Shown here in pieces: positions 1 through 64,000 of a DNA stretch of 64,000 nt. How positions within the stretch are numbered: the first letter of the stretch is position 1; each line of letters begins with the position of its first letter. The stretch comes from Chelatococcus sp. YT9 (GTDB lineage Bacteria; Pseudomonadota; Alphaproteobacteria; Rhizobiales; Beijerinckiaceae). The position numbers and the translations under genes were made by a program. The stretch covers positions 170,637 to 234,636 of the forward strand of contig NZ_JAHBRW010000002.1 of the NCBI RefSeq assembly GCF_018398315.1, given 5' to 3'. Below the pieces are notes generated by a model, which was given only the letters and a program-made list of their open reading frames with translations, searched no databases and was not told where the DNA came from.

Positions 1-1
1 A

Positions 2-1105
2 ACCCAGGTGCTGAAGGGGTTGAACCTCGCTATCCACAAGGGTGAGTTCGTAGCCCTCCTCGGCTCATCAGGCTGCGGCAAGACCACGCTTCTGCGCGCC
101 ATCGCCGGTTTTGCGCAACCCTCCGCCGGTTCAATCAGCGTCGCAGGCCGGGATGTCACCCGTCTGCCGCCGGACCGGCGCGGCATGGCACTGGTATTTC
201 AATCCTATGCGCTCTGGCCGCATATGACGGTGGCGCAGAACATCGGCTACGGGTTGAAGCTGAAGAGGCTGCCCCGCGATGAGATCGCGCGCCGTGTCAC
301 CGCGCTGGAGGATCTGCTCGGCCTCTCGCATCTGGGACAGCGCAAGCCGGCGGCATTATCCGGCGGCCAGCGCCAACGCGTGGCGCTCGGCCGGGCGCTG
401 GCCATCGATCCGCAGATCCTGCTGCTCGATGAGCCGCTTTCCAATCTCGACGCACGCATCCGGCTGAAGGTGCGCCACGACATCAGTGCGCTGCAGAAGC
501 GCCTCGGCATCACCGCTGTCCACGTCACCCACGATCGCGAAGAGGCCATGGTGATGGCGGACCGCATCGTCATCATGGATGGCGGCCGTATCGCCCAACA
601 GGGCACGCCGGAAGACGTCTATAACCGTCCCGCCTCACCCTTCGTCGCTGCCTTCATGGGCGCGGAGAACGTGCTCGAGCTCAGCGGGCGGGTCAGCGGC
701 GACCGGATCGACATCGAGGCCGGCCCGGGAAACGCTCACAGCACGCTGCCGCGCGACGGCCGCGCGATAGGCGACGGCCCACTCGAGGCGCGCTTCCGCG
801 CCGAGGCGGCCGAGCTCCTGCCGGCCGGTCCGGCCACGCCCACCTCGGATCACAACCTGGAACTCACCGGCCAAGTGGAGGCGACGAGCTATCCCGGGGG
901 CCTCTGGCGGCATGCCGTGCGCGTCGGACGGAACGAACTGCTCATTGACGCCGCCTGCCGGCACGCACCCGGCACCGCCGTCCGCATTCGCATCCCGGCG
1001 GACAAGCTCTTCCTCTTCAACGCACGGAGCGCCGCAAGGCCCTCCTCCACCCGTTCCCCGCACGATGCCCGGACAGGCCGCGTGCTGGAAGCATCTGAGG
1101 CATGA
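2..1105 (+). CDS. ABC importer ATP-binding subunit (iron/polyamine class), 5' end outside window
   Basis: This is the cytoplasmic ATPase that powers the importer encoded just downstream. The reading frame is open to the window edge (Thr-Gln precede the GTG at 8), and only about 20 residues precede the Walker A motif, so roughly 20-30 N-terminal residues lie outside. Counting from the GTG at 8, I see Walker A GSSGCGKTT (19-27), Q-loop FQSYALWPHM, signature LSGGQRQR near 117, Walker B ILLLDEPLSNLDA and switch VTHD. A C-terminal extension of about 120 residues has the size and position of the TOBE regulatory domain of PotA/FbpC-like ATPases. The binding-protein gene starts 25 bp later. The substrate cannot be told from the sequence. 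Confidence 0.9.
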   Translation, partial: TQVLKGLNLAIHKGEFVALLGSSGCGKTTLLRAIAGFAQPSAGSISVAGRDVTRLPPDRRGMALVFQSYALWPHMTVAQNIGYGLKLKRLPRDEIARRVTALEDLLGLSHLGQRKPAALSGGQRQRVALGRALAIDPQILLLDEPLSNLDARIRLKVRHDISALQKRLGITAVHVTHDREEAMVMADRIVIMDGGRIAQQGTPEDVYNRPASPFVAAFMGAENVLELSGRVSGDRIDIEAGPGNAHSTLPRDGRAIGDGPLEARFRAEAAELLPAGPATPTSDHNLELTGQVEATSYPGGLWRHAVRVGRNELLIDAACRHAPGTAVRIRIPADKLFLFNARSAARPSSTRSPHDARTGRVLEASEA

Positions 1106-1130
1106 TTTTCACCGAACGGAGAGACCACCC

Positions 1131-2267
1131 ATGAAGAGACTTCTCCAGGCGACGCTTGTTCTCGGTTTCGCAGCCTCGCCAGCCGCGGCGGCCGAACTCA
1201 CCGTCCTTACCGCCGGCGACCAGAACATGGTCGACTACATCAACGAGTATCTCGGACCACTGTTCGAGAAGGAAAATCCGGGCAACACCGTACGTGTCGT
1301 TGGCACCGGCCCCGGCGATGCGGGATCACAGAAGATCGTCGAGCGCTTCGACGCGCAGAAGAAGGCCGATGCCGCCAAGTGGGACGCGGATGTCGCCGTC
1401 GTCCACGAGAAGTTCGTTGCCCCGATGATCACCGGCGGCTATCTCGAGGCTTATCGCGACAAGATCGCGACCGGCAAGATGGTGACGCGCGCCAACGCCG
1501 ACATGGCGCTCGGCACCAAGGTCACCGGCTATGTCATGCCGATGTTCAATAGCCAGACCGCGATCGCCTACAATCCGGCGCTTGTTCCGAACCCGCCGAA
1601 GAGCTACGCCGAAGTTGCCGAATGGGCCAAGGCCCATCCCAAGCAGTTCGGCTACAACGGCATCAAGGGCGGCGCCTCGGGCGTCAGTTTCGTCATGGGC
1701 TGGATCTATGCCTTCGGCGACGGCGATGCCAACAAGCTCATGAACGGCCCGTTCGAGGAGGGCGAAACCAAGAAGTGGGACAAGGCCTTCACGAGCCTGC
1801 GGGACTTCACCAAGACCGCGACACTCACCCCCGGCAATGCCGGCACCCTCGACCTCCTGTCGCGCGGCGAGATCGCCATGGGGCCGGTGTGGGTCGACAT
1901 GTTCTATTCCTGGCAGGCGAGCGGCCAGCTGCCTCCGGACTTCAAGCTGATGCTGCCGGCTCCGGGCATGCCCGGCCAGCCCATGCACTACGTGATCCCG
2001 GCCAAGAGCCCCAACAAGGAGCTGGCCGAGAAGTTCGTTGCGCTCGCGACGAGCCCGAAGGTGCAGGCCGAGGGCATCGTCAAGCGCTTCAATTGGTATC
2101 CGGGCATCGACGCCCAGCATGTGAAGGCCGAGCTCGACGACGCTACCTGGAACAAGCTCTTCACTGACGTGAAGCCAGAAGATCTCGCCAAATACGGCAA
2201 GCCCTTCCCCATCGCGCCCTACAATAACGCCATCCTCGAGGCGTACGAGCGCCAAGCGACCAACTGA
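1131..2267 (+). CDS. Periplasmic solute-binding protein of ABC importer A
   Basis: This 378-residue protein captures the solute in the periplasm for the permeases that follow. The ATG at 1131 is chosen because it opens a classical Sec signal peptide (KR, then a hydrophobic stretch to about residue 16, and AAA-A cleavage near 20-21); a longer upstream reading overlaps the ATPase gene and lacks a signal. The mature protein has the two-lobe layout of family-1 binding proteins of the iron/polyamine/phosphonate type (early FEKENPGNTVRVVGTG, central NSQTAIAYNP). A strong stem-loop follows the stop codon. The ligand is unknown; inorganic iron is not specifically supported because I see no clear Tyr-Tyr iron motif. 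Confidence 0.85.
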   Translation: MKRLLQATLVLGFAASPAAAAELTVLTAGDQNMVDYINEYLGPLFEKENPGNTVRVVGTGPGDAGSQKIVERFDAQKKADAAKWDADVAVVHEKFVAPMITGGYLEAYRDKIATGKMVTRANADMALGTKVTGYVMPMFNSQTAIAYNPALVPNPPKSYAEVAEWAKAHPKQFGYNGIKGGASGVSFVMGWIYAFGDGDANKLMNGPFEEGETKKWDKAFTSLRDFTKTATLTPGNAGTLDLLSRGEIAMGPVWVDMFYSWQASGQLPPDFKLMLPAPGMPGQPMHYVIPAKSPNKELAEKFVALATSPKVQAEGIVKRFNWYPGIDAQHVKAELDDATWNKLFTDVKPEDLAKYGKPFPIAPYNNAILEAYERQATN

Positions 2268-2286
2268 GCATGAGTTGACCAAGACC

Positions 2287-2311
2287 GGCCGTCCGGGTGT
2301 CCCGGACGGCC
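2287..2311 (+). promoter_or_regulatory. Intercistronic stem-loop after the binding-protein gene
   Basis: A perfect 11-bp inverted repeat (GGCCGTCCGGG / CCCGGACGGCC) encloses a 3-base loop, TGT. It lies 19 bp after the binding-protein stop and 16 bp before the first permease start. There is no T-tract, so it is not a normal intrinsic terminator. Such hairpins in binding-protein operons are known to protect the upstream message and raise binding protein over permease (malEF precedent); that role is inferred here. Confidence 0.7.
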
Positions 2312-2327
2312 ACCCGGGAATGAAGCC

Positions 2328-3149
2328 ATGCCCAAGCGCCTCTTCGGACTGATGCTGGTCCTGCCCGCCCTCGCGGTGATCGTCTTCCTCTTCATCGTGC
2401 CGCTTGCCGCATCGGTGATTGGGGCGTTCGTGGTGGACGGCGGCTATGGCTTCGGCAATTTCACCAAGTCGTTTGCGCTTTATGCGTCCGACATCGTCTT
2501 CACCGTGATAATCGTCAGCCTGTCGACTGTCCTCACCGGCCTGTTCGCGATCGCCATCGGCGGCTATCTGACTCTCGGCGAGAACCCGCGCGCGGTCGCC
2601 CTGCTACGCTGGCTCTACCGCTGGCCGATGTTCATTCCCTTCATCGTCGTCGGGCAGGTGCTACGGACGTTCCTCGCCAAGAACGGCCTGATGAACAACG
2701 TGCTCATGGCCGCCGGCATCATCACCCCGCTGCAGGCGACAAGTTTCCTCGACTGGCGCGGCATCGTGATCGCCTTCGTCTGGAAGCAGACGCCTTTCGT
2801 CGCCCTGCTGGTGGCCGGCGCCATGGCCTCGGTCGACCGCGGAACCCTAGAGGCCGCGCGCAACCTCGGCGCTTCGCGGCTGCGCATTCTCTGGGAGATC
2901 CTCGTGCCGCAGGTGGCGACAACCCTGATGGTCGGCCTAGTCCTGTCCTTCGTCACCATGATGTCGGTGCTGTCGGTGCCGCTGATGATCAATGCCCAGT
3001 CGCCGACGATGATCACCGCGGACATCGCCTTCCGCATCAATGCCTATGGCGACTACGGGGTGGCGAATGCGCTCGGCCTCATTTCGCTCGCCGCGACAGC
3101 CTGCGTGGCCTGGATCTACCTGCGTCACAGCGTGAGGGAGCGGGCATGA
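2328..3149 (+). CDS. ABC importer inner-membrane permease (first)
   Basis: One of two integral membrane subunits of importer A, 273 residues. The N-terminus is a membrane segment (about residues 5-27) and further hydrophobic stretches give about six spans. The cytoplasmic coupling loop that docks on the ATPase is visible as EAARNLGASRLRILWEILVP from about residue 175. The gene lies 60 bp behind the binding-protein gene, across the stem-loop, and its stop overlaps the start of the second permease by 4 bp, so the two are translationally coupled. Its family is the PotB/CysT-like binding-protein-dependent permeases. Confidence 0.88.
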   Translation: MPKRLFGLMLVLPALAVIVFLFIVPLAASVIGAFVVDGGYGFGNFTKSFALYASDIVFTVIIVSLSTVLTGLFAIAIGGYLTLGENPRAVALLRWLYRWPMFIPFIVVGQVLRTFLAKNGLMNNVLMAAGIITPLQATSFLDWRGIVIAFVWKQTPFVALLVAGAMASVDRGTLEAARNLGASRLRILWEILVPQVATTLMVGLVLSFVTMMSVLSVPLMINAQSPTMITADIAFRINAYGDYGVANALGLISLAATACVAWIYLRHSVRERA

Positions 3150-3991
3150 GCATGGCCATTCCGGCGGCCGCTGGCCTCACCCGCCCACGCGTCGATCTCT
3201 GGTGGATCCCGCGCGCCATCGTGCTCGGCCTCCTCGCCTTCGCGATCTTCGGCCCCTTGACCAATCTGGCGCTCTGGGCCGTCGCGGAGCGCTGGTACTT
3301 TCCCCATGCGCTGCCGATCGACTACGGCTTCAGCTATTGGGCACGCGTGTTCTCGCCGCGCGGCAATGCCCTGGAGGCGCTGAGCAACAGCCTTCTCGTC
3401 GCCATGCTCACCGTGATCGTCGCGCTGATGCTGGCGATCCCCGCGGGCTATGCGCTCGCCCGGTTGAAATTGCCCTTCCGCGCGGCGATCTTGCTCGCCT
3501 TTCTCATTCCGCAGGCGTTCCCCAATCTCACGGTTTACGTCAACATCGCCCGGCTGTTCTATCAGATCGGCCTCAACGGCACGATCGCGGGGGTCGTGCT
3601 GGTGCATGCCACCCATGGGCTTGTCTATGCGGTGTGGATCGCGACGGCGGCCTTCGCGGCGGTCGACAGCGAGCTCGAGGAGGCGGCCCGCTCGGTGGGC
3701 GCCGGCGCGCTGCGTGCCTTCCGCGATGTGTCCCTGCCGTTGGCGGCGCCCGGACTTCTCGCCAGCGCGATCTTCGTCTTCCTGGAGTCCCTTGACGAGT
3801 TCACGGGCAGCTATTTCGTGGGCGCCCCCGACGTCAACATGCTGCCGCTCCTGCTTTATACAGCGGGTGCGGGCGGCAACTACCAGGTCGCGTCAATTAC
3901 GGCTGTTCTGCTTCTCATTCCGTCGATCGGCTTCATGCTCGTCGTGGAACGTTTCCTGAAATCCGATGTGCTGTCGAAGGTCGGTCATTGA
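3146..3991 (+). CDS. ABC importer inner-membrane permease (second)
   Basis: Partner permease of importer A, 281 residues, PotC-like. It has several membrane spans and the coupling loop EEAARSVGAGALRAFRDVSLP from about residue 177, matching the EAA motif of the family. The ATG at 3146 overlaps the previous stop (ATGA). Its own stop overlaps the TTG start of the LacI gene, so importer and regulator look like one transcript. The absence of a signal peptide and a basic cytosolic N-terminus are normal for this family. Confidence 0.88.
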   Translation: MSMAIPAAAGLTRPRVDLWWIPRAIVLGLLAFAIFGPLTNLALWAVAERWYFPHALPIDYGFSYWARVFSPRGNALEALSNSLLVAMLTVIVALMLAIPAGYALARLKLPFRAAILLAFLIPQAFPNLTVYVNIARLFYQIGLNGTIAGVVLVHATHGLVYAVWIATAAFAAVDSELEEAARSVGAGALRAFRDVSLPLAAPGLLASAIFVFLESLDEFTGSYFVGAPDVNMLPLLLYTAGAGGNYQVASITAVLLLIPSIGFMLVVERFLKSDVLSKVGH

Positions 3992-5064
3992 AGTTCATCC
4001 CTAACGACGAGCCACCGGCGCGACGTTTCGTCAGCGCGCAGCAGGTGGCCGAGCTTGCCGGCGTGTCGCGCTCCGCGGTCTCCCGCGCCTTCACGCCGGG
4101 GGCCAGCATTGCGACTGAAACGCGCGAGAAGGTCATGCGCGCGGCGGAGGAACTCGGCTACCAGGTCAACGACCTCGCGCGCAGCCTGCTCGCCCATCGC
4201 AGCCGGCTGGTGGGCCTCGTCGTGACCAAGCCGGAACTCGGCTTCCGGGCGCATCTGGTGGCGGCGCTGACGCGTGCCCTGATCCGCCGCGGCAACGTGC
4301 CCTTCATTATCAACACCGGCAGTTCCGAACCGGAGATGCGGGCTGCGCAAACGGCGCTCTTCGGCTATCGTGCCGAGGCGACCGTCATTTTGTCGGGCTC
4401 GCCACCGACTTCCTTCGTGGAGCTCGCCCGTCAGAACGGCCAACCGCTCATCATGATCGGCCGCTCGGAGCCCGACTGCGACCGTATCCAGATCGATAAT
4501 GCCAGTGCGGCACGCGAGGCCGCCCAACTCTTCGCCGCGCAGGGGTTAAGACGACTGGCCCTTGCGGGATCTGCGTCCGGCACGCCCAGCATTGTTGAAC
4601 GCGAGCAGGCTTTCGTCAGCGAGGCTCGGCGGCTCGGCGCAGATGTCATCGTGGTGCAAGGCCGCGACTCCGACTACGCCGGCGGACAGGAGGCGGCAGC
4701 TCGGTTGTTCGGGAATGGACGGCCACCCGAAGCCGTCTTCTGCGTCAACGACCTGATCGCCTTCGGGCTTATCGACACCGCGCGCAGCGACCACGCCCTC
4801 ATCGCGCCCCGCGACTTCCAGGTGGTCGGCTTCGATGACATTCCCGAGGCGGCATGGAACGCCTATCGTCTCAGCACCTTCCGGCAGGATCCCGACGAGA
4901 TTGCCGGATGCGCCATCACTCTTCTCGATCGCCGCCTCGCCACCCCTAGTGCGCTCCCCTCCACCACACGACTGAAAGCGGCCTTTGTTCAGAGGTCGAG
5001 CACGGGCGTGGTGTCCTCCCCTTTCGCCCGAGCCTTCCGAGGTCGCCAAGGCGGACGAAGATGA
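3988..5064 (+). CDS. LacI family transcriptional regulator
   Basis: DNA-binding regulator of 358 residues that probably senses the solute or a product of importer A. A LacI helix-turn-helix is plain at about residues 15-40 (VSAQQVAELAGVSRSAVSRAF), followed by the hinge helix region with LARSLLAHRS and the type-I periplasmic-binding-like sensor domain (LVGLVVTKPELGF onward, conserved VVGFDDIPEA near 275). The start is TTG at 3988, inside the permease stop (TTGA), giving tight coupling. The gene ends 9 bp from a convergent permease gene. The binding site is not identified; it should lie upstream of the truncated ATPase gene, outside the window. Confidence 0.9.
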   Translation: MKFIPNDEPPARRFVSAQQVAELAGVSRSAVSRAFTPGASIATETREKVMRAAEELGYQVNDLARSLLAHRSRLVGLVVTKPELGFRAHLVAALTRALIRRGNVPFIINTGSSEPEMRAAQTALFGYRAEATVILSGSPPTSFVELARQNGQPLIMIGRSEPDCDRIQIDNASAAREAAQLFAAQGLRRLALAGSASGTPSIVEREQAFVSEARRLGADVIVVQGRDSDYAGGQEAAARLFGNGRPPEAVFCVNDLIAFGLIDTARSDHALIAPRDFQVVGFDDIPEAAWNAYRLSTFRQDPDEIAGCAITLLDRRLATPSALPSTTRLKAAFVQRSSTGVVSSPFARAFRGRQGGRR

Positions 5065-5073
5065 CCCAAGCCT

Positions 5074-5904
5074 TCACTCCTTTGAGCCGGATGAAGCCAG
5101 CGAGGCGATGAAATACCGCTGGAAGATGAGGAGAATGGCCATCGGCAGCAAGGCGGTGACGACAGCGCCGCCGAACATCTGACCATAGTCGACATCGTAT
5201 TGTCCGGCGAAGCTGGCGATCGCGACCGATGCGACGTGATAGTCGGGGTTGGGTGCGATCAGCAGAGGCCAGAGATAGGCTTGCCACTGAAAGACGAAGA
5301 GGATGAGGCCAGCCCCGATGAGCGCAGGCCGCGACAGGGGCAGATAAATGCGCAGGAAAATACCGCCCCAACCGAGACCATCAATCTTGGCGGCCTCTGA
5401 CAATTCCTTCGGAATGGCCATGAAGAACTGACGCAGCATGAACACGGCCAGCCCGTTCCCGATACCCGGAAGGATAAGACCGGCATAGCTGTTCTGTAGT
5501 TCAAGGCTGCGGAAAAGCTCAGATAGGGGCACAGCGATCGAATCGAAGGGAATGAGGAAGCTCACAACCATGATGGCGAAGATGACGCTCCGGCCGGGAT
5601 ATTCGAGGACTGCGAGCGCGAAGGCAGCCGTTGCACATACGACAAGACCGATTACCACGGTGAGCGTTGTGACCAGCGCGGAATTGATCATGGCCCGCGC
5701 GAACGGCCCCTGGCTCAGGGCAATGAAGTTGGAAAGCGTCCATTCCCTGGGAATCAATGTCCAGATGCTGATGGGCGAAAGGTAACGAAACACCTCATCG
5801 CTCGGACGCAACGCGCTTGCAGCCGCCCACCATAGGGGCAGCATCACCACGATGCAGCACGCCACCACGAAGGTGAAACGCAGCCAGGGACTATTCGCCT
5901 TCAT
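5074..5904 (-). CDS. Sugar ABC importer permease, MalG-like
   Basis: Inner-membrane subunit of carbohydrate importer B, 276 residues. The start is the ATG at 5904, which overlaps the stop of the partner permease (ATGA); a longer upstream reading in this frame only shadows that gene. The protein begins with a membrane segment, has about six spans, and carries the MalG/AraQ coupling loop (ELSEAAKIDGLGWGGIFLRI, about residues 168-187) and a YGQMFGGAVV end typical of the family. No ATP-binding gene accompanies this importer, so it must borrow an ATPase from elsewhere. Confidence 0.88.
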   Translation of the reverse strand: MKANSPWLRFTFVVACCIVVMLPLWWAAASALRPSDEVFRYLSPISIWTLIPREWTLSNFIALSQGPFARAMINSALVTTLTVVIGLVVCATAAFALAVLEYPGRSVIFAIMVVSFLIPFDSIAVPLSELFRSLELQNSYAGLILPGIGNGLAVFMLRQFFMAIPKELSEAAKIDGLGWGGIFLRIYLPLSRPALIGAGLILFVFQWQAYLWPLLIAPNPDYHVASVAIASFAGQYDVDYGQMFGGAVVTALLPMAILLIFQRYFIASLASSGSKE

Positions 5905-6812
5905 GATTTCGCCCGCTCGGTCATCATGCGGAACTGGATGCCGACCACGACAATGACGAGGGCGACGAGAATGACTGTCGCAGCCGCAGCGCCTGACATG
6001 TCGCCGGAGAGAAAGCCGCGCGTGTAGATCTCGTTCATAATGAGGTTGGTTGACCCTTGCGGACCGCCCTTGGTCAGAATCTGGACCGGCGCAAAGACCA
6101 GGAAATTGGCGACGGTGTTGGCTACAAGCACGAAAGTCAGTGTGCGTCGGAGCTGCGGCAAGGTGACATGCCAGAAGCGCTGCCAGCCGTTGGCGCCATC
6201 GATCTCCGCCGCTTCGTAGAGAATGGGCGGAATGTCTCGCAGCCCGGCAAGCAGAAAGGTCATCCAGTAACCAACGCCGACCCAACTGACAATCATGATG
6301 ATTGTTATCAACGCCTGGTTTGTCGACGTCATGAAACCCTGAGGAGGAATGCCGATTGTTGCGAGCAAAGCATTGACCGGTCCGTCTGGCCGGAAAGCAA
6401 CCCCGAGGATGATCGCCGAGACACTCTGCGGCACGGCGACAGGCAGAAGCATCAGGGTGCGCCAGAGCCCAGCCGCCGGCAAAGCCTTATCCATGGCGAG
6501 CGCCAGAAGGAGGGCAAGACCGATCTGCACCGGATTGACGATGATGAGAAACAAAAATGTGGTGGTGAGCGACTCGATGAAGACCGGATCGCTGAGAAGA
6601 TAAGTGTAGTTGCCAAATCCGAGATTAGCAAAGCCGGGCGCGGCTGCCGGCTCATGCAGGGATTGCCAAAGCGCCAGCCCCGCCGGCCAGATACGCAGGA
6701 TGACCACGGCGACCAGCGCCGGTGCCAGAAAGAGGAGTGCGGTGCCGAGGGAGCCGGACCGAAGCGCGTCCCCCCAGCGTGGGCCATTCCGGCCGCGCCC
6801 GACTACTGCCAT
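5901..6812 (-). CDS. Sugar ABC importer permease, MalF/UgpA-like
   Basis: First permease of importer B, 303 residues. A short basic N-terminus is followed by a membrane span beginning near residue 23 (LGTALLFLAPALVAVVIL) and further spans. The coupling loop LYEAAEIDGANGWQRFWHVTLP sits in the second half. The start ATG at 6812 overlaps the binding-protein stop by one base (TGATG), and the gene's stop overlaps the MalG-like start by 4 bp, so all three importer genes are coupled in the order binding protein, MalF-like, MalG-like. Confidence 0.88.
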   Translation of the reverse strand: MAVVGRGRNGPRWGDALRSGSLGTALLFLAPALVAVVILRIWPAGLALWQSLHEPAAAPGFANLGFGNYTYLLSDPVFIESLTTTFLFLIIVNPVQIGLALLLALAMDKALPAAGLWRTLMLLPVAVPQSVSAIILGVAFRPDGPVNALLATIGIPPQGFMTSTNQALITIIMIVSWVGVGYWMTFLLAGLRDIPPILYEAAEIDGANGWQRFWHVTLPQLRRTLTFVLVANTVANFLVFAPVQILTKGGPQGSTNLIMNEIYTRGFLSGDMSGAAAATVILVALVIVVVGIQFRMMTERAKS

Positions 6813-8074
6813 CAGTTCAGGCGCCCGAAGCCAGCGCGCAGCACGCCCTCGGCCCGTTCCAGCGAGGGCTTCGCCTCTGCGCCATTGCGGATGTCGCTGA
6901 AAGTCTTGTTCATGTTCTCTTCAAAGACCACATAGCCGATCGTGCGGGGACGGTTCACGGCGGTATTGGCAAGATCGTAGCGGACAATTTCTCCGAAGCC
7001 AGGCGTTTTGCCAGCCTCGCTTTCACGCTTGAGATATGCCTCGAACGCCGATTTGTTTGCTGGCGGCTGAGGCGCAACGGTGCTGGCCTGAAGAGCCCCT
7101 TCCGAATTGAGGGTAAGGTATTTGGCGAAGGCGAGCGCCGCGTCCTTCTTGGTACTTTTCGGATTGACGCCGATAGTCCACGAGCCGGTCGGCGTGACGG
7201 GCTTCCCATCCTTGAAATAGGGCATGGCCGCGATCCCGAAGTTAAGACCCTCGGCATTGCGGAAGGAACGTGCATGCCACACACCACCCACCATGTAGGC
7301 CAGCTGGCCGGACGAGAAGAGCGCCGGCATCTGCTCGTAGGTGACACCACGGGGGGCTAGGCCACTGGCATAAAGATTCCTGTACCAATCCGTGGTCTTG
7401 ACCCAGCCATCACTTGTCAACGCCGGCTCCAGCAGCTTGTCACCCTTGAGGCCGGGGCCGTAGCCAAGGCTCTCGTAGAGCGGCTGCACTTCATAATAGC
7501 GGTCGTTCTGGTCGAAGGCGAAGCCCCATTTCGCACCGGCCTCCTGCGCCTTCTTCGCATTGGGAAGAACCTCCTCCCAAGTCAGGCGCTTGGCCGGATC
7601 CCCGCTCGGCTCGGGAAGCCCTGCCTTGTCCAGGAGATCCTTGTTGTAGAACAGGAATTGCGCCGTGGTCCAGAATGGGAAAGCCCAGATCTTGCCATCA
7701 TAGCTCGCACCCGCTATCGGCGCAGCGTTGGCAGCGGCCTCGATCTCACCGCGATGCTCCGAAAGATCCATCAGGAAGCCGCGATGGGCGTAATAAGGAA
7801 CGCGCGGTTCGTCCACCGTATAGACATCCACGCTCGTATCGCCAGAACCAAGGCGCGCCTGCACCTGCGCGTTGAGCTGGTCAAATGGGATGTACTGGGC
7901 CTGAACCTTGATGCCCGGATTGGCCTTCTCGAAGCTCGCGATGACGTCGCTGAACGCGCCGGGCTTCTGCGAGGACAGAAAGCCGATCGTCAAGTCAGCG
8001 GCTGAAGCCTGGGAACAGGCTATGGCGATAGCTGCGCCAGCTAACAGATACTGAAGTTTATTGATTGATCCCAT
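6812..8074 (-). CDS. Carbohydrate-binding protein of ABC importer B
   Basis: Family-1 extracellular solute-binding protein, 420 residues. It has a signal peptide (hydrophobic core LLAGAAIAIACSQASA, cleavage about residue 25) followed by DLTIGFLSSQKPGAFSDVI and the motif FEKANPGIKVQAQYIPFDQ typical of sugar-binding proteins. The C-terminal half keeps the sugar-class pattern TPTGSWTIGVNPKSTKKDAALAFAKYL. It is the first gene of the minus-strand importer operon and is divergent from the catabolic operon starting at 8554, so the two are likely co-induced. The ligand is probably a sugar or sugar acid; its identity is not determinable. Confidence 0.88.
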   Translation of the reverse strand: MGSINKLQYLLAGAAIAIACSQASAADLTIGFLSSQKPGAFSDVIASFEKANPGIKVQAQYIPFDQLNAQVQARLGSGDTSVDVYTVDEPRVPYYAHRGFLMDLSEHRGEIEAAANAAPIAGASYDGKIWAFPFWTTAQFLFYNKDLLDKAGLPEPSGDPAKRLTWEEVLPNAKKAQEAGAKWGFAFDQNDRYYEVQPLYESLGYGPGLKGDKLLEPALTSDGWVKTTDWYRNLYASGLAPRGVTYEQMPALFSSGQLAYMVGGVWHARSFRNAEGLNFGIAAMPYFKDGKPVTPTGSWTIGVNPKSTKKDAALAFAKYLTLNSEGALQASTVAPQPPANKSAFEAYLKRESEAGKTPGFGEIVRYDLANTAVNRPRTIGYVVFEENMNKTFSDIRNGAEAKPSLERAEGVLRAGFGRLN

Positions 8075-8553
8075 TGCCAGTCTCCCTATCGCCTGTCCTT
8101 GCCGCCCCTCTGAGGCAGAATCGTGCTTTGTCGCGCGCGCGACGCTCTGATCGTGGGGAGGCGCGAACCCTGCCTCACGCAGGTCCTGAACCCGCTCATC
8201 CAGAGCGTCGAGACTCTCCAGCGCCCGCTGTCGTCCCGCATTTCTCCCAGATCAACGGCGCGTCAGCTCTTAACTCACGCGCTCTTCCTTCGGTGCTGGC
8301 CCTTGTAGCGGCCGGCAGTTGAGAAGCTAACTGGTAAATCAAACATGTCAACATATAACTTTATTATAACTCTTCCGCAGGCCGCGCGGCCCATATCCAG
8401 CCGTTGAAGTCTGGACAATTTATTGAGATATAATGGTATTTTTCCATCACCCTGGGAAGGCACCAGCCGAGAGAGCAGTTTGACATGTAAAATTTCATGT
8501 CATAAAGATCGCAAGCAGGGTAGGTGGAAACAAGGCCAGCAAGGGAGGGTCAT
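8075..8553. other. Divergent intergenic control region between importer B and the catabolic operon
   Basis: This stretch of 479 bp has no credible gene. It is locally AT-rich around 8330-8510, unlike its neighbours. It contains a direct repeat TATAACT at 8354-8360 and 8365-8371 (11 bp apart, one helical turn), a TTGACA on the minus strand (8351-8346), and the inverted repeat and promoter listed separately. The part nearer the importer (8075-8320) shows nothing I can interpret, so the importer mRNA may carry a long leader. Confidence 0.6.
8480..8508 (+). promoter_or_regulatory. Promoter with inverted-repeat operator for the catabolic operon
   Basis: A TTGACA -35 box (8480-8485) is followed after 17 bp by TAAAGA (8503-8508), an acceptable -10 box. 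The spacer is filled by a perfect inverted repeat, TGACATG (8481-8487) and CATGTCA (8496-8502), separated by 8 AT-rich bases. A regulator bound here would block polymerase. The same half-site CATGTCA recurs at 8344-8350 over the minus-strand TTGACA that could serve importer B. Which regulator binds is not known; the GntR gene at 14311 or the LacI gene at 3988 are candidates. Confidence 0.6.
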
Positions 8554-9417
8554 GTGCGTCTTGGCTGCACTCTGTTCGCGCCCAGCACGATCGAGGAACT
8601 CAGGGCACTTTGCGACAAGCTTGATTGCTACGGCCTGTCGGCCATCATCGCGCCACGCCAGCTGGAGCATTTCACCGAAGATGAAGCTATCGCCTTCGGC
8701 GAGGAGGCCAGGAGGCTCGGCATTGTCATCGGCGAGGCCGGTTTCTGGGAAAACCTGCTGACGGATGACGCCGAGCTGCGCGCGAGCCGCATGAAGCGGT
8801 TTCGCACGGTCCTTCGCAACGCGGAACTCATGGGTTGCCGCTCCACCAATACCCTGGTTGGCACCAAGCACCCGTCCGACCGTCCTCTATTCCCGGATGC
8901 TTACAACTTCACCGAAGCTTGTAAGGCCGAGTTCCGGGAAATCGTTCTTCGCGCGTTGGATGGGATCGACCTGAAGATCTCGAAATATGGCGTCGAACCC
9001 TGGTACACCTCGTTCTTTTATCAGCCCGAGGACATCCGCGCCTTTATCGATTCCGTGGATCATCCTCGTTTCGGTGTCCACATGGACCAGGGCAACATGA
9101 TCTCGCACGCGTCGTTCTACGACACGACATCGATGATCGAACGTACGTTCAACTTGCTCGCTGACAAGGTGGTGAGTGTTCACATCAAGGATATCCAGTG
9201 GGAGGGCGCGCATTTCGGTCTGCGCTGGAACGAAGTCTATATCGGCGAAGGCACGATGGATCTCACAAGCTATCTCAAGAAGATCGCGACGCTTGACGCC
9301 GACGTGACGTGCTATTGCGAGCATTTTGCCGAAGAGCGGGACTATGCGGTGAATTTCGCCCGTCTCCATCAGATCGCCAAGCGCGCCGGCACGGCTTTCC
9401 TGCCGCGCAGCGCCTGA
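8554..9417 (+). CDS. Sugar phosphate isomerase/epimerase-like TIM barrel protein
   Basis: AP-endonuclease-2-like TIM barrel (xylose isomerase-like superfamily), 287 residues, of the type that epimerises or isomerises ketoses or sugar acids using a divalent metal. Candidate ligands follow the family order: Glu in YGVEPW, His/Asp in VHMDQGN, His in VHIKDI, Glu in YCEHF. The GTG at 8554 is chosen because it has a strong ribosome site (AGGGAGG, 8542-8548) and gives the family-like start RLGCTLF; a GTG at 8524 would add ten residues without a good site. It is the first gene of the six-gene operon ending at 14131. Confidence 0.85.
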   Translation: MRLGCTLFAPSTIEELRALCDKLDCYGLSAIIAPRQLEHFTEDEAIAFGEEARRLGIVIGEAGFWENLLTDDAELRASRMKRFRTVLRNAELMGCRSTNTLVGTKHPSDRPLFPDAYNFTEACKAEFREIVLRALDGIDLKISKYGVEPWYTSFFYQPEDIRAFIDSVDHPRFGVHMDQGNMISHASFYDTTSMIERTFNLLADKVVSVHIKDIQWEGAHFGLRWNEVYIGEGTMDLTSYLKKIATLDADVTCYCEHFAEERDYAVNFARLHQIAKRAGTAFLPRSA

Positions 9418-9471
9418 CACGGCTTTTACCCCCCTACGCCTCGATGGCGTTGGGCCTCGGAGGACTTTTTT

Positions 9472-10566
9472 ATGGATCAGGTGCGGCTCGGTATCGTCGG
9501 CTGCGGGCGTATTTCGGAAGCTCATGGCATCGCCGCGGATCGTCTTGGCGATTCTGTGCGCTTCACGGCTTGCGCTGACGTCAACGAAGAATCCGCGCGG
9601 CGTTTCGCGCATAAGTTCGGCAGCAACAGCATCTACACCGATGCGCGTGACATGATGGCGAAGGAATCGCTCGACGGCGTCGTCTTCGCGACCTGGCCGG
9701 CGCAGCACCGCGAGCAGATCCAGGCGGCCATCGACTCTGGCGTCCGCTACATCCTCTGCGAGAAGGCGCTGGCGCTCACCGGCGCGGAAGCCCGTGAGAT
9801 GTGGCTGGCGGCGACGGCGGCCGGGGTCACGCTGGTCGAAGCCTTCATGTACACCCATCATCCGGTGATCGGTGAACTGGACAAGCTCGTGCGGCGCGAG
9901 GTGAGCGGAGCCATTGATTCGATCCGCTCCAGCTTCAGCATGTACGCGCCCGACCCCGAGGGCGGCAAGGAAACATGGCGGCAGCGCAAGGAGACCGGCG
10001 GCTCCGTGCCTTACGACCGCACCTGCTATCCCGTAAACATCCTCGGCCGCTATGCGGACGCTCTGCCCGCGCAGGTCTATGCATCTGGAACAATCAGCCC
10101 GAGCTACGGCACAATCACGCGGCTTTTCGGCGAAGTCACCTACGAGAACGGCCGTGTAGGGCTCATCGAGACCAGCAACGCCGCGATCTTCACGCAGGAA
10201 GTCCAGATCACCTGCGCGAACCGCGTCTATCGCCTCTCGACCCCTTTCACGCTTGCTGGCGACGCCACCATCTTCGAATACGAGGCGCTCAAGTTCTCTC
10301 ATGTGAGGACCATCGAGCATCCCGTGTCCTCGGAATACCCGCTCCAGGACGATCTCCCGTCGTACCAGGCCTACAAGCCCCAGCTCGCCCGCTTTGTGAA
10401 AGCGGTGCGTGGCCAATCGACCCCCTCGCCTCGTCTGATCGACTCGGTCGTCAATTCCTATACGCTCGACGCCCTTGTCGAGAGCATGACCAACAACACG
10501 ATCGTCAGGGTCGGCATCCCCGACGACGTCCGTGACGCCTGGCACGCCAGCCGGAGCAGCAACTAA
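9472..10566 (+). CDS. Gfo/Idh/MocA family NAD(P)-dependent oxidoreductase
   Basis: Oxidoreductase of 364 residues acting on a sugar, inositol or sugar derivative. The N-terminal Rossmann motif is GIVGCGRISEAHG (about residues 6-18) and the family EKP motif appears as CEKALA near residue 98, where the Lys normally contributes to catalysis. The C-terminal domain starts with YTHHPVIGELDKL. The gene has a GGAGG site nine bases before the ATG, separated by a T-run. Its stop overlaps the ATG of the next gene by one base. The neighbouring epimerase-like protein suggests oxidation or reduction of a sugar ring position. Confidence 0.88.
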   Translation: MDQVRLGIVGCGRISEAHGIAADRLGDSVRFTACADVNEESARRFAHKFGSNSIYTDARDMMAKESLDGVVFATWPAQHREQIQAAIDSGVRYILCEKALALTGAEAREMWLAATAAGVTLVEAFMYTHHPVIGELDKLVRREVSGAIDSIRSSFSMYAPDPEGGKETWRQRKETGGSVPYDRTCYPVNILGRYADALPAQVYASGTISPSYGTITRLFGEVTYENGRVGLIETSNAAIFTQEVQITCANRVYRLSTPFTLAGDATIFEYEALKFSHVRTIEHPVSSEYPLQDDLPSYQAYKPQLARFVKAVRGQSTPSPRLIDSVVNSYTLDALVESMTNNTIVRVGIPDDVRDAWHASRSSN

Positions 10567-11804
10567 TGGGCACGGCCGCCGTCGTCATCGCCGGCACGCT
10601 CGATACCAAGAGCGAGGAGATCGGCTACGTCCGGTCAGCGCTGGAGAAGCGCGGCCGGCGGGTCATCGTCATCGACTGCGGGATCCTCGGCCGTCCGACC
10701 CTGGCGGCCGACTTCCCCCGCGAGGTGGTGGCCACGGCCGGCGGCGGCGACCTCGCCGCGCTCATTGCCAAGCGCGACCGCGAAGCCGCCCTGCCGGTGA
10801 TGATCGCGGGACTGGAAAATATTCTGCGGGAATTGCTCGCCAAGGACGAGGTTGGCGGCTTTCTCGGCATCGGCGGCGGCACCAACGCAGCTCTCGCCGC
10901 GGCGGCATTCCGTCTGATGCCGTTCGGCCTGCCCAAGATGCTGGTCTCGACAGTGGCCTGTGGAAACACACGCCCCTTCGTGGGCATCAAGGATGCGCTC
11001 CTCTTCCATTCTGTGGTCGATATCCTCGGCCTCAACACGTTCCTGCGCAGCATTCTGCATCGCGCCGTCGCGGCGATGGACGCCATGCTTGCGCTCGATT
11101 CAGCAACATCGGCGCGCTCCGGCCGAGGTTGTGTCGGTCTGACGAGCTTCGGCTCGACCACCGAAGGTGCCGAGCACGCGCTCGCCATCTTGCAGTCGCA
11201 GGGCCTCGAGGTGCTGGGCTTCCACGCCCGAGGTGTCGGAGGCGAGGCCATGGAGGCCTTGATCCGTGAAGAGCGGATCGACGCAGTCCTCGATCTCACC
11301 ACGACAGAGGTGGCGGACGAACTCGTCGGCGGCATCTGCAGCGCCGGCCCCAACCGCCTTGAGGCGGCGGGCGAGCGCGGGCTGCCGCAAGTCATCCTGC
11401 CCGGCGCTGTGGACATGGTGAATTTCGGCCCGCGTACAACGGTGCCCGAGCGCTTCCACCACCGCAGCTTCGTTTCGCATACACCGCTGGCGACCCTGAT
11501 GCGCACCACGCCAGCGGAGAATGTCGAGATAGCGCGCTTCATCGCACGCAAGCTCAACGCGGCTCGGGGACCCGTTGCGGTCGTCCTGCCGCTGGGCGGC
11601 TTCTCCGCCTATGACCGCAAGGATGGACCTTTCTGGGCCCCCGCCGCCGACGATGCCTTCCGCAGCACGATCCGCGCGGAACTCGCCTCACATGTCCCCG
11701 TCATCGATGTCGATGCGCACATCAACGATCGCGTCACGATCGAAGCTGCGACCTCGCTTCTGATCGATATGATCAACACAAAAAAGAATGAGGCTCGCCC
11801 ATGA
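10566..11804 (+). CDS. Tm-1-like ATP-binding domain protein (UPF0261)
   Basis: Protein of 412 residues matching the UPF0261/Tm-1 N-terminal family. Features are the start VVIAGTLDTKSEEIGYV, a glycine-rich nucleotide-binding-like segment GGFLGIGGGTNAAL near residue 100, and the later ILPGAVDMVNFGP and VVLPLGGFSAYDRKDGPFW blocks characteristic of the family. The biochemical role is unknown to me. In plants the homologous domain is fused to a TIM barrel in the virus-resistance protein Tm-1; here that second half is the next gene, with a 4-bp overlap. The setting inside a catabolic operon argues for a metabolic reaction, perhaps ATP-dependent. Confidence 0.85.
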   Translation: MGTAAVVIAGTLDTKSEEIGYVRSALEKRGRRVIVIDCGILGRPTLAADFPREVVATAGGGDLAALIAKRDREAALPVMIAGLENILRELLAKDEVGGFLGIGGGTNAALAAAAFRLMPFGLPKMLVSTVACGNTRPFVGIKDALLFHSVVDILGLNTFLRSILHRAVAAMDAMLALDSATSARSGRGCVGLTSFGSTTEGAEHALAILQSQGLEVLGFHARGVGGEAMEALIREERIDAVLDLTTTEVADELVGGICSAGPNRLEAAGERGLPQVILPGAVDMVNFGPRTTVPERFHHRSFVSHTPLATLMRTTPAENVEIARFIARKLNAARGPVAVVLPLGGFSAYDRKDGPFWAPAADDAFRSTIRAELASHVPVIDVDAHINDRVTIEAATSLLIDMINTKKNEARP

Positions 11805-12640
11805 GCAAACGCTTCACCCGGACTGAGATTCTCGGCCGCCTGAAGGCGCAGATCGACGCCAAGCAGTCCATCCTCGTGGTTGGTGCGGGCAACGGCCTCG
11901 TTGCACGCTGCGCGGAGCAGGCGGGCGCCGATCTGGTTGTTGTTTACAACTCGGGCTATTTCCGCCTGAATGGCCATCCGAGCATGGTCGGCAACCTGCC
12001 CGTCGGTGATGCGAATGAGATCATGCTGCGCCTTGGCGAGCGCGCGGTCATTCCCGCCACGAAGGATATGCCGGTGATCGGCGGCGCCTACGGCGTCGAT
12101 CCGACCCGCGACATGGACCGCCTGCTCGAGCAGATCTCGGGCGTTGGCTTCTCCGGTATCATCAACTTCCCGACGGTGGGCCGGATCGACGGACAGTACC
12201 GGAAGGATCTGGAGTCGGCTGGTCTCGGCTTCTGCCGTGAGGCCGACATGGTGCGGCGCGCCCGCGACAAGGACATATTCACCATGGCCTATGTGTACTC
12301 GCCTGAGGACACGCGCATGATGGTGGAAGCCGGTGTCGACGTGATCGTCGGCCATTGCGGCCTCACCGCCGGCGGAGACGTGGGCTCGCGCAATGCCATG
12401 CCGCTTGACAATGCAGTGTCTACCCTGAAGGCGCTCTTCGAGGCGGCCAGATCCACGCGGGAAGACATCATTCTCCTCTCGCATGGCGGCCCGATCTCTT
12501 CTCCCGAAGACGCGGAATACGTGAACTTCCACACGGATGCTGTCGGCTTTGTCGCAGCCTCGAGCGTTGAGCGCATCCCGATCGAGGAAACGCTGAAATC
12601 CGCCTGCCGCAGCTTCAAGTCGATCAAGGTTCAGCGCTGA
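11801..12640 (+). CDS. Phosphoenolpyruvate-hydrolase-like TIM barrel protein (Tm-1 C-terminal-type)
   Basis: 279-residue TIM barrel of the PEP-hydrolase-like family (related to the PEP mutase/isocitrate lyase fold). Typical blocks are SILVVGAGNGLVARCAEQAGADLVVVYNSG (near residues 23-52), FSGIINFPTVGRIDGQYR, and VDVIVGHCGLTAGGDVGS near 180-198. The gene overlaps the Tm-1-like gene by 4 bp, and together they mirror the two halves of plant Tm-1. PEP hydrolysis itself is a family name rather than a proven activity here; C-C bond cleavage of a keto acid is equally plausible. Confidence 0.85.
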   Translation: MSKRFTRTEILGRLKAQIDAKQSILVVGAGNGLVARCAEQAGADLVVVYNSGYFRLNGHPSMVGNLPVGDANEIMLRLGERAVIPATKDMPVIGGAYGVDPTRDMDRLLEQISGVGFSGIINFPTVGRIDGQYRKDLESAGLGFCREADMVRRARDKDIFTMAYVYSPEDTRMMVEAGVDVIVGHCGLTAGGDVGSRNAMPLDNAVSTLKALFEAARSTREDIILLSHGGPISSPEDAEYVNFHTDAVGFVAASSVERIPIEETLKSACRSFKSIKVQR

Positions 12641-12664
12641 ACGTGTTCAGCCAGGAGAAGTGTG

Positions 12665-13111
12665 ATGCCGCATGTTTTTGACCATACCGGTTTCATAACG
12701 CCATCACTGGAAAAATCGGTGGCGTTCTGGACTGAGGTCATGGGTTTCGAGCCCCGTCCGATCGTTGAGCGCAGCGGCGAATGGGTGCCTCCCTTCACAG
12801 GAATTGAAGGCGCGACGCTGCGCATCGCCCATCTCTTCAGCGATGACGCGCATCTCGAATTCATTGAGTTTGCGACCGCCTCTGGCGGGACGTCACCCGC
12901 TGGGGCCAATCAGGTCGCTGCCGGTCATGTCTGCTTCAAAGTCGATGATCTAGACGCTACGGTGGACAAGATCCTCGCAGGCGGGGGCTCATTCGCCGGC
13001 AAGATCACAACAATCACCGAGGGCGCAGCAGCCGGAATTCGCGGACTTTATATGCGCGATCCGCTCGGTGTGCTGATAGAGCTCCTGGAGAAGGCTCCCG
13101 CACAGGCCTGA
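12665..13111 (+). CDS. VOC family protein (glyoxalase/dioxygenase fold)
   Basis: Small metalloprotein-fold protein, 148 residues, of the vicinal oxygen chelate superfamily. It starts with the typical HVFDHTGFITPSLEKSVAFWTEVMGFE and has paired beta-alpha-beta-beta-beta units with candidate metal ligands His near the start (FDHTGF), Glu in HLEFIEF, His in AGHVCF and Glu in GVLIELLE. The ATG at 12665 is preferred over an adjoining GTG at 12662 because the AGGAG at 12653-12657 is then seven bases away. In this operon an isomerase, epimerase or lyase role on a small acid is likely. Substrate unknown. Confidence 0.82.
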   Translation: MPHVFDHTGFITPSLEKSVAFWTEVMGFEPRPIVERSGEWVPPFTGIEGATLRIAHLFSDDAHLEFIEFATASGGTSPAGANQVAAGHVCFKVDDLDATVDKILAGGGSFAGKITTITEGAAAGIRGLYMRDPLGVLIELLEKAPAQA

Positions 13112-13126
13112 TATAGGGGCAAGTTC

Positions 13127-14131
13127 ATGGCCAACGTTCTTTATACGGAAGCGATCTACACTGACGAGGCTTTGGAGACGTCTGTCTTCGGTCCGGACGT
13201 CACGATTACCCGTCGTGACGTCAAGAGCCTGAAGGACGTCAGCGATGAAGACTGCGCGGCCGCCGAAGGCCTGATGCTCTTCCGGCATTTCATGACGGCA
13301 GCGGAGTTCGAGCGTTTTCCCCGGCTCAAGGCCATCGTGCGCATGGGCGTCGGCTATGATCGGATCGATCGGGAGGCCGCTGCCAAGCGCGGCGTGATCG
13401 TCTGCAATTGCCCCGACTATGCAACGGCGGAAGTGGGTGATCACGCCGTCACGCTGGCACTTGCCCTGCGCAAGGGCCTCCTTCTGCACCACGACGCCCA
13501 GCGCGCGGATCCACCAGCCGCCTGGGCACCGATCCAGGATCCGCTGCTTCGCCGCTTGTCCGCACTCACTTTCGGCGTGGTGGGACTTGGACGTATCGGC
13601 ACGACAGCCGCATTGCGCGCCAAGGCGTTCGGCTGCCGCGTGGTCTTCTACGACCCTTATCTCAGCAACGGCGTCGAGACGGCGCTTGGCATAGAACGCG
13701 CCGCCAGCCTCGAAGGCCTTTTGGAACAGAGCGACATCCTCTCCCTCCATGCCCCCCTCACCCGTGAGACACGTGGCATGGTCGGAGCGGCGGAAATAGC
13801 GCGACTGCCCAAGGGGGCGGTGATCGTCAACACGGCGCGCGGCCCGCTGATCGACATCGACGCGGCAGGCGCCGCGCTGAAGAGCGGTCATCTCGCAGGT
13901 CTTGGTCTCGATGTGCTGCCAGTCGAACCGCCCACAGATCCGTTACCGGAGCTTGTACGAGCCTATCGTGCACGTGAACCCTGGGTGACCGGGAGGTGTG
14001 TCATCACGCCCCACGCGGCCTTCGTGTCGCCCGAAGCCTATGAGGACGTCAAGCGCAAGTCAGCGGAGACCATGATGGCAGCGCTTTTCTCCACACGCCC
14101 TATCAATGTGATCACGCCGGATATGGAATAA
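13127..14131 (+). CDS. D-2-hydroxyacid dehydrogenase, NAD-binding (CtBP-like)
   Basis: 334-residue dehydrogenase interconverting a D-2-hydroxy acid and its 2-oxo acid. The NAD Rossmann motif is VVGLGRIGTTAALRAKAFG (about residues 149-167), and the catalytic set of the family is visible in order: Arg in NTARGPLID, Glu in VLPVEPP, His in ITPHAAF. The N-terminal substrate domain has the family element MGVGYDRIDREAAAKRGV. It is the last gene of the operon, 15 bp after the VOC gene, and is followed by an intrinsic terminator. It probably oxidises or reduces a pathway acid made by the preceding enzymes. Confidence 0.9.
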   Translation: MANVLYTEAIYTDEALETSVFGPDVTITRRDVKSLKDVSDEDCAAAEGLMLFRHFMTAAEFERFPRLKAIVRMGVGYDRIDREAAAKRGVIVCNCPDYATAEVGDHAVTLALALRKGLLLHHDAQRADPPAAWAPIQDPLLRRLSALTFGVVGLGRIGTTAALRAKAFGCRVVFYDPYLSNGVETALGIERAASLEGLLEQSDILSLHAPLTRETRGMVGAAEIARLPKGAVIVNTARGPLIDIDAAGAALKSGHLAGLGLDVLPVEPPTDPLPELVRAYRAREPWVTGRCVITPHAAFVSPEAYEDVKRKSAETMMAALFSTRPINVITPDME

Positions 14132-14205
14132 GCCGCACGGCAGCCAGCCCGCCGTCTTCGTCAACGGCGGTAAGGTTGCCTTCATTGGTGATTTTCCTCC
14201 CCACT

Positions 14206-14231
14206 GACGCGGCAACGCCGCGTCTTTTTTT
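14206..14231 (+). terminator. Intrinsic terminator of the 8554-14131 operon
   Basis: A perfect 8-bp GC stem (GACGCGGC / GCCGCGTC) with an AAC loop is followed directly by seven T. It stands 75 bp after the dehydrogenase stop and 80 bp before the convergent GntR stop. It works for the plus strand; the minus-strand T-tract is absent, so it is not symmetric. Confidence 0.9.
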
Positions 14232-14310
14232 GCGCGGATCTATCCGGGAAATAGTCATAGCCCCGAAAGCTAAGCGGCGACTGTGAGATAACCTTGCGGC
14301 GAATGCGATC

Positions 14311-15024
14311 TCAGGTCCATTTGCCGAAGAACACGCGCTCGCGCGAGCGTGATATATGCTCGCGCATCTTCTCCCGGGCCCCGTCCGCGTCACCGTCACG
14401 AATGCATTCAAAGATCGGTTCATGGCTCGATCGGATCATCGTTGTATGATCGCGGCTATGACGAACCGCAAAATTGCGCGCCATCTCGATGATGAAGCGG
14501 ATATGAGACCGCGACGCATCCCAGACTGACAGGAAGAACTGATTGTGCGTGGCTTGCGCGATCGCAAAGTGAAATTTCAGGTCTTCTTCTATCGCGTTGC
14601 TTGCATCGGCTTGCTGCGCCTTCATGCTTTGCAGAAGCGCTCCAATACGCTTGACATCCTCCTCCGTTCGATAGGTCGCGGCGAAGAAGGCAGCCTCCCC
14701 CTCAAGGGAGATCCTATAGTCGTAAAATTTCTGAACATCAGAGATGCTCGTAATTTGGGTGGGCAGGATCCGCGGGCTGGTCTCACGCTCGCCCCCGCCT
14801 CCAACAGGCGCTGTCACAAAGCTGCCGGCGCCTTGCCGTGAATGGATATAGCCATCGATCCGAAGCCGCCGTAATGCATCGCGCACAACGGGCCGTGAAA
14901 CGCCGAACTGTAAACTGAGCTCGTTCTCCGATGGCAATTTTGCGTCGCGCTCGAACTGGCCGCTCCGGATCTGGTCCAGAACCTCGGCATACAGCACGTC
15001 GCTCAGCTTGGGCCTGCGCGCCAA
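14311..15024 (-). CDS. GntR family regulator, FCD (FadR-like) subfamily
   Basis: 237-residue ligand-responsive regulator. The winged helix occupies about residues 5-70 (LSDVLYAEVLDQIRSG, LPSENELSLQFGVSRPVVRDALRRL, then a GSFV wing), and the helical FCD effector domain follows from about residue 95 with its usual Asp/His metal pattern (RISLEGEAAFFAA ... FHFAIAQATHN ... SSHEPIFECI). The start is a TTG at 15024 with GGGAG six bases upstream. It sits between two catabolic units and could serve the 8554 operon, the gene at 15255, or the hydantoinase operon. Its own promoter region has TTGTTACAA. Confidence 0.9.
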   Translation of the reverse strand: MARRPKLSDVLYAEVLDQIRSGQFERDAKLPSENELSLQFGVSRPVVRDALRRLRIDGYIHSRQGAGSFVTAPVGGGGERETSPRILPTQITSISDVQKFYDYRISLEGEAAFFAATYRTEEDVKRIGALLQSMKAQQADASNAIEEDLKFHFAIAQATHNQFFLSVWDASRSHIRFIIEMARNFAVRHSRDHTTMIRSSHEPIFECIRDGDADGAREKMREHISRSRERVFFGKWT

Positions 15025-15056
15025 GTCGATCTCCCGCCTCGCTTCACTTGTTCTAA

Positions 15057-15065
15057 TTGTTACAA
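15057..15065. promoter_or_regulatory. Small palindrome upstream of the GntR gene
   Basis: TTGT-T-ACAA is a 9-bp palindrome 33 bp before the TTG start of the minus-strand GntR gene, the position and form expected of an FCD-type autoregulatory site. It shares the half-site GTTAC with the doubled operator at 16440-16466. Short, so weakly supported. Confidence 0.35.
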
Positions 15066-15254
15066 CTTTACGACCTTAGCGCAAAGAGGCGCGCAGGGGA
15101 TTTATGCCGGACCCCACGCATATGATGAGGCCCGCCAAATGAATAAGAGTAGACCCGGCGGTAGGGCAGCGAGAGAGAGACGATGGTCTCGGCACTGATG
15201 ATGAACTCTTGGATTTGCACACAAGAACCCGGCGCGTCTTCCTCTCTGTCCAGC

Positions 15255-16226
15255 TCAGGAGAATGAATCGCCAACAAGCAGCCTCGCTGCTGCCAGATCC
15301 TCAATGGCCGCGCCGACCGATTTGAACAGCGTGATTTCGTCTTCCGAGATCCGTCCTGGCCGCGCCTTGCTTGTTAATTCGTGAAGATCCGCACAGACGC
15401 GATCCGCCTGCCAGGTTCCAGCAGCGATCGGCTGCAAGAGATCGCCCGCCTCCGCAAGGGCGCCCGCATAGGTGTCCACGAAGACACGGCTGCGACGCAC
15501 GGCCTCGTCATCACTTTCACGCATCTGCGGCGTGAAAGCGCCAACGAGATCCAGATGCGTGCCTGGTCTGAGCAGCTTGCCAGCTATGAGTGGGGCACTG
15601 GCCGTGGTCGCGCAACTGATGATATCCGCCTCCGAAATCCCCGCGGGAAGATCAGAAATCGCAGCAGCGTCAAAACCGCCGCTGCAAAGTCGCTCAGCAA
15701 GGCCCCGCGCGTGCTGGGGATTGCGCCCCCAGATCATGACCCTCTCGATCGGCCGCACAGCACGGTGAGCCGCCGGCAGATGTTCCGCCACATGGCCGGT
15801 GCCGACAAGCAGCAGCGTTCGACTGTCGGGACGAGAAAGGTACCGCGAGGCGAGCGCCGAAGCCGCCGCCGTGCGCCGATTTGTCAAAGCCTCGCCATCA
15901 ATCATCGCGCGTGGCTGGCCGGTTTGGCCATCAAAGAGAATATAAAGCGACGACACGGCGCCGAGACCGCGTGTCCTGTTCTGTGGAAAAACTGTTACCA
16001 GCTTCACACCCACCGCTTTGCCCCGGTTCCACGCCGGCATCGTCAGGAGGTGGCCGGGCGCGTCATCCAAGCCAACCTCGTAGCTGCGCCGGACCGGCAT
16101 AGGCTCGCCGCCGCGTCGGAAAGCGTCCGCAAGAGCTTCGATAAGCCTTGGATAGTCGAGGCCTGCCTCGACATCTGACTGGGAAAAATGGCGCAGCACC
16201 GTAGGCGTCCTCATCGTCAGCTTCAT
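15255..16226 (-). CDS. Ornithine cyclodeaminase/mu-crystallin family protein
   Basis: NAD(P)-dependent enzyme of 323 residues, in a family that includes ornithine cyclodeaminase, alanine dehydrogenase (archaeal) and ketimine reductases. Evidence: the substrate-side segment GVKLVTVFPQNRTRGLGAV, the conserved LTNRRTAAASALASRYL near residue 112, and the Rossmann motif LLLVGTGHVAEHLPAAH from about residue 137. The start at 16226 gives MKLTM; the second Met (16214) is possible. It is transcribed away from the hydantoinase operon and followed by 230 bp before the GntR gene. A second family member lies at 54417. The substrate is not recognisable. Confidence 0.85.
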   Translation of the reverse strand: MKLTMRTPTVLRHFSQSDVEAGLDYPRLIEALADAFRRGGEPMPVRRSYEVGLDDAPGHLLTMPAWNRGKAVGVKLVTVFPQNRTRGLGAVSSLYILFDGQTGQPRAMIDGEALTNRRTAAASALASRYLSRPDSRTLLLVGTGHVAEHLPAAHRAVRPIERVMIWGRNPQHARGLAERLCSGGFDAAAISDLPAGISEADIISCATTASAPLIAGKLLRPGTHLDLVGAFTPQMRESDDEAVRRSRVFVDTYAGALAEAGDLLQPIAAGTWQADRVCADLHELTSKARPGRISEDEITLFKSVGAAIEDLAAARLLVGDSFS

Positions 16227-16425
16227 TCAAGCGTGGACGTCTGCGCAGACCCAAGGGCCGACATTCGCCGCGCTCAGGATGCCTCATACCAGATCCGCTC
16301 CAATTTGTTGCATCGCCCCACGCAAGTAATCCACGTCCGGCCACTGCTGTTGCGGAACGTTTGCCACGTCCACCTGCGGTGACCGCGTGCCGGAAGAGGC
16401 CACTCGCTCCAGAGCAAAAGAGCGC

Positions 16426-16466
16426 TTGACGCACTTGGAGTAACGTCGTTACAGTAACGGCGTTAC
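16426..16466 (+). promoter_or_regulatory. Promoter with a doubled GTAACG-N-CGTTAC operator
   Basis: A TTGACG -35 box (16426-16431) and TACAGT -10 box (16450-16455, 18-bp spacer) precede the hydrolase gene. Two perfect 13-bp palindromes, GTAACGtCGTTAC (16440-16452) and GTAACGgCGTTAC (16454-16466), cover the -10 box and the start point with centres 14 bp apart. A repressor bound to both would exclude polymerase. Candidate binders are the local GntR (14311) and IclR (21434) proteins; neither is proven. Confidence 0.7.
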
Positions 16467-16492
16467 AAAAATCTGAAACCTGGGAGGGTTAC

Positions 16493-17344
16493 ATGCGCCT
16501 TGGCTTGGCCGAGATTGGCGGCGTGCGCGAGCTGGTTGCTCTTCGCGATGGCGTTCTCGTTCGCCCTGGTAGCGAGCTACCAACCGATCCGCTCAAGATC
16601 CTCACCGACACATCCCTCAGAGCAAGGGCCAGCACGGCGATCGCAAATGCGGCCGCCCTTGATCCCGCATCAGTGCGATTACTGCCCCCATTGGCTGAAT
16701 TCGGAAAGATCATTTGCGTGGGCCTGAACTACGCAGATCACGCGGCTGAGAGCCCCTATGATCGCCCCAAGTTTCCCGTGTTCTTCCTGCGCGTGGATAC
16801 GGGAATCATCGGCCCTAACGACCCGATCATACGTCCGTTGATTTCTGATCATCTCGACTTTGAAGCCGAAATGGCGATTGTTCTCGGGAGCGGCGGGCGA
16901 CGGATCCCTGAAGAACAAGCGCTTCGTCATGTCGCCGCCTATACGGTGTTCAACGATGGCTCGATCCGTGATTGGCAGTTCAAGGGACCGCAATGGACGT
17001 TGGGCAAGAACTTTGACAATACAGCTCCCATCGGCCCGTTCCTCGTTTCCTCCGATGAGGTACCATTGGGTGGAAAGGGCTTGCGAATTACCACCCGCCT
17101 CAACGGTGAAATCGTGCAGGACGCCAATACTGACGACCTTCTTTTCCCAATTCCCGAGCTGATCGCGCGCATATCAGAGGCGATGACTCTCAAACCAGGC
17201 GACATTATTGTCACCGGAACTCCGGCGGGCGTAGGTTTCGCCCGTAAACCGCCACTATTCATGAAAGCCGGAGACAACTGCGAAGTGGAAGTCGAGGGCA
17301 TTGGCAAGCTCGTCAATCCGATCGTCGATGAGGCCGCGCCGTGA
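16493..17344 (+). CDS. Fumarylacetoacetate hydrolase family protein
   Basis: Metal-dependent hydrolase, decarboxylase or tautomerase of 283 residues. The family core is clear: IICVGLNYADHAAES near residue 70, FFLRVDTGIIGPNDPI, the acidic metal site around DFEAEMAIVLG, and NDGSIRDWQ near residue 155, then the GxxLVTGTP-like block IIVTGTPAGVGFARKPPLFMK. The N-terminal 60 residues are the small domain seen in YcgM/MhpD-like members. It has GGGAGG before the ATG, is first in the operon, and overlaps the HyuA start by 4 bp (GTGA). It probably cleaves or decarboxylates the ring-opened product made by HyuAB. Confidence 0.88.
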   Translation: MRLGLAEIGGVRELVALRDGVLVRPGSELPTDPLKILTDTSLRARASTAIANAAALDPASVRLLPPLAEFGKIICVGLNYADHAAESPYDRPKFPVFFLRVDTGIIGPNDPIIRPLISDHLDFEAEMAIVLGSGGRRIPEEQALRHVAAYTVFNDGSIRDWQFKGPQWTLGKNFDNTAPIGPFLVSSDEVPLGGKGLRITTRLNGEIVQDANTDDLLFPIPELIARISEAMTLKPGDIIVTGTPAGVGFARKPPLFMKAGDNCEVEVEGIGKLVNPIVDEAAP

Positions 17345-19431
17345 GCACGAGGGAGCCAATTGGCATGGCTGCACGAGACCTGCGCATCGCTGCAGATGTC
17401 GGCGGCACTTTCACGGATGTGGCCGTTTTCGATGAAGCAACCGGCGCAATCCGTCTTGGCAAGACTCTGACGACACCGGCAAGTCTCATCGCCGGGATGA
17501 ACCGTGGTGTGGACAAAGCTGGCGCGCGCTTTTCCGATGCCGGTCTATTCCTCCACGGCACCACAGTCGCAATCAACGCGCTGCTCGAGCGCAAGGGTGC
17601 GCGCACCGCTCTCGTCACAACAAAAGGCTTCCGCGATATCTACGAGATTGGCCGCATCAACAGGCCGGAAGCTTACAATTTATTCTTTCGCAAGCACCGG
17701 CCGCTCGTCGAGCGCGCGTTGCGCATCGAGGTCGACGAGCGACTGGACGCTGCCGGTGAGGTGCTGCGGCCGCTCGACGACACCGAAATCGAACGCGTCG
17801 CCGCCGTGCTGCGGGATGAGAAGGTAGAGGCGGTGGCGATCCTTTTTCTGCATTCCTATCGCAACCCGGCTCACGAGATCCGTGCGCGTGATCTTCTCAG
17901 CGCGCTGCTACCGGGCGCATTCGTCACCGCCTCGCACGAGCTCTCTCAGGAATATCGGGAGTTCGAACGGTCCTCGACAGTCGCGGCGAATGCTTATGTC
18001 GGCCCCCGCGTTACACGTTACCTGGCGGAAGCCCAGGATGTACTGGAGAGCGTCGACTTCAACGGCAAGTTCCTCATTGTCCAATCCACCGGTGGCCTTT
18101 ATGACGCCGCGCAAGCCAGCCGCGAATGCATCCGCATGCTGGAATCAGGCCCTGCGGCTGGCGTTATCGGTACCCGCGAGCTCTGCGCCGAGATCGGCCT
18201 CAGCAACGTGATTGCCTTCGATATGGGCGGCACGACGGCCAAGGCCGGTGTCATCCTCGACGGCGTCGAACTGACGGCCAACCAGGTGATGGTCGGCGGT
18301 TATGCTGAAGGCCTGCCGATCCAGATCCCGATGATCGACATCGAGGAGGTCGGTACAGGCGGCGGCTCGATCGCCCGCGTGGCTCACGGCCAGATGCGGG
18401 TCGGGCCGGAAAGCGCAGGCGCCGTGCCCGGGCCGGTCTGTTACGGCGGTGGCGGTACGGAGCCAACGGTTACCGACGCCAATCTCCTGCTCGGACGACT
18501 ATCCCCGGATCTCTTCCTCGGCGGCGAAATGAAGCTCGACATCGCCGGGGCCAGCCAGGCGATGGAGGAGCGCGTGGCACGTCCGCTCGGCCTCACCACC
18601 GCAGAGGCGGCCGACGGCGTCATTCGCATCGCAGTCACCCAGATGGCGAATGTCGTCAAGCGCGTGACGACGGCACGCGGACTGGACGCGCGCGATTTCG
18701 CCATGGTCGCCTACGGCGGCGCGGGGCCGCTGCACGCGGTGTTCGTGGCGCGGGAGCTGCAAATTCCTCGTGTCATCATTCCGAACGCGCCAGGCCATTT
18801 CTCCGCTTACGGAATGCTGGTCAGCGACCTGCGTCGCGATTTCGTGCGCACGCTCTTCGCCCGGCTCGCGGAGGCTCCCTTTGATGTGTTCGATACCATT
18901 TTCACAGAAATGGAGCACCAGGGACGCGAGGAGATCGAGGCCGCGGCTCCGGGGAGGCTGGATATTCAGATCAAATATGCCGCCGACATGCGCTATGTCG
19001 GCCAGGAACATGCGGTGACCGTCGAAGTACCGGTGGCTGCCTTCGCGCAGCGGGATTCCGCCGCGATCAAGGCGGCGTTCGACGCGGTGCACGCCGTGCG
19101 CTACGGTTATTCCTCCCAGGACGAGCAGGCGGAGATTGTCAGCCTGCGGCTATCGGCTATCGGCACTATCACGAAGCCGTCGCTGGCTGCGGTGCCGACC
19201 GCAGAGCATGGGATCGATGCCGCGCTCATCGGGGTCCGGGTCGTTGACTTCGGCGCGCTCGGCGGCCGTCATGACACGCCAGTCTACGATCGCGCCCGGC
19301 TCGCTGCCGGTCATCGAATCCCCGGCCCGGCCCTGATCCAGGAATACGCCTCGACCACAGTCCTGCCGCCCGGCGACGTGGCTGAAGTCGACATGCGCGG
19401 CAATCTCGACGTCGCGGTGGAGGTGAGCTAA
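17341..19431 (+). CDS. hyuA: Hydantoinase/oxoprolinase subunit A (HyuA family)
   Basis: 696-residue ATP-dependent subunit of a hydantoinase/5-oxoprolinase-type enzyme, which phosphorylates an amide, lactam or ketone oxygen before hydrolysis or carboxylation. The N-terminal phosphate-binding motif is ADVGGTFTDVAVFD (about residues 17-30), the second actin-like motif is AFDMGGTTAKAG near residue 295, and GTGGGSIARV near 340 is also family-typical. The GTG at 17341 is coupled to the preceding stop; an ATG nine codons in is an alternative. It overlaps hyuB by one base. The substrate could be a hydantoin, oxoproline, caprolactam-like lactam or aryl ketone. Confidence 0.9.
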   Translation: MSTREPIGMAARDLRIAADVGGTFTDVAVFDEATGAIRLGKTLTTPASLIAGMNRGVDKAGARFSDAGLFLHGTTVAINALLERKGARTALVTTKGFRDIYEIGRINRPEAYNLFFRKHRPLVERALRIEVDERLDAAGEVLRPLDDTEIERVAAVLRDEKVEAVAILFLHSYRNPAHEIRARDLLSALLPGAFVTASHELSQEYREFERSSTVAANAYVGPRVTRYLAEAQDVLESVDFNGKFLIVQSTGGLYDAAQASRECIRMLESGPAAGVIGTRELCAEIGLSNVIAFDMGGTTAKAGVILDGVELTANQVMVGGYAEGLPIQIPMIDIEEVGTGGGSIARVAHGQMRVGPESAGAVPGPVCYGGGGTEPTVTDANLLLGRLSPDLFLGGEMKLDIAGASQAMEERVARPLGLTTAEAADGVIRIAVTQMANVVKRVTTARGLDARDFAMVAYGGAGPLHAVFVARELQIPRVIIPNAPGHFSAYGMLVSDLRRDFVRTLFARLAEAPFDVFDTIFTEMEHQGREEIEAAAPGRLDIQIKYAADMRYVGQEHAVTVEVPVAAFAQRDSAAIKAAFDAVHAVRYGYSSQDEQAEIVSLRLSAIGTITKPSLAAVPTAEHGIDAALIGVRVVDFGALGGRHDTPVYDRARLAAGHRIPGPALIQEYASTTVLPPGDVAEVDMRGNLDVAVEVS

Positions 19432-21323
19432 TGGACAAGATCTACAAAGGCCCCGATCCGGTCACTACCGAGATCATCCGCAACGGCTTCATCGCGGCGA
19501 CTGAAGAGATGAAGACCAACCTGATGCGGACGGCCTATAACATGATCATCTACGAGGCGCTCGACTTTACTGTCGGGCTCTTCGACCGACACGGAAACAC
19601 CGTGTCGATTGGTCTTGGCTTGCCAATGTTTATTCGCGGGATGAGTGAAACGATCAAGGCGAAGCTGGCGCATTTCGGTGCGGACGGCCTCCAGCCAGGA
19701 GACGTGCTCTTAACCAACGACGCCTATACGACCGGCAGCCATCTCAACCATATGACCTTCTCTGTGCCGATCTTCCATGATGGCAGGTTGATCGGCTTTT
19801 CGGCCTGCATGGCCCATTGGCAGGATATCGGGGGCACGCTCGATGGCATGACGACCGATATCTACTCCGAGGGACTACAAATGCCGATCGTCAAAGCTTG
19901 GCGGGCGGGCGTGCCGAATGAGGAGATTCTCTCGATCATCCGTATGAACGTACGCCTGCCGGAACGGGCTATGGGTGATCTAAAGGCCCAGGTCGCAGCC
20001 GTTCGCACAGGCGAGAAGCGGTTCCTGGAACTGATCGCGAAATATGGCGAGGCCGCCGTAGACGGTGCCATAGAATCGATCTTTGATCATGGCGAGGCAG
20101 TGGCGCGCGCCAGCGTCGCGCAGATCCCGGATGGCGTCTATGAAGCCGAAAGCTTCATGGACGACGACGGTATCGAAGCCGGCCGGCGGATCCCCATCCG
20201 CGTTAAGGTGACGGTCACGGGCGATGAACTGACCATCGACTTGACGGACGTCGGCGCTCAGGTGCGCGGCTTCTACAACTCCGGCGAAACCGCGGGGCGT
20301 TCCGCCGCCCAGGTTGCCTTCAAATGCCTGACCTCCGGGCTTGAACTCCCAGTCAATGACGGCGCATTCCGCAATCTCAGCATCGTGCTGCCGCCCGGTC
20401 GGGTCGTCTCAGCGGAGCGCCCCGCCCCGATGCGCTGGTGGATGACCTATCCCATGACCGTGGTCGATACGATCTTCAAGGCTCTTGCGCCGGCGATCCC
20501 CACCCGGGTGATTGCCGGACATCATGCCGACCTCGTGATCGCTTCCATCAACGGCCGGCAACCCCTTGATCAAAAGCTCTATCTTTACCTCGGCGGACTG
20601 ATCGGCGGCGGCTGGGGCGCGAAGATGGGCGAGGACGGCATGAGCGCCACCGTCGCGATTAACGATGGCGACACGCATAACGGCCCTTCGGAACAGGTGG
20701 AGGCGAAGTATCCACTGATCGTGGAGCGCTATGCCTTGCGCGAGGACTCTGGCGGTGCCGGCAAGTATCGCGGTGGCCTCGGAACCGAGCAGGTCGTGCG
20801 CGCGCGCCACGACATCATGTTCAATGCCCAGATCGACCGAGTCGACTGCCGACCCTGGGGCCTGTTCGGTGGTTTGTCGGCACTCGGCAACGAGGTGCGC
20901 CTTGAACGTGACGGCACGGAAGAGCGCTTTCCGACTGGAAAGGTACTCTCGCAGAAGCTCTCAGCGGGTGATGTCTACACGGTATGCTCCGGCGGCGGGG
21001 GAGGCTTCGGCTCACCCCTTGAACGCAACCTCGCAGACCTCGAGAATGACCTCCGGCAAGGCTATGTCTCGCGAAAGGCAGCGTCTGAATTCTACGGCGC
21101 GGCCTTCGACAAAGACGGGCGCATCGACCGCGACGCGACCGCGCTCCGGCGGATTGACATGCGGCGGCGGGGGTTGCCGAAGGATCGGCCCTTTGCAACG
21201 GAGGATCATTCCGACTGGGGTGGCTGTCCCTATTGCGACAGGATGCTGTGGCCGCATCCGGAAGCCGAGCAGATGGCAAGGGAAGCGGCCGCCAACGGAT
21301 TGAGCCGGTGGCGTTGCTGCTAG
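19431..21323 (+). CDS. hyuB: Hydantoinase/oxoprolinase subunit B (HyuB family)
   Basis: Partner hydrolytic subunit, 630 residues, forming a complex with HyuA. Family blocks are visible from the start (DPVTTEIIRNGFIAATEEM), in DVLLTNDAYTTGSHLNHM near residue 100, in NSGETAGRSAAQVAFKCL, and in the glycine-rich GGGGGFGSPLERN near 525. The extreme C-terminus holds CPYC and a terminal CC, a possible metal knuckle. The ATG overlaps the HyuA stop by one base, so a fixed subunit ratio is likely. The next gene, an IclR regulator, follows after 110 bp. Confidence 0.9.
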   Translation: MDKIYKGPDPVTTEIIRNGFIAATEEMKTNLMRTAYNMIIYEALDFTVGLFDRHGNTVSIGLGLPMFIRGMSETIKAKLAHFGADGLQPGDVLLTNDAYTTGSHLNHMTFSVPIFHDGRLIGFSACMAHWQDIGGTLDGMTTDIYSEGLQMPIVKAWRAGVPNEEILSIIRMNVRLPERAMGDLKAQVAAVRTGEKRFLELIAKYGEAAVDGAIESIFDHGEAVARASVAQIPDGVYEAESFMDDDGIEAGRRIPIRVKVTVTGDELTIDLTDVGAQVRGFYNSGETAGRSAAQVAFKCLTSGLELPVNDGAFRNLSIVLPPGRVVSAERPAPMRWWMTYPMTVVDTIFKALAPAIPTRVIAGHHADLVIASINGRQPLDQKLYLYLGGLIGGGWGAKMGEDGMSATVAINDGDTHNGPSEQVEAKYPLIVERYALREDSGGAGKYRGGLGTEQVVRARHDIMFNAQIDRVDCRPWGLFGGLSALGNEVRLERDGTEERFPTGKVLSQKLSAGDVYTVCSGGGGGFGSPLERNLADLENDLRQGYVSRKAASEFYGAAFDKDGRIDRDATALRRIDMRRRGLPKDRPFATEDHSDWGGCPYCDRMLWPHPEAEQMAREAAANGLSRWRCC

Positions 21324-21433
21324 GGCAATTCCGGCCCGGAGGTTATCATTCGATGCACTTCGGGCGGAGAGGGTTGCTCGTTGATTTTGAGAGGGGCAGG
21401 TCCGCAACAATCGGACTTGGTCTGGGCGGAGAC

Positions 21434-22300
21434 ATGTGGATGCGAAGTGTTGGTGCAGGTGAGCGGCGGACAGTAGAGCGATCTGGCGAGGACACGATTC
21501 TCGCGGTGGAGCGCGCTCTCGATCTGATTGAGCACTTGTCCAGCGCGGCCGATGGCATGAGCCTCGCCGAGATTTCGCGCGAGCTCCTCGTCAACAAGGC
21601 GATTGCCGTGCGGCTGCTCGATACGCTCGAACACGCTGGCTATATCTGGCGCGACGATCGCGTGCAGCGTTACTACTTGACTTACCGGGTCAGCAACATC
21701 GGCTTGCGCCATCTTCAGACAAGTAGGTTACTCGATCAGTGCGCCGCCGTGTTGAAGACGTTGGCTGAAGACAGTGGTGAACTCGTCCGTCTCGCGGTGG
21801 TCGAGCCGGGAGGAGAGAAGTTGACCTGGGTGCATCTGGTTTCCGGCACCAAGAGAACACTCCAGATCGACCCAAACTATTCACTTGAGATCAGCCTCCA
21901 CACCCATGCAATCGCCAAGGCCTGGCTGTCGACCATGCCGATCGAGCGCGCGATGGGGCTGATAGAGGCACAGGGAATCGAGGCGCGCACATTGCACAGC
22001 AAGACCGCCCCAGAGGCGATCCGCGAAGATCTGGAACAGGCGGCGCAGCGGGGCTTCGCCGGTTCGTTCGAGGAAAACGAGATCGGCATCAGCGCGATCG
22101 CCGCACCGATCTGGGCCGATACGCTTCAGGGTGGACGTGAGTGCGTGGGTGCCGTCAGCCTCGCCGCTCCGACCAATCGGACGACGCGCGCTGATCTGGA
22201 AGCATGGGGTCCGGCGCTTGTCCGCACCACCGAGCAGCTCGGCCGAATCTGGCCGTTGGAAGCTCGCGCCCGATCCGGACCCTTTCCACATCGCACCTGA
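21434..22300 (+). CDS. IclR family transcriptional regulator
   Basis: 288-residue regulator. A winged helix near residues 20-80 (ILAVERALDLIEHLS, MSLAEISRELLVNKAIAVRLLDTLEHAGYI) precedes an IclR effector domain with LRLAVVEPGG-like start and a GISAIAAPIW motif near residue 218, where small acid ligands bind. The start ATG at 21434 is chosen because GGGCGGAG precedes it and the sequence upstream in this frame overlaps HyuB. It lies inside the catabolic gene run, between HyuB and the lyase, and most likely controls the unit in response to the substrate or an acid intermediate. Confidence 0.9.
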   Translation: MWMRSVGAGERRTVERSGEDTILAVERALDLIEHLSSAADGMSLAEISRELLVNKAIAVRLLDTLEHAGYIWRDDRVQRYYLTYRVSNIGLRHLQTSRLLDQCAAVLKTLAEDSGELVRLAVVEPGGEKLTWVHLVSGTKRTLQIDPNYSLEISLHTHAIAKAWLSTMPIERAMGLIEAQGIEARTLHSKTAPEAIREDLEQAAQRGFAGSFEENEIGISAIAAPIWADTLQGGRECVGAVSLAAPTNRTTRADLEAWGPALVRTTEQLGRIWPLEARARSGPFPHRT

Positions 22301-22314
22301 GGAGGATGGACAGA

Positions 22315-23271
22315 ATGCCGCGTTTTGCGAACGACCTGCCAACCGGCGTCATCCCCGCCGTCTTGCTCCCCTTCCATGACGACCTGTCAATCGATGAGGC
22401 GAGTTTCAAGGCGCATCTTCGCGACGTCGCGGCGGTCGAGGGCGTGTCGGCCATCACCTTGAACGCCCATTCGACCGAGGTGGCCTCTTGCAGCGCGGAT
22501 GAACAGCGCCGCGTCATGGAGATCGGCGCGGACACAGTGGGCGACCGTCTTCCCATCGTCCATGGCATATGGGCGGATGGCAGCCTCGAGGCCGCGGCTA
22601 TAGCCCGCCGCGCAACCTCTGGCGGGGCCGCTGCCCTGCTCGTTTTCCCGCCCGCTCCGTTCACGCTCGGCCAAACCACCGAGATGGCCCTCACCCATTT
22701 CCGCCGCATCGCCGACGCAAGCGACCTGCCGCTGATCGCCTTCCAGTATCCGCGGGCGACCGGCCAGGGCTACCCGCTCGAGACGTTGCACAGGCTTGCG
22801 GATGAGATCCCGACCTTGCGCGCCATCAAGGACTGGACGCCGGTCGTGCAGCAGCATGAGGAAACGATCCGCGCGCTCCAGGGCCGGAGCCGCCCCGTCA
22901 ATGTCCTGTCGACTAACAGCGCCTGGCTCCTGTCATCGCTTGTGCTTGGCTGCAACGGCTTGCTTTCTGGCTCTGGTAGCGTGATCGCCGACTTCCAGGC
23001 GCAGTTGTTCCGCGCCGTACAAGCCAACGATCTCGTTGAGGCACGCCGCCTCAACGACCGGATCCACCCTCTTGCGCGTGTCTTCTACGCTGATCCGTTC
23101 GTCGATATGCACAATCGCATGAAGGAGGCGCTCGTGATGCTTGGCAAACTGCCGCGGGCCATTGTCCGACCGCCGCTTGTCAAGCTTTCCGCAGCCGAGA
23201 TTGCCCGCATTCGCAAGGCACTGGTCGAGGCTGATCTGCTGTCGGGGACGCGGGAGGGCCGCGCCGCCTGA
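22315..23271 (+). CDS. Dihydrodipicolinate synthase/N-acetylneuraminate lyase family protein
   Basis: Class I aldolase of 318 residues that forms a Schiff base with a pyruvate-like keto acid. The Schiff-base Lys is in LRAIKDWTP near residue 170, the Tyr of the proton relay is in FQYPRATGQG near residue 144, and the N-terminal TGVIPAVLLPFHDDLSID is typical. The ATG at 22315 has GAGGAGG at proper distance; the ATG at 22306 abuts that site and is rejected. It lies 14 bp after the IclR gene. A true lysine-biosynthesis DapA is unlikely in this context; cleavage or dehydration of a pathway keto acid fits better. Confidence 0.87.
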   Translation: MPRFANDLPTGVIPAVLLPFHDDLSIDEASFKAHLRDVAAVEGVSAITLNAHSTEVASCSADEQRRVMEIGADTVGDRLPIVHGIWADGSLEAAAIARRATSGGAAALLVFPPAPFTLGQTTEMALTHFRRIADASDLPLIAFQYPRATGQGYPLETLHRLADEIPTLRAIKDWTPVVQQHEETIRALQGRSRPVNVLSTNSAWLLSSLVLGCNGLLSGSGSVIADFQAQLFRAVQANDLVEARRLNDRIHPLARVFYADPFVDMHNRMKEALVMLGKLPRAIVRPPLVKLSAAEIARIRKALVEADLLSGTREGRAA

Positions 23272-23329
23272 AACTGGGCTTCAACCGGCGACCGGCCGAC
23301 AGAGCACGGCGCCATAAGGGGAGAAACAT

Positions 23330-24517
23330 ATGAGCATATTTCTAAGAACAGTGGCCTGCGCGTTGCTCGTGGGTGTGGTGCCGGCGGTCTCCGAGGCCCA
23401 GGAGAAGCCACCCGTGAAAATCGGCTTTGTGACCGAATTGACGGGTCCATGGTCGTTCTTTGGCACGAGTTGCGTCGCCGGGCTCAAACTTGCCGAACAA
23501 AAAATAAATCCTCCCGGCAAGCGACGCATCGAATTCATCGTAACGGACAACCAGACCAACCCGGCACAAGCGGTCGCCGCGTCACGTTCCCTTGATGTAC
23601 AGGACAAGGTCTTAGCCTTGTCGGGACCGACGAGCTCCGACACCGGCCTAGCCCAATACGGTTATGCCGAGCAGAACAAGGTGCCCTTCGTGGTGCCGGT
23701 GGCCGCATTCCCGCAACTCACCAAGCCAGGCACGCGCTATACCTTCCGGCTGGAGCCGAACGCCGCCGGCTGGGGCTACGCGATCGCCAAATTCGTGGAA
23801 CAGCGCAAGCCTGGCGCGAAGATCGCGTTGATCTACTCAGATTATGCCTTGATGCGTGCCATTACGGCGGGGCTAAAGTATCAGGCGCCTTTGTCCAAGC
23901 TCAATATCGTGGCGGACATCGTCTTTCCGCAAGGCGCCAATGACGCTACCGTGCAGGCCGCGCAGGTCTTGGCCGCCCAGCCGGATTATGTATTCGTCTC
24001 GGGCGCCGGTGGTTTTGACAACACGATCACCAACCAGCTTCTCGACCTCGGCATCAAGCCGGAGCAGATCATTCATCCTTTCGGTATCACAACTCAAGTC
24101 ATGAACTGGGGTAAGCGTTCGGTAGGCTCATTCTATGGAACCTTCTTTGACTCGAACCTTGATAACCTGACACCCGAGGGCAAAAGCTTTGTCGAGCAAT
24201 TTACAGCTCAGAACGGGCGGCCGCCGTCCTATGGCGAAAATTTCTGTTATGTGACGGCGCATGTCATCCGCGAGGCCCTCGACAAAAACCCGGAAGCCGC
24301 AGACGATCGTGAGAAGTTTCGCGACGCCATGTCAGCTCTGAAGACCAAAGAAACAACGTCGGGCATTCCGATCGAGTTCGATAAGAACGGAGCGCGCAAG
24401 GAGTATATTTACTTCATGCAAATTCAGGATATCGCCGAGAAAGGCTACAAGGCGAAGCAAGAATTCTACACTGAATGGGACCCTGAAGTCATCCCTGTCT
24501 ATACGCTTGTGAAGTGA
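23330..24517 (+). CDS. Branched-chain amino acid type ABC binding protein (LivJ-like)
   Basis: Periplasmic type-I binding protein, 395 residues, with a Sec signal peptide (cleavage about residue 23, SEA-Q). The mature start VKIGFVTELTGPWSFFGTSCVAG and the ILEFIVTDNQTNP-like block (RRIEFIVTDNQTNP) are standard for LivJ/aromatic-acid-binding relatives. It belongs with the four genes that follow. GGGGAG precedes the ATG. A strong GC hairpin lies just after the stop. Relatives in hydantoinase loci carry amides, aromatic acids or amino-acid derivatives, so this probably delivers the substrate of HyuAB. Confidence 0.88.
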   Translation: MSIFLRTVACALLVGVVPAVSEAQEKPPVKIGFVTELTGPWSFFGTSCVAGLKLAEQKINPPGKRRIEFIVTDNQTNPAQAVAASRSLDVQDKVLALSGPTSSDTGLAQYGYAEQNKVPFVVPVAAFPQLTKPGTRYTFRLEPNAAGWGYAIAKFVEQRKPGAKIALIYSDYALMRAITAGLKYQAPLSKLNIVADIVFPQGANDATVQAAQVLAAQPDYVFVSGAGGFDNTITNQLLDLGIKPEQIIHPFGITTQVMNWGKRSVGSFYGTFFDSNLDNLTPEGKSFVEQFTAQNGRPPSYGENFCYVTAHVIREALDKNPEAADDREKFRDAMSALKTKETTSGIPIEFDKNGARKEYIYFMQIQDIAEKGYKAKQEFYTEWDPEVIPVYTLVK

Positions 24518-24522
24518 TCGCA

Positions 24523-24546
24523 GCGCCACCGGCCAGCCGGTGGCGC
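24523..24546 (+). promoter_or_regulatory. Intercistronic stem-loop after the LivJ-like gene
   Basis: A perfect 11-bp inverted repeat (GCGCCACCGGC / GCCGGTGGCGC) with a 2-base gap begins 6 bp after the binding-protein stop. No T-tract follows. It is placed like the stem-loop at 2287 and probably stabilises the binding-protein message relative to the permease message. Confidence 0.7.
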
Positions 24547-24614
24547 CCACTTGAAGCTTGACGTAGCGGCATTTCCAGTTCGGCCGCTCATCATGGAACG
24601 AGTTGGATGGGGCG

Positions 24615-25496
24615 ATGTCTAATGCAAATCTGATCATTCTTTTTTCGACGCTGTCCACAGGGCTGATCCTCGGCGCGATCTTCGCGCTTGTCGCGGCTGG
24701 GGTGACGATCGTCTACGGCAGCATCTGGATGCCGAATGCCGCCAATGGTCAGTTTTTTGTCCTTGCGGCGCTGTTTGGCTGGACGATGACGGTCGGCTGG
24801 GGCCTTAATCCGTGGATCGCCGCCCTTCTTGTCATTGGCGTGTCGGTCCCGCTCTCCTATATTTTGGAAATACTGCTTATCCGCCGCTTCTACGATGTGC
24901 CGAACCGAAACATCTCCTACTTCGTTTTGAGCCTCGGCATCACGCAGATCCTGGCGGGCATCTACGCCATTACCTACGGGCGCTGGAGCGACCAGTTCCA
25001 GCTTCCTCCACTTGTCAACGGCATTACCTTGATCGGCCCGTTCCCTATCGCCAATAACAGGCTCATGGTGCTTGCGATCGCAATAGCGCTCCTGGCCGCG
25101 CTGTTCATCCTGCTGCGATACCACCGCTATGGCCGGGCCCTGCGCGCCGTTTTCCAGAACAGGGATGCCGCAACGCTGCGCGGCGTCAACGTTAAGGCCA
25201 TTTATAGCCTCTCCTTCATCCTCGGCAATGCGGTGATCTTCGCCGGTGGCGTGTTGTTCGCACTCGCCTATTCTTTCGATCTTACCGTCGCCTGGACAAT
25301 GGCGATCACGGCCTTTGCTATCATGATCATCGGGGGCCCGGGCTCGGTGTTGGGTGCCCTCGTCGTCGGCATGGTCTTCGGCTTCACCCAGGCTATCGTC
25401 TCCATCTTCGCAAGCCCCACCATCGCCGCTTTCTCCTATCTCGGCGCGATGCTGCTGATCCTGCTCTTCAAGCCCTCGGGGGTTTTCGCACGATGA
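24615..25496 (+). CDS. Branched-chain amino acid type ABC permease (LivH-like)
   Basis: Inner-membrane permease of 293 residues with about eight hydrophobic segments, starting with LIILFSTLSTGLILGAIFALVAAGVTIVYG, a LivH hallmark. The later segment ALRAVFQNRDAATLRGVNV is the cytoplasmic loop that contacts the ATPase. The ATG at 24615 is preferred to an upstream TTG because GATGGGG lies just before it. A 4-bp overlap joins it to the LivM-like gene. The gap of 97 bp after the binding-protein gene holds the stem-loop and no gene. Confidence 0.88.
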   Translation: MSNANLIILFSTLSTGLILGAIFALVAAGVTIVYGSIWMPNAANGQFFVLAALFGWTMTVGWGLNPWIAALLVIGVSVPLSYILEILLIRRFYDVPNRNISYFVLSLGITQILAGIYAITYGRWSDQFQLPPLVNGITLIGPFPIANNRLMVLAIAIALLAALFILLRYHRYGRALRAVFQNRDAATLRGVNVKAIYSLSFILGNAVIFAGGVLFALAYSFDLTVAWTMAITAFAIMIIGGPGSVLGALVVGMVFGFTQAIVSIFASPTIAAFSYLGAMLLILLFKPSGVFAR

Positions 25497-26506
25497 CGGC
25501 CCAGCCGACCAAAGACGCGCCGCGCGGCCTTGCCGCCCATTGGCCGCTTGCTGCCTTCACCGTGGCCGCCGTGCTGGTGCCCATACTCCTCTCCGGCAAC
25601 CGATATCTCGCGTTCGTCGCAGGCATGACACTGCTCCACATCTTGTGGGCGACAGGCATGAACCTGCTCTATGGCTATACGGGCCTGATGCCGCTGATGT
25701 TTGCGGGGCTGGCCGGCATCAGCGCCTATTTCGTTGTGAACCTCACATCGATGGGCTGGTCATTCTGGCTCGCCCTGCCTGTCGGCACGCTCGCGGCCTC
25801 TATCGCCGGCACGATCCTCGGCCTGCCGTCTCTCAGGCTCAAGGGCTTCTACTTCACGCTATGTTCGCTGGTCATCCAGACCGTCATCACTCTTGGTTTC
25901 GTCTATTTCGCAAGCATCACCAACGGTGATACTGGGATCTCCCAGATTCCGCCGCCATCGATACCCGGTGGCGGCGAGCTCACGGGCCTCGGCTACGAAA
26001 TCGTAATCGCGGTCATGGCCGTTATTGGCATAGCAGTCCTAATGTTGATCGTGCGGTCTTCCTTCGGACGACGCCTCGCGGCGATCCGTGAGGATGACGG
26101 ACTGGCCGAAACACTCGGGATCAACGTTACGTACCAGAAACTCGCCGCCTTCTTCATAGGCTCGCTCTATGCCGGCGTCGGCGGTGCGCTTTACGCTCCC
26201 TATATCGGCTTCATTTCCCCCCGCTCCTTCGATGTCCTGATATCCATGAATATCTGGCTGATGGTTGCATTCGGAGGCCGCGGAACCATCTGGGGACCTG
26301 TATTCGGCGCGATGCTTCTGGCGCCAATCCCTTTTCTCCTGCAGGATTACTATACCGTGAAGGACATTCTCTACGGCGTCCTCATCATCGCCGTGACGAT
26401 CCTGATGCCAGGCGGCCTCGCGAGTGGCTTCAAACGCAAGGCACCGAAGGCTGAGATCGCAAAGGACGCCCCCTCTCGTCAGCTCGACCAGAGGAGCGCG
26501 GCATGA
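25493..26506 (+). CDS. Branched-chain amino acid type ABC permease (LivM-like)
   Basis: Second permease, 337 residues, with a short cytosolic N-terminus, about nine hydrophobic segments, the LivM-type motif LRLKGFYFTLCSLVIQ near residue 115 and the ATPase-contact loop GRRLAAIREDDGLAETLGINV near residue 190. The C-terminal tail of about 30 residues is charged and cytosolic. It overlaps its neighbours by 4 bp on both sides, which indicates strict co-translation of LivH, LivM and LivG homologues. Confidence 0.88.
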   Translation: MTAQPTKDAPRGLAAHWPLAAFTVAAVLVPILLSGNRYLAFVAGMTLLHILWATGMNLLYGYTGLMPLMFAGLAGISAYFVVNLTSMGWSFWLALPVGTLAASIAGTILGLPSLRLKGFYFTLCSLVIQTVITLGFVYFASITNGDTGISQIPPPSIPGGGELTGLGYEIVIAVMAVIGIAVLMLIVRSSFGRRLAAIREDDGLAETLGINVTYQKLAAFFIGSLYAGVGGALYAPYIGFISPRSFDVLISMNIWLMVAFGGRGTIWGPVFGAMLLAPIPFLLQDYYTVKDILYGVLIIAVTILMPGGLASGFKRKAPKAEIAKDAPSRQLDQRSAA

Positions 26507-27219
26507 ACGATGTTCTTCTCGACGTGAAAAGCTTGTCGAAGCGTTTCGGCGGAGTTGTCGCGCTGCGAAGCATCGACCTGACTCAACATCGCGGCGAGAC
26601 ATTGGGGATGATCGGCCCGAATGGCTCCGGCAAGACTACCTTCGTCAATTGCATTACAGGCCATTTGAAACCGAATGCTGGCCGCGTGGGATTTGACGGT
26701 CACGCCATGACCGCAAAGAAGCCGTTTGAACTGGCCCAGGTAGGTCTCACCCGGACGTATCAGGCCGTGCGCATCTTCGGCGAACTCACCGTGGCGGATA
26801 ACATAGCGATCGCAATGGTCGATGCCGCCGACCCGGTCTCGCCCGAGCGCTACGCGGAACTCGCCGACTGGCTGAGGATCGCCCACCGCTTCGAAACCCA
26901 GGCCGGCAGTCTTTCGCTCGACGAGCAGCGCCGGCTCGAACTGATGATGCGGCTGGTGCAGCAACCAAAGCTCATCATGCTCGACGAGCCGGTCGGCGGC
27001 CTCTCCTCCAGCGAGGTGAGAGCGATGATCGCCCTTCTCGCCGAACTGAAGTCGCGTTGCACAGTCTTCATCATCGAGCACACGATGAAGGTCATCCGCG
27101 AATTGGCGGACAAGGTCGTCGTCCTGCTTGCCGGAGAGAAGCTCGCGGAAGGCCCTCCTGCGCAAATTCTCGCCGACCAGCGGGTCATCGATCGCTATCT
27201 GGGAGGCGCCGATGCTTGA
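26503..27219 (+). CDS. Branched-chain amino acid type ABC ATPase (LivG-like), degenerate signature
   Basis: ATP-binding subunit, 238 residues. Walker A is GPNGSGKTT (38-46), Walker B LIMLDEP begins near 157, and the switch His lies in IIEHTM near 192. The signature motif reads LSLDEQRR (137-144) where LivG proteins normally have LSYGEQRR, so the near-invariant glycine is Asp140. The helical domain between Walker A and the signature is also shorter than usual. The partner LivF-like ATPase is canonical, so a heterodimer with one weakened ATP site is plausible. Overlaps of 4 and 8 bp join the flanking genes. Confidence 0.85.
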   Translation: MNDVLLDVKSLSKRFGGVVALRSIDLTQHRGETLGMIGPNGSGKTTFVNCITGHLKPNAGRVGFDGHAMTAKKPFELAQVGLTRTYQAVRIFGELTVADNIAIAMVDAADPVSPERYAELADWLRIAHRFETQAGSLSLDEQRRLELMMRLVQQPKLIMLDEPVGGLSSSEVRAMIALLAELKSRCTVFIIEHTMKVIRELADKVVVLLAGEKLAEGPPAQILADQRVIDRYLGGADA

Positions 27220-27910
27220 CGTCGCCAGCTTGACGATCCGCTACGGGCCCTTTCTCGCGGTCGACGACCTCGCCATGAGCGTCGGCGCGGGAGAGATCGT
27301 CGGTATCGTCGGTCCGAATGGCGCGGGGAAATCCTCGGTCGTCAAGGCTATCGGCGGGCTCGTCGCCCCGAAAACCGGCGCGATTACGTTCGATGGACAG
27401 GATCTGCTCGCCATTCCTCCATACCAGCGCATCGCGCACGGCCTCTCGATCGTGCCGGAAGGGCGAGGACTGTTCCCCCGCATGTCGGTGGAGGAGAACC
27501 TCATCATCGGAGCTGATGCGATCGGGGACCGCACAAGCCGAGACCGCAACCTCGATCGGTGCTATCAGCTGTTCCCCATTCTCAAGGAGCGGCGCTGGCA
27601 GGCGGTGGGAACCCTCTCCGGCGGCCAGCAGCAGATGGTTGCCGTCTCCGTGGGGCTGATGGCCGACCCCAAGCTCCTAATCCTCGACGAGCCTTCACTC
27701 GGCCTGGCACCGATCGTCATCGGCGAGATCGGGCGCGCATTGAGACGGCTAAGAGAGGACGGCCTGACGGTCGCGCTGTTCGAGCAGAACGCCAAGTTGA
27801 CCTGCTCGGTGGCGGATCGCATCTACATTCTCGCGACCGGCGCGGTCCGCTATCATGACAATGCCGAGACCCTGCTGCAAAATCCTGAAATCCTCGATCA
27901 CCTGATGTGA
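27212..27910 (+). CDS. Branched-chain amino acid type ABC ATPase (LivF-like)
   Basis: Second ATP-binding subunit, 232 residues: Walker A GPNGAGKSS (near 34-42), signature LSGGQQQMVAVSVGLM near residue 135, Walker B LLILDEPSLGLAP, and a C-terminal switch region FEQN in place of the His of most ABC proteins, as is usual for LivF (EQN). The start is the ATG at 27212, which overlaps the LivG-like stop by 8 bp; a longer upstream reading lies wholly inside that gene. It completes the importer. An amidohydrolase gene follows after 7 bp. Confidence 0.88.
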   Translation: MLDVASLTIRYGPFLAVDDLAMSVGAGEIVGIVGPNGAGKSSVVKAIGGLVAPKTGAITFDGQDLLAIPPYQRIAHGLSIVPEGRGLFPRMSVEENLIIGADAIGDRTSRDRNLDRCYQLFPILKERRWQAVGTLSGGQQQMVAVSVGLMADPKLLILDEPSLGLAPIVIGEIGRALRRLREDGLTVALFEQNAKLTCSVADRIYILATGAVRYHDNAETLLQNPEILDHLM

Positions 27911-27917
27911 GCCTCGC

Positions 27918-28868
27918 ATGGCGCAACCCGACACTCTCCCCATCATCGACGCGCACCATCATATCTGGCGGCGAGAGGATCTCACTTGGCTGCAAGGGCC
28001 CAGTCAGCCGCGCATCTTCGGCGACTACGAGCCCATCAAGCGCGACTATCCGATTGAGGAATATCTGGCCGACATAGCCGGGACAAGCGTGATCGCCTCC
28101 GTTTATGTCCAGACCAACTGGCCAGCGGGTGGCGCTCTGCGAGAGGTCGAGTGGGTCGAGGAACAAGCGGAGCGCACCGGCTGGCCCCATGCCATCGTTG
28201 GCTACGCAAACTTCCTCGATGATGATGTCGCGACGCTTCTTAAGGCGCAGTCGCGGTTTCCGCGGATGCGCGGCATCCGTCAGCAGATCCACTGGCATGA
28301 GAAGACTCTCTATCGCTTTGCTGATCGGCCAGATATCGCCGATGATCCGCGCTTCCGCCGCAATCTCGCGCAGCTTGCCGATCACGGCTGGCTCTTCGAG
28401 TTGCAGCTCTTCGAATCCCAGATGACATCCGGCGCGAGGCTCGCCGAGGCGACACCCGAAGTCACCTTCGTGCTCGAACACGCCGGCATGCTGGAAGATC
28501 TCTCTGAGGCCGGCAAAGGCCGCTGGCGCGACGGCATGCGGCGGCTTGCGGATTGTCCGAACGTGTCGACAAAGCTCTCGGGCCTCGGCACGTTCGTCCA
28601 TAGAAATGACAGCGCTCTGATCGCGGAAATCGTGGCCGAAACCGTTTCAATCTTTGGTGTCGAGCGCTGCTTCTGGGGATCAAACTTCCCCATCGAGAAG
28701 CTTTGGACAGACTATCCCAGCCTCGTCCAGTCAATCCGCTCAGCAGTTTCGTCCTATGGGGAGCAGGATCAACGCGCCATTCTTTGCGGCAACGCCGCGC
28801 GACTTTACGGCCTCGGAAAGCTGAGACAGCACGGCGGCGATCCCGATAGCTTTACTACGGTGCTTTAG
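27918..28868 (+). CDS. Amidohydrolase (COG3618 / PDC-lactonase-like)
   Basis: TIM-barrel metal-dependent hydrolase of 316 residues in the family of 2-pyrone-4,6-dicarboxylate lactonase and sugar lactonases. The metal-binding start IIDAHHHIW is at residues 9-17; later family blocks include MRGIRQQIHW, TFVLEHAGM near 185, VSTKLSGLG and CFWGSNFPIEKL near 252. It is last in the importer run and ends overlapping a convergent amidohydrolase by 14 bp. In this locus it could open the cyclic substrate or a lactone intermediate, beside HyuAB. Confidence 0.85.
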   Translation: MAQPDTLPIIDAHHHIWRREDLTWLQGPSQPRIFGDYEPIKRDYPIEEYLADIAGTSVIASVYVQTNWPAGGALREVEWVEEQAERTGWPHAIVGYANFLDDDVATLLKAQSRFPRMRGIRQQIHWHEKTLYRFADRPDIADDPRFRRNLAQLADHGWLFELQLFESQMTSGARLAEATPEVTFVLEHAGMLEDLSEAGKGRWRDGMRRLADCPNVSTKLSGLGTFVHRNDSALIAEIVAETVSIFGVERCFWGSNFPIEKLWTDYPSLVQSIRSAVSSYGEQDQRAILCGNAARLYGLGKLRQHGGDPDSFTTVL

Positions 28869-29697
28869 CCTCTGCTGAGAACAGCGCGCGCCCGTTGTCC
28901 TCGAAGACCGCTGCCCGGCCCTGGATGTCGAGACCCAAACGCCGCGAGAGACGATCGAGACGCGCGAAGCTGTTGCCATAACCGCCGTGCAGCGAGGAGA
29001 CTGGCCAGTTCGAGCCTGCCATGAGCCGTTCCGGCCCGAAGACCTCCAGGAGATGGCGCAGGAACGGCAGGATGGCGTCATCCGTCAAGTCCGCCTCCCC
29101 GGCCTGGTGAAAATCGCAGATCTTGCAGACCGCCGATGTCTCCCGGGCGACCCGCCCCATCCAGGCCGCCCAGGGATGGAGGGCGCCCGTTGCCACCGGG
29201 GGATTGGCGGCATGGTCGATGATGGTGCGCAAGCCAGGGCGGCGCTGAAGTGAGACAAGGACCTCCGGCAACTGCTCGGGGAGGGCGAGGATCTCGGCGA
29301 TGAGCCTTCGGCGGGCCAGTTGATCGAGCAGGGCCTGTGTGCCAGGGGCCTCCAACCAGCCATTTGGCATGACGGGCAAAGGCAGCCGTAGGCCGGCGAA
29401 AAGGGGGCTCGCCGTCCAGCGCTCCAGCCGCGCTGCGACATCATCCATCGCCGGATCGAGAAAACCCACGACGCCGACGACAGGAAAAGCGCCGCACCCG
29501 GCCTCGGCAAACAGCCGGTCCGTCTCGCCGGCATCCTGGGCCGACGAAACAAGCACGACGCCAGAGATCCCAGCATCCCGGCACAGGGGGGCAGCCTCCG
29601 CCAATCCAAACCGCCGGTCAAGCCGCTCGAATCGTTCGCGAACCTTGACGAGGAAGCCATCGCCAGGCGTCCAGCAATGAAGATGGCTGTCAATCAT
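28855..29697 (-). CDS. Amidohydrolase, probable sugar lactonase
   Basis: 280-residue TIM-barrel hydrolase starting MIDSHLHCWTPG, with the His-x-His metal pair at residues 5-7, and containing TIIDHAANP near 160 and LMAGSNWPVSSL near 232, in the pattern of L-fuconolactonase and L-rhamnonolactonase. Its start overlaps the stop of the upstream aldo/keto reductase gene by 4 bp. Coupling of a sugar dehydrogenase to a lactonase suggests that an aldose taken up by the neighbouring sugar permeases is oxidised to a lactone and then hydrolysed to the aldonic acid. The exact sugar is not determinable. Confidence 0.83.
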   Translation of the reverse strand: MIDSHLHCWTPGDGFLVKVRERFERLDRRFGLAEAAPLCRDAGISGVVLVSSAQDAGETDRLFAEAGCGAFPVVGVVGFLDPAMDDVAARLERWTASPLFAGLRLPLPVMPNGWLEAPGTQALLDQLARRRLIAEILALPEQLPEVLVSLQRRPGLRTIIDHAANPPVATGALHPWAAWMGRVARETSAVCKICDFHQAGEADLTDDAILPFLRHLLEVFGPERLMAGSNWPVSSLHGGYGNSFARLDRLSRRLGLDIQGRAAVFEDNGRALFSAEAKAP

Positions 29698-30602
29698 CGA
29701 GGTGGGACCACGCCGGTTACGCAGGCGTCAAGGGCAAGCCAGCAATCCTCCGGAATGGGGAACTCCAGCATGGCAAGACCGTCCTTGAGTTCTTCCACCG
29801 TTGCCGGGCCCAGCAATGTCGTTGCTCGGGCAAGTCTACCCGGGAGCTGCAGGGCCGCAGCCCTCAGCGGGACGTGATAGGCGGAGCAGATACCGGCAAG
29901 ACGATCACGCATGGCCAGCATGTCTGGCGGCGCCGGTGCATAGTCGAATGTCTCCCGCCCCGGATGATCCGCGAGCAAACCCGAGTTCAAGAGGCCGCCG
30001 AGAATAACGGGGAGGTCCGCACGCGCGCATTCCGGCAGTAAACGCGTATCGGCGGACCGGTCAAGGAGCGTATGGCGTCCGGCCACCAACACGACATCGA
30101 GTTTCGCGCGCGCGATGGCCCGCAGCGCCGTATCAACACGGTTGGTTCCAATCCCGACAGCCGTGATCACGCCCCTGCCCTGCAACTCCCTCAAGGCAGG
30201 AAGCGCCTCGTCCATCGCCTCATCAAGCAGGTCCTTATCCGGATCGTGCAGCAAGACGAGATCAATAGTCTCACGCTGAAGCCGCGCTAGGCTCTCTTCA
30301 ACCGAGTGGAGGACAAAACGGGCGGAAAAGTCCGTTCGCCGTTCAGCCCGTGATGGTCGCGCCCCAAAGGGCGCGGTGAGCCGGTGTCCCACCTTCGTCG
30401 ACAGGATCGCGCCCGGTCGATGGTCCGCCAAAGCGTGACCGAGGAGGACCTCGGACCGGCCGCTTCCATAAAGCGGCGACGTGTCGAAATAGCGGATGCC
30501 GGCATTCCAGGCATGGTCTATCAGGGCCATCACCGCGCTGTCCGACGTCGCGTCAGTGAGAACGCCGAAGGCGGCACAGCCGAGACCGAGCGTCGGCATC
30601 AT
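29694..30602 (-). CDS. Aldo/keto reductase, L-fucose dehydrogenase-like
   Basis: NAD(P)-dependent (alpha/beta)8 oxidoreductase of 302 residues. The catalytic tetrad is visible: Asp and Tyr in YFDTSPLYGSGRSE near residues 38-51, Lys in LSTKVGHRL near 70, His in LVLLHDPDKDL near 120. The start TLGLGCAAFG is typical of D-threo-aldose 1-dehydrogenase (L-fucose/L-galactose dehydrogenase). The start is 30602, with a second ATG one codon later; it lies 3 bp after the permease stop. It probably catalyses the first oxidation of the imported sugar. Confidence 0.87.
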   Translation of the reverse strand: MMPTLGLGCAAFGVLTDATSDSAVMALIDHAWNAGIRYFDTSPLYGSGRSEVLLGHALADHRPGAILSTKVGHRLTAPFGARPSRAERRTDFSARFVLHSVEESLARLQRETIDLVLLHDPDKDLLDEAMDEALPALRELQGRGVITAVGIGTNRVDTALRAIARAKLDVVLVAGRHTLLDRSADTRLLPECARADLPVILGGLLNSGLLADHPGRETFDYAPAPPDMLAMRDRLAGICSAYHVPLRAAALQLPGRLARATTLLGPATVEELKDGLAMLEFPIPEDCWLALDACVTGVVPPR

Positions 30603-30605
30603 CGG

Positions 30606-31493
30606 TCAGCCTTTCACGGCACCGGCAGCCAGGCCGCCGACGATGTAGCGCTGGAAGATGAGCGCGAGCAGAAATGGCGGCAAGGCCGTGAGAACGCCGG
30701 CGGTCATGACATAATCGAACTGGATGGAGGCGGTGTCGACGAAGCTCGCGGTCACGACGGGAAGCGTCTTACTGGCGGTCGTCTTCGTGAAGACCACCGC
30801 GAACAGAAACTCGCTCCACGAGGCCATGAACGCCAGTATGGCGACGCAGGTCAAGCCAGGTCGCGCCAGCGGCAAGATCACATAGCGCATGGTTTGCCAG
30901 CGCGTCGCCCCGTCGATGGTCGCCGAATCCTCCAGCTCGACGGGCATCGTCTTGAAATAGGCCTGCAACAGCCAGATCGAGAATGGGACGGTCAGGATGC
31001 AATAGGCAGCGATGAGCGAAAGCGGCGTATCGATCAGGCCGAGATTGCGCATGAGGAGGAACATCGGCACCACGAGCATGATCGGCGGCAACATGCGGCT
31101 ACCAAGATAGACCATCAGAAGCGGCAAGGATCGCCTGACATTAAGGCGCGAAAACGCATAAGCGGCGGGCGATGCGATCAGCAGATTGGCGACCGCGACG
31201 CACAGCCCGACCGTCAGGCTGTTGATCATTGCGGGAAAGATATCAAAGACGGCGGGCGCTCTGTTCTGCGCGAACGCGATGAACTCCGGGTCGCCAATCC
31301 CGAAGATGGTGGCGTAGTTGCGCAGCGTCGGCGCTTGCGGAATGAAATGTGGCGGCACCGCCAGCATCTCGGCCTCCGTCATCAGGCTGGTTGCGACCAT
31401 CCAGTAGACGGGTGTGAACATGAAGAGGAAGAAAATCGCGGCTGCCACCATGAGGCCGCAGGTGCGGATAATGCGCGTGTGTTCGGACATCAT
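30606..31493 (-). CDS. Sugar ABC importer permease, MalG-like
   Basis: Inner-membrane subunit of importer D, 295 residues. It has an N-terminal span near residues 12-30, a first periplasmic loop, and the coupling loop ELEDSATIDGATRWQTMRYVILP near residue 190, a variant of the EAA motif in which the usual Glu-Ala-Ala reads Glu-Asp-Ser-Ala. The start ATG at 31493 overlaps the partner permease's stop (ATGA); an upstream reading only shadows that gene. It is followed within 3 bp by the aldo/keto reductase. The importer has no ATPase gene nearby. Confidence 0.87.
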   Translation of the reverse strand: MMSEHTRIIRTCGLMVAAAIFFLFMFTPVYWMVATSLMTEAEMLAVPPHFIPQAPTLRNYATIFGIGDPEFIAFAQNRAPAVFDIFPAMINSLTVGLCVAVANLLIASPAAYAFSRLNVRRSLPLLMVYLGSRMLPPIMLVVPMFLLMRNLGLIDTPLSLIAAYCILTVPFSIWLLQAYFKTMPVELEDSATIDGATRWQTMRYVILPLARPGLTCVAILAFMASWSEFLFAVVFTKTTASKTLPVVTASFVDTASIQFDYVMTAGVLTALPPFLLALIFQRYIVGGLAAGAVKG

Positions 31494-32488
31494 CGGGCGA
31501 GTTCTCCCCGCTTCCATAAAAGCCTGATGTAAATGATGGACAAGGCCAGCGTTGTCAGTGCGATCAGATAAGCATAGGCATTGCCGCGTCCGAAATCCGC
31601 GAAGTTGAATGTCGTGACATAGGTAAGCCATGCCAGCACCGTGGTGCTGTCGCCCGGCCCGCCGCCGGTCAGGACATAGATGATGTCGAAGGTCCGCAGG
31701 GCGACCATGGTCTGTGTAATCAACACAAGGAGAAGCGAATGACTGAGCCACGGCAAAGTAATCGCCTTGAAACGCTGCAACACATTCGCGCCGTCCATGC
31801 GCGCCGCTTCATAGAGCTCGTCGGGAACGGTCTGAAGCGCCGCCAGAACTACCAGGGAAACGAAGGGAATATGGTTCCACGCCTGCGCAACGATCAGGGC
31901 CGGCATCGCGGTATTCACATCGGTCAGCCACGACCGGTACTCATCGAGCACGCCGGCCCCGACAAGCACAGCATTGATGAGCCCATAACGCCCGTCGAGC
32001 AGCCACTGCCAGATGAGCCCGTTGACCACGGGAGGAACCGCCCAAGGAATGAGAATGATGGCACGCAGAAGTGCTCGTCCGGGGAAGACTTCGTTGAGGA
32101 GAAGCGCCAGGAGCGTCCCGAGCACGATCGTCAGCGTAATCGAACCAACGGAGAAGAGCGCGGTCGTCTGGGCAGCCCTCCAGAACTGCTCGCTTCCCAG
32201 TATCGATATGTAATTATCAAGCCCGATGAACCGAAAGCGCGCCGGCTGGCGCAGGTTATACTGATGCAGGGACAGCAGGAACGAGTAGATGATCGGATAG
32301 AGAACGAAGACCAGCAGAAGCAGGATCGCGGGTGTGTTCAGCACAAAGAACAGAAATGGTTGCGGCTCCCGTGGCGCAACCCATTGCCCCCGCCCGAGAC
32401 CGTTCCGCGAGAGGCGCCAGGCAGCCTTCTGCCGGCCGGCTGGCGAACCGGCGTATGCCGGGGACGGAAAATCGCCCTTCACCGCCAT
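31490..32488 (-). CDS. Sugar ABC importer permease, MalF-like
   Basis: Partner permease, 332 residues. An unusually long basic, Pro- and Arg-rich cytosolic N-terminus (about 45 residues) precedes the first span (FLFFVLNTPAILLLLVFVLYP). The coupling loop ELYEAARMDGANVLQRFKAITLP lies near residue 230. The gene begins 2 bp after the stop of a small unrecognised gene, so it shares a transcript with it. It works with the MalG-like subunit and, by proximity, with the Tat-exported binding protein at 34671 on the other strand. Confidence 0.87.
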   Translation of the reverse strand: MAVKGDFPSPAYAGSPAGRQKAAWRLSRNGLGRGQWVAPREPQPFLFFVLNTPAILLLLVFVLYPIIYSFLLSLHQYNLRQPARFRFIGLDNYISILGSEQFWRAAQTTALFSVGSITLTIVLGTLLALLLNEVFPGRALLRAIILIPWAVPPVVNGLIWQWLLDGRYGLINAVLVGAGVLDEYRSWLTDVNTAMPALIVAQAWNHIPFVSLVVLAALQTVPDELYEAARMDGANVLQRFKAITLPWLSHSLLLVLITQTMVALRTFDIIYVLTGGGPGDSTTVLAWLTYVTTFNFADFGRGNAYAYLIALTTLALSIIYIRLLWKRGELAR

Positions 32489-32490
32489 GC

Positions 32491-32829
32491 TCAGCCTCTC
32501 AACGTGAGATAGATGATCGCCTTCACCCGTGCGCCCTCCGGCCCCTCCACCCGGCCGTTCAACCTGAGCCAGGGGCCGACATTGTTCAAGGGAAGCGACA
32601 GTAGACCCGGGCCATCCAATGCGACTGGCGGAGCCTCATGCGGACACCAGGTCAGCCCTTCGGGAGATATGTCGCTGCCCACGCGCAACGTGGCGCCCCT
32701 GTCCGCCTCGAGGACATGGATGAACCAGCGCACCTCCGCGGCCCAAGCCGTCTCGTAGGGTTCGGTCCAGAAATCCCCGCTCAGCGAGACATTCCGTTCG
32801 ATAACAGCTGTGAAAGCGCGAGAAAGCAT
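32491..32829 (-). CDS. Small conserved-looking protein of unknown function, beta-rich
   Basis: I do not recognise this 112-residue protein. The ATG at 32829 is chosen because it lies 5 bp after the stop of the gene upstream, consistent with co-translation. It has no signal peptide or membrane span. The sequence alternates hydrophobic and polar residues with several glycines (WFIHVLEADRGATLRVG ... GPWLRLNGRVEGPEGARV), suggesting a small beta-sandwich that may bind a ligand or partner. It lies between a second unknown protein and the sugar permeases with almost no spacing, so it belongs to that operon. Codon use resembles its neighbours. Confidence 0.6.
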   Translation of the reverse strand: MLSRAFTAVIERNVSLSGDFWTEPYETAWAAEVRWFIHVLEADRGATLRVGSDISPEGLTWCPHEAPPVALDGPGLLSLPLNNVGPWLRLNGRVEGPEGARVKAIIYLTLRG

Positions 32830-32834
32830 GGATA

Positions 32835-33761
32835 TCACCAATCGACAGATACGAGAACCGAATCGAGAAACAGGAAATTCCGCACCGAGCGGTGTGTCTT
32901 CACGTCGATGGTGAAGTTGAGGAGCCGCTCCAGCCCCCAATATCCGTGCTCAAAGCGCGGAACAGGTATGGCCCTGAGGTCCATTATCTTGTCATTGACC
33001 TGGAGTTCAACGTTTCTTCCGGCTTCCGTGTCGAACAGATAACGCAGATAGTGCCAGTTCAGCTTCGTCGGCACTTCGTTGTAGCAGAGCGCCTGCTGAC
33101 CGTCCGGCACGTCGGCCCAGTCGTCAGGATGCGCCACGTGATAGTCCTGAACCGGTGCGCTTCCGCTCCTCTCCATCAAGGTCGTGGTCTGCACCGAGGT
33201 CTTGTAGCGCCATTTGCGCACAAGCTCTCCGGCGGAGTTCGTATTTTGGTAGCGCAGCGAGCAGTGATAGCGCCGACCGTATTCGCGATCACAGACATCG
33301 TTTCCGATCGTGAAATCGCCGAAGTCATAGACGCTCGGATCAAGATTGCCATCAAACCCGTTCTGATGATCCGGCCTCGCGCCAATCCACTGCTCGGCCT
33401 TGAAGCAGAAATACGTCTCGAACTGGACAAGCCCGGGCTTCACCGAGGTCGCCCGCTTGATCGCAAGCGCCATATGATTGGGCTTCGGCCGGGTCGCAAG
33501 CTTGAGGGCATAGGTCCCACTCAGCGGACCATGCGTCCCGATGTCGAAGAACGAGCAGGTGCTGAGCTGGGGCGGCCGCATGTCCGCAAGAACGGATCGA
33601 ACGTGGTCGAGATTGCCGTCGTGGTTGCCGATAAGCTCGCACCAGCCATTCACACCGAAATCGAAATCATCATGGAAGAGAATTCGCGGAAGCGGATTGA
33701 AGCGACTGAGGGCTGGATTAGCGGCAACGAGTGCCGAGCGGAAGGCGGCAGCATCAGGCAT
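32835..33761 (-). CDS. Unrecognised protein in a sugar-importer operon (possibly DUF6772-like)
   Basis: 308 residues; I do not recognise a function. I suspect a DUF family (perhaps DUF6772) but cannot check. The ATG at 33761 is preferred; the frame stays open further upstream without a good start. It has no signal peptide or membrane span. It is rich in aromatics and beta-like segments (ILFHDDFDFGVNGWCELIGNH near the start; HWHYL-like LNWHYLRYLFDTEAGRN and FEHGYWGLERLLNFTID near the end), reminiscent of concanavalin-like or jelly-roll carbohydrate-binding folds. It is first in the minus-strand operon, so it is made with the permeases, sugar dehydrogenase and lactonase. Confidence 0.65.
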   Translation of the reverse strand: MPDAAAFRSALVAANPALSRFNPLPRILFHDDFDFGVNGWCELIGNHDGNLDHVRSVLADMRPPQLSTCSFFDIGTHGPLSGTYALKLATRPKPNHMALAIKRATSVKPGLVQFETYFCFKAEQWIGARPDHQNGFDGNLDPSVYDFGDFTIGNDVCDREYGRRYHCSLRYQNTNSAGELVRKWRYKTSVQTTTLMERSGSAPVQDYHVAHPDDWADVPDGQQALCYNEVPTKLNWHYLRYLFDTEAGRNVELQVNDKIMDLRAIPVPRFEHGYWGLERLLNFTIDVKTHRSVRNFLFLDSVLVSVDW

Positions 33762-33813
33762 GCGAATTGTCCATTGGAATTGAGCACCACGCGGGCAAGC
33801 TAGCTTCCAACAT

Positions 33814-33846
33814 ACTTGTATGCAAGTACCCAAATAATCTTGTATG
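33814..33846. promoter_or_regulatory. Candidate GntR operator between divergent transcripts
   Basis: ACTTG (33814-33818) and CAAGT (33823-33827) form an inverted repeat with a TATG centre, and the octamer CTTGTATG recurs as a direct repeat at 33815-33822 and 33839-33846, 24 bp apart. The region is AT-rich and lies 28 bp before the GntR gene at 33875 and 53 bp before the minus-strand gene, the expected site for regulation of both directions by the GntR protein. Confidence 0.55.
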
Positions 33847-33874
33847 GCATTTTCTCGTGTGCTAGAGGTGAGAC

Positions 33875-34648
33875 ATGATCGTCGCCACCCCTGTCACACC
33901 ACTCGCTTCGGCTTCCGTCTCGGAAGAGGTTTATCGCGCCATTCGCGGCGCGATCCTCGACCTGACCCTGGAGCCGGGAAGCACCATTTCCGAGAATGCG
34001 CTGGCCCGTGAGCTCGGCGCCAGCCGCACGCCGGTTCGTGAAGCGATCCAAAGGCTTGAACGCGAGAGATTGCTGTTCGTGTTTCCACAGCGCGGAACCG
34101 TTGTGGCGCCGCTCGATCTCGACGAATTCCGCGCGGCCTACTTCGTCCGCTCTTCGCTTGAATGCGCCGCGGCGGCCGAAGCCGCACGTCGGGCGAGCCC
34201 TGCCGATGTGGCGCGCCTCCATCAGCATGTGGAGACGCATACGGCTGCACTTGCTGTTGAAGACGAGCGCACGTTCTTCGCCTTGAATGATGCCTTTCAC
34301 ACCGAAATCATGACGATAGCCGGTGTCCCGAGCGTCTGGAGCGTTGTCCAGAACGCGAAGGTGCACCTCGACCGCGTGCGCATCGCGCATCTGACGCGGG
34401 CAAGCAATTATCCCCTCGCGCCCATCGTCGAGGAACATCGCCAGCTCGTCGCGGCCATTGCTGCCGGCGCTCCGGATGAGGCGGCGGCCATCATGCACGC
34501 CCATATCGCCAAGGTGCTCCACCGTGTGGACCTGCTGCGCGACCTGCGGCCGGAGTTGTTCGAAATGCCGCGCGATCTCACCGCGCAGGTCAGAGCCATC
34601 TCGGGGCCGGCGTCCGCCGGTCGGCGTTCACGCGCCAGCGACAGATAA
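33875..34648 (+). CDS. GntR family regulator, FCD subfamily
   Basis: 257-residue regulator with a winged helix near residues 12-75 (VSEEVYRAIRGAILDLTLEPG, LARELGASRTPVREAIQRLERE, then a GTVV wing) and an FCD helical sensor (RSSLECAAAAEAARRAS, FFALNDAFHTEIM near residue 138, EEHRQLVAAI near 190) with the family's Asp/His metal residues. GAGGTGAG precedes the ATG. It is divergent from the sugar-transport/oxidation operon and 22 bp ahead of the binding-protein gene, so it most likely controls uptake and oxidation of the imported sugar. Confidence 0.9.
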   Translation: MIVATPVTPLASASVSEEVYRAIRGAILDLTLEPGSTISENALARELGASRTPVREAIQRLERERLLFVFPQRGTVVAPLDLDEFRAAYFVRSSLECAAAAEAARRASPADVARLHQHVETHTAALAVEDERTFFALNDAFHTEIMTIAGVPSVWSVVQNAKVHLDRVRIAHLTRASNYPLAPIVEEHRQLVAAIAAGAPDEAAAIMHAHIAKVLHRVDLLRDLRPELFEMPRDLTAQVRAISGPASAGRRSRASDR

Positions 34649-34670
34649 CAACGATAGTCGGGAGGAAATC

Positions 34671-36029
34671 ATGTATCACGACCCACGGAGGTCTTTGTCA
34701 CGCCGCCGCCTGATCCAGATTGCAGCCGCCGCCGGCGGCGCTTTCGCTCTCGGGCATCGGGCCAGCGCGCAGGATCGCAATGCGCCTGCTTCTCTCAAAC
34801 GCGGGGGAACAACCCTGCAAATGCGCGCCTGGGAACGTTATCCGGCCGCCGATATTCCAGGCATCAATCGCTATCTCGATGCGACGCCCGGACTTTCCGT
34901 CGAATGGGTAAGTACGCCCTATTCGCGTTACCGCGACCGCATGATCGCGGAGTTCATATCGGCGGCTCCCCTCGACATCATCCAGCTCCCCGAAAGCGAA
35001 ATCGCGGCCTGGGCTGACAGCGGATGGCTCAAGCCTCTGGACGGCACTCCGGGCCTCGACAAACTGCTTGCCGCCGCCACGCCTGCGGCGCGGGAGGGCG
35101 TGAAAGGCGTCGATGGCAAGGTTTATGGCCTGCCTTATCTCAGCGATGCCTTCGGCTTCGCTTATGATGAGGAGGCCTTGCACAAGGCCGGCTTCGACAA
35201 ACCCGCACGCAATCTCGACGAGCTCAAAACCCAGATGCTTGCGGTCAAGAAGGCGGGTGTCGATGAATTTCCGCTCAGTCTCGCCATGAAGCGCCAGCCC
35301 GGCAACTTCTGGAGCCTCTGGGCAACCGTTTTCGCCTCGGGCGGAGACCTGTTCGACGCCGACAATCAACCCGTCTTCGATAAAGCCGACAACCCGTTGA
35401 AGGAGGTCCTCGAATGGTATGCGGCCGCCCTCAACGAATGGAAGATCGTTGGCCAGGAAGACATGCAACGCGACTGGGGCGCGGCTCGCACCGGTATCCG
35501 CACGGGGATCGTCAAGTTCGGATATATGGCACAGTACGCCTTGGCCGAATTCAACGTCTGGCCGGATTCGAAGGTTGCCGGAAAGATCAAGATGGCTCTG
35601 GTCCCAGGCCTGGGGCCAGAATGCATCGCGACCGTAAGCTATGCGCATAGCGTTGGCATCGCGGCGACGACGAAATCTCCGGATCAAGCGTGGAAGTTGC
35701 TCGAATACTACGCTGGGACCGACAAGAATGGGCAGTTCACGCTGCCGCGAGAAAGGCTGCTCGGCGAGGGGGGCCGCTCTCCCTATCCAGCCCTCTATCA
35801 GGACCCGGCTGTGAAGGAGCTCGTCGCGAAGATGACAGGCGGAAACGATAGCGATTTCCAGAAACTCTCAAGCATTTCCCGCCTGCGCCAAGCGACGAAG
35901 ACCGCTTGGTATGCTGAATGGGAGCTCTTCATGATGGCTCAGTTCCAAGAGGCCATGATGGGTCGCACAGGCATTCCCGACGCGATCAAGAAGACAGCCG
36001 ACGAAGCGCGCCGGCTAGCCAAGGCCTGA
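34671..36029 (+). CDS. Tat-exported carbohydrate ABC binding protein
   Basis: Family-1 solute-binding protein of 452 residues, probably the receptor for the permeases at 30606-32488. The N-terminus has a twin-arginine signal (SRRRLIQ at about residues 10-16, then AAAAGGAFALG and an A-x-A-like ASA-Q cleavage near 34), so it is exported folded, unlike the Sec-type binding proteins elsewhere in the window. The sugar-class layout shows in the start TTLQMRAWERYP and in the central LPYLSDAFGFAYDEEAL. It is 22 bp behind the GntR gene. The ligand is inferred to be a sugar from the neighbouring dehydrogenase and lactonase. Confidence 0.87.
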   Translation: MYHDPRRSLSRRRLIQIAAAAGGAFALGHRASAQDRNAPASLKRGGTTLQMRAWERYPAADIPGINRYLDATPGLSVEWVSTPYSRYRDRMIAEFISAAPLDIIQLPESEIAAWADSGWLKPLDGTPGLDKLLAAATPAAREGVKGVDGKVYGLPYLSDAFGFAYDEEALHKAGFDKPARNLDELKTQMLAVKKAGVDEFPLSLAMKRQPGNFWSLWATVFASGGDLFDADNQPVFDKADNPLKEVLEWYAAALNEWKIVGQEDMQRDWGAARTGIRTGIVKFGYMAQYALAEFNVWPDSKVAGKIKMALVPGLGPECIATVSYAHSVGIAATTKSPDQAWKLLEYYAGTDKNGQFTLPRERLLGEGGRSPYPALYQDPAVKELVAKMTGGNDSDFQKLSSISRLRQATKTAWYAEWELFMMAQFQEAMMGRTGIPDAIKKTADEARRLAKA

Positions 36030-36136
36030 CGGGTTCCAGAACGTCGTTTTCGACGAGGTCTGTTTCAAGGTGGCCTGCGGTCAACGCCGGCAACCGTGCG
36101 AGGCAAGCGTGGCGGACGGGTACCCATGCCCTCATT

Positions 36137-37135
36137 TCACGGCACGCAATGCAGAACAACCTTGCCAGGCGTTCTCGCCTCCACGGCTTCATGGGCCGCG
36201 ACGATGGCGTCAAGAGGCATGTCCATGGCAATCGTTGGACGCAGACCGCCTGTCTCAAGCATCGTGGTCACGTGGTCGACAGCAGCCCGAATACTTTCGA
36301 CCGGCAAAATGTAGTTCGATAAAAGGCGTATCAGCGCGGCCTTCCGTTGCAATGCGTAATAGGGGATGACGGGGTTGGGGCTGCTTGTCGAAGAATAGCT
36401 GACGATTGTCCCGCCGGTCGCAACGATGCGCGCGTTGAAATCAACATTGGCACCGAAATCCACCTCGATCACCCTGTCAACGCCGTCCGGGCGAGAGGCC
36501 AGCACGAGATCACCGGCGTTATCTTGGGATACATCGACCACCATTTCGGCCCCGGCCGCCTGCGCGATCGCGGCGCGCGCGCCCGAGCGCACGGTGGCTA
36601 TCACATGAGCGCCGGCCGCTTTCGCCATCTGGACTGCGAGTTCACCCACGGCTCCCCCGCCACCCTGGACGAGCACCGTTTTGCCCGCGACGGGCCCGTC
36701 CGCAAAAACTGCATAGTGGGCCGTTATCGCGGGAACGCCGAGGCAGGCGCCGATGCGATAGTCCACCCCATCCGGAAGCGGCGCGAGATTGGCAACCGGC
36801 ACCGCTAGCCATTCGGCTGCCGTTCCATATTCAATACCCTGGCGCAGGAACGTCCGGCCCGGCACGCTCCACACCCAGGCACGCCGACCGACCCAGGGTT
36901 GGCCGAGCGCATCGGCCGCTGCGACAATGTCGCCAGCGCCATCGCAATGCGCGACAATCCTGTGGCCCGGCCACGCCGCGCCCCCCCAGCCCGCCCGTCG
37001 CTTGACATCCGATGGATTGATCCCCGAGGCGACAACGCGCATCAGCACCTCGCCAGGCCGCAGCTCCGGCTGGTCGATGTCGTCGACCTTCAGAACATCG
37101 GGTGGCCCAAAGCTATCGAAGAACGCCGCACGCAT
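36137..37135 (-). CDS. Zinc-less MDR family quinone oxidoreductase-like protein
   Basis: 332-residue NADPH-dependent medium-chain reductase. It starts MRAAFFDSFGPPDVLKVDDI and has the catalytic-domain block SGINPSDVKRRAGW near residues 53-66; the nucleotide-binding motif VLVQGGGGAVGELAVQMAKAAGA (AxxGGVG-type) is near residues 154-176. The usual Cys/His zinc ligands are absent, as in quinone oxidoreductase/zeta-crystallin members. It is transcribed with the gamma-glutamyltransferase-like gene, 12 bp downstream of its stop. It is convergent to the binding protein at 34671. Substrate unknown. Confidence 0.87.
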   Translation of the reverse strand: MRAAFFDSFGPPDVLKVDDIDQPELRPGEVLMRVVASGINPSDVKRRAGWGGAAWPGHRIVAHCDGAGDIVAAADALGQPWVGRRAWVWSVPGRTFLRQGIEYGTAAEWLAVPVANLAPLPDGVDYRIGACLGVPAITAHYAVFADGPVAGKTVLVQGGGGAVGELAVQMAKAAGAHVIATVRSGARAAIAQAAGAEMVVDVSQDNAGDLVLASRPDGVDRVIEVDFGANVDFNARIVATGGTIVSYSSTSSPNPVIPYYALQRKAALIRLLSNYILPVESIRAAVDHVTTMLETGGLRPTIAMDMPLDAIVAAHEAVEARTPGKVVLHCVP

Positions 37136-37147
37136 CGTTTCCTCACC

Positions 37148-38929
37148 TCAACGGCCAACAGCCAGTCCTTGCATCCCTCGCGGGCTTGACGCGGCCCTGA
37201 GGTGCCGGCCTTCGCGCGAGGCCGCCGACAAGCGTCCCTCGCTCCAGACCGCGCCAACGCGCACCACATGCCCCCTGGCCCGCAACTCCTCAATCGTCGC
37301 CAAGGGCACGTTCTCTTCAACCACGAGAAGCCCGGGTTCGGCCTGCCGCGGCCAGAATGAGGCGGGGAAATGCTCGCTGTGCCAGGCGGGGGCGTCGATG
37401 GCTTGCTGAAGGTTCATGCGGCCATGCACGATGCGAAGAAAGTACTGCAGGTTCCATTGGTCCTGCTGGTCGCCTCCCGGCGTGCCCCAGGCAAGCCATG
37501 GCTCGCCGTCACGCAGCGCAAGCGAAGGTGTCAGTGTTGTTCGCGGCCGCTTTCCCGGCGCGAGTGAATTGGGGAGATCACGCTCAAGCCAGAACATCTG
37601 CGCGCGTGTGCCCAACGGAAAGCCGAGCCCCGGAATGACCGGCGAACTCTGCAGCCATCCGCCGCTCGGCGTTGCCGAAATCATATTGCCGTCGCGATCG
37701 ATGATATCGAAATGCACCGTATCTCCGCGCTCGGCCGGTAGATCCGCCAAGGTTGGCTCACCAGCCCCTTCCACGGCAGCCGCAGCACGCGCGACCGCGG
37801 GTATATGGCGGCCAAGACCTGCCACGTGCCCGGGGCGAAGATCAAGGGACGCTCGATTTCCGATCAGCTCCCTCCGGGCCGTGTTGTAATCACGCGAGAG
37901 CAACGCTTCCAACGGCACGGATGTGAAATTGGGATCACCGTAGAAGGCCTCCCGATCCGCGAAGGCGAGCTTTGCCGCTTCGACCTGGAGATGGATAAAG
38001 TCAGGGCCGCATGGATCAAGGCCATCAAGCTCAAATTCCGCGAGCAAGGCCAATTGCTGGAGAAGGACCGGCCCCTGACTCCATGGCCCGATCTTGCAAA
38101 CCGAATAGGACCCGTAGTCATAGCTGACCGGGGCTTCCACGTGGGCCTGCCAACCTGCCATGTCCTGTCCGGTCAGCAAGCCCGGGTTATGTCGCCCCGA
38201 GACGTCAAATACCCGTTCCTCGCGGCAGAACCGGTCGATGGCCTCGGCGATGAAGCCCTCGCTCCATATCCGCCTCGCCCGTTCGATTTCCTGCTCACGC
38301 CTACCCCCCGCAGCCTCTCGCAGCACGCGCGCGTAGGTGTGCGCCAGCGCGGGGTTGGCAAAGAACTGGCCGACCTGCGGCACAGCATTATGGGGCAGAA
38401 AAACCTCGGCAGAACTTGGCCAGTGCTCGCGGAAAAGGGACGCGACGGAGGCTATTCCTGCTGCGATCCGGGGAATGACCGGCACGCCATGTTCCGCGTA
38501 GTAGACGGCCGGCGCAAGAACGTCGGAAAGACGCAGCGTGCCATAGTCCCTCAGCAACAACATCCAGGCATCGAAGGAGCCGGGGATACAGGCAGCAAGC
38601 AAGCCCGTACCCGGCACGAGATCCAGCCCCAGCTCTTCGAACGCATCGATGCTTGCCGCGGCCGGCGCCGGCCCTTGCCCGCAGATGACGTCTGTGCGCC
38701 TTGCGCGCCGGTCATGGATAAGAATGGGCGTATCGCCGCCCGGGCCATTGAGATGCGGTTCGACAATCTGGAGGGTGAATGCCGTGGCCACCCCGGCATC
38801 GAATGCATTACCGCCTCGCTCCAACATCGACATCCCGACAGCGGACGCGACCCAGTGCGTCGACGCCACGACACCGAAACTGCCTTCGATCTCGGGCCGT
38901 GTGGTGAAAGGCGGCACGCGTGGTGACAT
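37148..38929 (-). CDS. Gamma-glutamyltransferase family protein, no signal peptide
   Basis: 593-residue Ntn hydrolase homologue. Family marks include ASTHWVASAVGMSMLERGGNAFDAGVA near the start and the autocleavage/nucleophile Thr in ERGDTVHFDIIDRDGNMIS (about residues 385-403), which would split it into large and small subunits. The loop NGPGGDTPILIHD replaces the usual glycine-rich NGIGGGGF-type segment. There is no signal peptide, so it should act in the cytosol, unlike classical periplasmic GGT. It could cleave gamma-glutamyl amides or act as an acylase. It is followed by the MDR gene; an Lrp gene lies 41 bp upstream on the same strand. Confidence 0.87.
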   Translation of the reverse strand: MSPRVPPFTTRPEIEGSFGVVASTHWVASAVGMSMLERGGNAFDAGVATAFTLQIVEPHLNGPGGDTPILIHDRRARRTDVICGQGPAPAAASIDAFEELGLDLVPGTGLLAACIPGSFDAWMLLLRDYGTLRLSDVLAPAVYYAEHGVPVIPRIAAGIASVASLFREHWPSSAEVFLPHNAVPQVGQFFANPALAHTYARVLREAAGGRREQEIERARRIWSEGFIAEAIDRFCREERVFDVSGRHNPGLLTGQDMAGWQAHVEAPVSYDYGSYSVCKIGPWSQGPVLLQQLALLAEFELDGLDPCGPDFIHLQVEAAKLAFADREAFYGDPNFTSVPLEALLSRDYNTARRELIGNRASLDLRPGHVAGLGRHIPAVARAAAAVEGAGEPTLADLPAERGDTVHFDIIDRDGNMISATPSGGWLQSSPVIPGLGFPLGTRAQMFWLERDLPNSLAPGKRPRTTLTPSLALRDGEPWLAWGTPGGDQQDQWNLQYFLRIVHGRMNLQQAIDAPAWHSEHFPASFWPRQAEPGLLVVEENVPLATIEELRARGHVVRVGAVWSEGRLSAASREGRHLRAASSPRGMQGLAVGR

Positions 38930-38970
38930 CGCTGAACCCCTGCCTTCGAGAAGATGAAACCTATCAAACG

Positions 38971-39510
38971 TCAGGCTTCCGCCGCCTCCTGCAGAGGCTC
39001 ACGCGCGGCGTCAGCCCCATCCAGATATTCGAACCAGTCGCCCCAGGTCCATGTGCTCTTGAGAACTTCTGCGAGCTGGCAGGTTTCGATGCTGGTTATA
39101 GCCGGAATACGTTGAGGCAGCTCCTCACTGACAAAACGGTGGAGGTCCCGTGTATCGCGATGCAAGGTCTGGATGAACAAATCGACCGAACCGAAAGCTG
39201 ACCCCACAAACCGCACATTCGGATAGGAACTGAGGATCGTTCCCGCCTCCTTCACATGCCCTGGCTTCACGCGGATCAAGATCATCGCATAGACCTCGAC
39301 GCCAAGTGCGAGGGGACTGCCGACCGCCGTTACACGGATGAGCCCCTCCTCCTGCAGCCGCGTCACGCGGAACCGCACGGTTCCTTCGGAAATGTCGAGC
39401 TCACGCGCTATATCCCGAAAGGTGCGTCGCCCATCGCGGGCCAAAGCGGCGACGATCCGCCGGTCCAGTTTATCCAATGGTCCGGGCACTCCGGGCTCCT
39501 GTATTGCCAC
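38971..39510 (-). CDS. Lrp/AsnC family regulator
   Basis: 179-residue regulator. The helix-turn-helix is at about residues 10-60 (LDKLDRRIVAALARDGRRTFRDIARELDI, then SEGTVRFRVTRLQEEGLI), followed by an amino-acid-sensing RAM domain (VEVYAMILIRVKPGHV, YPNVRFVGSAFGSVDLFIQ). A C-terminal extension of about 25 residues follows the RAM domain. It is divergent from the importer at 39684 and upstream of the GGT-like gene, suggesting that an amino acid or peptide product controls both sides. Confidence 0.9.
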   Translation of the reverse strand: MAIQEPGVPGPLDKLDRRIVAALARDGRRTFRDIARELDISEGTVRFRVTRLQEEGLIRVTAVGSPLALGVEVYAMILIRVKPGHVKEAGTILSSYPNVRFVGSAFGSVDLFIQTLHRDTRDLHRFVSEELPQRIPAITSIETCQLAEVLKSTWTWGDWFEYLDGADAAREPLQEAAEA

Positions 39511-39567
39511 GCTTAAAATTTCAGCTGTCCGCCCACGTTATATGCGCAGGTCATCTCCATCAACACA

Positions 39568-39642
39568 TTGACGACCGGCGCCAACCGACATATCATTTTC
39601 GCATTCCGCAATAAGAAGCAACTTTTTTTACGCAAAGCGTAA
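39568..39642 (+). promoter_or_regulatory. Promoter and inverted repeat in the Lrp/importer divergent region
   Basis: TTGACG (39568-39573) and TATCAT (39591-39596) with a 17-bp spacer make a good plus-strand promoter for the importer operon. A perfect inverted repeat TTACGC-AAA-GCGTAA lies at 39628-39642, about 40 bp before the binding-protein start and downstream of the predicted start point. It is a plausible Lrp-type site acting as a block on the importer or as a distal site for the Lrp gene itself. Confidence 0.6.
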
Positions 39643-39683
39643 TTAGCGCATATCACAGTCACCCAAAACAGAGGGGACGGGGA

Positions 39684-40742
39684 ATGAAGGCGTCTCGCAC
39701 CATCGCGATGGCCAGCGTTGCACTCGGTATCAGCCTGTTTGCAAATGCGGCCAACAGCGCAGAGCCCACGGAAATTACTTTCTTCATCTGGGCCGGCTCC
39801 AACCAGGGCATCGTGCCAACGGAGGTCATCGAGAAATATCGCAAAGATCATCCGGATGTTAAGATCAACATTCTGGAATCGAATAATACGATCACCTATC
39901 CCAAGATGGTCGCCGCCTACCGCACTACGCCGGACAAGCCGCTGGTCCACTGCGGCTTCTTTAATGTCGATTCGATCACGAAGGGTGACGTTGAGGGCCT
40001 CTGGGCGCCTCTCGACCCAGCCCGCGTGCCCAATCTCGCTAATATCGAGACGAAATATGCGCGCCCCGATAACAAAGGCACGCCCTATATGATGTCCGGC
40101 ATCGGCATTCTCTACAATAAAAATGCCGTCAAGGAGCCACCGACAACATGGGCCGACATGTGGGACCCCAAGAACAGGGGCCGCATCACCATGTTCGATT
40201 ATGATAACCGCATGTTGGTCATCGCCGCGCGCTTGAACGGTGGTGGCGAAGACAACATCGATCCCGGGTTTAAAGTGTGGTCTGAAAATGCCAAGAACTT
40301 CCGAGCGTTGGTCGATTCCAATGACGCTGTGAAGAATCTTCTCGTCTCCGGCGACGCGTGGATGGCCCCGTGGTTCTCGGGCCTGTCCTATGTCTGGATC
40401 CGTGAAGGTGCTCCTCTTGGCTTCGCCATTCCGAAGGAGGGAACGATTGGGTTCCCGCTGTATCTCAGCATGGTTCAGGGTGTTAACCCGGCCCAGAAAG
40501 CCGTATGCGAGGATCTGATCAACGAGCTGATGTCTCCCGCAAATGCAGGTCGTTACTCCAAGCTCACTTTCGCAGTATCTCTCGTCAAGAATGCAACGCT
40601 TGATGACGAGCAGAAGAGCGATCCTCTGCTGAACGCGGAACTCGCCGCCACTTCCATTCCGTTCGACTATGGCTCCATCGGGCAGGATGCGGCGGAGTGG
40701 CGTGAACGTTGGGACCGCGAGGTCAAGTTCAAACTCCGCTGA
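39684..40742 (+). CDS. Spermidine/putrescine-class ABC binding protein
   Basis: Periplasmic binding protein of 352 residues, PotD/PotF-like. It has a Sec signal (hydrophobic ASVALGISLFANAANS, cleavage A-E near residue 26), then EITFFIWAGSNQGIVPTEVIEKY and the family block GTPYMMSGIGILYNKNAVKEPPTTWADMWDP near residues 132-162. GAGGGG precedes the ATG. It is first of four coupled importer genes and is followed by an imperfect hairpin. Given the peptidase, GGT and Lrp neighbours, the ligand may be an amino acid derivative or peptide rather than a polyamine. Confidence 0.87.
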   Translation: MKASRTIAMASVALGISLFANAANSAEPTEITFFIWAGSNQGIVPTEVIEKYRKDHPDVKINILESNNTITYPKMVAAYRTTPDKPLVHCGFFNVDSITKGDVEGLWAPLDPARVPNLANIETKYARPDNKGTPYMMSGIGILYNKNAVKEPPTTWADMWDPKNRGRITMFDYDNRMLVIAARLNGGGEDNIDPGFKVWSENAKNFRALVDSNDAVKNLLVSGDAWMAPWFSGLSYVWIREGAPLGFAIPKEGTIGFPLYLSMVQGVNPAQKAVCEDLINELMSPANAGRYSKLTFAVSLVKNATLDDEQKSDPLLNAELAATSIPFDYGSIGQDAAEWRERWDREVKFKLR

Positions 40743-40749
40743 GATCTGC

Positions 40750-40768
40750 CGGGCGGCACCGCCACCCG
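40750..40768 (+). promoter_or_regulatory. Imperfect stem-loop after the PotD-like gene
   Basis: CGGG-C-GGC and GCC-A-CCCG pair around an ACC loop with one C/A mismatch. It lies 7 bp after the binding-protein stop and before the ATPase gene, as at the other two binding-protein genes with downstream gaps. There is no T-tract. Confidence 0.45.
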
Positions 40769-40793
40769 CGCCAGCGACGACAAGGAATGCCAC

Positions 40794-41870
40794 GTGACCT
40801 CCGACGTCGAATTCCGCAACGTCTCCAAGTTCTTCGGCGCGTCTGCCGCGGTCGACGACATATCCTTCTCCGTGCCAGCCGGCAGTTTCTTCTCTCTTCT
40901 TGGTCCCTCTGGTTGCGGCAAGTCGACGACATTACGCATGACGAGCGGGTTCGAGTTCCCGGATCGCGGTGATATACTGATCGCGGGCGAGAACATGGCC
41001 GGCATCGCAGCCTACCGGCGCCCAACCAACATGGTCTTCCAGCGCTGGGCGCTCTTTCCGCATATGACGGTGTTCGACAACATCGCCTTTGGACTGAGCG
41101 TCGAGCGACAACCACGGGACGTCATTCATCGGCGCGTCGGCGAAGCGCTCGAGCTGGTGGGGCTGACACAGTTTGCGACACGCAAGCCGCGGCAGTTATC
41201 CGGCGGGCAGATGCAACGCGTCGCGTTGGCCCGCGCTCTCGTGAAGCGTCCCAAAGTTCTTCTATTGGATGAGCCGCTCGGCGCGCTTGATCTCAAGCTG
41301 CGCATGCAAATGCAACTGGAGTTAAAACGCATTCAGCGTGAGGTCGGTACCACCTTCATCTATGTCACCCACGATCAAGGTGAAGCCCTGACCATGTCTG
41401 ACCAAATCGCGGTGATGCACAACGGCCGCATCGACCAGCTGGGCTCTCCGCAAGAGATTTACGATCATCCTGCCACGCGTTTTGTCGCCGGCTTCATTGG
41501 GAATGCCAATCTTCTCCCGGTCGCGGTAGCTGACCGCGGGGGTGGGACGGCAACGGTGTCATTGGATGGCTTTACGTTCCCCACGCATATCGCCCAAGAA
41601 CCGACGGGCGACAGAGGCTGGATCGTCATCCGCTATGAACGTATCCGTATGGGCAAGGCGGCTGGCAGCATGCCGATCCGCACGCAGGCGCGCGTGCGTG
41701 ATGCGATCTTCGCCGGCTCGACCGTACACTACGTCATGGCTATCGAGCCTTCCGGCACCGAGATCACGGTTGAGGCAGGCCATGATGGTCTATCCAGCCC
41801 TCTTACGCAGGGCAGTCTGGTCGATATCGGCTGGGAGCCGGGCGTGACGCGCCTGTTTGGCGATGTCTGA
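40794..41870 (+). CDS. ABC importer ATP-binding subunit, PotA-like
   Basis: 358-residue ATPase. Walker A is GPSGCGKST near residues 38-46, the Q-loop is FQRWALFPHM, the signature LSGGQMQRVALARAL lies near residue 134, Walker B is VLLLDEPLGALDL and the switch VTHDQGEA. A C-terminal TOBE-like domain follows. The start is GTG with AAGGA seven bases upstream. Its stop overlaps the next permease start by 8 bp. Together with the flanking genes it forms a complete PotFGHI-type importer, the only importer in the right half of the window with its own ATPase. Confidence 0.9.
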   Translation: MTSDVEFRNVSKFFGASAAVDDISFSVPAGSFFSLLGPSGCGKSTTLRMTSGFEFPDRGDILIAGENMAGIAAYRRPTNMVFQRWALFPHMTVFDNIAFGLSVERQPRDVIHRRVGEALELVGLTQFATRKPRQLSGGQMQRVALARALVKRPKVLLLDEPLGALDLKLRMQMQLELKRIQREVGTTFIYVTHDQGEALTMSDQIAVMHNGRIDQLGSPQEIYDHPATRFVAGFIGNANLLPVAVADRGGGTATVSLDGFTFPTHIAQEPTGDRGWIVIRYERIRMGKAAGSMPIRTQARVRDAIFAGSTVHYVMAIEPSGTEITVEAGHDGLSSPLTQGSLVDIGWEPGVTRLFGDV

Positions 41871-42768
41871 AGCCGCGATGGTCAATCTCCCTGCGCGCAA
41901 GATCGTTGCGCCGAGCGCCCGTCGGGAATGGCGCAGGCGCGCAATGCCGTGGCTCATGTTGGCGCCGAGTTTGGCGTTGATGCTCTATGCCTTCGTCCTC
42001 CCGATGCTCACCTTCTTCGAGTATTCGTTCTATACATTTCGGCGCGGGAAGCTCATCGATGAATTCTCCCTCGCGACCTACCGTCGTTTTCTGTTTGACG
42101 CCTACTATCAGACGATCGTTCTCGATACGCTGTGGATGGCTGCGCTGACAACGGCACTTGCGCTCGCCATAGGCTATCCGCTTGCCTTTGCGCTGTGGCG
42201 CCTCGAGCGCCCGTGGATGAAGCGGTGGCTTTCACTGATCATCTTCTCGCCTATCATCGTCAGCGTCGTCGTGCGTTCCTATGGCTGGATCGTCCTGCTG
42301 GCGGATCAGGGGCCCGTCAACTGGCTGTTGAGAACGACCGGCCTTACAGCAGAGCCTGTAACGCTCGTCTTCAACCTGGCCGGCGTCGTCCTGAGCCTTT
42401 CCCATGTGTTCCTGCCTTTCGTCGTCTTTCCCATCTATTCTTCGATGAGCCGGATCGATCCGGCCCTGCGCGAGGCAGCCATGGATCTCGGAGCAGGCTG
42501 GTTACGCACGTTCCGCAGCATCACCCTGCCTCTTACTTTGCCTGGGGTTGTCGCGGCCGTACAGATCGCCTTCACACTGGCGCTCGGTGCGTTCGTCACT
42601 CCGGCCATGCTGGGGGGCGGACGTGTGCTTGTTCTCCCACTTCAGGTCTACAACGCCACGGCCGAGATCAATTGGCCGGTCGCTGCAGTCGGCGGGCTCG
42701 TTCTCCTGGTGATTGCGATCATTGTGGTCGCACTCTGCAACCGTCTTCTCAAATATAGCGAGGCGTGA
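41863..42768 (+). CDS. ABC importer permease, PotB-like
   Basis: Inner-membrane permease of 301 residues. A basic cytosolic N-terminus (RKIVAPSARREWRRRA) leads into the first span (PWLMLAPSLALMLYAFVLPM); about six spans follow. The coupling loop ALREAAMDLGAGWLRTFRSITLPL is near residue 205. The ATG at 41863 overlaps the ATPase stop; another ATG at 41878 is possible and has no better ribosome site. The next permease starts 1 bp after its stop. Confidence 0.88.
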   Translation: MSEAAMVNLPARKIVAPSARREWRRRAMPWLMLAPSLALMLYAFVLPMLTFFEYSFYTFRRGKLIDEFSLATYRRFLFDAYYQTIVLDTLWMAALTTALALAIGYPLAFALWRLERPWMKRWLSLIIFSPIIVSVVVRSYGWIVLLADQGPVNWLLRTTGLTAEPVTLVFNLAGVVLSLSHVFLPFVVFPIYSSMSRIDPALREAAMDLGAGWLRTFRSITLPLTLPGVVAAVQIAFTLALGAFVTPAMLGGGRVLVLPLQVYNATAEINWPVAAVGGLVLLVIAIIVVALCNRLLKYSEA

Positions 42769-42769
42769 G

Positions 42770-43609
42770 ATGCAGGCTGCAGCATCCGGCATTCGAATAC
42801 GCTATGTATTTCTGTGGACATTCACAGTTGTCGGCATTCTGTTCATCATTGCGCCGCTCTTCGTGGTGGTCGTGAACTCGTTTTCGGCGGTCGCCTACAA
42901 CGTCTTCCCACCCGAAGGCTTCTCGTTGCGCTGGTATCAGAACCTTGCGGGCCAAGCCGCATTCTACGCCGGCGCCTGGCGCAGCCTTGTCCTTGCGACG
43001 TTGGCCACGCTTGGCGCCCTGATCATCGGCACCATGGCCGGCTACGCCCTCGTGCGCTATCGCCTGCCTATGCCGAATGTGGTGAAGGCCTTCATGCTGT
43101 CGCCCATCGTCATGCCGAAGATCGTGCTCGGCGTTGCGCTGTTCATGTTCTTCGTGCGCATCGGCACTCTAGGCGGATATTCAAGCCTCCTCTTCACCCA
43201 TATGCTCGTCGTCCTGCCCTTTGTGATCTCCCTGATCACGGCGGCGCTGTTCAATTTTGACTGGACGCTGCAGGAGGCGGCGATGGATCTCGGCGCGGGT
43301 CCGCTGGAGACTTTCTTCCGCGTGATCCTGCCGGAGATCTCCGTTTCGGTCGTCGTCGCAGGCGTTTTCGCGTTCGTAACGTCATTCGATCAGGTCGAGA
43401 CGACGCTTTTCCTTGTCAGGCCGGGCGACAATACACTGCCCGTTGAAATGTTTCTCTATCTGCAGAAATGGCAGGATCCGACGATCGCCGCGTTGTCGAC
43501 GGTTCTCATACTGTTCGCCGTCGCCATCATCGGCGGGCTCAGCCTTGTTCTGCGCAATCAGAAGCTGCCCCTTGATGTCGGCGGCTCTCGGAAGGAAACC
43601 ACCGCATGA
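42770..43609 (+). CDS. ABC importer permease, PotC-like
   Basis: Second permease, 279 residues, with six predicted spans beginning IRYVFLWTFTVVGILFIIAPLFVVV and the coupling loop LQEAAMDLGAGPLETFFRVILP near residue 167. The ATG at 42770 is chosen since it follows the previous stop by one base and gives a normal N-terminus; the frame upstream only shadows the PotB-like gene. The stop overlaps the start of the peptidase-like gene by 4 bp (ATGA), tying transport to intracellular hydrolysis. Confidence 0.88.
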   Translation: MQAAASGIRIRYVFLWTFTVVGILFIIAPLFVVVVNSFSAVAYNVFPPEGFSLRWYQNLAGQAAFYAGAWRSLVLATLATLGALIIGTMAGYALVRYRLPMPNVVKAFMLSPIVMPKIVLGVALFMFFVRIGTLGGYSSLLFTHMLVVLPFVISLITAALFNFDWTLQEAAMDLGAGPLETFFRVILPEISVSVVVAGVFAFVTSFDQVETTLFLVRPGDNTLPVEMFLYLQKWQDPTIAALSTVLILFAVAIIGGLSLVLRNQKLPLDVGGSRKETTA

Positions 43610-45366
43610 GCGCCCCCTCACTGGAAGCCGTCATCGCGGCCGTCGATGGCCCCCTGATGATGCAACACATGCGCCTTTTCGATCGCTATACGAAGGTGGC
43701 CGGCACACCAACCGAGCTCGACAGCCTACGCTACTGCGAAGAGCAGATGAAATCCTTCGGTTTCGCCACGGAGATCATTCTCCACGACGCCTATATCAGT
43801 ATTCCGCTCAAAGGTGAGGTTATTCTCGACGGCCGCGCGCTTCGGGCGATCACCCATTCCTTCTCGCGGTCATCCCCGGTCGGGGGCCTTACGGCTGAAG
43901 TCACCGATCTCGGGGCTGGAACAGCCGCTGATTTCGCGCGCCAGAATGTCGCCGGCAAGGTTGTCCTGATTGACGGCATTGCGAACCCCGCAGCAGCGCT
44001 ACGTGCGTCGCAGGCGGGCGCTGCCGGCCAGATCCATGTCAGCCCGCACGAACATCTTCACGAGATGTGCGTATCGTCCGTCTGGGGGAGCCCCACACAT
44101 GAGACGGTCGACCGCCTACCAAGGACTGTGATCGTCCAGATCCCCTTCGATGAGGGCCAAGAGCTGCGTCAGCGGCTGAAAGACAATCCTCACCTCGAAG
44201 TTATCCTGCACGCCGAAGTTGACACCGGATGGCGCAAGACGCCGATACTCGTGGCCGACCTGATGACGGGGTCAAATCCGCAGGAGCAGCCTTACGTGTT
44301 CTACACGGGACATCACGACACCTGGTATTACGGCGTCATGGACAACGGCGGCGCCAACGCGACCATGATGGAGGTCTCCCGTATAGCGGCCCAGCATTGC
44401 GATATATGGCGACGGGGGCTGCGCGTTGTTTTCTGGTCTGGACATTCGCAGGGCCGATATTCCAGTTCATCGTGGTATTCGGATGAGCATTGGGAAGATA
44501 TCGACAAGCGCGCGCTGGTCCATGTCAATGTCGACTCGACCGGCGGCCTGGGAAACACAGTTGTCGGAGACACGAGCTGCGCAGCCGAGCTGCGCCCGCT
44601 CGCGGCCGAAGCGGTTATGGCGCACAGCGGCCAGACCTTCAACAACAGACGACAGAGCAGAGCTGGCGATCAGTCTTTCTGGGGCATCGGCGTGCCTGGA
44701 ATTTTCCAGAACATGAGCGAACAGCCGGCCTCGCCGGAAGCGGAAACGAATGCCTCGGCCTCTGTCTTCGGCGGCGGCAACCGGGTGGGCCACGGTACGG
44801 GATGGTGGTGGCATAATCCGGCCGATACCCTGGACAAGATCGATGAGGCAATCCTCGTGCGCGACACAAAGATCTACATGCACGCTGTCTGGCGGCTGCT
44901 CACCGACAGGGTCCTGCCTCTCGATTACGCGGAGCATGCCCGCTATCTCACGGCGACCCTGCGCGAGTTACAGGACGCGGCTGGCGCCAGCTTTGATCTC
45001 AGCTTGCTGCTATCTCGCGCCGGCCGTCTGGAACAGCTGGCCAGCCGGCTCAAGGCCAAGTCAGAGGCGGCAAGCGATGCAGAAGCCGCTGCCATCAACG
45101 AGACGCTCAAGGCGGTGTCACGGGCGCTCGTGCCGGTGGATTACACGGAGAAAGACCGCTTCACCCAGGATCCCGCCCTCGCGCAGCAGGCTTACCCTGG
45201 CCTGCAACCACTCCGGCAGTTCGCAGCGCTCGCGCCCGAAAGTGACGCGGCGAAATTCCTGCACGTGGGCATGATGCGGGCCCGCAATCGTACCGCGTTG
45301 GCCCTGGCCGATGCCATCAAAGCTATCGAAACCTGCCTTCAAAACCTTGGCGCCACTGCGCAATAG
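43606..45366 (+). CDS. M28 family peptidase homologue with a PA-like insert and altered catalytic Glu pair
   Basis: 586-residue cytosolic protein related to zinc aminopeptidases and glutamate carboxypeptidase. A PA-like domain occupies about residues 85-170. Metal-ligand positions match the family at His236 (GHHDTW), Asp246 (MDNGGA), Asp in NVDSTGG and His in WHNPADT. The adjacent Glu-Glu that supply the general base and a bridging ligand are replaced by His280-Ser281 in WSGHSQGRYSSSSWY. This looks like a distinct subfamily rather than a damaged gene, since the surrounding sequence is intact. It overlaps the importer by 4 bp, so its substrate is probably the imported compound. Confidence 0.82.
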   Translation: MSAPSLEAVIAAVDGPLMMQHMRLFDRYTKVAGTPTELDSLRYCEEQMKSFGFATEIILHDAYISIPLKGEVILDGRALRAITHSFSRSSPVGGLTAEVTDLGAGTAADFARQNVAGKVVLIDGIANPAAALRASQAGAAGQIHVSPHEHLHEMCVSSVWGSPTHETVDRLPRTVIVQIPFDEGQELRQRLKDNPHLEVILHAEVDTGWRKTPILVADLMTGSNPQEQPYVFYTGHHDTWYYGVMDNGGANATMMEVSRIAAQHCDIWRRGLRVVFWSGHSQGRYSSSSWYSDEHWEDIDKRALVHVNVDSTGGLGNTVVGDTSCAAELRPLAAEAVMAHSGQTFNNRRQSRAGDQSFWGIGVPGIFQNMSEQPASPEAETNASASVFGGGNRVGHGTGWWWHNPADTLDKIDEAILVRDTKIYMHAVWRLLTDRVLPLDYAEHARYLTATLRELQDAAGASFDLSLLLSRAGRLEQLASRLKAKSEAASDAEAAAINETLKAVSRALVPVDYTEKDRFTQDPALAQQAYPGLQPLRQFAALAPESDAAKFLHVGMMRARNRTALALADAIKAIETCLQNLGATAQ

Positions 45367-45378
45367 GACAATATTACG

Positions 45379-46170
45379 ATGCTTCTCGAAGGACAGACGG
45401 CGTTCATCACAGGCGGCGGCGGCCGTCTTGGCAGGGCAATTGCCCGCTGTTGCCAGCGAGAGGGCGCGGCGGTCGTCATTGCGGACCTGAACATTGCCGC
45501 GGCCAGAACTGTTGCGGCAGATCTCGCGTCCTCGGGACGCACGGCAGTGGTCGCGGGCGACGTGTCCTCCAAGGAAGACGTCCAGCGCATGATGGACGAT
45601 GCCGAGAAGCAACTCGGCCTGCCGGATGTGCTCATCAACGCGCATGGAATCTTCCCCAATATTCCCGTGCTCGAGGTCGAGGTCGATGACTGGGACCGGA
45701 TCTTCGCAATCAACGTCCGCGGGACGATGCTGCCCGTGCAGGCGATGGTGCGACGCTGGATAGATCGGGGGATCAAGGGCTCGATCGTCAACCTGTCATC
45801 GGGAGCCGCCAGCTCCGCACGGGCGGGCGGTGCCGGATACAACGGCTCGAAAGCGGCGGTCAGCATGATGACTGAGGTCATGGCCATCGAGTTCGGGCCG
45901 CACGGCATCCGCGTCAATGCGGTGGCGCCCGGTCTCGTCATGGACGAGGTCTGGACGAAAGACAACGGGGCGGATCTGCATCCCTATGCCGAGCTGATGT
46001 TGAAGGGTACACCACTCGGCCGCACCGGCCACCCCGACGACATCGCAGAGGCCGCCGTCTTCCTCGCCTCTTCCAAAGCCTCACCCTGGACGACGGGATC
46101 AATCCTGAAGGTCACCGGCGGCTCCCACTGCGGCCGCACCCATATGCCCCTTTCAAGGAACATGCGCTGA
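45379..46170 (+). CDS. Short-chain dehydrogenase/reductase
   Basis: NAD(P)-dependent oxidoreductase of 263 residues with the cofactor motif TGGGGRLGRAIA near residues 11-22, the NAHG structural motif near 90, and the catalytic Ser (VNLSSGAAS near 140) and Tyr-x-x-x-Lys (YNGSK near 154-158). The C-terminal HPDDIAEAAVFLASSKASPWTTGSIL block is typical. It lies 12 bp after the peptidase-like gene and abuts the ketopantoate-reductase-like gene with a 1-base overlap, so it belongs to the importer operon. Substrate unknown. Confidence 0.88.
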   Translation: MLLEGQTAFITGGGGRLGRAIARCCQREGAAVVIADLNIAAARTVAADLASSGRTAVVAGDVSSKEDVQRMMDDAEKQLGLPDVLINAHGIFPNIPVLEVEVDDWDRIFAINVRGTMLPVQAMVRRWIDRGIKGSIVNLSSGAASSARAGGAGYNGSKAAVSMMTEVMAIEFGPHGIRVNAVAPGLVMDEVWTKDNGADLHPYAELMLKGTPLGRTGHPDDIAEAAVFLASSKASPWTTGSILKVTGGSHCGRTHMPLSRNMR

Positions 46171-47180
46171 TGGCCTCTCCCTTTGTCATCATCGGCGCGG
46201 GAGCGATCGGCAGCATCGTCGGCGCTCATCTCATGCGCTCCGGACACGACGTCGTCTTCATCGAGGCCAATGAGGCACATGCAGATGCCATCCGGCGGAA
46301 CGGCCTGAGGATCAGCGGACATCTCGACGCGCTGGTCCGTCCCGCCATTCACGCGCCATCGACCTATGACGGGCCGATGGAGCGCGTGCTTCTCGCCGTG
46401 AAGTCGCGCGATACGATCGCCGGCCTGTCCCCGTATGCCGATCGTCTTGCGGCGGATGGCTATGTTCTCTCGCTCCAGAACGGGCTTGAAGAAGAGAAGA
46501 TCGCGGCCATCGTCGGGAAAGAACGCACGATTGGCGCCTATCTTACCTTTGGCGGCTACTACAAGGAACCAGGCCATATCGTCTATGGCGGCGCCGGAAG
46601 CTTCAAGATCGGCGAGCTCGACGGCCGCGAAACATCACGCATCACGACGCTCCGTCAAGCGTTGTCCGCGCAGCAACCCGTTGACGTGACAGAGAATATT
46701 TTTGGATACCTCTGGTCCAAGATGGCCCTGGGCTCAGTTTATTTCGGTACCGCGATCATCGACGCGCCTGTGCTTGAGATATACGACGATCGACGCGCGC
46801 GAGCCGTCCTCAGCATCCTCGCGGGAGAGGCCGTCGGGGTTGCGGACGCAATCGGCATTCGCACGGAAAACTGCGATGGCTTCGATCCCAAGGTATTCCG
46901 GCTGGACCGGCCAACTGACGACGCGGCTCAGACCGCTTCCTGGGATGCCCAGCGCGCCTACTGGAAAAGCCATGACAATACCCATACCGGCGTTTGGCGC
47001 GACCTGAAGATTCATCGTCGAAAGACCGAGGTGGAGTGGCAAGTGGGTGCGGTCATCCGCGCCGCGGAAAAAGCCGGCGTGGCCGTGCCGCATCTGAAGC
47101 GCCTCAAGGCGACGGTCGAAAGCATTGAGAATGGAGACCGGGTGCAGAGCTGGGAAGCCCTTTACGACATCGTTGGTTGA
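46170..47180 (+). CDS. 2-dehydropantoate 2-reductase family protein (ApbA/PanE-like)
   Basis: 336-residue NADPH-dependent reductase. The Rossmann motif VIIGAGAIGSIVGAHLMRSGHDV is at residues 6-28, a KSRDT-type cofactor loop follows near 76, and the catalytic Lys is in YLWSKMALGS near 189. The Asn that usually follows as KlxxN is not obvious, so the substrate may not be ketopantoate. It is the last tightly coupled gene of the importer run. A 100-bp gap with an operator follows. Biosynthesis of pantothenate seems unlikely in this context. Confidence 0.82.
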   Translation: MASPFVIIGAGAIGSIVGAHLMRSGHDVVFIEANEAHADAIRRNGLRISGHLDALVRPAIHAPSTYDGPMERVLLAVKSRDTIAGLSPYADRLAADGYVLSLQNGLEEEKIAAIVGKERTIGAYLTFGGYYKEPGHIVYGGAGSFKIGELDGRETSRITTLRQALSAQQPVDVTENIFGYLWSKMALGSVYFGTAIIDAPVLEIYDDRRARAVLSILAGEAVGVADAIGIRTENCDGFDPKVFRLDRPTDDAAQTASWDAQRAYWKSHDNTHTGVWRDLKIHRRKTEVEWQVGAVIRAAEKAGVAVPHLKRLKATVESIENGDRVQSWEALYDIVG

Positions 47181-47224
47181 CCTCGGCCACGCCACATTAG
47201 CTTTATCTCTTTGGGACTAGATAC

Positions 47225-47260
47225 CCGATCCTAAGGTCGATATATCATATATAGGATCGG
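47225..47260 (+). promoter_or_regulatory. GATATATCATATAT operator site 1, enclosed in an inverted repeat
   Basis: The 14-bp core GATATATCATATAT lies at 47239-47252, 28 bp before the sulfurtransferase GTG. The final base of the 15-bp palindrome is A rather than C. The site is enclosed by a perfect 9-bp inverted repeat CCGATCCTA (47225-47233) and TAGGATCGG (47252-47260). The same core occurs at sites 2 and 3. I see no convincing -35 box here. The putative binder is the GntR protein at 48954. Confidence 0.7.
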
Positions 47261-47280
47261 CCGGCATTGAGAGGCGTGGT

Positions 47281-48153
47281 GTGGAAACCTTTCTCGTGGA
47301 GCCTTCGTGGCTGGAAACGAAGCTCGGCTCCCATGATCTAGCGCTGTTGGATTGCGCTTGGTTTGCGCCGGAGGCGGGCAAAACCGGCCTCGACGCGTTC
47401 CGCGCGGAGCATATTCCAACGGCCCGCCACTTCGACCTCAATACCGCCTCGGATGGCGCATCACCCTATCCAAACATGATGCCGGATCCGACACAGTTTT
47501 CCGCCATCGTCGGCGCGCTCGGAATCGACAATGATATGACGGTCGTGATCTACGATGCGGGCTATGTCTCGGCGCGCGTGTGGTGGATGTTTCACCGCTT
47601 TGGTCATGACAATGTCTTCATTCTCGACGGCGGCTTGCGCCGCTGGAAGGCGGAAGGCAGGGCCCTTGAAAGCGGCGATGCCGATGCGGCCATCGCACGA
47701 ACCTTCGAGGCAAAGCCGCCTGTCACTGACATCGCAGGCTGGGTGGATGTCGCCATCGCACTGAGTGAAGGCACCGCACAGGTCGTCGATGCACGCATGC
47801 CCGACCGCTTCTCCGGCGCGCTTCCCTCCGGCTATCCGGGACTGGCGCCGGGGCACATGCCCGGCGCCATCAATGTGCCCTGGACTTCGATGATGCGCCA
47901 GGAGGGTGACTTCGGCTTCATCTCGCCCGAGGAGGCAGACGCGGCTTTCCGCAAAGCTGGCGTCGATCCAGACCAGCCAATCATTGCGACCTGTGGCTCT
48001 GGTGTGACGGCGGCGGTCCTCGCCTTCCAGCTGCTACGCATGGGCAAGACGGATTGGACGATCTACGATGGTTCGTGGAACGAGTGGGGACGCCGTGACG
48101 ATCTGCCCAAGGCCGCGGTCGATCCGGCGAACGACGTCGCCAGCACGATCTGA
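47281..48153 (+). CDS. Sulfurtransferase, 3-mercaptopyruvate/thiosulfate type (two rhodanese domains)
   Basis: 290-residue cytosolic protein with tandem rhodanese domains. The N-terminal domain (about 5-125) is the inactive type, with IYDAGYVSARVWW where active domains have Cys. The C-terminal domain (about 150-280) has the active loop CGSGVTA near residue 239, the SseA-like motif CG[ST]GVTA of 3-mercaptopyruvate sulfurtransferases. It would move sulfane sulfur from 3-mercaptopyruvate, the transamination product of cysteine, to an acceptor. The GTG at 47281 has GAGAGG six bases upstream. An operator shared with the GntR-controlled genes lies just upstream. Confidence 0.88.
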   Translation: METFLVEPSWLETKLGSHDLALLDCAWFAPEAGKTGLDAFRAEHIPTARHFDLNTASDGASPYPNMMPDPTQFSAIVGALGIDNDMTVVIYDAGYVSARVWWMFHRFGHDNVFILDGGLRRWKAEGRALESGDADAAIARTFEAKPPVTDIAGWVDVAIALSEGTAQVVDARMPDRFSGALPSGYPGLAPGHMPGAINVPWTSMMRQEGDFGFISPEEADAAFRKAGVDPDQPIIATCGSGVTAAVLAFQLLRMGKTDWTIYDGSWNEWGRRDDLPKAAVDPANDVASTI

Positions 48154-48182
48154 TCACCCTGATTTCGAGCCGAGGATAAGCC

Positions 48183-48947
48183 ATGCGTGCTTCCTTCGAT
48201 CATCTCATTGTCCTCGTGCAAGATCTGGACACGGCTGCACGCGACTTCGAACGCTTGGGCTTTACCGTGGCCGAGCGGCACGATGCCATCGCCGGCTCCA
48301 TGCGTAATCGCTTCATATGCCTCGCCGACGGCTCCTACCTGCTGCTCAGTGCCTTTGCGGATCCCGGGGCGGCGGAGAAGCACCGCCTCGGTCCCCTGCT
48401 GCAAAGGGGCGAAGGCTGGGCCGACTATTCTCTCGTCGTCGAGGGGATCGAAGAAATCACAGCGCGCCTTCAGTCGCTACATGTGCCAACACGAGGGCCA
48501 GTTCAGGTTTCCAACTCGGTCGCGAGTGGCGACCGCTGGTCGCTGGACCTCTTGATGACCGGCATCGGCGCGGGCGGCGATGACGCACTGCCCTTCATTA
48601 TCGAGGATCGCGGGGGTCGCGCGCATCGCATTCCCGCAGTGACGCAACACCGCAACGGGGCAGTGGGCATTGCGGGCATCAGGGTCGCAACCTCCTCGGT
48701 GGCCCCAGTTATCGCAACGTTGCGGGGCATCCTCGGAGAGACGATCTCGCTATCGGAGACCGAAGTTCATGGTCGTCCGGCGACACGCATCGGTTTCGGT
48801 GCCGGCTGGATCGACGTGCTTGAAGATCTATCGGTCAACAAAGGCAGCCCTGGCCTCTTCGAGGCAGTCATCGTAACCACGATGCCCCAGCCAGAGCGCG
48901 ATCCTGCTTTGACGCATGGAGCAACGATCCGTTTCGCGTCCCGGTGA
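48183..48947 (+). CDS. VOC/glyoxalase-like family protein
   Basis: 254-residue protein beginning RASFDHLIVLVQDLDTAARDFERLGFTVAERH, the start of the glyoxalase-like_3 type of VOC proteins, with a second beta-alpha repeat from about residue 155 (VGIAGIRVATSSVAPVIATLRGILG). A metal His is visible in FDHL; others are uncertain. It lies 29 bp after the sulfurtransferase gene and probably shares its transcript, ending 6 bp from the convergent GntR gene. Activity unknown; a role in thiol or keto-acid chemistry would suit the neighbours. Confidence 0.8.
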   Translation: MRASFDHLIVLVQDLDTAARDFERLGFTVAERHDAIAGSMRNRFICLADGSYLLLSAFADPGAAEKHRLGPLLQRGEGWADYSLVVEGIEEITARLQSLHVPTRGPVQVSNSVASGDRWSLDLLMTGIGAGGDDALPFIIEDRGGRAHRIPAVTQHRNGAVGIAGIRVATSSVAPVIATLRGILGETISLSETEVHGRPATRIGFGAGWIDVLEDLSVNKGSPGLFEAVIVTTMPQPERDPALTHGATIRFASR

Positions 48948-48953
48948 AACGGC

Positions 48954-49640
48954 TCACGCCGCGCTGGAACTCTCGCGCGCGTTGATAGCTGCGAGGACAC
49001 GCTTGGCACCATCATCGATCGCGTGTTCGATCGCCGCGCGTGCGGCATCGGCGGACCGACGATGCAACGCCTCGAGCAATTCGTTGTAGTTGTTATGGAT
49101 TGTGAGAGGCCTGCGTTCCTCGGGATAGAGATAGTTGAAGCCCGGACCTGCTCGCAACCACAAGGTCTCGATCACGCTGAGCAAGGTCGGCATCTCGGCA
49201 GCTCCGTAGAGGACGAACCGAAACTCCTTGTTTCTCATGAGCGCCGAATGAGGATCACCTGCAGACTTCGCAGCCAGATACTGAGCGAGTAGCTCCTGCA
49301 TTCGCGCAATATCCGTGGCAGCTATGCGCAGTGCGGCCTTCGCCGCCGCCAGCCCCTCAACAGCCTTACGGACCTCTGAGAGCTCCAAATATTGTGCGGC
49401 ACTCAGGGCGGGCACGCGGAAGGACTGCGCAGGCTCGGCAGTCAGGATGCCGGAGGCGGCAAATCGCACTAGCGCCTCGCGCACCGGTGTAATGCTCATC
49501 CCGAGGGTATCGGCGAGTTCCTTGGTGACAAGCCGAGTGCCGGGCTCCAGGCGCCCCTCGACCAAGGCATTGCGCAATTCTTCCTCGACATAGCCAACGA
49601 GGCTCTTGCGGGGGGCCGCGTTGAAGGGACCGATGCTCAC
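48954..49640 (-). CDS. GntR family regulator, FCD subfamily
   Basis: 228-residue regulator. The winged helix lies at about residues 10-75 (VGYVEEELRNALVEGRLEPG, LADTLGMSITPVREALVRFA) and the FCD sensor follows (SEVRKAVEGLAAAKAA, RNKEFRFVLYGAAEMP, IHNNYNELLEAL). The GTG at 49640 is chosen: it has GAGGG just upstream, and the longer alternative from 49724 would begin inside the operator palindrome. It is divergent from the peptide-class importer. The three GATATATCATATAT sites nearby make it the best candidate for a local regulator of cysteine-related genes. Confidence 0.88.
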   Translation of the reverse strand: MSIGPFNAAPRKSLVGYVEEELRNALVEGRLEPGTRLVTKELADTLGMSITPVREALVRFAASGILTAEPAQSFRVPALSAAQYLELSEVRKAVEGLAAAKAALRIAATDIARMQELLAQYLAAKSAGDPHSALMRNKEFRFVLYGAAEMPTLLSVIETLWLRAGPGFNYLYPEERRPLTIHNNYNELLEALHRRSADAARAAIEHAIDDGAKRVLAAINARESSSAA

Positions 49641-49702
49641 AACACCCTCATTGTTCGGATGGTTGCCTGAATTTTTACCATGCCCCTCTGAGCGCTCACA
49701 CC

Positions 49703-49731
49703 TTGTGCATGTCGGATATATCATATATCGT
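49703..49731 (+). promoter_or_regulatory. Promoter with GATATATCATATATC operator site 2
   Basis: A perfect 15-bp palindrome GATATAT-C-ATATATC occupies 49715-49729, between the GntR gene (start 49640) and the importer gene (start 49801). TTGTGC (49703-49708) and TATCGT (49726-49731) with a 17-bp spacer form a plausible plus-strand promoter with the palindrome in the spacer and -10 box, the layout of simple repression. It shares a 14-bp core with sites 1 and 3. Confidence 0.75.
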
Positions 49732-49800
49732 CAGGACACTCACAGACTTTTCTTCCTTTGTCGCGCAGCTCCTGCAGCCACTAGAGAAAAGGTCACCGTC

Positions 49801-51288
49801 ATGAGACAACTGAAAGCGTTAGCCTTGGCGGCAGCCATTTTATTGCCGGGATCAGCGGCATGGGCCCAAGCCAGCCAGATCACGATTGCACGGCCGGTTT
49901 CGACCACCGCGATGGACCCCGGGTTCCTGCGCGAGGCGGCCACAATCGTCGACAACATCTTCGACACGCTTGTCATGCGTGACAAGGCGATGCAGCTCGT
50001 CCCAGGGCTCGCCGAATCCTGGAAATCGATCGACGACACCACATGGGAATTCAAGCTCCGCCAGGGCGTCAAATTCCACAACGGCGAGGATTTCAACGCC
50101 GAGGCGGTAAAGTTCACGATTGACCGCATCATAGACCCGGCCGCCAAATCCCCGACGCTCTCCTACATCAGGACTGTGGCGGGCGTGGATGTGATCGATC
50201 CCTACACGGTACGCATCAGGACAACCGAGCCAGATCCCCTCCTGCCCACCCGGATGAGCCGCTATCCGGCCTATATCGTGCCGCCCGCCTATGTGAAGCA
50301 GGTCGGCAACGACGGCTTCGCGTCGAAGCCCGTCGGCACCGGCCCCTACCAACTCACTGCTTTCATTCCCGACCAGCACGTCATCCTGAAGGCCAATCCG
50401 GGCTATTGGCGGGGCAAGCCGTCGATCGATCAGGTGACTTGGCGTGCCATTCCCGACGGCACGGCCCGCATCACGGCACTCGTCACCGGCGAGGTGGATC
50501 TGATCGAGGGCGTGCCCGTCGATCTCGCGCCGATGATCTCGGCAAGCTCCGATGCCGACCTCGTGCAGGTGAAGAACGGCGGCCTGACGATCTATCTCGG
50601 GCTCGTCATGAAGGACAAGCCGCTCGACAACGTCAAGGTCCGCCAAGCCCTCAACATGGCGATCGATCGCAAGGGCATCGTCGACAATATCCTGAAGGGT
50701 ATGGCGACGCCGAAGGGAACGCAGGTTGGTCCTGCCGATTTCGGCTATCTCGACATTCCTCCTCCAGCCTATGATCCCCAGAAGGCCAAGGCGCTCCTCG
50801 CGGAGGCCGGCTTCCCGGACGGCTTTCCCATCAAGATGCAGTCGACCCTGCGCTACATGAAGGACGGCGAGGTCGCGCAGGCGATCGCCCAACAGTTCGG
50901 CGACATCGGCGTGAAGACCGACCAGGAGGTTCTGGACTGGTCCGTCTATGTGCAGCAGGTGCCGCGCAAAGGCCCGATCTTCATGCTCGGATGGGGCTCG
51001 ACGCAGACCCTTGATGCTGATGCGGCCGTCTATGCGATCCTGCGGACGGGTGAGCCCTACTCCACGGCGTCCATCCCGGAGCTCGACAAGCTCCTCGACG
51101 AAAGCCGCAAGATCGTCGATCCCGAGGCGCGCAAGACAGTTCTGCACGATATCCAGAAGCTCGCCGCCGAACAGGTTCCGCTGATCACGCTCTATCAGGA
51201 GGATTCCCTCTATGGCAAAGCCAAGACCCTCAACTTCGAAGGGCGACCTGACGCGCGCATCCCGGTCTTCGAGATGAGCAAGCGCTGA
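49801..51288 (+). CDS. Family-5 ABC binding protein (peptide/nickel/opine class)
   Basis: 495-residue periplasmic binding protein of the DppA/OppA family. A Sec signal occupies residues 1-22 (LALAAAILLPGSAAWA, cleavage before QASQ). Family marks are IFDTLVMRDKAMQLVPGLAESWKSI, FKLRQGVKFHNGEDFNAEAVKF near residues 83-104, and VGTGPYQLTAFIPDQHVILKANPGYW near 178-203. The ATG at 49801 is required by the signal peptide. The two permease genes follow directly, but no DppD/DppF-type ATPases are present. Its promoter carries operator site 2. The ligand could be a peptide or an acylated amino acid. Confidence 0.88.
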   Translation: MRQLKALALAAAILLPGSAAWAQASQITIARPVSTTAMDPGFLREAATIVDNIFDTLVMRDKAMQLVPGLAESWKSIDDTTWEFKLRQGVKFHNGEDFNAEAVKFTIDRIIDPAAKSPTLSYIRTVAGVDVIDPYTVRIRTTEPDPLLPTRMSRYPAYIVPPAYVKQVGNDGFASKPVGTGPYQLTAFIPDQHVILKANPGYWRGKPSIDQVTWRAIPDGTARITALVTGEVDLIEGVPVDLAPMISASSDADLVQVKNGGLTIYLGLVMKDKPLDNVKVRQALNMAIDRKGIVDNILKGMATPKGTQVGPADFGYLDIPPPAYDPQKAKALLAEAGFPDGFPIKMQSTLRYMKDGEVAQAIAQQFGDIGVKTDQEVLDWSVYVQQVPRKGPIFMLGWGSTQTLDADAAVYAILRTGEPYSTASIPELDKLLDESRKIVDPEARKTVLHDIQKLAAEQVPLITLYQEDSLYGKAKTLNFEGRPDARIPVFEMSKR

Positions 51289-51293
51289 ACGCG

Positions 51294-52139
51294 ATGACGC
51301 GGTTCTGGAACGCCGGCCGGAATGCGGACGCCCTCTTCGCCATCAGTCTTCTCGTCGCAGTTTTTGCGCTCGCCATTCTGGTGCCGCTCCTCTGGCCGGT
51401 CGACCCGATCCGTGGCCAGATCACGGCGACGTTCAAACCGCCGATGAGTGTCGTGGGGGGGCAGTTGCACCCCCTTGGCACGGACCAGCTCGGGCGCGAT
51501 CTCCTGGCCCGGCTCGGCCTCGGCACAGCAATTTCCCTCGGGATCGTTCTCTTCGCTTCCGTCATCGCCGTGGTCCTCGGTACGCTGCTCGGCATGATCG
51601 CGGGCTATTTCGGCGGCTGGCTGGACGCGGTGATCATGCGCGCCGTCGACATCCAGCTCGCAATCCCCTTCATTCTGCTCATCCTACTGATCGTCGCGGT
51701 GGTCGGCCCCTCGATGCTCAATCTCATCGTGGTGCTCGGTGTCACCGGCTGGGCGATCTTTGCACGGGTTGCTCGCGCCAGGACGCTCGAGGTGCGGGAT
51801 CTCGAGTATATCGATGCATCGCGGGCCATCGGCCTCTCGGACTTCGCGGTGCTCCTGCGGCATGTGCTGCCGAATATTGCGGGTTCGCAGATCGTCCTTG
51901 TCACGCTCGACCTTCCGCGACTCATCATCCTGGAGGCCTCTGTCGGTTTCCTCGGCCTCGGCGTGCAGCCGCCGACGCCGACGCTCGGCAATCTGATCGG
52001 CGAAGGGCGCTCCTTCATTCTTCTTGCCAACTGGCTCGTGCTTTACCCCGGCCTTGTCATCGGCGGTCTCGTCGTCGGCTGTAATCTCCTGGGAGACTGG
52101 CTGGTGCGCCGCGCCGACCGAAGGGGCGCCACGACGTGA
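51294..52139 (+). CDS. Peptide-class ABC permease, DppC-like
   Basis: 281-residue permease of the Dpp/Opp family. It has an N-terminal span (near residues 14-35), the periplasmic GTDQLGRDLLARLGLGTAISLGIVL block typical of DppC near residues 62-86, and the coupling loop EYIDASRAIGLSDFAVLLRHVLPN near residue 168. The end GLGVQPPTPTLGNLIGEGRSF is also DppC-like. It is placed before the DppB-like gene, opposite to the usual dppBC order, and overlaps it by 4 bp (GTGA). Confidence 0.88.
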   Translation: MTRFWNAGRNADALFAISLLVAVFALAILVPLLWPVDPIRGQITATFKPPMSVVGGQLHPLGTDQLGRDLLARLGLGTAISLGIVLFASVIAVVLGTLLGMIAGYFGGWLDAVIMRAVDIQLAIPFILLILLIVAVVGPSMLNLIVVLGVTGWAIFARVARARTLEVRDLEYIDASRAIGLSDFAVLLRHVLPNIAGSQIVLVTLDLPRLIILEASVGFLGLGVQPPTPTLGNLIGEGRSFILLANWLVLYPGLVIGGLVVGCNLLGDWLVRRADRRGATT

Positions 52140-53056
52140 AGGCACTGATCTTCATCGCCAATCGCGCCGCGCAGGGCGTCATCGTGCTGCTCGGCGTGTC
52201 GGCGATCGTCTTCTTCGCGCTTTTCCTCACGGGCGACCCCGCTGCCCTGATGATGCCGCCCGATGCCTCGCGCGCCGAGATCGAAGCCTTCCGCCAGGCG
52301 ATGGGCTTCAATGATCCGATCTGGGTTCAATACGGCCGCTTCCTCGGCGGCGTCTTTTCCGGCGAGTTCGGCAATTCGCTCCGCTTCCAGCGTCCGGCGT
52401 TCGACCTGCTGATCGAGCGCCTTCCCGCCACGGCGCTTCTCGCCTGCGCCGCGCTCCTGTGGAGCTCGCTGCTCGGCTTCCTTCTCGGCACCATCGCTGC
52501 CGTGCGCAAGGACAGCCCCATCGATTTCGCCATCCGCGTCATCTCCCTGCTGGGGCAAGCCATCCCGGTGTTCTGGCTGGCCCTCCTTCTGATCATCGTC
52601 TTCTCGCTCAATCTGCGTTGGCTGCCGAGCAGCGGCATCGGCACCTTCAAGCAGCTGATCATGCCGTCGATCGCGCTCGGCGCCTATTACCTCAGCGCGA
52701 TCACGCGTCTGGTGCGCGCCAGCCTGATCGAGGTGCTGGGCGAGCACTACATTCGCACGGCCCGCGCGAAGGGCGTCAAGGGCTGGTCCCTCGTCGTCCA
52801 CCATGCCCTGCGCAACGCCCTGATCCCGGTGATCACCGTACAGGGGATATACTTTGCATCACTGCTTGGCGGCGCGCTCGTGACCGAGATCATCTTCGCC
52901 TGGCCGGGCATCGGGCGGCTCGCGGTGGAATCTATCCAGAACCGCGATTTTCCCGTGGTTCAGGCGGTGGTCTTGTTCGCCGCCTTCGTGTTTGTGGTCG
53001 TGAACTTTCTTGTCGACCTCGCCTATCTCTGGCTCAACCCGAGGATCAGGCTGTGA
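52136..53056 (+). CDS. Peptide-class ABC permease, DppB-like
   Basis: 306-residue permease with an N-terminal span (VIVLLGVSAIVFFALFLTGDP), a DppB-type periplasmic segment ending GEFGNSLRFQRPAFDLL, the coupling loop YIRTARAKGVKGWSLVVHHALRNALIP near residues 202-228, and the FAWPGIGRLAVESIQNRDFPVVQ signature near 262. The start is a GTG that overlaps the DppC-like stop. The hydrolase gene that follows overlaps its stop by 4 bp, so the substrate enters and meets that enzyme directly. Confidence 0.88.
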   Translation: MKALIFIANRAAQGVIVLLGVSAIVFFALFLTGDPAALMMPPDASRAEIEAFRQAMGFNDPIWVQYGRFLGGVFSGEFGNSLRFQRPAFDLLIERLPATALLACAALLWSSLLGFLLGTIAAVRKDSPIDFAIRVISLLGQAIPVFWLALLLIIVFSLNLRWLPSSGIGTFKQLIMPSIALGAYYLSAITRLVRASLIEVLGEHYIRTARAKGVKGWSLVVHHALRNALIPVITVQGIYFASLLGGALVTEIIFAWPGIGRLAVESIQNRDFPVVQAVVLFAAFVFVVVNFLVDLAYLWLNPRIRL

Positions 53057-54420
53057 CCCGGCCGCTCTCCCCTCTGGCCCGGAATGCCCTCAACCTTGCC
53101 GAGGCATGGTGCCGCGTTCCGTCGGTGCGGGGGAACGATCAGGCGCTTGACCGCCAAGCAGCGGCCATCAGCCACTGGCTCAGGCACGAGCTCGGCGCGG
53201 AGATCATCAACGACCGCCGCCGGGACGGCCGGCCGGCGGTCGTCCACGCGCGGCTCGACATCGGCGCGGCCCATACGGTCATCCTCTACAACATGTACGA
53301 CGTGATGCCCGCCGAGCCCGCCGGCTGGTCTGTTGACCCCTTCAGCGGCGGCATCGTTGATCTGCCGGAGGTCGGCGCCTGTTTCGTGGCACGCGGCGCG
53401 GAGAACAACAAGGGTCCGCTGGCCGGCATGCTGGCCGTCCTGAAACAGATGGCCGACAGCGGCGCCCTGGCCGTCAATGTCGAGATCCTCGTGGAGGGCG
53501 AGGAGGAAAGCGGCAGCGGCGCGCTGCGCGCCTATCTCCTCGACCCCACCTGCCCGGTCCGCGCCAGCATCGGCGGCCTGTTCCCGTCCTTCTGCGAATA
53601 TGGCGGAGGCCCGCCGCGCGTCTATCTCGGCTTCTCCGGCATCGCAAAAGGCGAGATCCGCGTGGAAGGCGGCGCGTGGGGAGGCCCGCGTGCGGCCATC
53701 CACTCCAGCAATGCGCCGTGGATCGCCAATCCAGCGAGCCGTCTCATTGCGGCCCTTGCTCTGTTCGGCCGATCCCCGACCGGCGAACTCGACAGGATCA
53801 CCCTCGATGCGGAAGCCCGCGCCATCGTCGCCGAGCTCGCGGCAAGCTTCGACCCCCAGGCGGAGCTTAGCTTCCGCAAGACGGAGCGCTTCGCGCTGGA
53901 CGGCGATGCGGAAGCCTTGCTGACGCATGTGCTGACAACCGCCTCAGCCACCATCAACTCGCTCGCGACGGAGCCAACCGCGGGTGATGCCGTCATCCCG
54001 CATGCCGCGCGCGCGGCCTTCGACCTGCGGTGTCCGCCTTCCCTCGACCCCGCCCGCTATCTCGCGGCCTTTCGCGAGACGTTGCAGACAGCCGGCCTCG
54101 CCGGTGTCTCCCTTGACGTTGCCGATGCCTATCCCGGTACGCGGTTCAGCCGGGACGCGGAAGGGGTCGGCGCCTTGCTCGCCGCCTATGGCGCAACGTC
54201 AGTACCGCCGCAGATCTGGCCTTGGGCGATCGGCGCGGCCCCCGGCTATGCCTTTGCACGCCACGCGGATTCGTTTCTCATCGGCGGTGCGGGGTGCGGC
54301 GGCAACGCCCATGGCATCGATGAATTCATGACGCTGGAAGGCTTCGAGCGTTTCCTTACCTCCATCGCGATCTGGCTGGACGAGATGGCAAAGGTGCCCG
54401 CGCCGAGGACGAGCCCATGA
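53053..54420 (+). CDS. M20 family metallohydrolase-like protein with altered metal ligands
   Basis: 455-residue protein related to M20 dipeptidases and deacylases. The GTG at 53053 is coupled to the permease stop; the frame is open far upstream but there it shadows the permease. The Glu pair is kept in EGEEESGSG (150-151) and a final His in GGNAHGIDEF. The first metal His of GHxD is Met81 (YNMYDVMP), the bridging Asp of the DDKG motif is Asn118 (AENNKGPL), and the third Asp is not apparent. Either the subfamily uses other ligands or it is not a classical dizinc peptidase. It overlaps the next gene by 4 bp. Confidence 0.82.
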   Translation: MTRPLSPLARNALNLAEAWCRVPSVRGNDQALDRQAAAISHWLRHELGAEIINDRRRDGRPAVVHARLDIGAAHTVILYNMYDVMPAEPAGWSVDPFSGGIVDLPEVGACFVARGAENNKGPLAGMLAVLKQMADSGALAVNVEILVEGEEESGSGALRAYLLDPTCPVRASIGGLFPSFCEYGGGPPRVYLGFSGIAKGEIRVEGGAWGGPRAAIHSSNAPWIANPASRLIAALALFGRSPTGELDRITLDAEARAIVAELAASFDPQAELSFRKTERFALDGDAEALLTHVLTTASATINSLATEPTAGDAVIPHAARAAFDLRCPPSLDPARYLAAFRETLQTAGLAGVSLDVADAYPGTRFSRDAEGVGALLAAYGATSVPPQIWPWAIGAAPGYAFARHADSFLIGGAGCGGNAHGIDEFMTLEGFERFLTSIAIWLDEMAKVPAPRTSP

Positions 54421-55403
54421 TCACGTTGCGCTATCTCTCCCGCGCCGATGTCGTCGCAGCCGGCGGCGGCGACTGGCCGCTGGCGCTCGCCGATATTCGC
54501 GAAGCCACCCGCCTGCTGCGGGCGGGAGAGGCCGGCATGGAGGCCGAGAGCGTCATGCCGATGGGCGGCGATCCGCGCGCCAAGGCCTACGGTCTGCCCG
54601 CCTTCGTCGGCGGCCGTTATGATGCGGTGGGCCTCAAATGGGCCGTGCATCTGCCGGAAAGCCGGGGCGATCTCCCCAGCATCACCAACACCACCTTCAT
54701 CAATCGCCTGAGCGACGGCCGTCCGCTCGGGCTGATCGAAAGCGCCCTGCTGACGCGGATGCGGACAGCGGCCGTCTCCGCGCTCGCCATGGAGAGCCTT
54801 CTGCCGCGGCCGCCCGGCCGCATCGCCCTTCTCGGCGCCGGCGCCCAGGCGAAGGCTCACCTCGCCATGGTGTTGGCGCTGTTTCCGTCCGTCGGCGAAA
54901 TCCGGCTCTGGAACCGGAGCGCGGACAAGCTGGATGCGCTTCTTGCGGACACGCCCTCTCCCGCCGGCGTGGCGCTCGTCCGTTGCACGGCGATCGCAGA
55001 TGCCATCGCCGAGGCCGATGTCGTCCTGAGCTGCACGACCGCGCCGGAGCCGATCCTCGATGACGACGCTGTGCGCCCCGGCCGGCTGATCGTGCAGGTC
55101 GGCTATCACGAGGTGTCCTTTGCCGCGATCGCCGCCAGCGACGTGGTGGCGGTCGACCTGTGGGGGGACTTTGCCGAAAAGAGCGCCAAGAGCCTCTTCC
55201 AGATGTACCGCGCGGGGCAGTTCACGCCTGACCGGGTAGCGGCCGACCTCGCCGCGCTGGTGGTTGACGGCTGGCGGCCGCCGGCCGGAGCCTCGCTCTA
55301 TTTTTCCAGCTTCGGCCTCAACCTGTTCGACATCGCGCTCGCCGCCCGCGTGCTGTGCCGGGCAGAGGAGGCGGATATCGGAACGGCCCTGCCGTATCTG
55401 TAG
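54417..55403 (+). CDS. Ornithine cyclodeaminase/mu-crystallin family protein
   Basis: 328-residue NAD(P)-dependent enzyme. Typical blocks are LRYLSRADVVAAGG at the start, VGLKWAVHLPESRGDLPSI near residues 71-89, LIESALLTRMRTAAVSALAMESL near 104-126, and the Rossmann motif IALLGAGAQAKAHLAMV near residue 137. Known members act as ornithine cyclodeaminase, alanine dehydrogenase, ketimine reductase (mu-crystallin, including sulfur-containing cyclic ketimines) or SbnB-like dehydrogenase. Neighbouring cysteine-related enzymes make a sulfur ketimine reductase worth testing, but this is inference. It ends 50 bp before operator site 3. Confidence 0.85.
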   Translation: MITLRYLSRADVVAAGGGDWPLALADIREATRLLRAGEAGMEAESVMPMGGDPRAKAYGLPAFVGGRYDAVGLKWAVHLPESRGDLPSITNTTFINRLSDGRPLGLIESALLTRMRTAAVSALAMESLLPRPPGRIALLGAGAQAKAHLAMVLALFPSVGEIRLWNRSADKLDALLADTPSPAGVALVRCTAIADAIAEADVVLSCTTAPEPILDDDAVRPGRLIVQVGYHEVSFAAIAASDVVAVDLWGDFAEKSAKSLFQMYRAGQFTPDRVAADLAALVVDGWRPPAGASLYFSSFGLNLFDIALAARVLCRAEEADIGTALPYL

Positions 55404-55452
55404 GGAGATCCCCAACCAAAGGACAGTGCCCATTCCGAAGGCCACCCTGTCT

Positions 55453-55480
55453 TTGACAGGGGAGATATATGATATATCCT
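55453..55480 (+). promoter_or_regulatory. Promoter with GATATATgATATATC operator site 3
   Basis: TTGACA (55453-55458) and TATCCT (55475-55480) with a 16-bp spacer form a good promoter. The spacer and -10 box contain the perfect 15-bp palindrome GATATAT-G-ATATATC at 55464-55478, whose reverse complement holds the same 14-bp core as sites 1 and 2. The desulfhydrase-like ATG is 57 bp downstream. The geometry matches site 2 closely, supporting common control. Confidence 0.78.
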
Positions 55481-55534
55481 TGTACAATCCTTCTTGACGC
55501 GGGCCTTGATGCCGCGTGCTCCCGAGGACATCCC

Positions 55535-56539
55535 ATGAAACTCGAAGACATTCCGCGCCTCTCCCTCGGCTTTCTCCCGACGCCGATTGAAAAGCTCCCG
55601 CGCCTCAGCGCCGAATACGGCATCGACCTCTCAGTCAAGCGCGATGACTTCACGGGCTTCGGCGGGGGCGGCAACAAGGTCCGGAAGCTAGAGTTTCTGA
55701 TGGCCGATGCGGTCGCCCAGGATGTCAAGGTGCTGATCACGACGGGTGGCCACCAGTCCAACCACGCGCGGATGACCGCGGCGGCGGCGCGCAAATTCGG
55801 GATGAAGCCTATTCTCGTGCTGCGCGGCAACAGCCCGGCGGTGCTGCAGGGCAATCTCCTGCTTGATCATCTTTTCGGGGCCGAAATCGATTTCCTCGAT
55901 CCGGACGCTTATTTCACCGAGATCAATCCGCGCATGCAGTATCACGCGGACCAGGCCACGGCCCGTGGCGAGAAGCCCTATATCATTCCCCTCGGCGGGG
56001 CGAGCGCACTCGGCGCGATGGGCTATGTCGCGGCGGTGAAGGAACTCGCAGCGCAATATGCGGCCACTGGGGAAGCCGCGCCCGATCTCATCGTCGCGCC
56101 GGTCGGCTCGGGCGGCACGCTCGCCGGTCTTCTCATCGGCTGTGCGCTGTTCTGGCCGGACACCAAGGTCGCCGGCATAGCGGTCAGCGGCAGCGCCGTG
56201 CCCTTCTCCGAGCGCATCGCCGTCATGGCCAATGCCGGCGCCGAATTGCTCGATTTCGACAAGCGCTTCGAGCCGGCCGATATCCGCATCGAGAATGGCT
56301 ACGTGGGGGCGGGCTACGCGATCCCCAGCCCGGAGGGCAACGCCGCGATCACCAAGGCCGCCCGCAGCGAGGGCATGCTGCTCGACCCGGTCTATACCGG
56401 CAAGGCCGTCGCCGGCCTGCTCGACTGCGTGACGCGCGGCTCGATTGCGAAGGGCAGCAAGGTCCTGTTCGTCCATTGCGGCGGATCCCCCGCCCTCTTC
56501 CCGCATGCCGAGCTGCTGACGCAGGACCGCGCCAGCTGA
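55535..56539 (+). CDS. D-cysteine desulfhydrase/ACC deaminase family PLP enzyme
   Basis: 334-residue pyridoxal-phosphate enzyme that, if D-cysteine specific, yields pyruvate, ammonia and H2S. The PLP Lys is in GGGGNKVRKLEFL near residues 45-57, followed by TTGGHQSNHARMTAAAARKFG near 71-91, the PLP phosphate loop VGSGGTLAGLL near 190, and a C-terminal LFVHCGGSPALF. The resemblance is to DcyD more than to ACC deaminase: it has KRDD where ACC deaminases usually have KREDCNSG. The ATG at 55535 is chosen; an ATG at 55469 falls inside the operator. It has its own promoter with operator site 3. Confidence 0.85.
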   Translation: MKLEDIPRLSLGFLPTPIEKLPRLSAEYGIDLSVKRDDFTGFGGGGNKVRKLEFLMADAVAQDVKVLITTGGHQSNHARMTAAAARKFGMKPILVLRGNSPAVLQGNLLLDHLFGAEIDFLDPDAYFTEINPRMQYHADQATARGEKPYIIPLGGASALGAMGYVAAVKELAAQYAATGEAAPDLIVAPVGSGGTLAGLLIGCALFWPDTKVAGIAVSGSAVPFSERIAVMANAGAELLDFDKRFEPADIRIENGYVGAGYAIPSPEGNAAITKAARSEGMLLDPVYTGKAVAGLLDCVTRGSIAKGSKVLFVHCGGSPALFPHAELLTQDRAS

Positions 56540-56553
56540 AGCCGTCGCGAGAT

Positions 56554-57468
56554 TCAGGCTGCTCCCGCGAGCAGGCGCTCGACCTCGCCCGCATCGGGGC
56601 AGCCCTCGCGTCCGCCAAACCGTGTCACCTTGACAGCCGCGGCGGCGGAGCCGAAGCGCAAGGCCTTCTCCACATCGTCGCCGCGGCCGATCGCCAGGGC
56701 CAGAGCCCCATGGAAGACGTCGCCGGCGCCAAGCGTATCGCGCACGTCTACCTTGAAGGCCGGCATATGCCGCATGAGGCCCCGTTCAAGCCAATAAAGC
56801 CCATTGGCGCCATCCGTCACCACCGGGACCCCCGAGGTTCGCCCTGCGAGCCGCTTCAGGCCCGCTTCAATCTCTGGGGTCCCCGTGTTCTCCGCGAGCG
56901 CCTGCCGGGAGAAAGCGGCTATGCTTGACAGCGCGAGCAATTCGTCCGGAATGACGGGGATGTCGCCATCGAGGATGATCGGGATTCCGGCCTTGCGCGC
57001 CTGACGCATCATGTGGAGCGCGCCATCCGCCCAACGGGCGTCGGCGAGGAGGGCATCGACGCCCTTCGGCAGATCCACATCCGCGACGGTGGAGGGCAGG
57101 TCGGGATCCGTGTAGCTGATGATCTGTCGCTCGCCCGATCCGTCGATCATGATGCAGGCCAGGGTCGTCTTCGCCCCCGGATGCACCATCATCAATGCGG
57201 TGTTGATACCGCGCGCCCTCAGTTCGTCGAGCGCCTGCCGTCCGATCGCGTCGTCACCGACCCGTGCCATCAGATGCGCCTCGCCTCCGAGGCGCTTGAT
57301 CGCCACCGCCGCCGTACCGGCATTGCCGCCGCCGACGGCGTGGAAGCTCTTGGCACGGAACTTCAACGGCCCGACCGGAAAACTGTCGAGTGCGAAAATG
57401 AAGTCCATCGTCGTGGTCCCGACACAGACCACGCGCACCGGGCGGGAGGCGGGGGTGAGCTCATTCAT
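56554..57468 (-). CDS. PfkB family carbohydrate kinase
   Basis: 304-residue ribokinase-fold kinase that phosphorylates a sugar or nucleoside. The N-terminal signature VGGGNAGTAAVAIKRLGG is near residues 45-62, and the catalytic Asp and anion hole are in DVRDTLGAGDVFHGALALA near 236-254. Blocks such as GERQIISYTDPDLP, LLADARWADGA and PAFKVDV recall sulfofructose kinase (YihV) as I remember it, but no other sulfoglycolysis gene is present, so I leave the substrate open. It is convergent with the desulfhydrase gene, 14 bp away. Confidence 0.87.
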   Translation of the reverse strand: MNELTPASRPVRVVCVGTTTMDFIFALDSFPVGPLKFRAKSFHAVGGGNAGTAAVAIKRLGGEAHLMARVGDDAIGRQALDELRARGINTALMMVHPGAKTTLACIMIDGSGERQIISYTDPDLPSTVADVDLPKGVDALLADARWADGALHMMRQARKAGIPIILDGDIPVIPDELLALSSIAAFSRQALAENTGTPEIEAGLKRLAGRTSGVPVVTDGANGLYWLERGLMRHMPAFKVDVRDTLGAGDVFHGALALAIGRGDDVEKALRFGSAAAAVKVTRFGGREGCPDAGEVERLLAGAA

Positions 57469-57534
57469 GCCGCGACACCATTATCGAAAGCGCCGGGCAT
57501 AGCGCCGGGCCTTTGCGCATAGGCAATGCGCCGC

Positions 57535-58050
57535 TCAGATCCCCGGTTCCTTGTGGATCGGATCGATCCAATAGACCTCCTCCGGCTTCTCCACCGGATC
57601 GACGTCGGTGATATTGACCACGACCGCCTCATTGTCCGATCGAACCAGCACGCAATCTAGCGGCTGAGCGGGATCGGCGTTGATTTCCTGATGCGGTACA
57701 TACGGCGGCACGTAAATGAAATCACCGGGCCCGGCCTCCGCGACATATTCCAGCCGCTCGCCCCAGCGCATGCGCGCCTTGCCGCGCACCACATAAATGA
57801 CGCTCTCCAGTTCGCCATGATGATGCACCCCGGTCTTCGCGTTGGGCTGGATCGTCACGGTGCCGGCCCAGATCTTCTGCGCGCCGACGCGCGCATGGTT
57901 GATCGCCGCCTGCCGGAACATGCCGGGGGTCTGCGCCGTGTTGGCATCGAGCCGGTCGCCCTTGATGACCCGAACACCGTCATGCTTCCATTGATCCTCC
58001 CCACGCGCATGGCCATGAGAATGAGGACGATCGTGTGAATGCTCGCTCAT
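57535..58050 (-). CDS. Cupin domain protein with His-rich N-terminus
   Basis: 171-residue single-cupin protein. The two cupin motifs are visible: GVHHHGELESVIYVVRGKARMRWG (metal His-His-Glu, about residues 80-103) and GPGDFIYVPPYVPHQEIN (metal His, about 113-130). The start at 58050 gives MSEHSHDRPHSHGHARGED, with five His in the first 14 residues, which might bind metal. The frame extends further upstream, but that part has no family-like sequence. Function could be an isomerase, dioxygenase or binding protein. It is transcribed toward the PfkB gene, 66 bp upstream of it. Confidence 0.82.
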   Translation of the reverse strand: MSEHSHDRPHSHGHARGEDQWKHDGVRVIKGDRLDANTAQTPGMFRQAAINHARVGAQKIWAGTVTIQPNAKTGVHHHGELESVIYVVRGKARMRWGERLEYVAEAGPGDFIYVPPYVPHQEINADPAQPLDCVLVRSDNEAVVVNITDVDPVEKPEEVYWIDPIHKEPGI

Positions 58051-58394
58051 AGGTGTGTTCCGTGGTTTCCGTCCCAAAGCTCCGCTGCGTGGATATGGCA
58101 CGCGCCAGGTTCGGATGCCTAGCCAAAGTTGCCCGTCAATCTTTCGCATCGAGGCGCCGACGCGAGTCATCATAGGGATTGCGTAAGTCGCGAGATAGTC
58201 CGGACACCCTGTGGTAAGCACCAGGATATCGGGATCGACAGCTTGATCTGATCGAGCTATCGCATTGCGAGAAGACGACTGAAACGGCGCTTGCTCGCGG
58301 CTCACGTTTGAACGGGTGGCTCTCCTATGCGCGATGGCATAACGGGTAAATTTACGACGAAGCGTTGGCGCTACGAACCAGCACCGTCCGCGTC
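58051..58394. other. Divergent intergenic region, cupin / nitroreductase
   Basis: 344 bp with no convincing gene, RNA or repeat. An open frame continues upstream of the cupin to 58305, but its translation shows no domain and no ribosome site. A TTGAAC at 58308-58313 could be part of a promoter toward the nitroreductase, but no -10 box stands at a proper distance. Confidence 0.5.
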
Positions 58395-59273
58395 ATGAGC
58401 ATCGACACGCCGGAAACCCGTGACAATCCCGAAGCCCGACGCTCGGACGTACATGCCGAAGATGCGCGTGAACGCCTGTTGGGCGCGCGCTATGGCCAAG
58501 CCTTGCTGGAGGGGCCGCTTCCCTGGAATGACGTGATTGGCACGATGCTCGCCCATCGCTCGGTCCGGGCCTTTCTCCCAAGAGCGCTGCCGGACGGCAC
58601 GCTGGAAACACTTGTCGCTGCCGCGCAATCAGCGTCGAGTTCATCGAACCTGCAGACCTGGAGCGTGGTTTCCGTCACCGACCCTGCGCGCAAATCGCGC
58701 CTGGCGAGACTCTCCGCCAACCAGAATGCGATAGACGAGGCGCCGCTCCTGCTTGTGTGGCTTGCGGACCTCAGCCGCCTGCAGCGGATCGGCGACGAGT
58801 GCGGACACGCCGTCGATGGGCTCGCCTATCTTGAAATGGTGTTTGTCGCCATCGTCGATGCGGCGCTGGCGGCGCAGAACGCCCTCGTCGCGGCGGAGAG
58901 CCTTGGCCTCGGCGGCGTCTATATCGGCGCGATGCGCAACAAGCCGGTCGAAGTGGCGGCGGAACTCGGGCTGCCACCTCAGGCCTTTGCTGTCTTCGGG
59001 CTCTGCGTCGGTTATCCCGATCCCGCGCGCGCGTCCGGCGTCAAGCCACGGCTGCCACCGGACGTTGTCTTGCATCGCGAGCAATATGGCAGCGCTGCGC
59101 GCAACTATGTGGCGGAGTATGACGAGACGCTGCAGTCCTTTCAGCGGGAGCAGGCGATGGCCCAGATGCCCTGGTCCGCACGCGTTCTTCAGCGCGTTGG
59201 CGGCGCTGGATCGCTGTCGGGCCGCGATCGCATACGCACCGCTCTCGACGCGCTCGGCTTTGGCCTCAAGTGA
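58395..59273 (+). CDS. Nitroreductase family NADPH-dependent oxidoreductase
   Basis: 292-residue flavoprotein of the NfsA/nitroreductase fold. FMN-binding residues are suggested by MLAHRSVRAFLPRALPDG (Arg-Ser-x-Arg, near residues 46-63) and SASSSSNLQTWSVVSVTD near 78-95; the dimer/FMN region AAQNALVAAESLGLGGVYIGAMRN near 155-178 and the LPPQAFAVFGLCVGYP block are also typical. The ATG at 58395 is used; a TTG at 58365 in the same frame has no ribosome site. It could supply reduced flavin or reduce nitro or quinone compounds, and lies convergent to an FMN monooxygenase gene. Confidence 0.87.
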   Translation: MSIDTPETRDNPEARRSDVHAEDARERLLGARYGQALLEGPLPWNDVIGTMLAHRSVRAFLPRALPDGTLETLVAAAQSASSSSNLQTWSVVSVTDPARKSRLARLSANQNAIDEAPLLLVWLADLSRLQRIGDECGHAVDGLAYLEMVFVAIVDAALAAQNALVAAESLGLGGVYIGAMRNKPVEVAAELGLPPQAFAVFGLCVGYPDPARASGVKPRLPPDVVLHREQYGSAARNYVAEYDETLQSFQREQAMAQMPWSARVLQRVGGAGSLSGRDRIRTALDALGFGLK

Positions 59274-59312
59274 GATTGCGCAGTTCGCCCTCGAGGTTCC
59301 GCAGATATTGCA

Positions 59313-60638
59313 TCAGTTGAAGAAGCGGTTCTCAGGCCGCGGCAGGCCAAGATGCTCGCGCAGCGTCGTTCCCTCATACTCCAAGCGGAACAGGCCTCGC
59401 CTCTGCAGTTCGGGGATGACCTTGTCGACGAAATCGTCAAGCCCGCCCGGCAGATAAGGGAACATCACGTTGAAGCCATCGCTGGCTTCTGTCATGAGCC
59501 ATTCCTCCATCGCGTCGGCGATGGTCGCCGCGGTACCCACGAAAGCAAGACCGGCGTAGCCTCCCATGCGCTGGGCAAGTTGCCGAACCGTCAGATTATC
59601 GCGCTTGGCAAGGGCTATGGCTCTCTCACGCCCGCTTTTGCTCGCGTTGGTCTCTGGAATGTCCGGTAAAGGCCCGTCCGGGTCAAAGCGAGAAGCATCC
59701 TGTCCGATGGCAATCGACAGCGAGGCGATCGCGCTCTCATAGTCCACGAGGCTATCGAGATGCGCCCGCTTGGCCTGTGCTTCAGCGACAGAATCGCCCA
59801 CGACCACGAAGGCTCCAGGCAGGATCTTGAGATGATCGCGTTGGCGGCCGGCCTTTTCCACCCTGCTCTTCACATCGGCATAGAAACGTTGCCCCTCGGA
59901 CAGCGTGGAGGCCGCGGCGAAGACTACCTCCGCGGTTTCGGCCGCAATCTGACGTCCGGCCTCCGAAGCGCCGGCCTGAACGATGACGGGCCAGCCCTGG
60001 ACTGGTCGCGCGATGTTCAACGGGCCACGGACCGACAGATACGGCCCCTTATGGTCGAGAACATGAAGTTTGCCAGGGTCGAGATAGATGCCGTGATCGA
60101 CGTCCCGGATAAAGGCGTCGTCAGCAAAGCTATCCCAAAGCCCCGTAACAACATCGTAGAATTCTCGCGCCCTGATATAGCGTTCGTCATGGGCGATATG
60201 CTCTTCCAGCCCAAAATTCAAAGCCGCATCAGGATTGGCTGTCGTCACGATGTTCCAGCCGGCTCTGCCGCCGCTGATGTGGTCGAGCGACGCGAAGCGC
60301 CTCGCGATGTGGAACGGCGCGTCAAAGGTTGTCGACGCCGTGGCGACCAGCCCAATCCGCTCTGTCACCATTGCCAGCGCCGCCAGCAAGGTGAACGGCT
60401 CGAAAGAGGTGACCGTGTGACTGCGCTTCAGCGCCTCCAGAGGCATGTTCAGGACGGCGAGATGGTCCGCCATGAAGAAGGCATCGAACTTGGCGCGCTC
60501 AAGCTTCTGGGCGAACGTCGCGAGATGCCGCAGGTTGAAATTGGCGTCGGGATAGGCCCCCGGGTAACGCCAGGCGCCGGTGTGAATGCTGGCCGGCCGC
60601 ATGAAGGCCCCGAGGTGAAGGCGGCGAGACTGCGACAT
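59313..60638 (-). CDS. LLM-class flavin-dependent monooxygenase, NtaA/SnaA/DszA family
   Basis: 441-residue FMNH2-dependent monooxygenase. Family blocks: MRPASIHTGAWRYPGAYPDANFN near residues 13-35, FDAFFMADHLAVLNMP near 52-67, RRFASLDHISGGRAGWNIVTT near 113-133 and PVIVQAGASEAGRQIAAETAEVVF near 215-238. Relatives break C-S bonds (DszA), N-containing chelators (NtaA) or oxidise antibiotics. A sulfur or nitrogen scavenging role is plausible beside cysteine-related genes. It needs a flavin reductase; the nitroreductase at 58395 could partly supply this. Its promoter should lie in the AT-rich region near 60710-60745. Confidence 0.87.
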   Translation of the reverse strand: MSQSRRLHLGAFMRPASIHTGAWRYPGAYPDANFNLRHLATFAQKLERAKFDAFFMADHLAVLNMPLEALKRSHTVTSFEPFTLLAALAMVTERIGLVATASTTFDAPFHIARRFASLDHISGGRAGWNIVTTANPDAALNFGLEEHIAHDERYIRAREFYDVVTGLWDSFADDAFIRDVDHGIYLDPGKLHVLDHKGPYLSVRGPLNIARPVQGWPVIVQAGASEAGRQIAAETAEVVFAAASTLSEGQRFYADVKSRVEKAGRQRDHLKILPGAFVVVGDSVAEAQAKRAHLDSLVDYESAIASLSIAIGQDASRFDPDGPLPDIPETNASKSGRERAIALAKRDNLTVRQLAQRMGGYAGLAFVGTAATIADAMEEWLMTEASDGFNVMFPYLPGGLDDFVDKVIPELQRRGLFRLEYEGTTLREHLGLPRPENRFFN

Positions 60639-60989
60639 TGCAAGACCCTTGTGTTCAAGGCCGATCTTTCGAGGGAAAACTATTCAGTCTTCGACATCTC
60701 TGTGGTCTCACGACATATAAATACAGAATTCTTTTGTATAATGCGCGATAACCGCTGTGGCGGTGTGATACATGAAGTAGGGCGGCATGATCGGCGCTGC
60801 AAGGTCGCCATGGCGACTGGCATACGCCGGGGATACGAGCACGTCATTCGCCTCGAATCGCGCCGGCATGTTCTTTTCTATCGTGGGACGGTGTGCTAAC
60901 CATCAAAGTGATAGGATATGCGGACCTGCGAGATAATCTGAGAGCATGCCCGACGACGGCGACAGTACAGACGACAGTCGATACCGATG

Positions 60990-61017
60990 CTGGCTGGTGC
61001 CGCTTTTGCGCCGCCAG
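60990..61017 (+). promoter_or_regulatory. Leader hairpin 1 upstream of terC-like gene
   Basis: CTGGC and GGTGC (60990-61000, with one bulged T) pair with GCGCC and GCCAG (61008-61017) around a CGCTTTT loop, giving about ten base pairs with one wobble. It lies 40 bp before the terminator-like hairpin, in a leader arrangement. Confidence 0.45.
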
Positions 61018-61057
61018 CCTAACTCTCATGTTTTAAGCTGCGATCTGGAAGACGTGT

Positions 61058-61085
61058 GCCTCGGATATTCGATCCGGGGCTTTTT
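61058..61085 (+). terminator. Terminator-like hairpin 28 bp before the terC-like gene
   Basis: GCCTCGGAT (61058-61066) pairs with ATCCGGGGC (61072-61080) with one G-U wobble, loop ATTCG, followed by five T (61081-61085). This is a good intrinsic terminator, yet no gene precedes it on the plus strand for 1.8 kb, and the terC-like ATG is only 28 bp further. It therefore looks like an attenuator or the end of a small RNA. Confidence 0.65.
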
Positions 61086-61113
61086 GCGTTCACCCAATAC
61101 CCTGTAAGGCTGA

Positions 61114-62673
61114 ATGATGGAATTGCTCGCAGATCCGAACATCTGGATCGGCCTTGTCACGCTTATTGTTCTGGAAGTCGTTCTCGGTATCGACAACCTC
61201 GTGTTCATTGCGATTCTGGCCGACAAGCTCCCACCCAGCCAGCGCAACAAGGCGCGCATCATCGGCCTCTCCCTCGCGCTGATCATGCGCATCGGACTTC
61301 TGTTTTCGATCTCCTGGATCGTGAAGTTGACGCGACCGATCTTCAGTGTCAGCGACTTCTCCTTCTCGGGCCGTGATCTCATTTTGATCATCGGCGGTGT
61401 GTTCCTTCTGGCGAAGGGAACGATGGAGCTCCACGAGCGGCTTGAGGGAGCCCACAAGCCCAAAGAAGGCAAGGTTGTTCACGCCGTCTTCTGGCAAGTC
61501 ATTGTCCAGATCGTCGTCCTGGACGCGGTTTTCTCGCTTGATAGCGTCATCACCGCCGTCGGCATGGTTGACGAGCTCTGGGTGATGATCGTCGCGGTTT
61601 GCGTGGCCATGGCCGTGATGATGGTCGCCTCTGGGCCGCTCATGGCCTTCGTATCGAAGCATCCGACCGTCGTCATCCTCTGTCTCGGCTTCCTGCTGAT
61701 GATCGGCTTCAGCCTCGTGGTCGAAGGCTTTGGCATGCATATCCCGAAGGGATATCTCTATGCGGCGATCGGCTTCTCGGTCCTGATCGAGGCTGCCAAT
61801 CAAATCGGTCGCCACAATCGAGAAAAGCTGATCACCACGGGCGATCTCCGTGAGCGCACATCGGAAGCCGTATTGCGCATGCTCGGCGGGCGGGTGGGGC
61901 AAGCGCCAATGGGCGAGACAATCGACGTCATGGCGGAACAGGCTGCTCAAAGCGCCCTGTTCAAGCCAGAAGAAAAGGAAATGATCCGGGGCGTTCTCGA
62001 TCTCGGAGAACGTCCCGTCAGCTCCATCATGTCTCCACGCAATGAGGTCGAGTGGCTAAATCTCAATGAAAGCGCCGAACAGCTGCAGGCTTCGATCCGA
62101 AAACTGACGCATGGCCGGGTCATTCTGGCGCGCGATAAGGTCGATGATTTCGTAGGCGTGGCGATCACGAAGGAGCTGTTGAATTCACTTATCGACGGCG
62201 GGCCGATCGATTGGGGCCACCTCACGCGTCAGCCGGTCATCGTCCACGAGGCGACGGATGTTCTCAAGGTCATGGAACAGTTGCGGCGATCCCCTGTGCA
62301 ACTCGCCATGATCGTTGACGAATACGGCTCCTTCGAAGGGATCGCGACACCCACGGATATCCTCGAAGCCATCGCCGGCGAGTTTCCTGATATGGATGAG
62401 GAAGCCGCGGCTCTTGATCGCCAGGAAGATGGTTCCTGGATCGTCGACGGCTTCATCGATGTGCGTCAGCTCAGCGGTGCGCTCGGGCACGATCTCGTCG
62501 ACGATTCCAACCGCTATTCCACCCTCGGCGGCTATATTCTAACCCACTTGGGCCACCTGCCGGCAGTTCACGAAACTCTGGAGCTCAAAGGCCTGCGGTT
62601 CGATATCGTCTCGCTCGACAAGCGCAGCATCGGCAAGGTCCGGATCAGCCTGATCGATGACTTGGACGGCTGA
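61114..62673 (+). CDS. TerC family membrane protein with CBS pair and CorC/HlyC domain
   Basis: 519-residue inner-membrane protein, YegH/YoaE-like. About seven spans cover residues 1-235, with TerC acidic motifs in the membrane ([13 protein letters not shown] near residues 20-32; [16 protein letters not shown] near 136-151). A CBS domain pair follows (about 295-415: [26 protein letters not shown]), then a CorC/HlyC C-terminal domain (about 430-515). Such proteins are linked to metal-ion (Mn2+ in the TerC/Alx group) export or membrane stress. The start is the ATG at 61114, with another directly after. The leader contains a terminator-like hairpin. Confidence 0.88.
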
Positions 62674-62777
62674 CCGATGTGCAGGAGCGGCCCCTCATGG
62701 GGACCGCGCCTCGCCAGCGCGACTTGCGTACTCGGCGACATTCGTTCCGGGCTGACTTGCGCTAAGGGCGACTGGCG

Positions 62778-63986
62778 TCACCCCCGCGCGGGTTTCCCGG
62801 CTCGTCCGGCGAGCACAAGCAGGAGACCTCCCCCGGCAAGAATGGCCCCGGCGATCGGCACCGCGGCATAGCCCCATTCAAGGGCGATCACCGCCCCACC
62901 GACGCCCGCTCCCAAAGCATTGCCCAGATTGAACGCGCCGACGTTGATGGAGGAGGCAAGCCCCGGCGCTTCGGTCGCAAGCTGCATCACCCGCATTTGC
63001 AACGGCGGCACCACGGCGAAGGTTGCGGCGCCCCAAGCCAAAAGCGCCACCGCAGCACCAAGTTCGCTTCTCGCCAAGAGGGGGAAGACCAGCATGATCG
63101 CGGCCAACAGGGCGAGAAACAGCAACAGACTGCCGTCCAATGAGCGATCGGCGAGCCTCCCGCCGGCCATATTGCCGATGGTGAAGCCTATGCCGATCAA
63201 CACGAGCATCATCGTGATGAAACCGGGCTGCGCTCCGTTGAGATTGGCGAGGACCGGAGCGACATACGTGTAGAGTGTGAACATCGCGCCCGCACCGAGA
63301 ACCGTAGTCGCGAACGCAGCCAGCACCGCCGGTCTGCTGAGAACCCTCAGTTCGCGACGGAGATCCGGCATCCGCCCACGCTCGCCCCGCGGCAGCGCAA
63401 AAGCCAAGGCCGCCATGGCAAGGAGCCCGAGCCCCGCTGTTCCGGCAAATGCCATGCGCCAACCGATCTGCTGCCCGACCCAGGTCGCGGCCGGCACTCC
63501 GCCCACATTGGCGATCGTCAGGCCGAGAAACATGGTCGCAACCGCGCTCGCGCCCCTGCCGGGCGGCACGACGCTCGCTGCGACCAAGGACCCCAGGCCG
63601 AAAAACGCGCCATGGGCCAGGCTGGTCACGAGCCGGGCCATCATCAAGGTGCCATAGCCGGGAGCGGCCGCGGAGAGGAGATTACCCACGGTAAAAATCG
63701 CCATGAGCGCGATCAGTGCAGTCTTGCGCGACATCCGCCCCAACCCCAGCGTCATCAGGGGAGCCCCCAGCAACACGCCAAGCGCATAGGCACTGACGAG
63801 AAGACCCGCCTCCGGGATGGTGGCGCCCACGCCTTCGGCAATGACCGGAAGCAGCCCCATGGGCGCAAATTCCGTCGTTCCGATACCAAACGCACCCACA
63901 GCCAAGGCTAGCAAGGCCCAGGATGCATGTGACCGCGACGGCTCGGCGACCGCGGATGCCTCTTCGGCGGTTGTGCAAAGATTCAT
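62778..63986 (-). CDS. MFS transporter, DHA1 family (arabinose/purine/drug exporter-like)
   Basis: 402-residue inner-membrane transporter with twelve hydrophobic segments. It begins with a hydrophilic 20-residue N-terminus, then ALLALAVGAFGIGTTEFAPMGLLPVIAEG (first span, the NepI/AraJ-like TEF motif) and the antiporter motif A region GAPLMTLGLGRMSRKTALI near residues 74-92. Spans 7-12 follow a central loop PRGERGRMPDLRREL. It probably exports a small molecule by proton exchange. It is convergent with the terC-like gene across a 104-bp gap in which I see only a weak CCCC-TCAT-GGGG hairpin. Confidence 0.9.
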   Translation of the reverse strand: MNLCTTAEEASAVAEPSRSHASWALLALAVGAFGIGTTEFAPMGLLPVIAEGVGATIPEAGLLVSAYALGVLLGAPLMTLGLGRMSRKTALIALMAIFTVGNLLSAAAPGYGTLMMARLVTSLAHGAFFGLGSLVAASVVPPGRGASAVATMFLGLTIANVGGVPAATWVGQQIGWRMAFAGTAGLGLLAMAALAFALPRGERGRMPDLRRELRVLSRPAVLAAFATTVLGAGAMFTLYTYVAPVLANLNGAQPGFITMMLVLIGIGFTIGNMAGGRLADRSLDGSLLLFLALLAAIMLVFPLLARSELGAAVALLAWGAATFAVVPPLQMRVMQLATEAPGLASSINVGAFNLGNALGAGVGGAVIALEWGYAAVPIAGAILAGGGLLLVLAGRAGKPARG

Positions 63987-64000
63987 AGCAAGGTCTTCCT

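Follow-up and report, generated by a model that had tools for sequence, protein, structure and literature searches.

A predicted GntR/FCD regulon for uptake and desulfuration of a cysteine derivative in Chelatococcus sp. YT9 and related cassettes

In ectoine utilisation, a single operon encodes a fold-type-II PLP enzyme, an enzyme of the ornithine cyclodeaminase (OCD) family and one that cleaves an amide (EutBC plus deacylase). The cassette described here resembles this enzyme set in outline, but the EutC model gave only 73.5 bits against a cut-off of 471.65, and the cassette adds a sulfurtransferase. It lies in a 64,000-nucleotide stretch of Chelatococcus sp. YT9 DNA, which was analysed as a whole and is called the window below. 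Among the literature matches listed we found no publication on the cassette, and neither full 15-mer operator occurred in any paper among the best-ranked matches listed.

For its regulation, the closest described systems are the local FadR-subfamily GntR regulons obtained by comparative genomics in PMC4494728, of which part of the text is considered here. There, as in our locus, an FCD regulator gene stands divergent from an operon, with one palindrome in the common intergenic region. Extra half-sites lie 7-12 nt away in those regulons, and our loci often show overlapping sites at a distance of 7 bp. In contrast to the operator consensus given for the subfamily (TKGT-N3-ACMA boxes; PMC4494728, section 10), the cassette operator GATATATSATATATC reads TATA-N3-TATA in the corresponding positions; it lacks the conserved GT/AC pair and departs from the FadR-type consensus. 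The same source itself names other exceptions, and hence the mismatch does not bar our GntR protein from the FadR subfamily. The words 'cysteine' and 'dipeptide' have no occurrence in the main text of PMC4494728.

The locus and its three operators

The window contains the following features.

47239..47253, plus strand: operator 1, GATATATCATATATA, 5' of the sulfurtransferase-VOC unit (PWM score 25.4)
47281..48153, plus strand: 3-mercaptopyruvate-sulfurtransferase-like gene (rhodanese domains PF00581, 101.9 bits; CGSGVT loop)
48183..48947, plus strand: VOC / glyoxalase-3-like gene (PF13468, 74.7 bits, cut-off 25.1)
48954..49640, minus strand: GntR/FCD (FadR-subfamily) regulator, proposed repressor (PF00392 and PF07729 above cut-off)
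49715..49729, no strand: operator 2, GATATATCATATATC, common to the divergent gntR gene and importer operon
49801..51288, plus strand: solute-binding protein (SBP), family 5, peptide/opine/nickel class (PF00496, 333 bits)
51294..52139, plus strand: importer permease, DppC-like (PF00528)
52136..53056, plus strand: importer permease, DppB-like (PF00528, PF19300)
53053..54420, plus strand: M20-family protein with substituted metal-ligand positions (YNMYDVM, RGAENNKG; PF01546, 53.1 bits; aligned to 4mmo)
54417..55403, plus strand: OCD/mu-crystallin family gene, nearest SbnB (PF02423 above cut-off)
55464..55478, no strand: operator 3, GATATATGATATATC, inside the PALP promoter
55535..56539, plus strand: PALP, a PLP-dependent fold-type-II enzyme of the D-cysteine desulfhydrase subfamily (TIGR01275; own signature GGHQSNHARM / HCGG)

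The regulator carries both a GntR helix-turn-helix (PF00392, 51.6 bits, cut-off 27) and an FCD domain (PF07729, 69.9 bits, cut-off 24.3); its nearest NCBIfam model, PRK11414, scored 170.3 bits, below the cut-off of 225. The nearest solved chains of the SBP were 5u4o and 1uqw. No cassette-type ATPase gene was seen next to the importer in the window. We considered the best fused DppDF relative (69%, G000:C1:2317539-2319368) as an ATPase partner under the same operator and rejected it; it lies on another contig, and the 16 kb around it (L166) held no site scoring above 14.7, the one at that score being 3.4 kb beyond the gene.

The initial annotation had placed three copies of GATATATCATATAT in this locus, and a window search recovered them exactly, at 47239-47252 (plus strand), 49715-49728 (plus) and 55465-55478 (minus). 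Two had been described as perfect 15-bp palindromes; operators 2 and 3 are indeed 7+1+7 palindromes, and operator 1 is a single base short of one. At up to two mismatches, the window gave six strand matches, all confined to the three operator places, versus a mean of 0.02 in 100 shuffled windows, none of which reached six, in line with the claim that the copies are far from chance. The annotation would have been undermined by a motif common across the genome, but GATATATSATATAT occurs at only three places in the entire 6,741,503 bases (6.74 Mb), every one inside the window, and the reversed control pattern had no match in the same 6,741,503 bases. With up to three mismatches to GATATATNATATATC, 60 forward matches were found in the whole genome versus 30 for the control; two mismatches gave four other places, and zero or one mismatch only the three window operators. 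A wider regulon in this genome was thus rejected at that stringency. Of 297 genomes from the order, two contain the 15-mer palindrome without mismatch, YT9 itself and one further genome (G185) with one site, in whose surrounding 8.4 kb no cassette gene was matched. A chance origin of the three operators was rejected on the shuffles and on their rarity in genome and order.

All three sites lie just 5' of start codons, as the annotation had it. Operator 1 is 27 nt from the sulfurtransferase GTG at 47281, operator 2 is 71 nt from the SBP ATG at 49801 and 74 nt from the GntR start at 49640 on the other strand, and operator 3 is 56 nt from the PALP ATG at 55535. The further claim of identical -35/-10 geometry at two sites held in part. 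A TTG begins 12 nt (SBP) or 11 nt (PALP) ahead of the operator, but a promoter consensus scan (2 found versus 1.3 expected) accepted TTGACA-16-TATCCT at PALP (10/12) and only another, weak match at SBP (9/12). In relatives, TTG at -16 to -9 accompanied 36 of 59 SBP sites (16 and 21 in control ranges) and 10 of 27 PALP sites (controls 2 and 1), with more of the latter at -18/-17. The distance from the -35 box to the operator varies, and a fixed spacing is only partly borne out.

The operator follows genes that split off in relatives

In order to compare the cassette across genomes we assembled 77 loci related by descent, the window and 76 named loci, found with patterns that include M20 motifs. 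The M20 gene is common to the 76 named loci, which come from alphaproteobacteria and Enterobacterales, and 75 of them also have the OCD gene. Counted over all 77, OCD is present in 76, PermB in 72, PermC in 71, SBP in 68, GntR in 66 and PALP in 63. FAD-oxidase-like genes also join the cassette in relatives.

An operator matrix was trained on 18 unique GntR-SBP intergenic sites, so that some SBP sites counted below are themselves training sites. At a score of at least 18 it gave 151 matches, training sites included, versus 0-3 for eight column-shuffled matrices. Genes were labelled detached or internal by a 140-nt rule on the distance behind the preceding gene. At a score of at least 16, a site stood in front of 26 of 27 detached PALP genes, which lie outside the training set. 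Among PALP genes labelled operon-internal the count was 1/38, and this single case is the PALP of the window, which starts 134 nt behind OCD, just below the 140-nt rule. Other operon-internal genes had no site in front (PermC 0/66, PermB 0/72, OCD 0/72, M20 0/73), and random 340-bp windows had one in 556 of 20,000 cases. First-gene DppD had a site in 40 of 55 cases and lacked it in 15; 22 of the 40 come from loci with a detached PALP as well and may share one site with it, and in loci without detached PALP the count was 18/31. The detached window-type sulfurtransferase has a site in the window and in three other loci (L043, L044, L076), and none in two (L052, L063). In L043, from Chelatococcus asaccharovorans, all three operators are present. 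These data demonstrate that the operator follows the gene when a unit splits off.

Could the 15-mer belong to another regulator, or be a chance AT-rich promoter element that merely neighbours a GntR gene? Five loci have a GntR gene but no site before SBP (L046, L047, L054, L070, L081; four of the five are Jiella), and one (L096) has a site with no detectable GntR. However, where GntR lies within 11 kb a site (score at least 14) precedes SBP in 62 of 67 cases, and without GntR in 1 of 5. The site thus accompanies the GntR cassette across two classes, is absent from four of the five loci without GntR, and in the YT9 genome is unique to this window, so that we regard either alternative as highly improbable. 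Elsewhere these genes lie together in one operon or cassette, and the operator recurs at split-off units; the three transcription units are therefore very probably a single regulon under the divergent GntR gene.

At mapped FadR contact positions, the GntR rows have Pro at position 40 (66/66), Ala (59) or Ser (7) at position 59, and Lys (40) or Arg (26) at position 28. These residues agree in part with the G/C pair loss described in the portion of PMC4494728 considered, although Arg at 28 would favour G/C; the mapping is only a hint, since FadR was placed by eye.

Enzyme families and the probable substrate

The window's sulfurtransferase had been annotated as 3-mercaptopyruvate-type. It narrowly missed that model (NF008557, 242.6 versus 250 bits), but the CGSGVT loop is present in all eight window-type sulfurtransferases (the window and seven others), and CG[S/T]GVT is the active loop of 3-mercaptopyruvate sulfurtransferase. 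The commoner type in the cassettes has CHRGARA instead of the mercaptopyruvate loop, a motif that the search pattern found in 48 of its 54 members.

The description of PALP as D-cysteine desulfhydrase-like stood at the level of the subfamily (TIGR01275, 305.8 versus 289.4 bits), and PALP shares the QSNH and GGNK motifs with D-cysteine desulfhydrase (7ysk, 4d8t) and the D-cysteate sulfo-lyase CuyA. It did not extend to the equivalogs NF003030, NF003032 and NF003029 (254, 244.5 and 233.5 versus 429, 469 and 610 bits), to the CuyA model NF052482 (316.8 versus 450 bits) or to XcbE, under whose equivalog/exception cut-off PALP also fell. In contrast to the HTGG of 4d8t and of all seven CuyA proteins above cut-off, HCGG occurs in 60 of 63 cassette PALP rows (two Thr, one gap), alongside the cassette's own GGHQSNHARM. 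Given the CGSGVT loop and the TIGR01275 score, the substrate is likely a sulfur compound. Identity as an ACC deaminase was rejected for PALP, since Thr and Cys, matched by motif at VYTGK / HCGG, replace E296 and L322, the Glu and Leu that PMC4048297 names for ACC deaminase; the ACC deaminase model TIGR01274 gave 213.4 versus 392 bits, and ten 'other' sequences had Glu and Leu at these positions in 4/10 each.

The M20 protein belongs to its family by profile (PF01546, 53.1 versus a gathering score of 24.6 bits), and compared with the peptidases Sso-CP2 (4mmo) and DUG1 it retains the Glu pair, the last His and the dimer-domain His. It differs in the third-ligand region, FPSxCEYGG, and lacks the usual HxD histidine and bridging aspartate: in the 77 loci, themselves retrieved by search patterns containing these motifs, the His position is Met in 75 (one Thr, one gap) and the bridging Asp is Asn in all 77. 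In M20 peptidases these columns are metal ligands. Since the usual ligands are replaced, deacylation or peptide cleavage is not to be assumed, and hydrolysis by this protein is doubtful.

This bears on a second interpretation, glutathione or Cys-Gly catabolism, in which the importer would take up glutathione or a conjugate, M20 would be a Cys-Gly dipeptidase and PALP a cysteine desulfhydrase or conjugate lyase. GsiB is the SBP's best NCBIfam model, the Cys-Gly dipeptidase DUG1 is among the M20 relatives, and a gamma-glutamyltranspeptidase gene lies at 37148-38929. However, the importer fell below all glutathione importer equivalogs (GsiB 223.3 of 594, GsiC 256.2 of 463, GsiD 187.6 of 484 bits), the M20 ligands are replaced, and the transpeptidase gene has no operator nearby and was matched in none of the 77 loci searched. 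We therefore judge glutathione catabolism improbable.

Less improbable, but still unlikely, is that the same regulon serves a nitrogen compound (a lactam, or an amino acid of opine-like or 2,3-diaminopropionate type), with sulfur incidental. The best NCBIfam model of the OCD enzyme is SbnB of 2,3-diaminopropionate synthesis (TIGR03944, 139.1 bits, below the 326.9 cut-off), and among solved chains it is closest to 4m54, which bears the name 'putative ornithine cyclodeaminase' and which we take to be SbnB. Fold-type-II PLP enzymes also perform amine elimination, PALP is under the equivalog cut-offs, the SBP resembles agrocinopine and nickel binders too, and lactamase-like HyuA and HyuB occur in 21 and 18 of the 77 loci. 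Against this, rhodanese-type sulfurtransferases of two different types are retained in 54 and 8 of the 77 loci, and an S/N-oxide-reductase-like gene is present in 17, directly behind gntR in 13. On balance a cysteine-derived sulfur substrate seems the better assignment, one drawn entirely from enzyme families.

Proposed model and its meaning

Taken together, we propose that the GntR/FCD protein (48954-49640) is a local repressor that would bind GATATATSATATATC as a dimer. Its three targets would be the intergenic promoter region that gntR shares with the divergent importer operon, the promoter of the sulfurtransferase-VOC unit and that of PALP. Since the operator covers the expected promoter spacer and -10, RNA polymerase should be blocked while the repressor is bound. 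Release would follow when a compound of the pathway, probably a carboxylate, binds the FCD domain. The peptide-class ABC importer, with a borrowed ATPase, may then take up the cysteine-derived compound; conversion would fall to the M20-like protein together with the enzyme of the OCD/mu-crystallin family, PALP would cleave C-S (or C-N), and the sulfurtransferase would deal with the freed sulfur, in this predicted order. We give this model, a predicted GntR repressor governing import and desulfuration of a cysteine derivative that is cyclic or N-substituted, a probability of about 0.7. Of the scheme in the initial annotation, GntR-controlled uptake, deacylation or peptide cleavage, and desulfuration, the single regulon is strongly supported, but the cleavage step is weakened by the M20 ligands and the desulfuration by the equivalog scores of PALP.

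More tentatively, the locus may represent a catabolic regulon for such a derivative, so far undescribed and spread by horizontal transfer, with an A/T-only core in a FadR-type operator, a new PALP clade of C-S lyases and an M20-lineage enzyme that performs a different reaction without the classical two-metal site. The GT/AC rule of GntR operators would gain a clear exception, and the exact operator would make the substrate findable with a simple reporter. A role could then be given, in many soil and plant-associated bacteria, to an OCD clade, an odd M20 lineage and a PALP clade that is at present grouped with D-cysteine desulfhydrase.

A putative palindromic operator and the units behind it

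The 14-mer GATATATSATATAT, from which the initial annotation had proposed a GntR regulon for uptake, deacylation or peptide cleavage, and desulfuration of a cysteine-like thiol, was found at exactly the three positions it had named. These are its only places in the genome (6,741,503 bases, 7 contigs), all within the window; the backwards-read pattern had no match anywhere in the same bases. The operator is a palindrome of 15 bp with an odd centre (GATATAT-S-ATATATC), perfect at two sites and one base short of perfect before the sulfurtransferase gene.

Operator sites in the window and the units behind them
47239-47253: site 1, upstream of a rhodanese gene (3-mercaptopyruvate-sulfurtransferase type) followed by a VOC gene
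49715-49729: site 2, between gntR (48954-49640, minus strand) and the divergent operon SBP-PermC-PermB-M20-OCD
55464-55478: site 3, upstream of the gene for PALP, a PLP-dependent fold-type-II enzyme

With 0 or 1 mismatch to GATATATNATATATC, only these places were matched genome-wide, and with 2 mismatches four others; with up to 3, 60 matches were found versus 30 for the control. A motif common across the genome, which would have spoken against the regulon, was not seen. The three-site motif is confirmed and occurs nowhere else in the genome, and the exact 15-mer occurred in 2 of 297 genomes drawn evenly from the order, our own and a single site in G185. Outside the window, at G000:C2:317189-317210, overlapping operator versions with 3 mismatches precede a further GntR match by about 170 bp (317384-318001; 32% identity to the window GntR, one TAG reported by the search), and a paralogous regulator may thus use a sister operator.

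In a promoter scan, a good promoter (TTGACA-16-TATCCT) surrounds site 3, and the one around site 2 is weak; as 2 promoters were found against 1.3 expected by chance, the scan by itself proves little. The distance from the start of a TTG to the operator is 12 nt at site 2 and 11 nt at site 3, so that the same geometry of −35 box and operator, as claimed initially, holds for these two sites within one base, but the site 2 promoter is weak and the distance varies among relatives. There, TTG was found at −16 to −9 at 36/59 SBP sites (16/59 and 21/59 in two control ranges further upstream) and at 10/27 PALP sites (controls 2/27 and 1/27), TTG at −18/−17 being commoner at the latter. From this placement, the operator tends to occupy the expected spacer and −10 region, a place suited to a repressor, at a distance that is not fixed. 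About 8 kb from site 1 lies a gamma-glutamyltranspeptidase gene (37148-38929, minus strand) with no operator found nearby; genes for an M28 peptidase and for ABC import lie between 40794 and 45366.

Recurrence of the cassette and its operator

A named-genome scan with four M20 sequences gave 77 loci. L119, with a distant M20 and no other matched cassette gene, was dropped from later counts, and the 76 remaining loci plus the window formed the clustered set (n = 77). Gene counts are lower bounds, as flanks stop at 10 kb or contig ends: M20 77 (by construction), OCD (ornithine cyclodeaminase/mu-crystallin family) 76, absent from L114, PermB 72, PermC 71, SBP 68, GntR 66, the fused ATPase DppDF 65 and PALP 63, with a type b sulfurtransferase in 54 and type a, that of the window, in 8. 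GntR and SBP were again divergent neighbours in G070, G106 and G230, in the order GntR / SBP-C-B-M20-PALP-OCD-sulfurtransferase-ATPases.

By record titles, the cassette occurs in alphaproteobacteria including Chelatococcus, Jiella, Aureimonas, Rhizobium, Neorhizobium, Paracoccus, Mameliella, Acetobacter, Bosea and Inquilinus, and in many Enterobacterales, e.g., Pantoea, Rahnella and Cedecea. Six plasmids, of which two are conjugative, also have the M20 gene (E up to 1e-60). Of 385 genomes sampled evenly from the class, only 3, our own counted, have it at E under 1e-170, and its distribution is therefore patchy. These observations point to horizontal spread of the cassette. The gene order and identities of the cassette labelled Mycobacterium sp. 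KBS0706 (L072) are like those of Inquilinus L074, and the cassette labelled Anaerolineae (L102) resembles the alphaproteobacterial bin L079; both organism labels may be wrong. Literature searches, which covered few subscription papers, found no paper on the cassette or containing the two full 15-mers as text.

In order to follow the operator, a matrix was trained on 18 unique sites, each with no more than 4 mismatches and all drawn from the intergenic region between GntR and SBP (61 loci), and all loci were scanned. Scores of at least 18 were reached by 151 matches, training sites included, versus 0-3 for eight column-shuffled matrices. Because many loci are closely related, this count and those that follow overstate independent events, but sites occurred in alpha- as well as gammaproteobacterial loci. 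The initial annotation had proposed looking for the motif upstream of orthologues in relatives, and the telling counts are those for genes that lay outside training: a site of score at least 16 preceded 26/27 detached (first-gene) PALP copies, L063 being the miss, versus 1/38 labelled internal. That single exception is the window's own, whose 134-nt gap to OCD falls just below the 140-nt rule. Internal PermC (0/66), PermB (0/72), OCD (0/72) and M20 (0/73) had none, M20 as first gene had a site in 3/5, and the background was 556 of 20,000 random 340-bp windows. DppD as first gene had a site in 40/55; since 22 of these 40 lie in loci that also have a detached PALP, the site is possibly shared there (18/31 without a detached PALP). 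The automatic first-gene label is unreliable for type b sulfurtransferase genes because matches begin late; inspection by hand placed a site before the detached type a genes of the window, L043, L044 and L076 but not before those of L052 and L063. One SDR gene, at 19888-20619 of L065, has an exact copy of GATATATGATATATC (position 20601) where its longest reading frame has its 5' end, which suggests that this gene is a regulon member in that locus.

Among 72 loci with enough sequence, a site of score at least 14 preceded SBP in 62/67 with GntR within 11 kb and in 1/5 without (Fisher p about 6e-4, kinship ignored and some sites also in matrix training). Counting against the link, L046, L047, L054, L070 and L081 have GntR without a good site before SBP, and L096 has a site where GntR was not found. 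Published FadR-subfamily sites have TKGT/ACMA boxes in common, whose GT and AC usually enclose three bases (PMC4494728), whereas the window operator, centre-aligned, has TATA at both box positions and hence lacks the GT/AC pair. Passages of that paper give other exceptions to the consensus and describe extra half-sites 7-12 nt away, comparable to the overlapping sites 7 bp apart that are frequent at cassette loci; the words cysteine and dipeptide are absent from its main text. Collectively, one regulon of three units under GntR, by predicted binding, is very likely.

Enzymes of the cassette

PALP exceeded the TIGR01275 cut-off but stayed below those of the NCBIfam models for D-cysteine desulfhydrases, CuyA and XcbE, so the D-cysteine desulfhydrase-like assignment stands only at the broader level. 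Among solved chains, D-cysteine desulfhydrases come closest. The PALP clade has GGHQSNHARM (His in 62/63) and HCGG (Cys in 60/63 rows in one comparison, where one row is gapped, and in 61/63 in another), in contrast to HTGG in 7/7 CuyA sequences over cut-off. ACC deaminase was rejected, with Thr and Cys replacing its E296 and L322 as given in a section of PMC4048297. For OCD, the best model was SbnB, at a score below its cut-off, and the closest solved chains were 4m54 and a mu-crystallin.

In the alignment to Sso-CP2, the HxD histidine is replaced in M20 by Met and the bridging aspartate by Asn. Among 77 sequences, Met was found in 75 (1 Thr, 1 gap) and Asn in 77, counts that are biased because the locus scan used both motifs as patterns; the Cys-Glu of FPSxCEYGG was present in 77/77, the Glu pair was retained and the last His was kept in 76/77. 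A profile search without these patterns recovered both changes in L129 and L130, and in L131-L134 (27-30% identity) Met in all four, with Asn in three and Asp in one. L119 has Met and Asn but stems from the biased scan, in which the Met motif was one of the patterns; with L119 counted, Asn replaces the bridging Asp in 4/5 distant relatives. Replacement of His by Met thus extends to a wider M20 lineage, seemingly an unstudied branch that lacks the classical metal site.

Sulfur chemistry and proposed route

Type a sulfurtransferases have a CGSGVT loop (8/8), and the commoner type b has CHRGARA (48/54, the other 6 missed by the search pattern). The mercaptopyruvate-type assignment hence fits the window's gene, the only one of the two types that looks like that enzyme in its loop, but not type b, and the sulfur-donor part is weakened for most relatives. 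A BisC-like S/N-oxide reductase gene was present in 17/77 loci, directly behind gntR in 13, HyuA in 21 and HyuB in 18 (nearest to caprolactamase subunits), an FAD amine oxidase in 20 and an SDR in 22. With one protein each compared against NCBIfam, every best match fell under its cut-off (BisC-like protein, 924.7 versus 1017.55). Caprolactamase is described in parts of PMC6061476 as ATP-dependent, lactam-opening and a relative of oxoprolinase and hydantoinase. Together with the sulfurtransferase, these extra genes suggest that the substrate is a sulfur amino acid in cyclic or N-substituted form, perhaps encountered as its S-oxide. The window has a HyuA-type gene (hydantoinase/oxoprolinase/caprolactamase) at 17341-19431, one of 18 such matches in the genome, where the best match to the cassette HyuA reaches only 43%.

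In the absence of inducer, a GntR dimer would keep the three promoters closed, and a pathway carboxylate would free them. The substrate would then enter through the cassette importer, which in the window has no adjoining ATPase gene; a gene on another contig comes closest to the cassette ATPase (69% identity) and is without the operator. M20 and OCD would convert the imported compound, PALP would strip it of its sulfur or of an amine group, with the sulfurtransferase handing the sulfur on.
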